A stretch of 36,672 nt of DNA, from positions 1-36,672 of the IMG/VR virus record IMGVR_UViG_3300037189_006675. The stretch is one strand, 5' to 3'. The position numbers and the translations under genes were made by a program. Source of the DNA: a virus. The notes under the pieces were generated by a model. It ran no database searches. It was given only the letters and a program-made list of their open reading frames with translations, and was not told the origin of the DNA. Shown here piece after piece: positions 1 to 36,672 of the stretch (within the stretch, counting starts at the first letter, position 1; each line of letters starts with the position of its first letter).

Positions 1-900
1 AAGGGTATGTATGATCGTCTTCGCCAGTCAATGGATGGGTATCCGACTAGCCGAGTCAAGGTTTTCCAACATGATCTAACGGCGCCTATTACGCCTGTAA
101 GCGCTAAAGAAATAGGAAAGATCGACTATGTACTTAATGTAGCTAGTCAATCCCATGTTGATCGCTCTATCGAAGAGCCGACGCCGTTTATTGTTAATAA
201 TGTGCAGCTTATCTGTAACTTGTTGGATTGGGCTCGTAATACCAATCTTGAAAAGTTTATTCATATCTCCACGGATGAGGTTTATGGGCCAGCCCCTGCT
301 GGACATGCTCACGTTGAGTGGCAAGATCTTCACCTTCCTAGCAATCCATACGCTGCTAGTAAGGCTGCTCAGGAGGATATTGCGTTTTCTTATTGGCGTA
401 CCTATGGGGTGCCATTAATTATCACTAACACGATGAACATCATCGGTGAGATGCAGGATCCTGAGAAGTTTATGCCCAAGACGCTTTTACGATCACTCAA
501 GGGTGAGACGATGGAGATTCATGCCTCTCCTTCGGGTGAGGTAGGCAGTCGGTTCTACCTCCATGCGAGGAACCAAGCTGATGCGTTGCTGTACATTCTT
601 AACAATATTGATGTAGATAACTACTCAGACACTATTGATCGCCCTAAGCGTTTTCATGTTGTTGGTGAGCGTGAGGTGGACAACCTTGAAATGGCGCAAA
701 TGATTGCATCTGCGGCAGGTAAAGAATTGAAGTACGAGTTGGTGGACTTCCACTCATCACGACCGGGGCATGACCTCAGATATGCCTTAGATGGAACCCT
801 TTTGGCGCAAGCTGGATGGAAAGCGCCAATCCCACTTGAAGAGTCCCTTGAACGTACTGTACGATGGACCCTTGACCATCCCGAATGGTTAAGTATTTAA
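1..900 (+). CDS. RmlB-like NDP-sugar 4,6-dehydratase (5'-truncated)
   Basis: Extended short-chain dehydrogenase of the dTDP-glucose 4,6-dehydratase type, expected to oxidise and dehydrate a nucleotide-activated hexose with bound NAD. Counting from the first visible Met (base 7), the signature STDEVYG is at residues 88-94 with the T-D-E catalytic set, and the YxxxK dyad is Y115/K119. SQSHVDRSIEEP near residue 48 matches the family's substrate loop. The reading frame is open to base 1 and the N-terminal GxxGxxG NAD-binding segment is missing, so the gene begins upstream of the window. It is followed 9 bases later by the next gene with a strong AAGGAG site. Other NDP-sugar epimerases or dehydratases of this superfamily are possible, but the TDE triad favours a 4,6-dehydratase. 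Confidence 0.85.
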   Translation, partial: KGMYDRLRQSMDGYPTSRVKVFQHDLTAPITPVSAKEIGKIDYVLNVASQSHVDRSIEEPTPFIVNNVQLICNLLDWARNTNLEKFIHISTDEVYGPAPAGHAHVEWQDLHLPSNPYAASKAAQEDIAFSYWRTYGVPLIITNTMNIIGEMQDPEKFMPKTLLRSLKGETMEIHASPSGEVGSRFYLHARNQADALLYILNNIDVDNYSDTIDRPKRFHVVGEREVDNLEMAQMIASAAGKELKYELVDFHSSRPGHDLRYALDGTLLAQAGWKAPIPLEESLERTVRWTLDHPEWLSI

Positions 901-909
901 GGAGAAATA

Positions 910-1158
910 ATGGCTAACAAGACGGTAGAAAATCCCTGTATTGGAACTGGAACACTTACTACTGATGCACCAGTAATAAAAAACGGCAAGACCTACGGCA
1001 AGTGCCCGCAATGCGATAAGCTGGTAAGCATTAACAAAGCCAATCGGCTCTCTCGCAAACACACTGGTGTTCACCAGCCCACATTGTGGGAAATTTTTGA
1101 GGAGGAAGATAATGACCGAAACCAAGCAAAAGGCCCTTACGGCAGCGGATCGCTGTGA
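910..1158 (+). CDS. Small cysteine-rich (zinc-binding?) protein
   Basis: 82 residues, not recognised. Contains C10 and a CPQC knuckle at residues 32-35, followed by a basic stretch and two histidines (H51, H55), so a single zinc site is likely. The C-terminus is acidic (EEEDND). The start is well set: AAGGAG lies 6 bases before the ATG, just after the stop of the dehydratase gene. Its last 47 bases overlap the next gene in another frame. It is probably cotranscribed with both neighbours. Similar short zinc proteins are common in actinophages, but no function can be assigned from sequence alone. Confidence 0.75.
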   Translation: MANKTVENPCIGTGTLTTDAPVIKNGKTYGKCPQCDKLVSINKANRLSRKHTGVHQPTLWEIFEEEDNDRNQAKGPYGSGSL

Positions 1159-1300
1159 TCGTTGTAACGCGCAAGCTTTCACCCACGCCAAGGGTATGAG
1201 CGGTAGTTTGTACTTCTGTGCCCACCACTTCATTAAGTGGGAAAAATCAATTCGTTCCTTTGCTTTCGAACTAATCGACGACCGCGACACGATCGATTAG
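1112..1300 (+). CDS. DUF7455-like small zinc protein
   Basis: 62 residues. The pattern DRCDRCNAQAF followed by LYFCAHHF matches the short actinobacterial DUF7455-type protein (CxxC then CxHH), which is found in actinobacterial chromosomes and their phages and has no established function. The ATG at 1112 was chosen because AGGAGGAAGATA lies directly before it; an earlier in-frame start would lengthen the overlap with the preceding gene and lacks such a site. The gene overlaps the previous one by 47 bases and ends 9 bases before a strong terminator. It is a useful lineage marker for an actinobacterial host. Confidence 0.8.
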   Translation: MTETKQKALTAADRCDRCNAQAFTHAKGMSGSLYFCAHHFIKWEKSIRSFAFELIDDRDTID

Positions 1301-1309
1301 TCGAATAGG

Positions 1310-1343
1310 AAAAGCCCCCCAGCAAATCTGCTGGGGGGCTTTT
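1310..1343. terminator. Bidirectional intrinsic terminator
   Basis: A 15-bp perfect stem, AAAAGCCCCCCAGCA paired with its complement, encloses a 4-base loop (AATC). Because the stem begins with AAAA and ends with TTTT, it works as a U-tract terminator in both directions. It sits between the converging rightward genes (ending at 1300) and the leftward ribonucleotide reductase gene (ending at 1352), which is where a shared terminator is expected. Confidence 0.93.
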
Positions 1344-1351
1344 CTGTGTCC

Positions 1352-3418
1352 TTATGCTTTGGGGACCTCACAAGCATCCGTGGTGCAGTAAGCCTCGCCC
1401 GCGGCATCCTTTGCCTTACCGGCATACACGCTAGACAGATCCAACGGCTTCATTTTCTTAGCTGCCTTGTTGTATTCGTCTTCGGTAATCTGCGTGTAAG
1501 GCATTTGTGGGTATGTCATGTTACCCATCGGCAAGAACGAGATAGTTTTTAACTGACCGTCCAACATGTGCAATACCGTACCGACATCCTTTTTCTCAGC
1601 CTCTGCATCAAACGACACGGTCACCGATACGCTGTTGTCAGACCAGTGGCGCTGGGCCATTGCTGCTAGTGATGCCTTCTCGTAGATGGACACGTCCTTC
1701 TCCGACCGCAATGCATCGGACTTAATCGGGAAGTAAACCACGGAAGTAGTATCCGGATCCGTCACGGACGATTCAACTGTATACCCAGCCTTCTTGAACA
1801 GCGGAACCATTGGATCGTCATTCGAAAATCGGATTGAACGCATGAAGAACTGACCACCCGGCGTCCAGTGCACGCCCGGGCTCTCGCCTGCAAGGATAGA
1901 TACGGTTCCCGATGGCTTCACGGTTGTGGTCTTAATGGACTCACGAATACCTAACCACTCGGAGTAGCTGCGATCATACTCTGCAACAGTACTGTAACCA
2001 GCGTCCATCCACTCGCGAAGTACGGAATTACCACGGCGGTCGCTAAAATTAGCAATGCCCGACATTGACGTACCGATGCGGCGATTACGCTGCATGATTG
2101 CATTTGTTTCTTCCCAATGGGTTGGTAGTAGGGTCACGGTCTTGGCATACAAATACGCAAACTTCAAAGTGCGCTTGTAATCTTCAATGTCATCGTGGCG
2201 GTTTAGGTAGGTCTCCACCAATGTGCAGCACTCGAAACTTTCAAGGGACTGCTCAGCGCAGGGGTTGTATCCGGCAGCTCGCCAATCCTTGTTGTTCGGG
2301 GCATCGATCAAACGACCGTATTTGCGGGTAACATCCATCCAGATAACGCCCGGCTCGCCGTTTAGGGCGATGTTGTCCACGATGTGGGAAAGGTCGTCGC
2401 CAACCTTGACCTCCACCGAATTATTGGACATCCAACCCCAACCCGGGGCTGTCGGGTCGTAAGAATTACGCTCAGGGTAACGCTCCGGGTTCTTCAAGTT
2501 GAGGAACACATCGTCTTTCAACCCGCCCATCAACAATTCGGCTGAACGGCGAACGTTACCTGAAACCACGCACACACCGATCAAATTACCAATATCAGCA
2601 ATATCTCGGGAATCCAGCTCTTGTCCACGGCGGCCTTCAAAAATCCCGCGGATTGCTGCGTGCAATTTAATAAGCGGCTCTGGGCCCGCCGCAGTTCCCC
2701 CGAAAGTTTTAATCGGAGTGCCTGCTGGTCGGATGTCGTCGTAGTTGAACGCAATGATTGACTGCGGTTCTACCCGCAGATAAGAATTGATAAGCAGACT
2801 AACGCTCTCTACCCAACCCTCACGGGTATCAGGGATACGGTGAAACACCGGAGACTCGGATGGGGACCCAATGATGAATCCCTTCTCCGCGCCCTTGGTG
2901 TCAAAACCAACGCCAACACCCAGCATGGATGCTTCCATCAAAAATGCAAACGGCTTGGCTGGGTTGTGACGGGTCATCTCCGCTGTGCTGACGAAAGAAC
3001 AGTTTTGGAGGGCAGCACTGTTGCGGTCTTCGTTGACAATCTTTGTGCCCATGATCCACAGACCACGGCCCGGAGGCGTCCATTTCAAATTGAACAAACG
3101 GTCAAAGGCTTCCTTGGCGGAACCCTGTGCCTTTTTCTCATTCCACGGCAATCGGTTAGTCTTGCACCAATCCTTCTGAATGGAATACATCCCGTTGATG
3201 ACGCGCTCACACACATCGACCCACGTCTCTTTCGTACCGTCATCTTTGATGCGGCTGTACGTACGGAGGAAAGTGATTTCACCTACCGAAACACCATTGG
3301 CGTCCTGATATCCCCACGGGACTTGCTTGCTCTGATAACTGTTTACAAACTCTTCTGAAAGCCTAAAAGAAAACACTCGAACCTCTTCGTTTTGTAGTTT
3401 GGACAATCTGTCTAGCAT
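1352..3418 (-). CDS. nrdJ: Class II (B12-dependent) ribonucleotide reductase, monomeric RTPR type
   Basis: 688 residues, close to the length of monomeric adenosylcobalamin-dependent ribonucleoside triphosphate reductase. The active-site segment NPCAEQSLESFECC places C387, E389 and C398 with the 11-residue spacing of the thiyl-radical and redox cysteines in Lactobacillus RTPR (C408/E410/C419). C140 in LQNCSF is the expected redox partner. The C-terminus ends in C678-x4-C683, the swinging thiol pair re-reduced by thioredoxin or glutaredoxin. It makes deoxynucleotides for phage DNA synthesis and implies that the host has cobalamin. The ATG at 3418 has no clear Shine-Dalgarno; a TAGTGT -10-like element about 14 bases upstream would allow a nearly leaderless transcript. 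It is the last gene of the leftward strand before the terminator. Confidence 0.93.
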   Translation of the reverse strand: MLDRLSKLQNEEVRVFSFRLSEEFVNSYQSKQVPWGYQDANGVSVGEITFLRTYSRIKDDGTKETWVDVCERVINGMYSIQKDWCKTNRLPWNEKKAQGSAKEAFDRLFNLKWTPPGRGLWIMGTKIVNEDRNSAALQNCSFVSTAEMTRHNPAKPFAFLMEASMLGVGVGFDTKGAEKGFIIGSPSESPVFHRIPDTREGWVESVSLLINSYLRVEPQSIIAFNYDDIRPAGTPIKTFGGTAAGPEPLIKLHAAIRGIFEGRRGQELDSRDIADIGNLIGVCVVSGNVRRSAELLMGGLKDDVFLNLKNPERYPERNSYDPTAPGWGWMSNNSVEVKVGDDLSHIVDNIALNGEPGVIWMDVTRKYGRLIDAPNNKDWRAAGYNPCAEQSLESFECCTLVETYLNRHDDIEDYKRTLKFAYLYAKTVTLLPTHWEETNAIMQRNRRIGTSMSGIANFSDRRGNSVLREWMDAGYSTVAEYDRSYSEWLGIRESIKTTTVKPSGTVSILAGESPGVHWTPGGQFFMRSIRFSNDDPMVPLFKKAGYTVESSVTDPDTTSVVYFPIKSDALRSEKDVSIYEKASLAAMAQRHWSDNSVSVTVSFDAEAEKKDVGTVLHMLDGQLKTISFLPMGNMTYPQMPYTQITEDEYNKAAKKMKPLDLSSVYAGKAKDAAGEAYCTTDACEVPKA

Positions 3419-3489
3419 AAGGGTGAGGAACTTACACTACACGCGGAAGCTTTGGCAAACGGCAGGTATGATTCCAATAGATGCACACT

Positions 3490-3510
3490 ACAACCTAGTT
3501 AATAGGTTGT
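3490..3510 (-). other. Short perfect stem-loop after a stop codon
   Basis: ACAACCTA and TAGGTTGT form a perfect 8-bp stem with a 5-base loop, starting 2 bases after the stop of the gene ending at 3513. There is no U-tract on the leftward strand, so it is not a classic terminator; it may be a weak terminator, an RNA 3'-end stabiliser or an operator for the downstream reductase gene. The remaining intergenic bases (3419-3489) hold no other clear signal. Confidence 0.5.
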
Positions 3511-3512
3511 CA

Positions 3513-4952
3513 TTACTCAAAATTGCGGTCGATAACTTCGTTTACAACCTCAGCATCTATGGTCTGAGGTAGTTCGCGTAAAACTTGGGCTCTTTCCCCG
3601 AAGATTTGAGACAGAACGCCCGCACCTGATGTGCGTCCTTCAAGGGTCATCTTAATGAATGATGATGAATCGTCCAATTCCTTGACCGTCTTGATCAACT
3701 TAAACAAACGATCAATTTCTTGACTTAAATTTGGGTCCGGGTATCCACCGTTCATTTCTTCAGAAAACCTTGCAAATGCTACTCTTTGGCCTTGCATTTC
3801 AATGATTGCATTGATCAATGCCTTGAGTTGATCCTTGGTTTTAATCTCCACTGGGAGTTTGAATGCACACATGTTATCTACCTTGAATGCGGGGCAGTTG
3901 GATGCCACGAAACAGGTATTGCACTGGCGCAATGATGTCGAACTAGATGTCAAAATAGGGACATCTTTGATGATATCCCGCCCCTCTTCATCCTGTTCAA
4001 CAACGGTCGAATTTTCTACCCCAAAGACCGGGAGGGTGGTCATTTCAGCAGGATTGCGCGGTTGAAGTTTCCGCATTCCAGACCCTGACCTATCAATATC
4101 AGAAGGGGTCATTTCCGCGCTTGTGCTCACCTGCATATCCGGCAAGTTATTAAATAGGTTGTCGTTACCGGATGACATAGATGACCTCAATTCGAATTGG
4201 TCGTATGACCAAGCTGCCAAACGACAAACTTCAACGTTGTCGTCTTCCATAATTTTATCGAAGTTCAGCCCAGCCTGCTCGTAGATCGCCTTGTATCTCG
4301 GTCGGGCTTGTTCTTTCATCCGGGACGGATACCGAACAATCTGATGGCCGTCCCATACAATTGTTTCACCCCGCATCATCGGAGAAAGCCAAGACATGGT
4401 GCTCACCGTGGTCCACGGGGCGTTTCTAAGGGTGTCTGGGCGGGCGTAGGAAACGGCGTGGACCTTTACCCCGTACTGATTGATAACGCCCCTCACCTTG
4501 GCTTCTATGGACGGATCGTTATCGATCAAACTACCGGGTAGGGCGATGTGCTTAAAGTTTTCTGCTGCCTTCAAGAAGTCTGCGTACGTGCTTCCGTTAG
4601 CATAAACCGGCCAGTACTTATCCTTCTCGTCGTCAAACGCCAAAGGGGTTTCTAAAGGAAAATCCAGCCCCATAAACGCGGTTACCCTGTCCATGTTTTG
4701 GGCAAGAAAATCCTCGTAATCGGCAACAAATTCGTTCAACTCTTCGGCGGACAAAACGGTCTTATCCGGGATGCCCGGGTATACATAAATATTCATCCAC
4801 TCTTCAAAATAATTTTTAAGAAGATAAGGCTTGTTTTTTGGCAGCCCTCGTTGACGAGCTCGCCAAAAGGAAAATCCAACATTTTTGATACTGACTGACT
4901 CAAGTATCTTGCGGTTAGAAGGTACTTCAGCACCTAAATGAATAATCTGCAT
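3513..4952 (-). CDS. Two-part protein: TGT/DpdA-like N-terminus plus cysteine-cluster C-terminus
   Basis: 479 residues. The first ~270 residues look like an alpha/beta barrel: an opening GAEVPSNR segment, then an IALPGS strand, and a stretch STMSWLSPMMRGE that resembles the SxxSW segment of phage DpdA/tRNA-guanine transglycosylase-like proteins. This resemblance is judged by eye and is not proven. The C-terminal ~150 residues begin with a C-x2-C-x5-C-x7-C cluster (QCNTCF to NMCAF), probably zinc or Fe-S, followed by a helical region. If TGT-like, it would exchange a base in DNA or tRNA for a deazaguanine. The start overlaps the upstream stop as TGATG, so translation is probably coupled. It lies between a HAD-like gene and nrdJ. 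A conserved actinophage protein of unknown function is the cautious call. Confidence 0.5.
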   Translation of the reverse strand: MQIIHLGAEVPSNRKILESVSIKNVGFSFWRARQRGLPKNKPYLLKNYFEEWMNIYVYPGIPDKTVLSAEELNEFVADYEDFLAQNMDRVTAFMGLDFPLETPLAFDDEKDKYWPVYANGSTYADFLKAAENFKHIALPGSLIDNDPSIEAKVRGVINQYGVKVHAVSYARPDTLRNAPWTTVSTMSWLSPMMRGETIVWDGHQIVRYPSRMKEQARPRYKAIYEQAGLNFDKIMEDDNVEVCRLAAWSYDQFELRSSMSSGNDNLFNNLPDMQVSTSAEMTPSDIDRSGSGMRKLQPRNPAEMTTLPVFGVENSTVVEQDEEGRDIIKDVPILTSSSTSLRQCNTCFVASNCPAFKVDNMCAFKLPVEIKTKDQLKALINAIIEMQGQRVAFARFSEEMNGGYPDPNLSQEIDRLFKLIKTVKELDDSSSFIKMTLEGRTSGAGVLSQIFGERAQVLRELPQTIDAEVVNEVIDRNFE

Positions 4953-5401
4953 CAGGCTCTTGGGTCTTCCCGGTAAAGGTCGTCTTGGCGATCCACTTCA
5001 GCTTGTAAATCCGCCCAACTTTTAATTCCTCTGGCTCCGTCTGGACGAAACTCTGGGCGAAAATATTTAGGGCTAAGGAATAAAATGGTAGTTAAACCTT
5101 GCTCAATAAGTTCTTTGGACAACTCCAAATCTGCGGTGACCACTAGGTCGATAGGGCCTTTAGAACGACAATGCTCAACTAACCGCAAATCACTATCAAT
5201 ATTTAGATCGTTAGCGGAAACGAGGTCGTCAATCTGTACAATTTTATTTTCCCGCAACCAAACTTCTGTACGCTCTTTGTGCCCACAAAGAATGAGGGCG
5301 CGGCGCTGGGCCTGTAAAGCCCTAAACAGCGCCACGCCCTGCGGCACTGGTGCGCCGGAGCTGTTACGCATGACCCCGTCCAGAAACACCAGTACGTTCA
5401 T
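4952..5401 (-). CDS. HAD-like (degenerate) phosphatase-fold protein
   Basis: 149 residues. It begins with a hydrophobic strand and FLDGVMRN, resembling HAD motif I, but the usual second aspartate (DxD) is missing: the sequence is D8-G-V. A later strand ILCGH resembles motif II and LVVTAD could be a further Rossmann-type strand. The family normally hydrolyses phosphoesters; with this altered motif it may be inactive or unusual. Translation is coupled on both sides: it starts 1 base after the glycosyltransferase stop and its TGA overlaps the next ATG. This neighbourhood with sugar- and nucleotide-active enzymes suggests, as inference only, a role with them. Confidence 0.5.
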   Translation of the reverse strand: MNVLVFLDGVMRNSSGAPVPQGVALFRALQAQRRALILCGHKERTEVWLRENKIVQIDDLVSANDLNIDSDLRLVEHCRSKGPIDLVVTADLELSKELIEQGLTTILFLSPKYFRPEFRPDGARGIKSWADLQAEVDRQDDLYREDPRA

Positions 5402-5402
5402 G

Positions 5403-6119
5403 TTACATCAGCTGCTCTAGGCCCGTACCCGCTTCATTTTGGGCTGCCCAAGCATCATACATAGGTTCTTCCAACCACATCATCTTGTGGTGCCCGGCGG
5501 TTGCACCAGTGTGTGCGTGAAGTTTGAACCCTGCGTCATTAATGCGGGATGAGAAGGTAAGGTCCTCAGACAACCAACGGTTTCCATTGATTGGGCCGTC
5601 TTGGAACCAGCACCAATCTCGGGTATCTTGGTTAGACATTTCACGAATTTTTTCCAAAACTGAACGGTGAATCAACAAATACGCTGCCCCACACGCTGAG
5701 ATTTCAACGATTGAATTCTTGGGGTAGTTGTCGTATGGAAGGATCCCGCCGTTATCTTGCGTAGAAAAAATTGCAGGGACTGGGCGCAATGACAGACCGT
5801 TCCACACAGCAGCAAACACAAGACCCGAAACAACAGGGCGTTTATTCTTATCCGCGGTCTGAACCAGTAGATCGAACGATGCCAACGGAACGCGCTGATC
5901 CGTGTCAATCATCAGCAGCCAATCCGCTGTGGCAGTATCCAAGAAATGCTTAATAGCAATATTACGGCTCTTGGACAGAAGCCCCGTACCTTCTACGCAG
6001 TGGTAGGAAGAAATACGGGAGGAACGCTGGCGCACGATTTCCATCAAGGACAAAGCAAATTCTGTGTCCACTACGACGTCGTGTGCCCATGCGATGGCGA
6101 TAGTTTCATTCTTTTGCAT
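5403..6119 (-). CDS. GT-A fold glycosyltransferase-like protein
   Basis: 238 residues. The core shows the GT-A pattern: SKSRNIAIKHFL, then the metal-binding DxD at D72-T-D74 (MIDTDQ), and a catalytic-loop-like SEDLTF at 184-189, followed by GHHK. It would transfer a sugar from a nucleotide donor to an unknown acceptor such as phage DNA, a virion protein or a host glycan. The ATG at 6119 was chosen because GGAG stands 6 bases before it; an upstream TTG at 6131 overlaps that site. It heads a tightly packed set with the HAD-like and TGT-like genes. The RmlB-like dehydratase at the left edge could supply its donor (inference). Confidence 0.75.
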   Translation of the reverse strand: MQKNETIAIAWAHDVVVDTEFALSLMEIVRQRSSRISSYHCVEGTGLLSKSRNIAIKHFLDTATADWLLMIDTDQRVPLASFDLLVQTADKNKRPVVSGLVFAAVWNGLSLRPVPAIFSTQDNGGILPYDNYPKNSIVEISACGAAYLLIHRSVLEKIREMSNQDTRDWCWFQDGPINGNRWLSEDLTFSSRINDAGFKLHAHTGATAGHHKMMWLEEPMYDAWAAQNEAGTGLEQLM

Positions 6120-6143
6120 ATTGTTCTCCAATTAGTGGATAGG

Positions 6144-6180
6144 GAGTGGGGCGAGGAACAGGAGGCGACTCGCCCCACTC
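6144..6180 (-). other. Perfect 12-bp intergenic stem-loop, possible terminator
   Basis: GAGTGGGGCGAG and CTCGCCCCACTC form a perfect, GC-rich 12-bp stem with a 13-base loop, in the 69-base gap between the endolysin stop and the glycosyltransferase start. No U-tract follows on either strand, so it may be a U-less terminator of the kind proposed for actinobacteria, or an RNA processing or stability element. The rest of the gap holds only the ribosome-binding site of the next gene. Confidence 0.6.
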
Positions 6181-6188
6181 AAAGTTAT

Positions 6189-6803
6189 TTACTTTTTGAT
6201 GGGTGCCGCGGGTGCTTCAGGCTTAACTGCTGGCTTGACCGTGGCGGTCACCTTGGCGATAACACTTGGCTTCTTGGTACCAGCGCCCGCACGAACACCA
6301 TTCTTGTCAATCTTCAACTCGGCAAGAATTTTGTTGATGTCAGCAACCGTGGTTCCGGGCTTCAATGCGTAGTGCATTGGATCCCAAGAATGTGAATCCT
6401 TGTAATCTCCACCCTTGGCCCTGTCGCCACCCCAGATGACAATCTTGTACCGCTTCTTAATCTCGGCACATGCCTTGATCTGGGCGTCATTCATAAAGAC
6501 CATGCCACCGTGAGGGCCCATAGCACCTTCGTGACCCCAGTTGAGATCAGCCGCCGTACCAGAACTGTGGTCCGAAAAGGCGCCGCCACCTTGACGAGCC
6601 TTGCGGTAGCAATAAACGGCGCACTCTCCGTTACGGAGTTTGGCAACCTCGTTGTTGTAGTCAGCCGCAAGCGCAAGAATCAAAGGAAGAAATTCCTTAC
6701 GCGCGCGTAGCTTGACATTCGTACCCGGAACAACGCCAACAGCGAGCTTCGGGTCGGACTGGCTGGTAAGTACTTCCCAACCATTGATGGACTTGTCGGT
6801 CAT
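6189..6803 (-). CDS. M15-family peptidase, probable endolysin
   Basis: 204 residues. The zinc-peptidase pattern of the M15 (VanY / L-Ala-D-Glu endopeptidase) group is clear: H79 and D86 in SDHSSGTAADLNW and H144 in SWDPMHYAL, with D141 at the place of the catalytic acid. It should cut peptide stems of peptidoglycan during host lysis. The last ~50 residues are Lys/Ala/Pro-rich and may form a flexible or wall-attracting tail. AAGGAG precedes the ATG, and its start overlaps the upstream stop (TAATG). No holin or other membrane-spanning gene is seen nearby, so a role in virion entry rather than lysis cannot be excluded. Confidence 0.85.
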   Translation of the reverse strand: MTDKSINGWEVLTSQSDPKLAVGVVPGTNVKLRARKEFLPLILALAADYNNEVAKLRNGECAVYCYRKARQGGGAFSDHSSGTAADLNWGHEGAMGPHGGMVFMNDAQIKACAEIKKRYKIVIWGGDRAKGGDYKDSHSWDPMHYALKPGTTVADINKILAELKIDKNGVRAGAGTKKPSVIAKVTATVKPAVKPEAPAAPIKK

Positions 6804-7747
6804 TATTCTCCTTGGTTCAGGTATTTACTGGCTGCTCGCCGGAGCAACACGCTTGCATCTGGTAAGTCTACTCCATATTTTTCGGAGTATTCGATACTTT
6901 TAAGATTTTTTGAAGTGCTTTTTAGCATCTTTAACGCTTGAATAATTCCGGACTCTTTGCCCGCTTGCCAACGGTAATTGGTAAAGTCTTCATACCCTTC
7001 TCCTGTAGGGCTAAAGGCGTGGCTGCGGTTTTCGTGAATCTCATCAAACAATGCTGCGCCCTGTTGAATTGTGTGGCTGAGCATGACTTCCGCGTTGCGT
7101 CGGGCGGCATCATGCGGGGCAACTTTTAGTTCTTGCAAATGGCGCTTATATCGGTCAGTAATTTCATACGCTTTTTGAATATCCTGCTGAACAACCTGAT
7201 CCCACTCGGGTCGGCGTTGCACATTGTCCTCGCGTGGCTCAACCGTCCAGTTGTCGTGTGTCAAAGAATAAGCTGCGTAGGGTTTGATATCGCGGATATC
7301 GGATTTAACGTTGGCGTAAAACGTTAGATCAAAAGAACCAAGATAGTCTTCAGTTTCAGGGTGCAAAACAGTATTGAATACGTCATTGACTTCACTGGCA
7401 ATATCCTGATTACTAAACCCTGTGTAGTTAGGGTTCATTTGACGAAAAACTGGATAATCAATTCCAACTAAGCAATCTAAATCAGCGGGGTCTCTGTGAG
7501 CGTACCAATGGTAGGAAACACCAGAACCAGCTAACCAAACTTCTGCCCAGTTTTCGGCCCCGTGAAATTTATTGTTAAGTGCGTTAAGCGCTAACGACAT
7601 CACAGAATTACGCACAGATGGGGTAAGTTTTTTCCCTTGGAACAAACGTGGATCTAATCCTGCGGCAGAAGGACTGAAATAAGAAGTTTCAGAACTCTCA
7701 ATATCTACAGGGTAAGCCTGACGAAGTAGTGCTTTGTAATAGTTCAT
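6803..7747 (-). CDS. Nucleotidyltransferase-fold protein
   Basis: 314 residues. LAGSG at 72-76 followed by DLD at 89-91 and a third acidic residue at D140 in the strand GSFDLTF is the GS...DxD...D pattern of the polymerase-beta nucleotidyltransferase superfamily. Members transfer NMP groups to proteins, RNA or small molecules. The C-terminal half is helical and charged. The gene overlaps both neighbours by 1-4 bases, so it is cotranslated with the small gene upstream and the endolysin downstream. Whether it acts on a nucleotide, a tRNA or a host protein cannot be read from the sequence. Confidence 0.7.
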   Translation of the reverse strand: MNYYKALLRQAYPVDIESSETSYFSPSAAGLDPRLFQGKKLTPSVRNSVMSLALNALNNKFHGAENWAEVWLAGSGVSYHWYAHRDPADLDCLVGIDYPVFRQMNPNYTGFSNQDIASEVNDVFNTVLHPETEDYLGSFDLTFYANVKSDIRDIKPYAAYSLTHDNWTVEPREDNVQRRPEWDQVVQQDIQKAYEITDRYKRHLQELKVAPHDAARRNAEVMLSHTIQQGAALFDEIHENRSHAFSPTGEGYEDFTNYRWQAGKESGIIQALKMLKSTSKNLKSIEYSEKYGVDLPDASVLLRRAASKYLNQGE

Positions 7748-7950
7748 TGCGGTTCAGGATTTCCTTGGAGTTTTATTTTTTTAGAGTAAGTGCTTGAATC
7801 TTCTTTTTCAGGCAATCGCGCAACAAAACCGCAGCTCACATGCGCGTTGACGTACCTGTGGATAAGTACCCAAACAGCGTTGTACTGGTCTTCATTGCTG
7901 ACCTCTATTTGGATAGCGGCCCCGCACAAGCAAACCATGTCAAATAGCAT
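7744..7950 (-). CDS. Small protein of unknown function
   Basis: 68 residues, not recognised. It has CLCG near the N-terminus and a single Cys in HVSCGF further on, so metal binding is possible. The C-terminus is polar and charged. The ATG at 7950 has only a distant AAGGA; a second in-frame ATG at 7938 is possible. Its end overlaps the nucleotidyltransferase start by 4 bases (ATGA). The 63 bases upstream contain a TACAAT element that could be a promoter -10 and a TTGTAC/GTACAA inverted pair, both weak. Confidence 0.6.
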   Translation of the reverse strand: MLFDMVCLCGAAIQIEVSNEDQYNAVWVLIHRYVNAHVSCGFVARLPEKEDSSTYSKKIKLQGNPEPQ

Positions 7951-8013
7951 GGGAGTCTGGTCCTTTTCGCTGTGTGTACAGGGTGGATCCCTACTCCTAT
8001 TGTACGCCTATTA

Positions 8014-8559
8014 TTAGTTGTACAGGCCCTTCTTAGTGAAGGCTTTCTTTTGGACATGGGACTTGACAGGGCAAAAATCGCACAAATAAACCTTGGGCCC
8101 AGACGTACCGGGGCGGTCCAACCCAGCATCCTTGCGTTCCGCAGCGGTATCCGGTTTTAGAAGCTTACGCTCTGACTTGTAATCCCCGCAGTCTTCTTTG
8201 GGTCGATTATGCTGCGACCAGCAAGTCATGGCATCTTCGGCAAAAGTCATGCGGGTGCTGTAAAAATTAGTACCAAAAACATCCAGACCTTCAGAACCAC
8301 CGTGGATCTGCTTAATGATCTCTTCGCGTACCTTGGGAACCACCCAATATTTTACGGGGAACTTAAAAAGAAGCCCGATATGAGGTTGAGGTTTTTGGTG
8401 CAACCCAACTGTTAGGTTGAGCATCACATCATCAGCCGGGTTGCCTTCGTAATCGGGCATTTCGTCAATTGACTTACACGTACGGCACACAAGAATACGA
8501 ATTTGCGGTTCATTCTCATCTGTTTTTGACGAGTATTTACTCAAATCGATAGGGCTCAT
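8014..8559 (-). CDS. Conserved cysteine-rich protein, unknown function
   Basis: 181 residues. Two CxxC knuckles, CRTC near residue 25 and CDFC near the C-terminus, plus central cysteines in MTCWSQHNRPKEDC, suggest two structural zinc sites. The segment between them is alpha/beta with no recognised catalytic motif. From memory, similar proteins with the EDAMTCW and YLCDFCPVKS segments occur in many actinophages, but without assigned function. AGGA stands 7 bases before the ATG. The stop is followed by 63 non-coding bases. Confidence 0.75.
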   Translation of the reverse strand: MSPIDLSKYSSKTDENEPQIRILVCRTCKSIDEMPDYEGNPADDVMLNLTVGLHQKPQPHIGLLFKFPVKYWVVPKVREEIIKQIHGGSEGLDVFGTNFYSTRMTFAEDAMTCWSQHNRPKEDCGDYKSERKLLKPDTAAERKDAGLDRPGTSGPKVYLCDFCPVKSHVQKKAFTKKGLYN

Positions 8560-8606
8560 ATGATAATCCTAACACGGTTGCATCTATAGTTTGATCACCC
8601 CAGCCG

Positions 8607-8683
8607 CTGCAGGTAGGCAAATTGGTGACGCCGCCAGTCTTATAAACTGGGTCGATATGTGGGTTCAAGCCCCACCCTGCGAA
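8607..8683 (+). tRNA. tRNA-Ile (anticodon UAU)
   Basis: A cloverleaf folds on the rightward strand: D-arm GGC/GCC (8616-8632) with GG in the loop, anticodon stem CCAGT/ACTGG (8634-8650) around loop CTTATAA, T-arm GTGGG/CCCAC (8659-8675) with loop TTCAAGC, and U8-A9 between acceptor and D-arm. The anticodon is UAU, reading AUA. The acceptor stem CTGCAGG/CCTGCGA has one C-A mismatch and one T-G pair at its end, and the variable loop is 8 bases, longer than the usual 4-5. CCA is not encoded. It lies opposite to all neighbours and ends against the stop codon of the leftward gene at 8684. Confidence 0.7.
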
Positions 8684-10132
8684 CTAGCGAGATCCGTCTT
8701 GCGTACCCTGCTGCAGAGCTGAACTACGGCTAACTCGGGCCTCAGCACCAACCGTGCCCGGCTTACTTTCCGCGGCTCCAGCAGACTCAAGTGTAAGGGT
8801 ACGACCACCACCAGCAGCTTGCTTTTTAGCAAGGGCTTCAATCACCATTTGGCGGTGGAACGTAGGATCTGACTTTAGGCGGTCTACAATTTGAGCCTTC
8901 TGCGCCATGGGGTTGACAACCTCAGTAGCAGCCGCCGGGGCTTTACCAGCAGCAGCCTGCTGAGCCTGATTAATGTCAAAGGTTTGGGCCGCGGTCGGTT
9001 GAATTGGTCCGCGGCGGTGTTCTCTACAGCCTGCGCCAGAGCGTTCAATGTTTGCACAACCATGCTCGTCGCAAGTATCTACATCCACATCTGGGTAACT
9101 GTGCGCAGCGCCGATGTTGTGGTAAGCAGATTTCAACTTCTCAATTGTATCGGACCACAGGCCTAGTTCCTTGGCATTGCGCAAGTGATGAAGAGCCGAG
9201 TGCTGTAGCCAACGAGCAGTGTGAAAAGTTTTTTCGGCGTTATCGCTGTATTTAGGCAAAGTCGTGTACGTTTCGGCCATTGCCTTGGTAACGTCGGTAG
9301 CTTCCTTTGGAAGACTGCGGCGCTCGGCCTTGGGCGTACCCTCAGCAACTTCGGCCAAACGGCTTCCGTGAGCCAACACATCCTCAACTGAAGCGCGTGT
9401 GCGGGGGTTCATTGCACGAGCGTGAGCAGCCGCATCATCAGCAATGTGGGGGTTATGGGCTTCCTCGACCGCGGCAGCAGCCGGATCTTCTGCTTTAAAC
9501 CACGTACCAAGCATTTTCTTTTGGCCCAATGACTGTACGTCAGGGGCGCTTGCAACTTGTGGTGCAGCCCTGTACATACCAACGCTGCCCTTAGAGCGAG
9601 GTGGCTGCGTATTAGTGCGCATAACTCTTGCGACATACTTTGCTTCTTGCTCTTTGGAAATGTTTTCGTGCTGTTCTTTAGTGATTTCTTCACCGGTATC
9701 TGGGTGAAAGTAGGTCTCTTCGGCGCCTTCCCCTTCGGAAGGCTTTACCTGCCTCTTGATTGTGTAAGCCCCACCACGCGGGTTCTTTGATACGGCAATT
9801 TTGCGGTAACCCGGCAACCAACTACCAATCGACTCCGGGTCGTGACCAAGACCAGACAGGTGTTCTTTTAAAGCGCCCACATGTTCATCAGGCTTGAGCT
9901 CACCATCGAGCGCACGCTCGTGGGTATTCGTGATGAAGTCCCTAGACGCAGCCTCATGCTCAGTACCCGAAGTTACGCGCGTGATTGCTTCGTTTAACGA
10001 CGCAAGAGTGCGGTGATGTACACGAGCGTCTTCTTCAACACGAGCTGCTTGAGCCCGCTTTTCTGCCGGGGACATGCCCATAGCGTTTTCAGAAACATCG
10101 ACGCGTGAGTTTCGGGTTGTGCGCTTAGCCAT
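8684..10132 (-). CDS. Alanine-rich protein of unknown function, possible virion component
   Basis: 482 residues, strongly polar and rich in Ala, Glu, Lys, Arg and His, with long predicted helices and low-complexity stretches at both ends. A possible metal site (DTCDEHGC and AGCREH) lies around residues 355-375. No catalytic motif is seen. AAGGAAAAGTA directly precedes the ATG. It is the last gene of a set of small unrecognised genes with similar, His- and Arg-rich composition, which would suit internal virion or DNA-associated proteins, but that is inference only. Confidence 0.8.
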   Translation of the reverse strand: MAKRTTRNSRVDVSENAMGMSPAEKRAQAARVEEDARVHHRTLASLNEAITRVTSGTEHEAASRDFITNTHERALDGELKPDEHVGALKEHLSGLGHDPESIGSWLPGYRKIAVSKNPRGGAYTIKRQVKPSEGEGAEETYFHPDTGEEITKEQHENISKEQEAKYVARVMRTNTQPPRSKGSVGMYRAAPQVASAPDVQSLGQKKMLGTWFKAEDPAAAAVEEAHNPHIADDAAAHARAMNPRTRASVEDVLAHGSRLAEVAEGTPKAERRSLPKEATDVTKAMAETYTTLPKYSDNAEKTFHTARWLQHSALHHLRNAKELGLWSDTIEKLKSAYHNIGAAHSYPDVDVDTCDEHGCANIERSGAGCREHRRGPIQPTAAQTFDINQAQQAAAGKAPAAATEVVNPMAQKAQIVDRLKSDPTFHRQMVIEALAKKQAAGGGRTLTLESAGAAESKPGTVGAEARVSRSSALQQGTQDGSR

Positions 10133-10141
10133 TACTTTTCC

Positions 10142-10309
10142 TTATCGGTGATCTACTACACGGCGAGGATCAGAAGCGCGATCATGGGCAGCCATAACTG
10201 TTGCTTCCCAACTAGGCGCTTTTTCTTCAGGCGCCAACGCAGCCATGGCTTTCTTATGCTGATCTACGCTCTTAATATCAGCGCTTGTTTGACGGTTTGC
10301 TTTGCCCAT
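10142..10309 (-). CDS. Short basic protein of unknown function
   Basis: 55 residues, beginning MGKANRQTSADIK and ending RRVVDHR. Not recognised; polar, Ala- and Lys-rich, similar in style to the larger protein after it. The start is supported by GGAG 7 bases before the ATG, and it fits exactly between the neighbours (2 bases after the previous stop, 9 bases before the next start), which argues for a real gene despite its size. Confidence 0.7.
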   Translation of the reverse strand: MGKANRQTSADIKSVDQHKKAMAALAPEEKAPSWEATVMAAHDRASDPRRVVDHR

Positions 10310-10311
10310 AA

Positions 10312-10518
10312 TTAAGCTCCCGGGTTCACTTTGGACGGCTCTTCTGAGTTGATGAAGCCGTAGTTCATATAAGGATGAAGATCAGCGCGGTTCTTTTGGA
10401 CGATCTGGTCGCCCATGCCCGGCGCTACGCGTACATTTGGGCGGCGCTTACGGTACTTACCGTCTGTAGCACCTTCCAACATTTCGCCGTTGCGCGAGTG
10501 GGATGAGTTAACAGCCAT
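10312..10518 (-). CDS. Small basic protein of unknown function
   Basis: 68 residues, rich in Arg, Asn and Pro, with the basic patch KYRKRRPNVR in the middle. Not recognised. Its start overlaps the upstream stop as TAATG, and it is followed by another small gene after 2 bases, so it belongs to one translated chain. The low hydrophobicity rules out a membrane protein. Confidence 0.7.
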   Translation of the reverse strand: MAVNSSHSRNGEMLEGATDGKYRKRRPNVRVAPGMGDQIVQKNRADLHPYMNYGFINSEEPSKVNPGA

Positions 10519-10748
10519 TATTCCGCCATTCTGCTATTGACTCGCTTGACAGCCTGTCGGCGAGTACATTTTGGGCACAAAGTTCGGTATGCCGCCTCAA
10601 CGGGGTTAAGCATGAGACCGCAGTCCAAACAAGGCTTGCTACCATTGTAATAGGTTTGTTTAAGGTTTTTCTGGGTCAAAAGCGACACATCCAAAGCCCC
10701 TGCCATGCCTTCGCCAGTACTGTCTGTAAATAAACCGGGATCAGCCAT
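10518..10748 (-). CDS. Small zinc-ribbon-like protein
   Basis: 76 residues. CLDC and CPKC knuckles separated by about 16 residues, followed by the basic tail RRQAVKRVNSR, indicate a zinc ribbon that may bind nucleic acid. The ATG at 10748 was chosen because it overlaps the upstream stop as TGATG with GGATGGGG before it; an ATG at 10760 would add four residues but has no binding site. Partners are unknown; it sits in the run of small unrecognised genes. Confidence 0.7.
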   Translation of the reverse strand: MADPGLFTDSTGEGMAGALDVSLLTQKNLKQTYYNGSKPCLDCGLMLNPVEAAYRTLCPKCTRRQAVKRVNSRMAE

Positions 10749-11092
10749 CACACACCCCATCCAAGGCTGTTACGAGAAGTAGATTCCTGCGTATTCGGTT
10801 GTTGCGCGTAATCAGTGCGCTCGTAAGTCCTCGCTGTCACATCCATGATGTCCTCAATGCCGTAAGCGGTTTTTACGTAACCGTATCGGGGCGGGAATAG
10901 TTGAATCTGCGGAAGATTTGGCCGAACAACTGTTTGCACATCAGCCCCCGGCATCGTGGCAACCGCCAGAGCTTGGCTTAACAGCCTCTCTTGGTTACTA
11001 GCAAAAGGCCCGATATATTCCTGTGGAGGATAAGCGGCCTCAGGAGGAGCAACCCACGGTTTACGGTCGTAAACACCGTCTTGAAGTTGCAT
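10748..11092 (-). CDS. Protein of unknown function
   Basis: 114 residues, Pro-, Gln- and Tyr-rich with few charged clusters, for example PPEAAYPPQEYIGPF. Not recognised. Such composition is common in minor virion or adaptor proteins but proves nothing. AGG stands 8 bases before the ATG, inside the end of the previous gene, and the stop overlaps the following start. Confidence 0.7.
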   Translation of the reverse strand: MQLQDGVYDRKPWVAPPEAAYPPQEYIGPFASNQERLLSQALAVATMPGADVQTVVRPNLPQIQLFPPRYGYVKTAYGIEDIMDVTARTYERTDYAQQPNTQESTSRNSLGWGV

Positions 11093-11093
11093 A

Positions 11094-11288
11094 TTAGTAA
11101 CCTAATTGGTCTTTGGCAGACTTCATGGTTTTGCCAAAGTTAACAAACTCAAACTGCTGCCCCACCTTATTAGGGTAGGTAAACCCCATTTTGCCAATGA
11201 TACTGCCTTTATGGAACCGTAGATCTTTGATCCCATGGTCTTCAATAAACTTAGCGCGGTCTCCCGCAAACAATTCTGGATCTTTCAT
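11094..11288 (-). CDS. Small protein of unknown function
   Basis: 64 residues, beginning MKDPELFAGDRAKFIEDHG. Not recognised; it looks like a small alpha/beta domain with a conserved-looking aromatic and glycine pattern. The ATG at 11288 was chosen because TTGGAG stands 5 bases before it within the last codons of the previous gene; a longer frame starting at 11363 would overlap that gene by 74 bases without a binding site. Confidence 0.72.
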   Translation of the reverse strand: MKDPELFAGDRAKFIEDHGIKDLRFHKGSIIGKMGFTYPNKVGQQFEFVNFGKTMKSAKDQLGY

Positions 11289-11289
11289 G

Positions 11290-11829
11290 TCAACTCCAAG
11301 CCGGTTTAAAACGACGCAACTGCGCCGCTCGTTTTTCATCGATTTGACCCGGTTCATTGGCACGCATATTGGCTTTACCGTCGTTTACCAGATGCGGTGG
11401 AGGAACCATGTCAAACTGAGGGGCGTAACGGGAAGTCACGTATGCGTTCCCGTCATAAGATGCCCGCATTTGGCGGCGAATACCTCGGTCGGCACGCAAA
11501 GAGTCCGGGTAGTAATACCCTTGAGGGTCTACCCGCTCACCTCGGTGAACGCCGCGTTGGTATGACTTTTGACCGATGCGAACTTTAAGGCTGTCCAGTA
11601 CTTTTTCGGACGCACTGTTTGGTCGCCCACGGTCATCTCGACGGGTACGAATAGTACCTAAATAACCATCTGGGTATTCAGCAGAAGGTTCGCGGCCCAC
11701 ACCCATGCGCAGAAAATCCAGCTCAGAACGCGCAATAGGAACACCACCACCCCCGTAGGTGGTGTTCGTGTCGTACATACCTCCCGCGCCGAGGTACTGC
11801 ACATTTTGATGCGGACTGCTGCCTGCCAT
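11290..11829 (-). CDS. Protein of unknown function, Arg/Tyr/Gly-rich
   Basis: 179 residues, with many Arg, Tyr, Gly and Pro and little hydrophobic core. Not recognised; composition is similar to its downstream neighbours and may point to a virion or nucleic-acid-associated role. A perfect 10-bp inverted repeat (11739-11767) lies inside the coding region near the start. A TAAAAT element stands 6 bases before the ATG, the spacing seen for leaderless transcripts in actinobacteria; AGAGGT touches the ATG and is too close to be a normal binding site. Confidence 0.7.
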   Translation of the reverse strand: MAGSSPHQNVQYLGAGGMYDTNTTYGGGGVPIARSELDFLRMGVGREPSAEYPDGYLGTIRTRRDDRGRPNSASEKVLDSLKVRIGQKSYQRGVHRGERVDPQGYYYPDSLRADRGIRRQMRASYDGNAYVTSRYAPQFDMVPPPHLVNDGKANMRANEPGQIDEKRAAQLRRFKPAWS

Positions 11830-11867
11830 ACCTCTATTTTACAGTGGGTAGGGCGCTAAAAGAGCCT

Positions 11868-13070
11868 TTAACGAGTGGTCGTAAGAACGCAAATATCTTG
11901 GCGTGGATCAAGACCTTCGCCAACAGTGAACGTCAACAACCCCGGCGTGCCGTCCCAACCAGCTCGATCACGAAACCACGCAGAACCCGGATCGGTGGTA
12001 GGGGCCTGCATCCACACACGCTCACCAATATCGCGAATTTGGAAATGGTGATAATGACCAGAAAGCCATACATCTGCCATTCCCAAAGCCGTTTGACCTG
12101 TTGCCTGACCGCTCAGGTACTTAACTACATCTCGGCTGAACTGGTGGCCATGAAACAACCCCAGCAAAGTGCCACAAACATCGACAGTAAGTGTTTGATG
12201 GCTTTTTTCAGGGTACCGAAATACTACGTGCTCCAACGCATCGTTTTCAGCGCAGATGTCTTGCACTTGGCTGGCAATTTCTACATTCCAACCGTCAGAA
12301 GGATCCACAGAAACTTGGCGGGTAACTTCATCATGATTACCGTTAACCACGGCAACAATTAACTCGTCGCACAGAGAAGCAAAAACTTTGATCTGCTGCA
12401 AAAGAAGGCGACGAGCAACTCGTACTTGTTCCGTCTGTCCCAAATCCGACGCCGATTGGCTTTGCAATTTTCCGGCTTGGCTGGTGTTACCTTCCACGTG
12501 ATCACCAAGTAACGCAAGGACAATAGTGTCAAGCTTTCTTCCAACTTTGCGAAGGTCTTTCAACCGATGAATGGCGCGGTCGGTAAGTTCAAGAATGCGT
12601 TCTACAGATTCTTTAGTTCCTTGATTGGCAACTTTTTTACCCAATTGCTGGTCACTCAACGCCATGACATAAGCACCTTCGCCATAACCGCCGTCATATG
12701 ATTTAGATGGTTTCCATTTGGATACAAGATGCTTCAGATCTTCAATGTCTTTGTCAGAAACAACATTTTTATTCGGTACCAGACTCAGGCGGTAGGAAAC
12801 CAGCCACTCCTCATCCCAACGCTGCCAACGAGACATACGAACATTGGTGACGGACCACTCTTCAGGATTGAGCCCAAAATCCTTCATGATGGCTTGAGCA
12901 TCGTAGCCGTTAGTATCAGACTGAGGACGGCTAACTACAAAACCACCGTTATCCATATCTACATCTAAGCGAGGGCGCCATTTTTCATCGGGGTATTGGA
13001 TACGGGTATCAGAACCCATTTCGCCGGGTTCCACAAGCTTTTTCAAAGTTTCTTCTAATGACTCAGACAT
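11868..13070 (-). CDS. Calcineurin-like metallophosphoesterase
   Basis: 400 residues. The middle and C-terminal parts carry the family motifs in order: ALSDQQLG (a variant of DxH), LLGDHVEG (GDxxE), VNGNHDE (GNHD), FHGHQF and SGHYHHFQ (GHxH). These residues bind two metal ions and cleave phosphoesters. Replacement of the first DxH histidine by Gln is a variation worth noting. The first ~120 residues are a separate charged domain. The ATG at 13070 overlaps the upstream stop as TAATG; an upstream ATG would overlap that gene further. A role in DNA processing is plausible but the substrate is unknown. Confidence 0.85.
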   Translation of the reverse strand: MSESLEETLKKLVEPGEMGSDTRIQYPDEKWRPRLDVDMDNGGFVVSRPQSDTNGYDAQAIMKDFGLNPEEWSVTNVRMSRWQRWDEEWLVSYRLSLVPNKNVVSDKDIEDLKHLVSKWKPSKSYDGGYGEGAYVMALSDQQLGKKVANQGTKESVERILELTDRAIHRLKDLRKVGRKLDTIVLALLGDHVEGNTSQAGKLQSQSASDLGQTEQVRVARRLLLQQIKVFASLCDELIVAVVNGNHDEVTRQVSVDPSDGWNVEIASQVQDICAENDALEHVVFRYPEKSHQTLTVDVCGTLLGLFHGHQFSRDVVKYLSGQATGQTALGMADVWLSGHYHHFQIRDIGERVWMQAPTTDPGSAWFRDRAGWDGTPGLLTFTVGEGLDPRQDICVLTTTR

Positions 13071-13339
13071 TATGCGCTCTTTTGGCAAGAGCAATGACCG
13101 CTCAGGTGATACTTAAACGACGTAAGGCTGAAAGGGACGGGCAAACCGTTGGCTATTGCGTTTTCCTTGATGGACATGTAGGTCCTGTGAGTGGATGCTA
13201 ATTTGTTTTTAACAATCGTGTTAATGCTGTCTTCAATCTTCTGGCCGTCAGGCTGTTGTGCAAACCAGCGTTTAATGGCACAACCATTAAGGGCAAACTC
13301 ACCCGACTCAAGTCGTTGCAGCTCTTCTAACAGTTTCAT
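13070..13339 (-). CDS. Small protein, possible helix-turn-helix
   Basis: 89 residues, mostly helical. The segment from CAIKRWF to SFKYHLSGHC could form a helix-turn-helix DNA-binding unit, and the C-terminus has CSC plus two histidines. Not assigned to a family. GTGGAGGTTTT before the ATG is a strong binding site, and a promoter with TTGACT and TACTGT lies just upstream after a terminator, so this is the first gene of a transcription unit with the metallophosphoesterase. Confidence 0.7.
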   Translation of the reverse strand: MKLLEELQRLESGEFALNGCAIKRWFAQQPDGQKIEDSINTIVKNKLASTHRTYMSIKENAIANGLPVPFSLTSFKYHLSGHCSCQKSA

Positions 13340-13376
13340 AAAACCTCCACAGTTAGTCTACAGCTATCGTAGTCAA

Positions 13377-13406
13377 ACAGTAGCACCAACCAACGGTGAT
13401 AGTCAA
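13377..13406 (-). promoter_or_regulatory. Putative promoter
   Basis: On the leftward strand TTGACT (5 of 6 to the -35 consensus) and TACTGT (TAnnnT) are separated by 18 bases. The element follows a strong terminator and precedes, by about 37 bases, an ATG with a strong binding site. A second TTGACTA copy lies nearer the gene but lacks a well-spaced -10. The position between two transcription units supports it more than the match itself. Confidence 0.5.
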
Positions 13407-13427
13407 CTTAGGGGTAGGTGTCAAAAA

Positions 13428-13455
13428 CAAAAAACCCCCCTCAAAAGAGGGGGGT
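13428..13455 (-). terminator. Intrinsic terminator
   Basis: A 9-bp perfect stem (ACCCCCCTC/GAGGGGGGT) with an AAAA loop is followed on the leftward strand by a run of T. It lies 15 bases after the stop of the gene at 13470 and closes the long early transcription unit. Confidence 0.93.
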
Positions 13456-13469
13456 CTTGTGGGGAATGG

Positions 13470-13781
13470 CTAGTTGCGGTCAGCCTCACCAGAGTCAAAC
13501 TCAAACATGGATGAGCGGTTGATGCTGGAAGGAAGAATACGACCATGTGCTTGCAAAGCACCGGCTTCATGAGCAATAGCTGGCGCCACTGACACGCTAG
13601 TGCGGTACCCGGCACCCATACGCTCACCAAGAACTTGGCGGGTTGCTGTGTGAGGCATAAGAGCGGGGTCTTGTGCTTTGATGGCGTGCTTGGCCATAGC
13701 CATCTCGTACGGAGAATTTTCAGCCGAAGGGTATGAAATATTCATGTCCGGCTTGGCGCCGGGCAGCGGAGCAATTGGCAC
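13470..13781 (-). CDS. Protein of unknown function
   Basis: 103 residues, Ala-, Pro- and Ser-rich, with no recognised domain. The start codon is GTG at 13781, preceded at 5 bases by a full AGGAGG, the strongest binding site in this part of the window, so high expression is likely. It is the last gene before the terminator at 13428-13455. It follows the SpoVS-like gene after 46 non-coding bases. Its composition is similar to the unrecognised proteins at 8684-11829. Confidence 0.75.
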   Translation of the reverse strand: MPIAPLPGAKPDMNISYPSAENSPYEMAMAKHAIKAQDPALMPHTATRQVLGERMGAGYRTSVSVAPAIAHEAGALQAHGRILPSSINRSSMFEFDSGEADRN

Positions 13782-13827
13782 AAGGACCTCCTAAGTCTTA
13801 CTAATAGGATAGAGGGTTTATAACTTT

Positions 13828-14106
13828 TTAGTGGGCCAAAACCGTAAAAACAATGGCGCTAATTTGACCGTCGTGGCTCTCAATGCTAGCGAAACCGGGA
13901 ACGCACATAAGATCCAACCCGCGGGGAGCTGTATATCCTCGGGCAATAGCAATAGCTTTAACTGCTTGGTTCACCGCTCCGGCGCCCACGGCGCGGATTT
14001 TGCAGGATCGGTGCTCATAGATGCTGTGGGCAATTGCAGATGCCACAGATTGGGGGTTACTGCTGGCGCTCACCCGCAGAATTTGTTCGTCTGGTGTGTC
14101 GGACAT
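13828..14106 (-). CDS. SpoVS-like protein
   Basis: 92 residues. The run ILRVSASSNPQSVASAIAHS, then AVGAGAVNQAVKAIAIARGY and the following LDLMCVPGF, matches the SpoVS family across its length; in Bacillus SpoVS affects sporulation and the fold is Alba-like, suggesting nucleic-acid binding. The ATG at 14106 was chosen because GAGGTAATA precedes it; a longer frame from 14154 would run through the putative promoter. It has its own TATAAT element and an inverted repeat upstream, so it may be regulated apart from the genes before it. A role in acting on host gene control is inference. Confidence 0.85.
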   Translation of the reverse strand: MSDTPDEQILRVSASSNPQSVASAIAHSIYEHRSCKIRAVGAGAVNQAVKAIAIARGYTAPRGLDLMCVPGFASIESHDGQISAIVFTVLAH

Positions 14107-14126
14107 TATTACCTCGTTGTGGTGTA

Positions 14127-14151
14127 TTAGGTTCCCGTACCTAAAATTATA
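14127..14151 (-). promoter_or_regulatory. Putative promoter -10 with downstream inverted repeat
   Basis: TATAAT (14146-14151) on the leftward strand matches the -10 consensus fully, but no good -35 is at the right distance. Directly downstream is TTAGGT-ACGGGA-ACCTAA (14127-14144), a 6-bp inverted repeat at the expected transcription start. It could be an operator or a short 5' hairpin for the SpoVS-like gene. Confidence 0.45.
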
Positions 14152-14168
14152 CACACAACTAAAGATAA

Positions 14169-14456
14169 TTAGTGGTCGTCACAAGTTTCTTCAGTAGGGC
14201 AACATTCGTTCTTGGGAATATATCCATCTGGCATAGCTGGCAAAGTAGGAGTTGTGGCTAGGCTGCCGCAATTAGCGCACTCCATATCTAGATAGTGGTA
14301 AACCATTTCGTAATCTTCAAAGACGCATTTAACGTTCCAAACAAAACATCCGCACACACAAACATGTGTAGGTTCCCCTCGGAGATCCATAGCTTTGTCA
14401 TAGTTTTCCGGCTTCAAATCGATGATGGGGCGGTCATGCCCGAAATTTGATGTCAT
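14169..14456 (-). CDS. Small zinc-binding-like protein
   Basis: 95 residues with eight cysteines: CVCGC and KCVF in the first half, ECANCG in the middle and CC plus C at the end. A zinc ribbon formed by the CxC and CxxC pairs is likely. No enzymatic motif is seen. It starts inside the end of the RuvC-like gene (23-base overlap), where GGAG stands 7 bases before the ATG. Function unknown. Confidence 0.75.
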   Translation of the reverse strand: MTSNFGHDRPIIDLKPENYDKAMDLRGEPTHVCVCGCFVWNVKCVFEDYEMVYHYLDMECANCGSLATTPTLPAMPDGYIPKNECCPTEETCDDH

Positions 14457-14994
14457 CTAATTTCTCCAAAGTATCTTTCTCGTATTGGGTATCGCCAAGT
14501 TTAGCAGCAATTCGAGCCAAAGCGTAAGAGTCGGCGGCGTTGTCGTCTGTGAACTCCACGTTCCACTTCTTGTAGATATGCAGAAGCATCTGGTTCTTTT
14601 GTACCCCTGTACCTTTGCCCGTGACGTACTTCTTTAGGTTAGTTGGGGGAACAAGCAGGGCTCGAATGCCGAACGTGTCAAATATATGGAGCTTGACCAT
14701 GCCACCCAACTCCCCGAGCATGTTGGCCATCTGGCTTCCAAAGGCGTAGCCTTCCATAACAAATTCAGAGTAGTTGTAATCAGCCACGAGGTTCTCGTCA
14801 AGAAACTTCTGTAAGTTATACAGCCGCTCAACTCCCGTTCCGGAAGCCTTGGCTACGGCAGTGTGGTAGTTTCCATCCTTATTCATGAAGGTAATAGCAA
14901 ACCCCGAATAAGACTGGTCAATACCAACAAACACAGGCTTAGAACTGTCGAAACCTGCCCCGAAGTACTTGACTGTGTAACCCTTGTTGATCAT
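14434..14994 (-). CDS. RuvC-like Holliday junction resolvase
   Basis: 186 residues with the RNase H-like RuvC pattern: strand FVGIDQSYSGFAIT with D26, E81 in FVMEGYAFGS, and an acidic pair D151/D155 in DDNAADSYALARI. These residues bind two metals and cut four-way or branched DNA, needed to resolve recombination intermediates before packaging. The length is close to bacterial RuvC. It overlaps the upstream PD-(D/E)XK gene by 4 bases (ATGA) and lies in the recombination part of the operon. Confidence 0.88.
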   Translation of the reverse strand: MINKGYTVKYFGAGFDSSKPVFVGIDQSYSGFAITFMNKDGNYHTAVAKASGTGVERLYNLQKFLDENLVADYNYSEFVMEGYAFGSQMANMLGELGGMVKLHIFDTFGIRALLVPPTNLKKYVTGKGTGVQKNQMLLHIYKKWNVEFTDDNAADSYALARIAAKLGDTQYEKDTLEKLDDIKFRA

Positions 14995-15491
14995 GAGTTA
15001 TACCTATACGAGTCTGAGTTCTCCATATTAATGTAAGCATTATTTCTGATGATGGTCCCGCCGTTAACTGTCCGCTGGGTTTCAGAAGCTTCGACTCTAT
15101 AAGGGGCAGTCAGGTAGCCTCGGTCATCGCAGATCATCTTGACCAATAATCGGTCATTAGGAACCAGATACAGAAAACCGTAAAGAGGGACGCAAAGTTC
15201 AGTGGCTAAATGGCGGGCTCGATTGATTTTCTCCTCCGTCACCAGCCAATCTCCGCCATAGTTCTCGAACAATTCTCTGTATCGCATATTGCGGCATTTG
15301 CTCTCGACAACTCCAACAATAATATTGTTTTTTAGCAGAAAGCCGTCAACAACTGCGGGGGAGTCTTTTTTGGTTTCCGCAAATTTGTGCCCGTGAGGAT
15401 TGAGGTCTTCGTAGATTTGGATGGCACGTTCTTCTTGCTTGAGCGTCGCCTGACCTTTGGCGGTCTTAATATCGAGAGAAATATAATTCAT
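14991..15491 (-). CDS. PD-(D/E)XK-type nuclease-like protein
   Basis: 166 residues. The N-terminal half carries the core of a restriction-like nuclease: E20/E21 in a helix, D49 in VVDGF and the E63-S-K65 triad in VGVVESKCRN. The C-terminal half is beta-rich and ends with a polar tail. This suggests cleavage of DNA in recombination, repair or host DNA breakdown; the exact target is unknown. It overlaps both neighbours by 4 bases, and the gene order nuclease-RuvC supports a DNA processing role. Confidence 0.68.
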   Translation of the reverse strand: MNYISLDIKTAKGQATLKQEERAIQIYEDLNPHGHKFAETKKDSPAVVDGFLLKNNIIVGVVESKCRNMRYRELFENYGGDWLVTEEKINRARHLATELCVPLYGFLYLVPNDRLLVKMICDDRGYLTAPYRVEASETQRTVNGGTIIRNNAYINMENSDSYRYNS

Positions 15492-15976
15492 GAAACAAAC
15501 TTCCTAGAACGAGTCATCACCGAACCGCTGGAAGTGCGACGAGTCAACTCACGGCTAACGAGATACATGTCCCGCTCCACGTTAGCTGCCATAGCTTCAA
15601 TGATCTTGCGGTAGTTGTATTTGATGCTATGGTCATAAGAAATCTCAGCCACCTTGGGGTCAGCAAGAGCAGTTGCTTTAATGACAGCAGCTAACCCTTT
15701 GGGCTGGTTAGCCGTGGCCACAGCAATTGCGGCATCCATCTTTTTCTCTGCTTCCCTTTCATCAATTTGTGCCAGAGCTGTCTGAAAGCTAAGGAAGTCC
15801 ATGTAAGAAGTTTGAGCGGTAAAAAGTTCCATGAGTTCTTCATCACCCAAATTGGTAATGTCAGATGGAAGCTCGGGTGCCACAAGGTCCACGGAGCGAC
15901 CAACAATAATTCCTTGGTCAGCTAATTGTTTGAAAGCCTGTTCACCCGCAGATGATACATTTAGCTCGTATTTCAT
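15488..15976 (-). CDS. Helical protein of unknown function
   Basis: 162 residues, mostly helical, Ala- and Glu-rich, with a basic C-terminus (VSRELTRRTSSG). No known motif. The ATG at 15976 overlaps the stop of the Cas4-like gene as ATGA; an earlier ATG lies inside that gene and is less likely. Its place between a Cas4/RecB-like nuclease and a second nuclease makes a recombination accessory such as a mediator possible, but only by position. Confidence 0.72.
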   Translation of the reverse strand: MKYELNVSSAGEQAFKQLADQGIIVGRSVDLVAPELPSDITNLGDEELMELFTAQTSYMDFLSFQTALAQIDEREAEKKMDAAIAVATANQPKGLAAVIKATALADPKVAEISYDHSIKYNYRKIIEAMAANVERDMYLVSRELTRRTSSGSVMTRSRKFVS

Positions 15977-16857
15977 GAGTAAACCTCGCATTTCCAGCAG
16001 CCTTGTTTACCTTTGACATTGCACTCCGGAGGAGTGCCGTTCTTAACTGCTTCAACGATCATAGCAGCAGCATCAAGGATGTCACTAATTCCGAGGTCGC
16101 TCTTCCGAATGTGAAATTCTTTGAACTCTCCGTTAGGTTTTGATTCATAAATGAATACTGCTTTTTGCGGGGCATCAGGATACTTTTCAAGAAGCTTCAT
16201 ATAAATTTGAGTTTGAAGATTATGTTTGGTAAAAGGGGCTTTCATGTTTTTCCACGCAGTTTCGTAGTCTTTGCCTGCGTCTTCCCATGCAGCAAGGTCC
16301 TCAAACATAAAAGTGCCGGGTCCCATGGATTTAATCTCTAATAGCAAAGGCTCGTCTGTTATGCCTTTTAACCATCCGTCAGCGTGACCTTTAATATTGC
16401 GGTCTGGGTCTACGACAGGAACTTCGCGGAACCGTACTTTGGGACTATTACATACCCGACAAGTTTCAGGACTGAGATCCCACCAACTGTAGGGGCAAGA
16501 GTCACATGCCCAAAAACCGTAAAGGACGCCCATGTTTTGAAACCGTTTTTGCCATTTTTCATGGATAGCATGTCCCATATCAAACGCGGCACTACCTTTT
16601 AGTCCTCGACGTCCGCCGGGTTCGGGGGCTGCTTCCTCTCCCCTAAGCAAAAAGTAAGATGCGCGATAGCACCAATCTTTTCGAATGATCTCTGAAGGGT
16701 GAAGCACTAAGGTGCTGCGTGAACCATCCTTGGGTCGGCTCAGCAAGTAGCGATCAACTGCGGACAAAACTGGGGTCGAAGACTTCCCAGCGTCTACAAA
16801 TTTCTTTAACGTTTTAGCTGCGGTGGTACCGGACGTCGTCGTCTGGTCCCCAAGCAC
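15973..16857 (-). CDS. Cas4/RecB-like PD-(D/E)XK nuclease with cysteine cluster
   Basis: About 294 residues. The order of motifs fits a RecB/Cas4-type exonuclease: KDWCYRASYFLL with one cysteine, GHAIHEKWQ, then GHADGWLKG and LLLEIKSM (D and E-x-K), QTQIYM, and a C-terminal set (CNVKGKQGCWKC) that could complete an Fe-S cluster. A zinc-knuckle insertion (CDSC to CRVC) lies in the middle. It would degrade or resect DNA ends. The start is uncertain: the frame stays open to 17022, but that part overlaps the small zinc protein gene, so GTG at 16857 is proposed; it has no clear binding site. Confidence 0.78.
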   Translation of the reverse strand: MLGDQTTTSGTTAAKTLKKFVDAGKSSTPVLSAVDRYLLSRPKDGSRSTLVLHPSEIIRKDWCYRASYFLLRGEEAAPEPGGRRGLKGSAAFDMGHAIHEKWQKRFQNMGVLYGFWACDSCPYSWWDLSPETCRVCNSPKVRFREVPVVDPDRNIKGHADGWLKGITDEPLLLEIKSMGPGTFMFEDLAAWEDAGKDYETAWKNMKAPFTKHNLQTQIYMKLLEKYPDAPQKAVFIYESKPNGEFKEFHIRKSDLGISDILDAAAMIVEAVKNGTPPECNVKGKQGCWKCEVYS

Positions 16858-17014
16858 TTTTAGGTTTGAACGGGTAGTCAGTTTTCGTTTTGAATTTTGG
16901 TCCAATTGATTTGTCCTTAGTGTTTTCGGAGAGTTTCTCAACACAACGGTGTTCGCGACCTCGCCACCAAATACCGCATTCAGTGCACTTGACGGGTTTA
17001 TTTTCGTCCAGCAT
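16814..17014 (-). CDS. Small zinc-finger-like protein
   Basis: 66 residues. KCTECGIWWRGREHRC is a compact zinc knuckle with two Cys, a His and a further Cys, followed by a long basic tail rich in Lys and Pro. The start is supported by GAGGA 8 bases before the ATG, and it overlaps the end of the WhiB gene by 17 bases. It also overlaps the possible N-terminal extension of the Cas4-like frame; the binding site and the zinc motif argue that this frame is the translated one. Function unknown. Confidence 0.68.
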   Translation of the reverse strand: MLDENKPVKCTECGIWWRGREHRCVEKLSENTKDKSIGPKFKTKTDYPFKPKSAWGPDDDVRYHRS

Positions 17015-17306
17015 ATACCCATTCCTCTAATGTCATACCGTTTTTTACAGCTTTCCGTTTAAGAGCACTACGCTCTCGGTGACTCAAACCGCCATAGATG
17101 CCGTGTTGATCATCCATTCGGTCAGCATACAGTAGGCAGTTTATTCGAACAGGGCACGGGGGCTTTCCGTCTTTCCCAAAACAAACAGCTTTTGCCTGAT
17201 CTGCAATGGTTTTGTAAAGATTTTTATCTCTGGGTGGAAAAAATATTTCTGGGTCTACGGTTCCGTTAGCGCATTTAGATCGTTGCTGCCAATCAAGGCT
17301 GTACAT
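16998..17306 (-). CDS. whiB: WhiB-family transcription regulator
   Basis: 102 residues. The four cluster-binding cysteines are C12, C42, C51 and C57, followed by the WhiB turn HGIYGGLSHRER and a basic C-terminal helix. WhiB proteins bind a [4Fe-4S] cluster and act with the primary sigma factor; they are confined to Actinobacteria and their phages. Between the second and third cysteine there are 8 residues (FGKDGKPP) instead of the usual 2. AGGAG stands before the ATG, which lies inside the end of the previous gene (52-base overlap). Phage WhiB proteins are known to interfere with host WhiB regulation. Confidence 0.93.
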   Translation of the reverse strand: MYSLDWQQRSKCANGTVDPEIFFPPRDKNLYKTIADQAKAVCFGKDGKPPCPVRINCLLYADRMDDQHGIYGGLSHRERSALKRKAVKNGMTLEEWVYAGRK

Positions 17307-17623
17307 ATGTGCTCCTGAAGATTTTGGCGAATCTCCAGAAAGTCGTCTTCTTGTAGGATTATGTAATTCTCATTGTTTAGGGAAAAACCAAGCACAGGTA
17401 GTCGTCCGTCTAATATTGCTTCTTTGACGATCTTTTCTAGAACATCCGATTTAATAGAGAATGACTTCTTCCCTGTCCATTTATGCTCGATTAATAAATC
17501 GGCAGAACGAACATCTCCCTTACGGCTCCAAAAAGCCCCACTGGCTGCCACAGTTGATCCGTTGACAGCTTGTGCAAGGCGTTTTTCGTGCTTTTTAGAC
17601 TGCTTTTGTCCCTCAGTTCTCAC
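17255..17623 (-). CDS. Small PD-(D/E)XK nuclease-like protein
   Basis: 122 residues. E13 in a helix, then D42, E46 and K48 in SADLLIEHKWTGKKSF form the core of a small restriction-like or Holliday-junction-type nuclease. The proposed start is GTG at 17623, with GGGGAG just before it; it overlaps the recA stop by 11 bases. A frame extending to 17680 needs a TTG start and runs deeper into recA. Placement right after recA supports a role in recombination. The C-terminal ~20 residues overlap the WhiB start region. Confidence 0.68.
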   Translation of the reverse strand: MRTEGQKQSKKHEKRLAQAVNGSTVAASGAFWSRKGDVRSADLLIEHKWTGKKSFSIKSDVLEKIVKEAILDGRLPVLGFSLNNENYIILQEDDFLEIRQNLQEHICTALIGSNDLNALTEP

Positions 17624-18668
17624 TGGACTCCCCAACAAACTTGGAGCTAGCAAGAACTGCGGATCGTACGTCTTTTTCAAGCGTTTCTTTTAAATCAATT
17701 TCTTCTCTAATAGAGTGTACCAGAGCATCGGCCCCTTGCCATTGACGCCCATCGTAGCGGTAGTAAGCACCCGCACGGGTAACAATTTTATTGAGAACCC
17801 CTAGGGCAACAATCTCTTTAGAGAAGTCGTACTCTCCCGCAAGACAGACGTCTCCGTTGGCGAAATAGAAGTCAATATAAGCCGTTTGTGACGGGGGCGC
17901 TGACTTGTTTTTGAGCGTGCGAATTTTAATAGTTTGACCCACTCGTCGCTTATCTTGCCCAGTACCCAAATCAATCCAATCATCTCGCTTAACTTCCACG
18001 CGAGTAAAAAAAGCGTAATTTTTGGCTTCGCCTCCGGGAGTAGTTCGCGGATCGCCATACATGACCCCAATCTTCATTCGGTACTGGTTAATTACAATCC
18101 CAATAAAGGGTCGTTCGGTCTCGGTAAGGCTTCTTTTTGATGCTTTACCAACTTTGCGGAAAAATTTACCAGTGAGCAAAGCGCCTCGACCCACAGTTGC
18201 CTCATCCATGTCTTTTTCATCTTCAGCGCCCGGGACAAGAGCAGGAAGAGAATCGATAACCACGCAGTCCACAGCTTTTGACTCGACAAACGAAATAACC
18301 GCCTCATAGGCTTCCTCCATAATATTGGTATTAATGACGTACACGCGAGAAAGGTCTACCCCACACATCTCTGCGTAAGAAGGCACCCACTGTTCTGCGG
18401 CAATCCAAACGGTTGTAAATTCCGGATCTTGGGCTTGGTTGGCTGCAACTGTTTTAAGTGCCAAAGCAGTCTTTCCATTGCTGGCTTCACCAACTATTTC
18501 ATGCCACTGATTAGTAGGCCAACCGCCACCAAGAATAACATCCAGAGCGAGACTGCCGGTAGTTGTGCGACCAACAATGTCGTCACGGATTTGTTCTCCT
18601 AACACGACGGTTCCGTCACCAAACTTTTTGTTGAGCTTAGTGATAATTTTTGCCAATTCAGGATTCAT
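17613..18668 (-). CDS. recA: RecA-like recombinase
   Basis: 351 residues. Walker A is GEASNGKT at 60-67, the catalytic glutamate is E92 in IAAEQW, Walker B is DCVVIDS with D139, and the loop 2 region NQYRMKIGVMYGDPRTTPGG is present. It should form a filament on single-stranded DNA and drive strand exchange, supporting phage repair and replication restart. The Walker A differs from the bacterial GPESSGKT, as in other phage RecA-like proteins. Its ATG overlaps the upstream stop as TGATG. Resolvase and nuclease genes follow in the same operon. Confidence 0.94.
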   Translation of the reverse strand: MNPELAKIITKLNKKFGDGTVVLGEQIRDDIVGRTTTGSLALDVILGGGWPTNQWHEIVGEASNGKTALALKTVAANQAQDPEFTTVWIAAEQWVPSYAEMCGVDLSRVYVINTNIMEEAYEAVISFVESKAVDCVVIDSLPALVPGAEDEKDMDEATVGRGALLTGKFFRKVGKASKRSLTETERPFIGIVINQYRMKIGVMYGDPRTTPGGEAKNYAFFTRVEVKRDDWIDLGTGQDKRRVGQTIKIRTLKNKSAPPSQTAYIDFYFANGDVCLAGEYDFSKEIVALGVLNKIVTRAGAYYRYDGRQWQGADALVHSIREEIDLKETLEKDVRSAVLASSKFVGESSEN

Positions 18669-19018
18669 CAGATTTTTCCTACAATCGTTCCGGGGTTAAA
18701 CCCATCACCAGATGCTTGGCGAGCGGGTTGAGCGGGGCCATTTGAAGACGAGGTCGTGCCAATACCGCTGCCTTGTTGGACAATTGGATAGCCGCAGTCA
18801 TAACACCTAGCCCTAGTTTCAGCGGTGAGCTTGCCGTAATTGCCGCTGCGGCAGTTTGGGCACGAGCTTTCAACTTGTTGCGACTGGGACGGCGGGATGT
18901 ACGGAGCCTGCGGCATTTGAGATTGCATTTGAGGCTGTGGTGAGACTGGAGGCGTAGGAGATGCGTATGTGGGAGTGGGGTTGCCAAGTTTGGTTGCCCA
19001 CCAGCTTGAGTTACTCAT
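18668..19018 (-). CDS. Zinc-ribbon protein with Pro/Gln-rich linker
   Basis: 116 residues. The first 50 residues are Pro-, Gln- and Ser-rich and probably disordered; then CPNC and CYDC knuckles make a zinc ribbon, followed by a Ser/Gly-rich tail. No catalytic motif. It lies between the gene after DNA polymerase and recA, with 1- and 8-base overlaps, so it may assist replication or recombination. Such proteins recur in actinophages without known function. Confidence 0.75.
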   Translation of the reverse strand: MSNSSWWATKLGNPTPTYASPTPPVSPQPQMQSQMPQAPYIPPSQSQQVESSCPNCRSGNYGKLTAETRARCYDCGYPIVQQGSGIGTTSSSNGPAQPARQASGDGFNPGTIVGKI

Positions 19019-19478
19019 TCACATCTCCTATATCTAAGTGGTTTCCTGCGGAAGCTCCGCCGTAGTCTATTAAGTCCAACTCTAATGCTGCGGAAAAAGT
19101 AGAAACAAGTGCGGATAAGGACAGCGCGTAAAAATTAGCAGCGAGCATGTCAAGCATTATTTCTTGTTGTTTTTTGTCGATACCCGCGTCATCAAACATT
19201 TCGGTTTGGCGTTGGGTAGCGATGGTCGAATTCAATTGAGCCATAATGTCAAGAAATGGCAAAATCTCTGCCACACGAGCTACTCGAACAACGCTGTCCT
19301 CTTCTTCTCGCTGAGCTGCGTCCTCACTAATTGGGGTGAGCCCTAGTTGCAGTGTGAGGTCGTGGATATCGTCTATCCCCAAGTCATAGCAGTACCACCG
19401 AAACAAAGTACTTAGCGGCAATGCTGTGTGGTGGACAATAACTTCGGCATTTGGTTTTTTCCAAAACTTCCATCTCAC
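19011..19478 (-). CDS. Helical protein of unknown function
   Basis: 155 residues, predicted almost wholly helical, acidic in the centre and end. Not recognised. The N-terminus MRWKFWKK is basic and aromatic but too short for a membrane anchor. It overlaps the polymerase stop by 4 bases and the next gene by 8, so it is translated with the polymerase and may be an accessory factor; this is inferred from position only. Confidence 0.75.
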   Translation of the reverse strand: MRWKFWKKPNAEVIVHHTALPLSTLFRWYCYDLGIDDIHDLTLQLGLTPISEDAAQREEEDSVVRVARVAEILPFLDIMAQLNSTIATQRQTEMFDDAGIDKKQQEIMLDMLAANFYALSLSALVSTFSAALELDLIDYGGASAGNHLDIGDVNE

Positions 19479-21454
19479 TTAGCGTCACCCCATTTTTTGA
19501 CAATCTTTATATCAGCTACCAAAGGTACCTTTAACACTTGAATGTCCTCCATAGCTTCTTTGATCGCCGCTGCTGTCTCTTCAGATTTACTTGTAGGAGT
19601 AAGCGTTACTAATTCATCGTGAATAGTCAACATTAATTTAGCTTCATTGGGGAGCATATCATGTGCCCTAACCATGGCCAATTTGATGATGTCAGCCGCA
19701 GAACCCTGAATTCGGGTGTTAAACGCTTGTCGCTCAGCTCCCCGACGAAGAATTGGATCGCGGGAAAGGATCTCCGGTAAGTAACGTCTGCGACCAAAAA
19801 TTGTGGTGACTACTGGCGGTCGGCTGTTTCGTGTGGTTCCCACAACCCGGGCACGGTAGCCATCTACAGAGGGGAATTTTGCAGAGAACTCATCCAACAA
19901 GTTCTTAGCGTCTTTTGAAGAGCATCCAATTTGCTGAGCAATCTTGTCCGGTCCAGCTCCATAAGCCATGGAAAGAACAAGAACTTTACCGGCTTTACGG
20001 TCTACTCCAACTGTCTCACCCACAGTGGTGTAGATGTCACCACCGTCTAAATAACTACTAATCATGATTGGGTCTTGTGAGAAGGATGCGATAACCCGCG
20101 GCTCAATCTGAGAATAATCTGCTACAACCATTTCGTAACCCTCAGGTGCGGCGAACAAATTACGGATAGCTTTTCCGTGAGGCGTATGCGGAGCCGGAAC
20201 ATTTTGCAAGTTTGGATTACGACTAGAGAACCGCCCAGTCTCTGCTCCATGCTGAACGAAATCAGCGTGGATTCGGCCATTGACAAGAATACTTTCCTTG
20301 TACTCGACCTTCTCTTTGCCTCCTACAGTTCGAACTATCTCTCCGCCTAGGTAAGGAATAACGTAGGTACCCTGTAACTTGTTGAGATCCGCGTAAGTCA
20401 ACAAAGCGGTAACCAACTCATCATTGTTGCGGTACATCTCAAGGGCCTCAGCGGAAACAGAGTAATCGGATAAAGACAAAGGCTGCCCGGTTTTATCTTT
20501 CTGTTGCCCCTTGGGAGTAAGCAACTTAGGCTTCAAGCCTCGATTTCCCTCTTTTTTAGGTCCGTAAAAAATTTCTTGCTTGTCCGCGTTTGAATTTAAA
20601 TTAAACGGACGCTTGGCGATACGGTAAATGTTTTCCTTTGCAACCTTAATATCCTCGCCCAGTTGAGCGTGCAAAGCCTGAAGTCCGTCCATATCGATGG
20701 GTGCGCCCGTCAGCTTCATAGAACAAAGAACATTTAAAACCTGCATCTCCAGCGTCATAATGTTCTGCAGGTTTACTTTCTCAATGCGAGGGGCAAGATT
20801 CTTCCACAACAAGAACGTGTACTTAGCATCAAGATACGCGTATTTAGCCACCTCACTGAACGGGTGGACTTCTACCTCTTTGCCAACACCTTTGACCATC
20901 TCGTAACCAAACTCACGTTTAAGACAGTCGTCAAGTCCGCACTTATTCTTATTGCGGTTATCGACTATAAAAGATCCAACCATGGTGTCAAAATAAGGAC
21001 CAACCGGATATCTGCCGCCGTAGTACTTGGCAACAGAGCACAGGTCAAAGACTAAGTTATGCCCCACGGTCAAAATATCCGGGTTAAACATCAATGGCTC
21101 CAAGGCCTTGAAGACTTCGGCAGGGTAAAGCTGTGGTGGCGCAGTGTCGTAAGATTTTGTGTACTTCTTTTTATCTCGCGAGTAATCGCTGGGACGAGCT
21201 GGCAAACCTTGATCAACGCGCTTCTGTCCCTGAATAGTCAAGGGCTTGACTTCTCCAAGGAATTCTCCCTTTGGGTGTCCCATGGGGATGACGTCTGCGC
21301 GACCATGAGTGGCAAGGCTGATCCATAGAACTTCGTTGACTACGACTACGCCACGGCGGTCCCCTACAGTTTCCACGTCATAGGCGAAAGCATCTTGTTG
21401 AAGGTAATAATCAACTAGCTCTTGAAGTTGTTCCGATGTAGTGATGATATTCAT
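19475..21454 (-). CDS. polA: Family A DNA polymerase with 3'-5' exonuclease
   Basis: 659 residues. The exonuclease domain shows D26/E28 (YDVETV), D137 in GHNLVFD and D209 in YAYLDAKYT. The polymerase domain shows motif A DYSQIEPR (D446, E451), the O-helix R486-x3-K490-x7-Y498 and motif C IHDEL (H612, D613). No 5'-3' exonuclease domain is present, as in T7-type phage polymerases. At the position of E. coli F762 there is L494; motif A has Pro where Leu is usual. It is the replicative polymerase. A long RNA hairpin stands before its start, and AGGGA gives the binding site. Confidence 0.95.
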   Translation of the reverse strand: MNIITTSEQLQELVDYYLQQDAFAYDVETVGDRRGVVVVNEVLWISLATHGRADVIPMGHPKGEFLGEVKPLTIQGQKRVDQGLPARPSDYSRDKKKYTKSYDTAPPQLYPAEVFKALEPLMFNPDILTVGHNLVFDLCSVAKYYGGRYPVGPYFDTMVGSFIVDNRNKNKCGLDDCLKREFGYEMVKGVGKEVEVHPFSEVAKYAYLDAKYTFLLWKNLAPRIEKVNLQNIMTLEMQVLNVLCSMKLTGAPIDMDGLQALHAQLGEDIKVAKENIYRIAKRPFNLNSNADKQEIFYGPKKEGNRGLKPKLLTPKGQQKDKTGQPLSLSDYSVSAEALEMYRNNDELVTALLTYADLNKLQGTYVIPYLGGEIVRTVGGKEKVEYKESILVNGRIHADFVQHGAETGRFSSRNPNLQNVPAPHTPHGKAIRNLFAAPEGYEMVVADYSQIEPRVIASFSQDPIMISSYLDGGDIYTTVGETVGVDRKAGKVLVLSMAYGAGPDKIAQQIGCSSKDAKNLLDEFSAKFPSVDGYRARVVGTTRNSRPPVVTTIFGRRRYLPEILSRDPILRRGAERQAFNTRIQGSAADIIKLAMVRAHDMLPNEAKLMLTIHDELVTLTPTSKSEETAAAIKEAMEDIQVLKVPLVADIKIVKKWGDAK

Positions 21455-21468
21455 AATGAGTCCCTAAA

Positions 21469-21508
21469 GACCGCCCCGGTAGGGAAACAAGTCCCTGCCG
21501 GAGCGGTC
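21469..21508 (-). promoter_or_regulatory. Long stem-loop upstream of DNA polymerase
   Basis: On the leftward strand two 17-base arms (GACCGCTCCGGCAGGGA and TCCCTACCGGGGCGGTC) pair with one T-G and one C-A mismatch around loop CTTGTT. It fills most of the 67-base gap between the ssDNA-binding candidate and polA. Only three T follow, so it is at best a weak terminator. The polymerase binding site TAGGGA can pair perfectly with TCCCTA of the 3' arm, so the hairpin could also control translation. Confidence 0.65.
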
Positions 21509-21521
21509 AGCCTAGTAGTTG

Positions 21522-22193
21522 TCAGGAAAGGGACTGAGCGATCTCAAGGAGCTCAGCGTACGTGTGGTACTTGATGGTGGTCTTTGGCCATGCATCAATG
21601 GAGTCAAAGAACTCTTTAGCGGCCTTGGGATCGATGCCCCAGTCCTCCTGCAAGTCACGCTCCTTGACTGCGTTCAAGTGGTACGCAGTGGTCTGGCGCT
21701 CACCAGAACGGTTGATGGTCCAGTACTTGCCCTCCAATGGGCCAATCTCGCTGGAGTCAACGGTGTGAAGAGTGTCAATCAAACGCTTAGACGCGGTAAG
21801 CAACTGACGCTCAAACGGCTGTGCTGAGAAATTAACAACAGTGAATGCTGCCTTCAATTCAGCGCGTTGGCCTGCAATATCAGAGTCCATTTGGCACAAC
21901 GGGCACGGGTTGCTGGGGGCGCCCTTTGGATTCAAACAAGTGTACGACTTCTTGCCCGATGACTTTGTGGACAGGAAGTGCTGCTTGTAAGAAATCGGAG
22001 GGAATGAATCTGGGTGAAACTTGACAACCTGAATCTTGCCAGTGAACTTAAAGTCAACTGGGAAATCGCCCTTGGAATCATTGGCGGAGCTGATGCCCCA
22101 GCCCTCAATAACAGGGGAGTCGGCATCGGTGTTGGGTCGTGCGTTGATGTCGAAGTCGTCTTCGACAAGGTACTGCGAGGCATTGTTTGGCAT
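21522..22193 (-). CDS. Candidate single-stranded DNA-binding protein (gp32-like)
   Basis: 223 residues. The core is beta-rich with an FKFTGKIQVVKF strand pair and a zinc-like cluster C86...C97-P-L-C100, reminiscent of T4 gp32-type OB proteins that carry a zinc site. The N-terminus is acidic; the C-terminus is not obviously acidic, unlike typical SSB. Its position just before the polymerase and near primase and helicase supports ssDNA binding. AAGGAAAAC before the ATG is a good binding site. The family assignment is inference. Confidence 0.55.
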   Translation of the reverse strand: MPNNASQYLVEDDFDINARPNTDADSPVIEGWGISSANDSKGDFPVDFKFTGKIQVVKFHPDSFPPISYKQHFLSTKSSGKKSYTCLNPKGAPSNPCPLCQMDSDIAGQRAELKAAFTVVNFSAQPFERQLLTASKRLIDTLHTVDSSEIGPLEGKYWTINRSGERQTTAYHLNAVKERDLQEDWGIDPKAAKEFFDSIDAWPKTTIKYHTYAELLEIAQSLS

Positions 22194-22207
22194 AGTTTTC
22201 CTTGGTT

Positions 22208-22666
22208 TTAGTTGGTTTCTTCAGCGCGGATTTTATTCCACGCCTCAGTCAGATCAACGGTGATCTGCTGGTTGAGCGCCCACTCTACACGGGGTGCGTG
22301 TAAAAAGCCAGCGCGGTGGAAGATCTCTACAGCAGCCTCAATCATTTGCCTGCTGTACAGCCGCCTTCCGGGTCTTTCTTTCCCGTTTTTGTCTTGCTTA
22401 GCGGGAAGCCTATATGGTGCTGCGGGGAGGTGTCCCTCCTGCATCCACAAACGCAGTGTAGCCACTGGTCTGTTCAACGCTGATGCTAGGGCATTGATTG
22501 TATACATGTCAATGTCCTTGCCATTTGGCAGGGTCTTAGAAGTAGGACGAGAGTCCCAATCCTTGACCGCCAAAGATTTTGTAGGCTCAGTTACTCGGCG
22601 TTTGCGTTTGCTGTTTGGATAGTAAGCATCCAAGTGAGCAAACGCCTCATCAATAAAGTCTGTCAT
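22208..22666 (-). CDS. MerR-like helix-turn-helix DNA-binding protein
   Basis: 152 residues. The section YTINALASALNRPVATLRLW followed by MQEGHLPAAPYRLP and RRLYSRQMIEA is the helix-turn-helix plus wing of MerR-type or excisionase-type proteins. The first ~60 residues are polar and basic. It probably binds phage or host promoters, or acts as a replication accessory. The ATG at 22666 overlaps the upstream stop as ATGA; an ATG 24 bases earlier lies inside that gene. Confidence 0.75.
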   Translation of the reverse strand: MTDFIDEAFAHLDAYYPNSKRKRRVTEPTKSLAVKDWDSRPTSKTLPNGKDIDMYTINALASALNRPVATLRLWMQEGHLPAAPYRLPAKQDKNGKERPGRRLYSRQMIEAAVEIFHRAGFLHAPRVEWALNQQITVDLTEAWNKIRAEETN

Positions 22667-23058
22667 TTGTCCGAGATGATTAAAGCCCATGAGTCTTTGA
22701 CAGGAAACATTGTATCAATATCTGCGTCTGTCAAAAGATCTTCATACCGAGCGGCAAGAATTTCTTGTTCGTCAAGGATGGGAACAAGTACCGTACATCT
22801 TTCCAAAAGATTTTTTTCCTCTAGAAGAGCTTCTGCGGCATCAGGATCAAACGGCTTAGATACGCGGCGTTGATTAATGATCCTTGTAACCCCGGGTATA
22901 TTGGACACTTCTAAGTGGTAGCTGCCCTTATCATCCACATTACCGTTTTCAATAGCAATGTTGCGAATTTCTTCTTTAAGCTGTTTTTCCCGGTCTGCAA
23001 TTTCCGCAAGTTGTTTTTTAAGTTCAGCATACTGACGTACTTTACTTTGCCAATCCAT
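22663..23058 (-). CDS. Coiled-coil protein of unknown function
   Basis: 131 residues. Residues 1-40 form a heptad-rich coiled coil (QYAELKKQLAEIADREKQLK), followed by a small beta-rich part and an acidic C-terminal segment. Not recognised. GGGAG before the ATG is a good binding site. It sits between an RHH protein and a MerR-like protein, so regulatory or replication accessory roles are possible but unproven. Confidence 0.75.
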   Translation of the reverse strand: MDWQSKVRQYAELKKQLAEIADREKQLKEEIRNIAIENGNVDDKGSYHLEVSNIPGVTRIINQRRVSKPFDPDAAEALLEEKNLLERCTVLVPILDEQEILAARYEDLLTDADIDTMFPVKDSWALIISDK

Positions 23059-23067
23059 ATGTTCTCC

Positions 23068-23247
23068 CTATTGCCAGTCGCCGTATTCCACCTTTTTAGG
23101 TTTGTTTTCGGCAACATACTGTTCTAAGTAATTAATAATAATGCTGGTGATCGTCACGCCTTTTGATACCGCGATTTGCTGAAGGTCGCCCCACAATTCG
23201 TCAGAAACCCTAAGGGTACGAGTCGGTGTTTTAGGTGCATTAGGCAT
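23068..23247 (-). CDS. Ribbon-helix-helix regulator
   Basis: 59 residues. TRTLRVSDELWGDLQQIA followed by SKGVTITSIIINYLEQYV is a ribbon-helix-helix fold: one beta strand then two helices with the turn SKGVT. Such proteins dimerise and bind operator DNA. The ATG at 23247 (MPNAPK) was chosen; there is no Shine-Dalgarno, but TACACT stands 6 bases before it, so it could be read from a leaderless transcript. A small palindrome GTGTAACAC (23255-23263) overlaps this element and may be its own operator. Confidence 0.75.
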   Translation of the reverse strand: MPNAPKTPTRTLRVSDELWGDLQQIAVSKGVTITSIIINYLEQYVAENKPKKVEYGDWQ

Positions 23248-23291
23248 AACTATAGTGTAACACACCTGCTCTGCCTTTGGACTACCGGGGA

Positions 23292-24863
23292 TTACACAGA
23301 AGTTGACTGAAGGAACTGGTTGAGACTACTAAGGTCCAAAGACAACCCACCCTTGTCGTCTATACCAACGCCGTCAATAACGGCAGAAGCAACTGTATTC
23401 TTTTGTTGAAGCATATCGTATTGACGCTCCTCAATAGAACCGCGGATGAGGATATCCTGCACGACAATTGACGGCCACTCCGAGGATGCCCGGTTGATAC
23501 GTCCGTTTCGTTGGACAGCCATACCGTTGCTCCACGGAAGGTCGTAATTTATCAATAAGTTAGCAGCAGGTAGATCGACCCCATACCCACCAGCATCAGA
23601 AGAGACAAGAACGCGAACACTGGGATCTTCATTGAAACGAGTTTTGTTAACTTCTTTTGTTTTAGCATTAAGCCTCCCTGAATAAGTCAAACATTGGTTT
23701 TCACCAAGCGTGTTTACAATCATGTCAACCATGTCGAGGAAAGTGCAAAATATGACTACTTTGTTATCTTCGTTTTGATCAAGGAAATTAGTGACGTAAT
23801 CTTTAAGGGTGTCAAGTTTGTAAGTTTTAGTCAAGTCATCCAGCAACCCTTCTGCGGCAAGCTCACTGGCATATGCGGAGCCGCTACCTGTCAAAGCATC
23901 ATATTTATTGGCGCTTATTTGCAAAAGTCCGGGGTGGGAGCACAGCATCCGAAGGCACCCAAGCTTGGCCATAATCTTGCCTCGCAATTCGTCCGCAGGA
24001 CCTCCGCCTTGACTCTGCATACCGTAGTGCGCGAGGATGTTGAATGACCCACCAAACAAAAACTGGGCATCTTGCAAATCAATGATGATGTCATTGACAA
24101 TTTTGCGATAAAGCTTGGCGCTGGCTCGGTCAAAGGTCACAAGCATTGGGTCTTTGTGAATGGCATCAGGTAAGTAAGGTGCTACATCTTCATCTTTTTG
24201 CGATTTTCTCACAGATGCTTGCGTCATACGAGCATGTAGCGTTGGAAGATTTCGGTAGCGCTCTACCCCACCCCATGTATTTCGAATGATGAATGTTTGA
24301 TCAAAAATATCAAATCGACCTAGGACTGACGAGTCAACAAACTGCATTATGCTGTAAAGCTCTTCGGGTTTTCCATTTTCAATAGGTGTTCCGGTAAGAG
24401 CAAAGCGCCAAGGAGCTGTTCCAAGTTTCTTAACACTTTTTGAACGCTTGGAACGAAAACTTTTGATAGCGGTCGCTTCATCAAGAATAACAAAATCACG
24501 AGGAAGCTTGCTGACAAAATTCCAGTCATTAACGACTTGTTCGTAGTTAAGGATGATGTAGTCGTACTCTTGCGCCTGCGCATACTGCTGTTCCCTTTTC
24601 TTTGGGGTGCCATCAACAACAAGCACTTTGCTACCGTCGGTGAATTTCTTAATTTGGGACGCCCACTGATACTTCAAACTGGAAAGGCACACAACAAGCC
24701 CCCCAGATTTCACTTTGCCTTCTTCTCGCAAACGCTCAATCGCGGCAATCGTTAAGACTGTCTTGCCCAACCCCAAGTCATAAGCAACCAACATAGAACC
24801 GCGTTCACACATCTTATCCACGGCTTCAGGTTGATAAGGCAGAAGTGTTCCAGTGAAACTCAT
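23292..24863 (-). CDS. SNF2-family DNA helicase/translocase
   Basis: 523 residues. Motif I is YDLGLGKT with K34, motif II is DEAT at 128-131, motif III-like FALTGTPIEN follows, and the second lobe has VFLDM-like strands, SDAGGYGVDLPAAN and QRNGRINRA (motif VI). It should move along double-stranded DNA using ATP; in phages such proteins are linked to replication, recombination or protein displacement. The ATG at 24863 overlaps the upstream stop as ATGA. No nuclease or other added domain is visible. Confidence 0.92.
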   Translation of the reverse strand: MSFTGTLLPYQPEAVDKMCERGSMLVAYDLGLGKTVLTIAAIERLREEGKVKSGGLVVCLSSLKYQWASQIKKFTDGSKVLVVDGTPKKREQQYAQAQEYDYIILNYEQVVNDWNFVSKLPRDFVILDEATAIKSFRSKRSKSVKKLGTAPWRFALTGTPIENGKPEELYSIMQFVDSSVLGRFDIFDQTFIIRNTWGGVERYRNLPTLHARMTQASVRKSQKDEDVAPYLPDAIHKDPMLVTFDRASAKLYRKIVNDIIIDLQDAQFLFGGSFNILAHYGMQSQGGGPADELRGKIMAKLGCLRMLCSHPGLLQISANKYDALTGSGSAYASELAAEGLLDDLTKTYKLDTLKDYVTNFLDQNEDNKVVIFCTFLDMVDMIVNTLGENQCLTYSGRLNAKTKEVNKTRFNEDPSVRVLVSSDAGGYGVDLPAANLLINYDLPWSNGMAVQRNGRINRASSEWPSIVVQDILIRGSIEERQYDMLQQKNTVASAVIDGVGIDDKGGLSLDLSSLNQFLQSTSV

Positions 24864-25033
24864 CCCTGACCTCCCCAACCACTACCTTTAAATGAAATGC
24901 CGGGGGCTGTATATAAACGTTTCATTGCCTTGTTACAGCTGCTGCAAAGTTCAATGTCGTTGCAGTTAGCAATTGGCTTTGCGACATCAAGATGATGGTC
25001 GCATGTATGACAATAGTAAGTGTAAGTAGCCAT
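24860..25033 (-). CDS. FmdB-type zinc ribbon protein
   Basis: 57 residues. YTYYCHTC (C8, C11) and CSSC (C30, C33), followed by RLYTAPGISFKGSGW, is the full FmdB family signature, a small zinc ribbon of unknown role that is common in bacteria. The ATG at 25033 overlaps the upstream stop as TAATG; a frame extending 12 bases further is less likely. It lies between the DUF1599 gene and the SNF2 helicase. Confidence 0.9.
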   Translation of the reverse strand: MATYTYYCHTCDHHLDVAKPIANCNDIELCSSCNKAMKRLYTAPGISFKGSGWGGQG

Positions 25034-25314
25034 TACTCGGGCCATTTCCCTTGCAGAACCATCATGGCAATAATGGAATAGTTGGCAAGATCCATGAAGG
25101 TATCTTCAAGGCTCTCGTGGTTAGGGGTAGTATTGTTGTAAGTCAAGTGCTTGGCACGGGCCATCTTGTCGTGCATCCGCACAAGCAGACCATTTAACGC
25201 TCCACCGGGGGCTTCGCTAATGTTCTTTGGACCATAATCCCTATGCTTAGACAGCAAAGTATTCTGTGCTTGTGTAAACAAGATTTCAATATCTGCTACA
25301 AAGTTGTTGTCCAT
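25033..25314 (-). CDS. DUF1599 (Nmad1-like) protein
   Basis: 93 residues. HRDYGPKNI, GGALNGLLVRMHDKMAR and ESLEDTFMDLANYSIIAMM match DUF1599, also called nucleotide modification associated domain 1, related in style to MazG-like all-alpha NTP pyrophosphohydrolases. Members are seen in phages beside DNA modification or nucleotide metabolism genes. The ATG at 25314 was chosen because AAGGAG stands 4 bases before it and it overlaps the primase stop as TGATG; the ATG at 25317 is too close to that site. Confidence 0.85.
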   Translation of the reverse strand: MDNNFVADIEILFTQAQNTLLSKHRDYGPKNISEAPGGALNGLLVRMHDKMARAKHLTYNNTTPNHESLEDTFMDLANYSIIAMMVLQGKWPE

Positions 25315-26255
25315 CATACTCCTTGCATCAATGCCACAAAGTGCTTGGCGTTTTCCAACCCGGATAGTATCTCATCGCGGCTCATGCCGCCAACATCCTT
25401 CTGATCAGTGTGGCTATAGTCAAAGAACCAAGCCTCGAACCATAGTTCGCTCATCAGACTCATGATGTTTTTATTGGCTGATCTGCCTGCATCGTCGTTA
25501 TCTAAAGCAATGATCAGTTTACCCGAATGCTTTATTAGGTTCAACTGCTCTTTGGACACAAAAGAACCAAAAGAAGCTACGCCGTATACGCCGAGGGACT
25601 GAAGGCGAACTGCGTCCAACGGGGATTCAACTAATACTACAGGCCCTTGTAGATTTCCGTGATATCCAAACAAAGAACCGCTCTTCTTCATTCCCGGCGG
25701 GTAATTCTTAAAGAACCGTCCTCGGTAAGCCTTTTGTTGCCACCCGAGTAGCTCAAACGTACGGCTGTCTTTAATTGGGATAATCCACGAATCGTTTCGT
25801 TCGTCCCACTTTAACCCGCAAGATTGAGACGCGCCAGAAGAGAGTCCGCGGGAACGTAGTGCGTAATCCGGCGGGTCAACAAACGCAGCGAGCATCGCGG
25901 GATCAATTTTAATTTCAGGTTCAATGGTTAACTTTTCCTGCGTGGCTCGATCCAAGAGTGCGGTCAAACTTTCCTGCTCGCCAATCCACTCTTTGGCACG
26001 ACCAAAATCAATGTTACCTTCAGCATCGTAATACTTGTTAATGTAACCAATTAGATACTGAACGCCGCCCTTGAAATGACAAGAAAAACAAATGTGTGCT
26101 CCGGTATCAGCATTAATGAACCACGAGGGATTGTTATCCTCTTTGCCTGTGCGGTCTTTGTGCCCCGGGCATTTTGCTTGAACCTCACTTCCACGACTAG
26201 AGATAACTTCAATGTCAAGTCGTTCGAGCAGATCTTCCATCTCATCTACTGTCAT
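25314..26255 (-). CDS. dnaG: DnaG-like DNA primase
   Basis: 313 residues. The N-terminal zinc-binding CHC2-type site has C29 and H32 (CPGHKD) and C56/C59 (CFSC). The TOPRIM domain follows with VVLVESPLDA (E210) and IIALDNDDAGR (D252, D254). It would make RNA primers for the lagging strand together with the DnaB-like helicase, whose gene overlaps it by 4 bases. It is shorter than bacterial DnaG and lacks a clear C-terminal helicase-binding domain. Confidence 0.92.
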   Translation of the reverse strand: MTVDEMEDLLERLDIEVISSRGSEVQAKCPGHKDRTGKEDNNPSWFINADTGAHICFSCHFKGGVQYLIGYINKYYDAEGNIDFGRAKEWIGEQESLTALLDRATQEKLTIEPEIKIDPAMLAAFVDPPDYALRSRGLSSGASQSCGLKWDERNDSWIIPIKDSRTFELLGWQQKAYRGRFFKNYPPGMKKSGSLFGYHGNLQGPVVLVESPLDAVRLQSLGVYGVASFGSFVSKEQLNLIKHSGKLIIALDNDDAGRSANKNIMSLMSELWFEAWFFDYSHTDQKDVGGMSRDEILSGLENAKHFVALMQGV

Positions 26256-27481
26256 AGGTCATCGTCTCCCATCTCTCGGAACTGCCCTGTCTCCCAATCC
26301 CAAATCATAGAAACTTCAGTGGGGCCAGAATTACGGCTGGCGAGGACCTTGAGGATACGCGTATCGTCAATGTTGTCATCCTCGCGTTGCAAACCAAACA
26401 AAACATCCGCATCTTGGAAGAAGGACGAAGAGTAACCAATAGAATCAGCAGTCACATTTCCCTTCTTCATTTTCCATGTCAAAGCTTGAGTGGAAATGAC
26501 AATTGGAATTTGGAACCGTTGCGCTAACCGCTTAAGGCTTCGGGTGAGATTAGTGATAGCCAACGGAGTGTTAGCTTCTCCAGATTGTTCATCAATCATC
26601 AAATAAACACCATCAATGAAAAGAATCTCGGGCTGAAGCATTTGAACTTTGCTAGCAATTCCTGAAACCGTGGAGCCGCCGCCAGAATCTGCAAGCCAGA
26701 ACTTGTGCTCCATCTCTTTAAGGTTCTTCAACTTGTATTCAAGGCGGGCTTCTTCTTCTTTGGTCAACGTTCCAGTCAAAAGCCGTTGATGTGAAATTCG
26801 TGCGCGCATAGCGTCGTAACGGTTTACCTGTTCAATGTTGCTCATCTCAAAAGATTGGAACAAAGGCACATGCCCAGACATGTGAATGTTGTGGGCAACC
26901 TGAAGTGCAAGTGTTGATTTGCCGGTCTTTGGTGGAGCGACCACAACTACAAGCTGACCCGCCTGCAACCCGCTGGTTGCTTTGTCAATAGTTGGAAACC
27001 CTGTGGGGAATCCGCGCAAACCGTTAGGAAGATTTTTGCGTTCTAAATACTCACGCCAACGCTGCTCGGGATCATTAGTTAAGTCAATGTCCCGGTTGTC
27101 ATTGAGGCCTTCTTCTTCAATTTGAATAAGCCCGCGCTGCATTGCAATAAGGGCATCTTCATGCGCCTGCGCCCTGTCAATAAGCTCTACAGCTTTGCGA
27201 AGAGTGTCAGTGACAGCAATCTTTCGGCGGTTGGCAATTACTTCATCAATCAAATACTCAATGCTGTCTGACACATCAATGAATGTGTAAGCCGGAAAGT
27301 TTTCGAAAACAATTTCTTTGCTGGGGCACTCGCCGTATTTGACAAAGTGTGAGCGCACAAATGTCCACAAGCGCTTATCATTTTCGTTAGTGAACCATGA
27401 TTCAGAAGCGTTTCGGTTTAGTAGCGGTTGGATGCTCCGGTCGTTGAGTGCTCGGTTTAGTAGTCGGGTTTCAATGTTCAT
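26252..27481 (-). CDS. dnaB: DnaB-like replicative helicase
   Basis: 409 residues. A helical N-terminal domain is followed by GFPTGFPTIDKATSGL and the Walker A APPKTGKST at 182-190, a Walker B-like LFIDGVYLM and the sensor stretch PIVISTQAL, then DADVLFGLQRE. This is the RecA-type motor of hexameric DnaB-like helicases. It should unwind the phage fork with the adjacent primase. It overlaps both neighbours by 4 bases. Confidence 0.92.
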   Translation of the reverse strand: MNIETRLLNRALNDRSIQPLLNRNASESWFTNENDKRLWTFVRSHFVKYGECPSKEIVFENFPAYTFIDVSDSIEYLIDEVIANRRKIAVTDTLRKAVELIDRAQAHEDALIAMQRGLIQIEEEGLNDNRDIDLTNDPEQRWREYLERKNLPNGLRGFPTGFPTIDKATSGLQAGQLVVVVAPPKTGKSTLALQVAHNIHMSGHVPLFQSFEMSNIEQVNRYDAMRARISHQRLLTGTLTKEEEARLEYKLKNLKEMEHKFWLADSGGGSTVSGIASKVQMLQPEILFIDGVYLMIDEQSGEANTPLAITNLTRSLKRLAQRFQIPIVISTQALTWKMKKGNVTADSIGYSSSFFQDADVLFGLQREDDNIDDTRILKVLASRNSGPTEVSMIWDWETGQFREMGDDDL

Positions 27482-27879
27482 CGAATGTCGTAGCTCCAGT
27501 GTCCATAAAGAAGTTTGCGAGAGGGGATGTCTACCACACCAAGAATTTCGGGGCGGAAGGGGAGGTCATCAACTACAGCTTTTGAATTTTTGTACGCAGT
27601 TGCGTATCGAAAAGGGTTAGTTGCCAGTCTGTCAAGCTCAAGGTGCAGCAAGTCAATGTCACTCTGTTTGAGTTCGTAAGAAAACATTTCCAACGTGATG
27701 CCGCTGTTCATACCCAGCATGTATAGCTTGTTCAAAATTAACTTATCGAACTGAATATGATGCGTGACTTTTGGTAAAATTTTAAATTTTTTAGTTATAT
27801 GAGTAGTAGTCAAAGTGAACACATCTGTGTTTACAAGCAACCGTTTAGGGGCTTCGTTGCTCAAATCACCGTTTCTCAT
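27478..27879 (-). CDS. Protein of unknown function
   Basis: 133 residues, alpha/beta with no recognised motif. It overlaps both the helicase gene and the SWIM gene by 4 bases. Its place between helicase loader and helicase suggests a replication accessory protein, by position only. Confidence 0.75.
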   Translation of the reverse strand: MRNGDLSNEAPKRLLVNTDVFTLTTTHITKKFKILPKVTHHIQFDKLILNKLYMLGMNSGITLEMFSYELKQSDIDLLHLELDRLATNPFRYATAYKNSKAVVDDLPFRPEILGVVDIPSRKLLYGHWSYDIR

Positions 27880-28199
27880 AGGACTTCAATCTGCCCGTAC
27901 TTCACGATGAACTCGCGGTAGCTTTGCATATCCATTGATAAAACTTTATCTAACTGATCGTCAGGGGTACTATCGTCCAAGCGAACTAAGTAATGAGCTG
28001 TGTCTTGTGAAGTATCAATTCTTGCTTTTACAAATTTAATGTGCTTGCATTGGTTGCGGCTATTAAATCCGGGACAGTTGCAAAACAAACGACGATTAGT
28101 CGCGGACACGCTGACCTCGTAGATAGCAGGTAAATTTTCGTCCAAAGTAAGAAATATCTGTACTACTTTAGTCTCGGAGTCTTTGTCCATACTGATCAT
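27876..28199 (-). CDS. SWIM zinc finger protein
   Basis: 107 residues. FCNCPGFNSRNQCKHIKF contains the SWIM arrangement C40-x-C42-x8-C51-x-H53, a zinc fold found in proteins that bind DNA or other proteins, including helicase and recombination factors. The start has AAGGAGG 3 bases before it. It follows the helicase loader gene after 1 base and may help load or regulate the helicase. Confidence 0.85.
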   Translation of the reverse strand: MISMDKDSETKVVQIFLTLDENLPAIYEVSVSATNRRLFCNCPGFNSRNQCKHIKFVKARIDTSQDTAHYLVRLDDSTPDDQLDKVLSMDMQSYREFIVKYGQIEVL

Positions 28200-28200
28200 T

Positions 28201-28893
28201 TTACCTCCTTAAATCCCCTCTGGTGGACTTCAGTATGAGGTGCGAAAACGCCTCAAGAGCAAATGACTCGGTAGCGGGCCCATACAAAGCGTCCCAAGCA
28301 TCTAGCTTAATATTTGTAGTCAAAATAGTCGGCAAACCATTATTGAATCGGGTGCGCAAAAGATGGTGCAAAACGGTCTTCTGCCAACCCGAGGCTGACA
28401 TGTGTTCTTTGCCTACGTCATCGATCACTAAAACCCTTATGTTGTAGGCATCATCGTCACACTCGCCATGCATACCAAGGAACAACCGCTCAGACTCATC
28501 GGTTTTTCCGTCGCCCATTAGTTGACCGTTCAACGAAATAATGGAACTAAATGTAGCGAAATAACAGGGACTTACAAGTATTCGGTTATCCTGCGGAGAA
28601 AACGCCGACAGAGGAAATCGACGAAGCATGTCCTGAAGAATTACTAGAGCAAGCGTGGTTTTGCCGTTCCCGGGCTCACCCTGCAGCAGCAAACCTTTGC
28701 CACAGGAAGGCTTTCCATCAGCCTGAATGATGTTACCCTTCTCAACCTGTTCAATCCACTTGTTGACTTTTTGAAGATCTTCGTCTACGACCTCAGAACA
28801 ATCGCTAAACTCCCACCCCAACCGGGCTCTAGGAATGTTGGCAATTTTCACCCATGTCTTCCTGCGAACAGGAAGTTCATCGACTTTGAACAT
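28201..28893 (-). CDS. dnaC: DnaC-like AAA+ helicase loader
   Basis: 230 residues. Walker A is GEPGNGKTT at 72-80, Walker B VLVIDDVGKE with D158/D159, and sensor I is TILTTNI. A C-terminal arginine-rich segment closes the AAA+ fold. The size and order match DnaC/DnaI type loaders that place DnaB-like helicase on single-stranded DNA. Its N-terminus overlaps the small gene upstream by 17 bases. Confidence 0.9.
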   Translation of the reverse strand: MFKVDELPVRRKTWVKIANIPRARLGWEFSDCSEVVDEDLQKVNKWIEQVEKGNIIQADGKPSCGKGLLLQGEPGNGKTTLALVILQDMLRRFPLSAFSPQDNRILVSPCYFATFSSIISLNGQLMGDGKTDESERLFLGMHGECDDDAYNIRVLVIDDVGKEHMSASGWQKTVLHHLLRTRFNNGLPTILTTNIKLDAWDALYGPATESFALEAFSHLILKSTRGDLRR

Positions 28894-29074
28894 ATGTTTC
28901 TAACGCCTCCTTTAAAGCAGTTACTTCTGCAGTCATTTTTTTAATATCTTGATTACTTATGGTTGAAAGATCAATCTTGCGACAAATGGAACCTATTCTT
29001 AGTAGTTCTCTTACCCACCAAGGCTGGGTATAGGAAGACTCAACGGGTTTGTCTACACTGGGTGGGATGTTCAT
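28877..29074 (-). CDS. Small helical protein of unknown function
   Basis: 65 residues, two predicted helices with a WWVRELLRIG segment and a coiled-coil-like end (TAEVTALKEALETYV). Not recognised. No Shine-Dalgarno; TATAAG stands 8 bases before the ATG, so the transcript may start at or near the ATG. First gene of the helicase loader group. Confidence 0.65.
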   Translation of the reverse strand: MNIPPSVDKPVESSYTQPWWVRELLRIGSICRKIDLSTISNQDIKKMTAEVTALKEALETYVQSR

Positions 29075-29082
29075 GTGGCCAA

Positions 29083-29088
29083 CTTATA
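29083..29088 (-). promoter_or_regulatory. Putative -10 element in AT-rich gap
   Basis: TATAAG on the leftward strand, 8 bases before an ATG without a binding site; TTGTGT lies 14 bases further upstream, a short spacing. The whole gap 29075-29140 is AT-rich with T-runs on this strand and holds no gene. It could be an internal early promoter or part of an easily melted region next to the replication genes. Confidence 0.35.
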
Positions 29089-29140
29089 GATCACGTAAAC
29101 AAACACAAGAGAATAAAACAAAAAGAAAAAACAACCGGAT

Positions 29141-30031
29141 TTAGTCATTATCCATCCAATCCCATGATTTGTCTGCGGTGGTCTGCGCAGCCATCTCTTG
29201 CTCAGGGTTAGTGATGCTAGCACGAGCTAATTGATCGAACTCTGCGTAGCGAGTCAAAAAATTTTTCCACAGCATATCGCCGTTCTTAAATTTGTCATGC
29301 TGAAGTGATTCGAACAGCAAATCAATCATTCGACACTCAATCTCACCGTTGGTATCAAACTGCTTGCGTTTTCCGGAAAGACCCGGAATAAAACGGTCTT
29401 TGGTAACGGTAAAAGAACTAATTGCCCAAGTCGAGCCCATCAAATCAACAAAGTAATCCACGACCTCTGCGCAAGACCATGCGTCCCGAGGAACCTGCTC
29501 TTTGGGAAGCCGTCGGCGAGCGGTCTTGGCATCTCGCCAATCATCCTTCTGTTTTTTCTGCCACCGGCGACGAGCCTCAATCTCATCATCGTCTGATGAT
29601 GACGTGGAAGAAAAAATATCATAAGGCATGAGAATCTCCTTGAACGGTTTTTTATTTTTCCCCGGGTTCTTCCCGGGACTCTTTACCAATAGTAATTGTG
29701 TATTAGTATTATTTTGATAATAGCTATACAGCTCTGATGGCTGTAAGGAAGCAGGGCTTACCGCGCCCCGAAAACCCCGTTGCGGTAAACCGGACATGTA
29801 GAACTCCAAACCTGCCTCAGTGACCCTAGTGAAAGCAATTATTTTTCCACCAATGCGGTTATACCCGCGCTCAAGAAAACCAAGAGTTTCTAGTAGCTTC
29901 ATAGCCGTGAGAATGGCCTCCTCGCCCTCTAGGAGGGTCTGAGAGAGCTTTTTGGCGCTCGTTAAGGACTTATCCCTAATCATGGTCCCAAGGACTCCTA
30001 GAGCCCTTGCAGAGACAATTTGAGGCTTCAC
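29141..30031 (-). CDS. Winged-helix protein, candidate replication initiator
   Basis: 296 residues. The first ~85 residues form a winged helix-turn-helix (ARALGVLGTMIRDKSLTSAK through TRVTEAGLEFY). A Lys/Asn/Pro-rich linker follows, then an acidic and basic stretch, then a helical C-terminal domain. An N-terminal DNA-binding domain and a helical tail directly before a DnaC-like loader recall DnaD/DnaB-type or phage O-like initiators that recruit the helicase. Start is GTG at 30031, overlapping the upstream stop as GTGA. A transcription regulator is the alternative. Confidence 0.6.
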   Translation of the reverse strand: MKPQIVSARALGVLGTMIRDKSLTSAKKLSQTLLEGEEAILTAMKLLETLGFLERGYNRIGGKIIAFTRVTEAGLEFYMSGLPQRGFRGAVSPASLQPSELYSYYQNNTNTQLLLVKSPGKNPGKNKKPFKEILMPYDIFSSTSSSDDDEIEARRRWQKKQKDDWRDAKTARRRLPKEQVPRDAWSCAEVVDYFVDLMGSTWAISSFTVTKDRFIPGLSGKRKQFDTNGEIECRMIDLLFESLQHDKFKNGDMLWKNFLTRYAEFDQLARASITNPEQEMAAQTTADKSWDWMDND

Positions 30032-30633
30032 TTGAGTAACTTGACAACTTCAAGGGCTACCGCACGAGCGAACATGTCTACGATAGCCGCAACACCATTA
30101 TAGATTTCCGTTGCTTCATCAAACTCGTCGGTTTCTTCATCGTCCTCTTCAGACTCATTAACATCAATAAGTTCTTCTTTTGCAGAAATATTGTATTCCG
30201 TTTCCTCGGAGGTTTTAATATTTAAAGATGGAACAAGAGAAACCAACCCATTAGTCAAGTCAACTGCTTTGATTCCCATGTCCTTTGACTTAGCGAGCAA
30301 AGCCTCAGATAGGGGGTCATCGTCATTCCACAGAATGAACACGCCCTCGGATTGCCCCTCAAACACCGAAAAGGCATCGTTAAGAATATCGTTTGATGCA
30401 GAGAAATTAGCCTTTGCGATCCCATCGATCTCAATGTCTTCTTTGCCCACCACAATGATGTCGTAGCCTTTATCGCTAAACATCTGAGCTGCGTGAATCT
30501 GCGGCTCTGTCGGGGCACTACGAAAAATAGGAAGCACAAGGATTGGATCTTTGTGCTTGTATAGGTAGTCGTCAATCAGGGATTCGGTATTAACACGCGA
30601 ACTTTTGCCGGTGCCTGCAACCATAATGTACAT
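30028..30633 (-). CDS. First early-operon gene, unknown function
   Basis: 201 residues. The N-terminus has MVAGTGKSS, close to but not a true Walker A; alternating strands and helices suggest a Rossmann-like fold. A strongly acidic segment lies at about 160-180 (SEEDDEETDEFDEATE), followed by a hydrophobic helix at the end. Not recognised. AAGGAGG before the ATG and a TTGACA/TATTCT promoter 25 bases upstream predict strong early expression, as expected for a host take-over or regulatory protein (inference). Confidence 0.8.
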   Translation of the reverse strand: MYIMVAGTGKSSRVNTESLIDDYLYKHKDPILVLPIFRSAPTEPQIHAAQMFSDKGYDIIVVGKEDIEIDGIAKANFSASNDILNDAFSVFEGQSEGVFILWNDDDPLSEALLAKSKDMGIKAVDLTNGLVSLVPSLNIKTSEETEYNISAKEELIDVNESEEDDEETDEFDEATEIYNGVAAIVDMFARAVALEVVKLLK

Positions 30634-30657
30634 GCTGCCTCCTTAGTAGGGAGCAGC

Positions 30658-30685
30658 AGAATACATCATCAACAGGGTCTGTCAA
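30658..30685 (-). promoter_or_regulatory. Strong sigma70-like promoter at the early/late boundary
   Basis: On the leftward strand a perfect -35 TTGACA (30680-30685) and a -10 TATTCT (30658-30663) are separated by 16 bases. The expected start is near 30651, giving a short leader with AAGGAGG for the gene at 30633. The -35 box contains the TGA stop codon of the tail protein gene ending at 30682. The location between tail genes and replication genes fits an early promoter. Confidence 0.75.
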
Positions 30686-33129
30686 ACAGAGGCGGTTGCA
30701 ACTGTGGACTTGTTGACTGTTCCTACGTAGAAGTTGTTTTGAATAGCCGCCAACGATGGTGATACCGAGGTACTAAGGAAATCGGACGAAGTTGAGTCTC
30801 TTCGAACAACACGGTAAGTTGTAGAGGAGATGACACCAGTGATGAGTCCAGAAGAAACAAGATTAACAGCTCCCAAATCGGACGCCGTTGCTCCGAGACT
30901 GAACGATTGTCCAACGGTAATGTTGTTAGTCCCCGTACGAAGTATCACTGTAGCCACGGGGTAGTTGTTGTTTCCTCCCGTTATTGGGTTAGGAAGCAGC
31001 ATCGTTCTGCTGGTATCTGAGACAGAATAAACCGTATAAGATTGAGACGTAGGCAAATTAAGCGGAACAAATCCCGTAGTCAAATAGTCTTTCAAAGCCA
31101 CTTCAGCTGCGGATAGCGCAACAGAGTTAAATGGTTTGATGGCGCTTACTGCAGTCGCTGTGATAGCGGTAATAGCTGGGTCTGTATATGTGGTTGGCGC
31201 GGCGGCTTGTTCAACTTGGAACGCGTCAAAGAAAAATGTATTGTTTGTTGTCGTACCGCCCAAAGTTACGCGAACAGCTGGGGCGGCGTAAACGGCATCT
31301 GATGGCGCAGTTGCAGTGACTGAAACACGAAACCACGTAGTGTTTGATGCATTTGTTGTTACAGAGCCGAGGTTAAAGTATCTAGACGCGTCGGCGGATG
31401 TGTATGATCCATCAAGTTTGTGCCAATAAATAACTGCAGTTACATTTGTCATTGTAAATCCGCCAGCGTTAGCGTAAAAAGAATACGAGTACGTAGACAA
31501 CGCGGTAACTGGAACCATCTTTGATGCGGCTGAAACTATGTCAGGACCAGCGCCAGATACGTATAACGTCGTGCCTGCAAGAATTGTTCCACCGCTAACA
31601 GGAGAACTTAATGTAATGTTTGAGTTATTGCTCGGGATTGCAGAAACATATGCGCCAATAGGTACAAAAGGAGTACCGTTAGTAGGGTCGTTGATAACGT
31701 AATCATTGGGTCGGGCCGACGAGTAAATTACCGGAATCACAGTAGCACCAGCGGATACATCAGCCGATGTGACAACATACCTAATTGAACTCTGAACTTC
31801 AACAGTTTGAGTCGCCGTTGTCTTTACTTGCAATGCGCCGTTATCCGAATACGCAGTCTGCAAATTGCTCGCACTTGTACCAACAAAATGCCGTCCAACC
31901 CGGGACAGTGTTACCGCTGGAGTTGATGATATTGTCGGCGAAACTCTCCAATAAGGTGATACGCGAGGACCTTCAATTGAAGAAGCTGCATTGAGATCCG
32001 GAATTAAATTGGTTTCAGAAGTAGCAACTGCCGCGTTGTATCCTGTAAATAGTTCAGTTGCCAATCCAATCCCGAAAGTAGAACCTTTGTTTTGGTACAG
32101 GCGGATGATGTTTCTAAGCAATTTGCGGTTCAAAAACACATCGTTATTCAAGCGTGCAGGGTTAAACCCAAGTTCTCGCAAAAATAGATCTAACAACTTT
32201 TTGTCAATTTGTTTTGATGATGTTCGACTAAATACTAAATCAGCTGCTGTCCGATAGGTATCGTAATGAAACGCAAACAGGCTTATGAATTTTTCAAGGT
32301 CAGTGTTGTATGCGTTACGCGAATTGGTTTTATATATATCAGGAAGATTGTTTAGCATCCACTGAGTGGTGCTTCGGTTTTTATCGTATAAGAGTTTTCC
32401 GTAATTAGAATCTCTGTCTGTGCTTCGGTACCAACCGTAGTCTTTAGTGAAGACTTGCGAAAAATCACGGATTTTTCTACTAGAAGTTGATCCAACCGAA
32501 TCAATAACAAACAAAGAATAGTACGCCTCTAACCCTTGCGTAGTAGACGTTCCAGTGACTCCGTACCCCGGGTTAGTACTAGTAGCGGTTGTAGAGCCAG
32601 TATCAAATATATGATAACTGGCATTAACCCCGAGAGAGTCAGTTGGGGTTGGAACACCGTAAGCAACAGCAAAAGGGGATATCCAAATAACATCACCATT
32701 GCGAAAACACATAGCGTCACCGCCAGTGCCGCTGACGCCGTTGCTCGACGCAGGGTCTGGGGAGGTAACAATAAATTGCGTGGAACTTGGGGTGGAAGTA
32801 ACTGCGGTTCCGCCGTATACGTTCAAAACACTCAAAAACCCTGAGTTTACGTTTTGAACAAACACTGTCTGGCCCACGGTAAGATTGTGCGCAGCAGAAG
32901 TTGTGTACGTAATAACTCCGGAAGCACCAGTTGCTACAGTTATATTTAAGTGATCTTCGTAAGCATTACCGTTCGTACCTCGCGTTACGAACATGTACGT
33001 GTAGTCGTATGTGCGGATAGTGCTACTGCCGGTTGAGTTAGCAACGCCAACGTTTATTTGATTAACGCCGTAATTAGTTGGGCGACTCTTTACAACTATG
33101 TTTGCAAGATCAAGATCAGACAACGCCAT
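30682..33129 (-). CDS. Tail protein I-like baseplate protein with carbohydrate-binding-like C-terminus
   Basis: 815 residues. A central helical region (MLNNLPDIYKTNSRN through KLLDLFLRELGFNPARL to NIIRLYQNKGSTFGIGLATE) is typical of the P2 gpI/phage tail protein I group, which connects the baseplate to tail fibres. The N-terminal part is Ser/Thr/Gly-rich and beta-rich. The C-terminal third has jelly-roll-like strands (SYSFYANAGG, TWFRVSVTATAP, FFFDAFQVEQ) like carbohydrate-binding modules, so host surface glycan contact is likely. It overlaps the baseplate J stop as TAATG. Confidence 0.82.
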   Translation of the reverse strand: MALSDLDLANIVVKSRPTNYGVNQINVGVANSTGSSTIRTYDYTYMFVTRGTNGNAYEDHLNITVATGASGVITYTTSAAHNLTVGQTVFVQNVNSGFLSVLNVYGGTAVTSTPSSTQFIVTSPDPASSNGVSGTGGDAMCFRNGDVIWISPFAVAYGVPTPTDSLGVNASYHIFDTGSTTATSTNPGYGVTGTSTTQGLEAYYSLFVIDSVGSTSSRKIRDFSQVFTKDYGWYRSTDRDSNYGKLLYDKNRSTTQWMLNNLPDIYKTNSRNAYNTDLEKFISLFAFHYDTYRTAADLVFSRTSSKQIDKKLLDLFLRELGFNPARLNNDVFLNRKLLRNIIRLYQNKGSTFGIGLATELFTGYNAAVATSETNLIPDLNAASSIEGPRVSPYWRVSPTISSTPAVTLSRVGRHFVGTSASNLQTAYSDNGALQVKTTATQTVEVQSSIRYVVTSADVSAGATVIPVIYSSARPNDYVINDPTNGTPFVPIGAYVSAIPSNNSNITLSSPVSGGTILAGTTLYVSGAGPDIVSAASKMVPVTALSTYSYSFYANAGGFTMTNVTAVIYWHKLDGSYTSADASRYFNLGSVTTNASNTTWFRVSVTATAPSDAVYAAPAVRVTLGGTTTNNTFFFDAFQVEQAAAPTTYTDPAITAITATAVSAIKPFNSVALSAAEVALKDYLTTGFVPLNLPTSQSYTVYSVSDTSRTMLLPNPITGGNNNYPVATVILRTGTNNITVGQSFSLGATASDLGAVNLVSSGLITGVISSTTYRVVRRDSTSSDFLSTSVSPSLAAIQNNFYVGTVNKSTVATASV

Positions 33130-34649
33130 TAGCTACCGCCACCAGATGTAGTAACAGTGAAGTTCTGCGCATCCCACTTTGGCACTTCGTTTACATAGAA
33201 ATAAACCACACTGTTAGGAGTGGTCGATACAGTTGCGGAGGACGTTGTACGGCGTTCAAACCCTGTAATTGTTACGTCGTTGACTCCATCAACAGCTTTT
33301 ACAACTTTGTAAATATCTGACTGGTAGATTACATCGTTAAATGTCACATTATCAAACGATAAATAATTTTGCAAAGCGCTTAGCACATTAGCTTGCACAG
33401 CTGAGTTACTCGCTGTTGGAACACAGACAATGTTCAAAGTAAGAGCCGGGTATGCAAGGGCGCCGTTCAATACCGTAAGAGCAGTACCCGGCGGAGTTTT
33501 TCCTGTGAAATAGGTTTTCACAGTAGCTAACGCTGTGGAGTCGAGTGAGTTATTCCAGTTGTTGCCCATAACAAACAAAATGATCGAGTTATAGTTATCT
33601 GCAATTGCATTGGCTTTAGAAACCACAGAAGACGATTGCACACCTAGGCTCGCATAATCAGATAGCGAAACCGCACGGTTCAACGCACGCAAGCTAAGCG
33701 GAGCGTTAATACGAATAGAGTCCGTTGACTCTGGGTCAGAACCATAAATAACTGCGGTAGCCGTTGTGTTGCTAAATGACGCATACGCGTTCAAATCCGA
33801 ACCACCGCTGTTAGACAGTACTTGAGTGATGGTCGAAGCACCCACATTACCCTTCGACCCTTGACCCTTACGATACGAAGCAAAAATGGGTGAGTTAGCC
33901 GGAGGAATTTTTCCTGAAACACCGTCACCAAAACGAATATTCAAAATGCCGTTGCCGTCATAGTAGGTAGAAAACTTAACGTCAGTTGAGTTGTAGTCAA
34001 TTAAGTTATCTACTTTGGAGTATGTGGTACCTCCAGAAACAACGCCACCAGACAATGTTCCGCCTACAGTAACGCCTACTGAAGATGCATACACAAGGCT
34101 GTCATTGTAAATTGGGTACGTCTGATCAGGTGTGCCATCCGATACAGCGACTTGCGTTGTAGCAACTGTCTGACCTTCAGTTAGCAAAATAGTCGTAGTG
34201 GCTGCGACGGTGCTTGCAATAGTTACAGGGGTAGTACCTAAATACTCAAAGTAGATGTAATTTCCATTAGTATCAGACGCGCTAGTGGAAAATTGAGCAA
34301 GTGTCTTAACTTCCGTAGTAGATGCCGTTCCAATAGACGTGGCCACGACGTTGAATTGTGCGGGTACCGGCTCAACAGGGGTATAACCAAACAACCGCGC
34401 AAGATTCAACACCGTCTCACGTTGAGTAGCGGTAGAAATAAAACCTTCATTTGCGGAGCGGTCAATGTAATAATTGAGAATGTCTCCCATGTAAGAGAAC
34501 AGCTCGATCAGCACAATACCAAAGTCATTGGCGTCGCGAGAAGTCCACTGGGGAGCAAAGTTAGGTATCAGATTAATAAGGTCATCGCGGATAGATGTGT
34601 AGTCTCGCGACTGGTACTCAATTTGCGGTATGTAGTAACTATCAGCCAT
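33129..34649 (-). CDS. Baseplate J-like protein
   Basis: 506 residues. The opening YYIPQIEYQSRDYTSIRDDL and later SYMGDILNYYIDRSANEGF and ETVLNLARLFGYTP are hallmarks of the baseplate J/gp47/T4 gp6 family. It forms the wedge ring of a contractile-tail baseplate. The C-terminal half holds the repeated beta domains typical of the family. It overlaps the gp25-like gene by 8 bases and precedes the tail protein I gene, the usual order. Confidence 0.93.
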   Translation of the reverse strand: MADSYYIPQIEYQSRDYTSIRDDLINLIPNFAPQWTSRDANDFGIVLIELFSYMGDILNYYIDRSANEGFISTATQRETVLNLARLFGYTPVEPVPAQFNVVATSIGTASTTEVKTLAQFSTSASDTNGNYIYFEYLGTTPVTIASTVAATTTILLTEGQTVATTQVAVSDGTPDQTYPIYNDSLVYASSVGVTVGGTLSGGVVSGGTTYSKVDNLIDYNSTDVKFSTYYDGNGILNIRFGDGVSGKIPPANSPIFASYRKGQGSKGNVGASTITQVLSNSGGSDLNAYASFSNTTATAVIYGSDPESTDSIRINAPLSLRALNRAVSLSDYASLGVQSSSVVSKANAIADNYNSIILFVMGNNWNNSLDSTALATVKTYFTGKTPPGTALTVLNGALAYPALTLNIVCVPTASNSAVQANVLSALQNYLSFDNVTFNDVIYQSDIYKVVKAVDGVNDVTITGFERRTTSSATVSTTPNSVVYFYVNEVPKWDAQNFTVTTSGGGS

Positions 34650-35085
34650 TCCAACTCACCTGTAACGTATCTCCGGAGGGGGTTACTGAACTCTGTGACA
34701 GTGAAACTTTGTCTTCTGTGCCGTCTGGTGTTACGTAGATGACTGTCACTGTTAGATATCCTGTATTCCGGTCATAATTATACAGGGTATCTTTCAAATT
34801 AATCTCCGGTGCCCACCGGATAAAAGCTTCTGAAACGGTCTCCCGCAGGAGATCAACAGCCGAATCCATGTTCTCAAAGAGGAGCGTGTCGTTAAGGGAA
34901 GCTCCATATCGGTCATACCAGACGCGACTACCCCGGTTGGTCAGCAATAGAGTAATCACTTTGTTCCGCCATGCGGCAGCACTTTGGGAGTCCACGTAGC
35001 TGACGGCCCCGGACGGAGAAAAACTAAAGGGTATATCGATCACACGACTGCTTACAACGCCTTTTTGGTTGTAATAATACGTCAT
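34642..35085 (-). CDS. T4 gp25-like baseplate wedge protein
   Basis: 147 residues. ITLLLTNRGSRVWYDRYGAS followed by ENMDSAVDLLRETVSEAFIRWAPE matches the GPW/gp25 family of baseplate wedge proteins in contractile tails and related injection machines. AGAGGAGAGACT before the ATG supplies the binding site within the end of the fibre gene, which it overlaps by 4 bases. With the J-like gene it shows that the phage is a myovirus. Confidence 0.88.
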   Translation of the reverse strand: MTYYYNQKGVVSSRVIDIPFSFSPSGAVSYVDSQSAAAWRNKVITLLLTNRGSRVWYDRYGASLNDTLLFENMDSAVDLLRETVSEAFIRWAPEINLKDTLYNYDRNTGYLTVTVIYVTPDGTEDKVSLSQSSVTPSGDTLQVSWNG

Positions 35086-36672
35086 AGTCTCTCCTCTAGT
35101 GCTTTGATTCGATCTTGCTGTTCTTGTACAACCGCCAATAATGCCGCAACAATTCCATTTAAGTTGTAATACTCAGGTAAACCGTCGTCTGAATAGGATG
35201 CTAATTCCGGCGCTTTATCCGCAATGTCTTCAGCAATAAACCCTAAGTGAATTTTACTTGAGTCTTCATTCGGGTTGATAGAATGAAAACTAACCGGAGA
35301 TAACGATAGGACTTTTTTATAATCAAATTCTTTTTCGGTTTGTATTTTTTCGGGAAGCACGGAGTCAGAAAGTGCGTTGGTATAAAGAGAAGAAATATTA
35401 GACTTTAATTTTTGAGTAGACCCTGCTCTTACAATTCTTCCGCCGGAAAGCACTGAAATATTTGCAGATAATCCTGCCCGCACGTCTTGATAGACATACG
35501 GCGCAATTAAGTTTGAAAGATCACTCGCTGCTGGGCTTGTTCCTAACCAAACTTCTCCTCCGTAAGGATTCAAAGTTAATTTTGAAACGTCATTATGGTA
35601 GTAGGATTGAATGTCCCGCATACCAAATCTCATCGCGCCATCGGCGCCGGAATTTGTTTCGTTACCAATTTGTAGAGGAAAATTGGTAGACGTAATATCT
35701 GAAGTTCCTACATTGTTTCTTCTAACGTATATACGAGAGTCATTATCATCGTTTATATAAGTTCCGCCCCCAGAGCCTAAATAAACTCGCCCAGTATCCG
35801 CGTAGTTACCTAAATAAACGTGAGGGGATCCGCCAGATTTAATGTTAACTCTTGACCCACCAAGACCAGTAACAGTTAGATCACTGGACGACATAGATAT
35901 GAGAGAAGCGGCGGAAGACGCTGCTATAGAAACTACCCCGTTAGCAAAATACATGTAAGGGTATAGACTTCTATTGGTAGATGGGGTACTACCGTAATGT
36001 ATTAAGAGACTACCGTTGTCATCCCCTAGCATTTGTCCAATGACAGACCCAGAAGACCCAGCAAAACTTATGGAGTTAGTAGAACTTGATATAACAACTC
36101 TTCGACCAGAAGAGTTTGTTTGCAAGTTTGCTCCAGTAACTGTCCCCCCAGTTATAACTGCCCCGTTAATATAAGCGCCCGCAATGTTAAAAGCATCAAT
36201 TGCATTTGCACTGAGCCTATCTCCAGTGATGGATCCCGCAGCAATTTTTGACGCAACAACAGCATTAGCCGCCAAAAGATCAGTAGTAATTGTGCCTGCA
36301 GTTATTTTGCTAGCATCAATTGTGCCCGCTTGAATTCGAGCAGCCGCGAGATATCCGGTAGAAATTGTGTTAGCGTCAATTGAATCAATTGCTTGGTAGC
36401 CTAACCCAAAGTCAACCCACGTTGTTCCATCCCATTGTTTTGGGCGGTTACCGCTTCCAGAATTAAACCAAATATCACCTACCGCCAACGCTGTTGGGGT
36501 AGTACTTTGCCTAAATACTCTATTTTTACCGTTGGCCGATGTTTGAGCTGCATCCGCAGCAGCTTTTGCCGCCGCAATGGACGTGTCTTTTACATCAGCC
36601 CATGCGGTACCTGTGTAAATATATAAACGGTTATCATCATCTGTGTCAAACCAGATATCGCCTTCATTGAAG
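35082..36672 (-). CDS. Tail fibre with S74 chaperone domain (5'-truncated)
   Basis: At least 530 residues are visible and the frame stays open to the window edge, so the N-terminus lies outside. Two GDIWF...W.D repeats (the second is GDIWFNSGSGN) lie at the visible start, then ASKITAGTI-type hexapeptide-like repeats, a beta-rich shaft and a C-terminal S74 intramolecular chaperone: STQKLKSNIS with the Ser/Lys dyad, SPVSFHSI, LGFIAEDIADKAPE and a coiled coil to the end. S74 domains cleave themselves off after trimer folding. An in-frame TTG near 36488 has no strong case as the real start. Confidence 0.87.
   Translation of the reverse strand, partial: FNEGDIWFDTDDDNRLYIYTGTAWADVKDTSIAAAKAAADAAQTSANGKNRVFRQSTTPTALAVGDIWFNSGSGNRPKQWDGTTWVDFGLGYQAIDSIDANTISTGYLAAARIQAGTIDASKITAGTITTDLLAANAVVASKIAAGSITGDRLSANAIDAFNIAGAYINGAVITGGTVTGANLQTNSSGRRVVISSSTNSISFAGSSGSVIGQMLGDDNGSLLIHYGSTPSTNRSLYPYMYFANGVVSIAASSAASLISMSSSDLTVTGLGGSRVNIKSGGSPHVYLGNYADTGRVYLGSGGGTYINDDNDSRIYVRRNNVGTSDITSTNFPLQIGNETNSGADGAMRFGMRDIQSYYHNDVSKLTLNPYGGEVWLGTSPAASDLSNLIAPYVYQDVRAGLSANISVLSGGRIVRAGSTQKLKSNISSLYTNALSDSVLPEKIQTEKEFDYKKVLSLSPVSFHSINPNEDSSKIHLGFIAEDIADKAPELASYSDDGLPEYYNLNGIVAALLAVVQEQQDRIKALEERL

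Follow-up and report, generated by a model that had tools for sequence, protein, structure and literature searches.

A DpdA-like protein lacking the nucleophile Asp of DpdA in a conserved gene cassette of actinobacterial myophages

Introduction

The DpdA protein of phage 9g inserts dPreQ0/dG+ into DNA (Hutinet et al. 2019, PMC6884629). In catalysis by TGT the ribose is attacked by Asp280, and product formation is aided by Asp102 (PMC6165067). The 9g protein, whose gene sits within a preQ0 gene cluster, retains Asp residues in two motifs, FLDSG and SCDSSSW, and judging from the positions of these motifs the two residues would be the TGT catalytic pair. Membership of the TGT family does not in itself imply catalysis, as QTRT2 is the non-catalytic subunit of the eukaryotic TGT and has its catalytic Asp residues replaced (PMC6165067). 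A further family, phrog_887, comprises the Borockvirus products named 'queuine tRNA-ribosyltransferase' (BRock gp36, GiJojo gp181), and it is to this family that the protein considered here belongs.

The window, i.e., the whole stretch of DNA analysed, is a virus record of 36,672 bases, broadly collinear with Streptomyces phage BRock; it is a fragment, since its first base falls within the gene of an RmlB-like protein. Both share the order tail/baseplate, replication, RuvC, SpoVS and lysis, followed by genes for a nucleotidyltransferase-like (NT), a HAD-like and a DpdA-like protein. Besides SpoVS, the window encodes WhiB (16998-17306), the baseplate protein J and, in a replication block, RecA, PolA and DnaB, and WhiB together with the relatives of the window indicates an actinobacterium as the most likely host. 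GiJojo, from the group of BRock, is a BS-cluster myovirus (PMC11465772). In the left 8 kb the truncated RmlB-like gene lies on the plus strand, while the minus strand carries a class II ribonucleotide reductase (RNR) and genes for the DpdA-like and HAD-like proteins, a GT-A glycosyltransferase (GT), an M15 endolysin-like protein and the NT-like protein. An earlier note on this DNA had named RmlB-like, GT-A, RNR and TGT/DpdA-like genes here, all of which were found with Pfam, PHROG or TIGR02505 profiles, and had joined them with the NT and HAD genes into a possible module around the RNR. Relatives were collected from about 350 loci (viral contigs were scanned in six rounds and genome contigs in one, and some contigs were counted repeatedly), and linkage was counted only on loci with distinct DpdA sequences and sufficient flank.

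Results and Discussion

The DpdA-like protein

The gene at 3513-4952 (minus strand) encodes a protein of 479 aa with a TIM barrel homologous to that of TGT and DpdA. It matches phrog_887 at 6e-45, as compared to 2e-147 for the BRock protein, which occurs in the same order of three genes, and a profile of 43 relatives aligned by hhalign with phage 9g DpdA, including the VHGFG/SSW region (E 7.9e-6). AlphaFold (AF2) returned a confident barrel for residues 1-260; searches against the PDB gave generic TIM barrels and no TGT for the model (Foldseek), and nothing useful for the sequence alignment. The TGT/DpdA-like features reported in the earlier note are thus confirmed as family homology, but they do not extend to the active site. 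In contrast to 9g, both Asp residues are changed in the window, where VYPG and TVSTMSW stand at the places of FLDSG and SCDSSSW: the nucleophile position (Asp280 of bacterial TGT) is Ser184 and that of the second catalytic residue (Asp102; LDSG in 9g) is Tyr58, both being assigned from a sequence-profile alignment rather than from a superposed structure. A comparison with the mycobacteriophage-type DpdA (phrog_1279, the actinophage singleton DpdA) independently placed the same nucleophile Asp on Ser184. This distant homologue shows the D-to-S difference at the same aligned position, but retains DSGG and DSM-x-W, and at about 258 aa it is devoid of the Cys/helical C-terminal part of the window protein.

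The loss is general. Among 211 distinct relatives the nucleophile position holds Ser (147), Ala (47), Thr (11), His (4), Leu (1) or Gly (1), and Asp in none. The second Asp is retained in 88 of the 211, Nonomuraea members and Streptomyces members (where it stands in VDSG) included, and lost in about 58%, where it is replaced by His, Tyr, Asn or other residues; most freshwater members do not have it. Because the catalytic Asp is gone in every relative, base exchange is unsupported, and while the name given to phrog_887 implies this reaction the residues do not. The protein is a maintained one that, as judged from these residues, should be incapable of the known base exchange.

An alternative is that of a divergent DpdA which still acts on a DNA or tRNA base by means of a relocated catalytic acid, the base being scavenged from the host or the environment. 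The DpdA-type His is indeed present (H165 in 200 of 211 sequences), W188 is invariant, the SW motif, G195 and T197 are retained, the LDSG Asp persists in the 88 sequences mentioned above, and the barrel ends carry three conserved acids (E9, E196 and E241), which could be a candidate new active site or serve other chemistry. PreQ0, moreover, may be supplied by the host to phages having dpdA alone (PMC6884629). On the other hand, the nucleophile position drifts among six residues by about 20 changes, most freshwater members have lost the second Asp as well, and preQ0 synthesis genes in the phages themselves were not found: QueC and FolE, the two genes searched for, were absent from 20 related records, complete BRock and GiJojo included, with working controls. 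Over another set, comprising 26 records, QueC exceeded the cut-off in host chromosomes only, and three of seven actinobacterial genomes carrying the three genes gave no QueC match. We therefore consider a divergent DpdA that still acts on a base rather unlikely.

The DpdA-like protein resembles QTRT2 in being a TGT-family protein whose catalytic Asp is replaced and which is kept as a partner. QTRT2, however, pairs with a catalytic TGT, whereas the DpdA-like protein has a canonical DpdA alongside in 4 of 26 records only, and its constant partners are the HAD-like and NT proteins. A general heterodimer of QTRT1/QTRT2 type with a canonical DpdA was rejected on this count of phrog_1279; a separate search for phrog_1279 in 20 records, run without a positive control, was empty, and one phrog_1279 DpdA is present alongside the cassette in a Streptomyces prophage locus (L162).

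The HAD-like and NT proteins

The gene at 4952-5401 (minus strand) encodes a protein of 149 aa whose putative HAD motif I has the form xFhDGVL (VFLDGV in the window). The nucleophile position of this motif, the first Asp of DxDx(T/V), is occupied by Phe, Tyr, Thr and other residues and never by Asp in 161 sequences, and the second motif I acid, Asp or Glu, is retained in 158 of them. The HAD-like nature put forward by the earlier note finds some backing in an hhalign match with the C-terminal phosphatase half of the BRock polynucleotide kinase (E 0.006), but no HAD profile matched significantly and a PDB sequence search with the alignment yielded nothing useful, so that the HAD assignment of this protein is a weak one.

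The NT-like gene (6803-7747, minus strand; 314 aa) carries a GS-x13-DxD motif and a third acidic residue, represented in the window by G74-S75, D89, D91 and D140. The motifs of pol-beta-like nucleotidyltransferases, hG(G/S) and (D/E)h(D/E)h with a third acid, are kept in 206 of 206 distinct relatives, with G74, S75, D89 and D91 invariant and the third acid Asp or Glu. In the AF2 model (pLDDT 87) GS, DxD and the third acid lie on the expected strands and the strand order fits the NT fold, and among the closest viral models Foldseek listed one (2.7e-7) that bears the name 'Polymerase, nucleotidyl transferase domain containing protein'. These observations are compatible with the nucleotidyltransferase fold assigned earlier, but no significant match was found for the model in the PDB or for the protein in Pfam, PHROG or NCBIfam. 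The complete acidic triad suggests that the protein looks active. Kinship with the BRock gp110 nucleotidyltransferase was considered, and no relationship was found.

Linkage of the three genes

The HAD-like gene adjoins the DpdA-like gene in 198 of 198 distinct loci, and NT lies upstream of the pair in 191 of them. Counted in reverse, all 106 NT loci have both HAD and DpdA, and all 172 HAD loci have DpdA. The HAD and DpdA genes share 4 or 1 nt in 121 of 217 loci; in the window their junction reads TGATG, with the DpdA-like start inside the HAD stop. Carriers comprise freshwater actinophages, the Streptomyces BS-cluster myophages BRock and GiJojo, and genomes of Streptomyces and Nonomuraea in which the three genes lie within stretches of phage-type genes, here read as putative prophages. 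The trio forms a cassette, situated where the lysis region ends, in a large actinobacterial myophage clade.

Nine HAD-DpdA locus records have no NT, four lying on contigs 100 kb or longer, and to explain this pattern the DpdA tree needs about six separate changes. A search of these loci for NT, run without its own positive control, found no match, and no replacement upstream of HAD was recognised by eye.

As the genomes of this clade are collinear overall, adjacency alone is weak evidence, and the trio might be a product of synteny only, functionally unrelated genes being kept together. The order is likewise conserved for homologues of SpoVS, RuvC and the genes at 11290-11829 and 8014-8559, the last of which (minus strand, upstream of the trio) encodes a Cys-rich conserved protein of 181 aa, found in 193 of 195 informative distinct loci and a possible further member of the unit. 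Yet RNR, the gene at 7744-7950, GT and M15 come and go within the same region, and the stronger evidence of linkage is that HAD and DpdA, mostly overlapping, are never separated whereas other neighbours are. Synteny as the sole explanation appears quite improbable. The trio had no PADLOC match, and a defence system was accordingly discarded as a candidate. A literature search that reached a minority of subscription papers and no bioRxiv preprints found no published description of the cassette. The narrower unit, a fixed cassette whose DpdA homologues have lost the active site of DpdA, is real and, within the reach of that search, undescribed.

Neighbouring genes

The RmlB-like NDP-sugar dehydratase (1-900, 5' truncated) has domain scores above the cut-off (Pfam Epimerase 7e-33, GDP_Man_Dehyd 4e-32; phrog_540 5e-69) and both the TDE and the YxxxK motif (STDEVY, YAASK). 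It lies on the strand opposite to the rest of the left block, a point overlooked in the earlier note. In a near-identical contig (L002) extending the left end of the window the gene is complete (336 aa) and stands beside an epimerase and two GT-like genes on the same strand, so that it belongs to a separate sugar cassette; it is found near the trio in 2 of 110 loci.

The RNR (1352-3418, minus strand) is an unremarkable ribonucleoside-triphosphate reductase (RTPR) of class II, with 351 bits against the curated cut-off of 340 for TIGR02505 (9e-105), and it is a neighbour outside the core, located downstream of the trio in 84 of 110 loci and elsewhere in the BRock genome. The DUF1599 (Nmad1) gene reported in the replication operon was confirmed there (25033-25317, minus strand; 5e-8), unlinked to the trio and near it in 18 of 110 loci.

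The GT-A glycosyltransferase (5403-6131, minus strand) matches phrog_34859 (3e-32) and falls below the Pfam GT2 cut-off, and a PDB sequence search with its alignment gave nothing useful. All of its relatives lie within the cassette, and wherever their position is visible it is between NT and HAD, which made GT an appealing core member. This was rejected, as GT is present in 27 of 217 loci and the tree needs a single gain: it is an accessory, added later in one clade. The interval also holds a gene that the earlier note had passed over, for an M15-type peptidase or endolysin-like protein (6189-6803, minus strand; phrog_1512 3e-9, Pfam M15_4 3e-4 and below cut-off), present in 8 of 195 loci; it is a lysis gene inside the interval and outside the module.

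The co-occurrence analysis that the earlier note had set as a check on the wide module thus revealed independent carriage of RmlB, Nmad1, RNR and GT, the outcome that the note had named as refuting it, and of the proposed linkage the NT-HAD-DpdA portion held. A wide pathway in which RmlB, GT, NT, HAD, TGT and RNR yield a glycosylated or otherwise modified base is very improbable on these counts, the confinement of GT to the cassette being set against its single gain, the opposite-strand sugar cassette of RmlB and the independence of RNR and Nmad1.

Possible function and implications

The conserved linked unit was shown to consist of the collinear genes NT, HAD and DpdA only, and its job probably differs from 7-deazaguanine modification of DNA as it is known. 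The reading that we tentatively favour is that of a TGT-derived, non-exchanging protein that binds nucleic acid together with a pseudo-HAD, usually served by an active NT, with no 7-deazaguanine or sugar-base pathway. The TIM barrel and the HAD-like protein would form a binding pair analogous to the non-catalytic QTRT2, nucleic acid being the target suggested by homology only. In most phages NT would carry out the actual reaction, the transfer of a nucleotide to the nucleic acid or to an associated substrate; NT cannot be the sole activity, since it is absent from nine HAD-DpdA loci. GT would join later in one clade, and RNR, RmlB and Nmad1 would stay outside the mechanism. That the disarmed barrel and disarmed HAD target nucleic acid so that the attached NT, and in one clade GT as well, makes an undescribed modification is a more specific proposal that we regard as unlikely.

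The carriers of the cassette number hundreds of actinobacterial viruses, with phages isolated on laboratory Streptomyces among them, and database names such as queuine tRNA-ribosyltransferase or dpdA-like are used for predicting 7-deazaguanine in phage DNA. The present family (phrog_887) should not count as evidence of this base. The TGT-derived and HAD-like couple, strictly paired and accompanied by a nearly constant and intact NT, offers instead an example, open to experiment, of how a family of base-exchange enzymes has been repurposed.

The trio of genes encoding the nucleotidyltransferase (NT)-fold (6803-7747), HAD-like (4952-5401) and DpdA-like (3513-4952) proteins, all on the minus strand, is preceded in the window by a gene for a Cys-rich protein of 181 aa belonging to no known family (8014-8559), whose homologue lies just before the trio in 193 of 195 relatives, and this protein is possibly a fourth member of the set. 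A tRNA-Ile gene (anticodon TAT; 8607-8684) is located on the plus strand, the neighbouring genes running on the other.

The NT gene is absent from the contig, with HAD and DpdA present, in loci L274, L280, L281, L292, L305, L308, and L319, most of which carry near HAD, in its place, a small conserved protein of ~130 aa. Another NT homologue (2909-3769) lies on L161, which is 3.8 kb long and assigned to a beta-proteobacterial MAG; it is perhaps a phage contig binned with that MAG.

The C-terminal part of the DpdA-like protein contains a C-x2-C-x5-C-x8-C cluster (residues 340-366), kept across relatives except those of the L163-L167 type; the copy of the Streptomyces phage BRock weakly matched a terminase small subunit family (E 0.006). 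Residue 95 is E/D in 98.6% of the family and Gly in the window's own protein. The Streptomyces prophage L162 harbors two DpdA-type genes, as a canonical-looking phrog_1279 copy retaining its Asp residues (1792-2568) lies 9 kb from the one lacking the nucleophile Asp.

The left end of the window continues in the near-identical contig L002, where the RmlB gene is complete and shares its strand with a second epimerase gene and two glycosyltransferase-like genes (13012-16090).

The phage replication region includes SpoVS (13828-14154) and WhiB-like (16998-17306) genes, pointing to an actinobacterial host.
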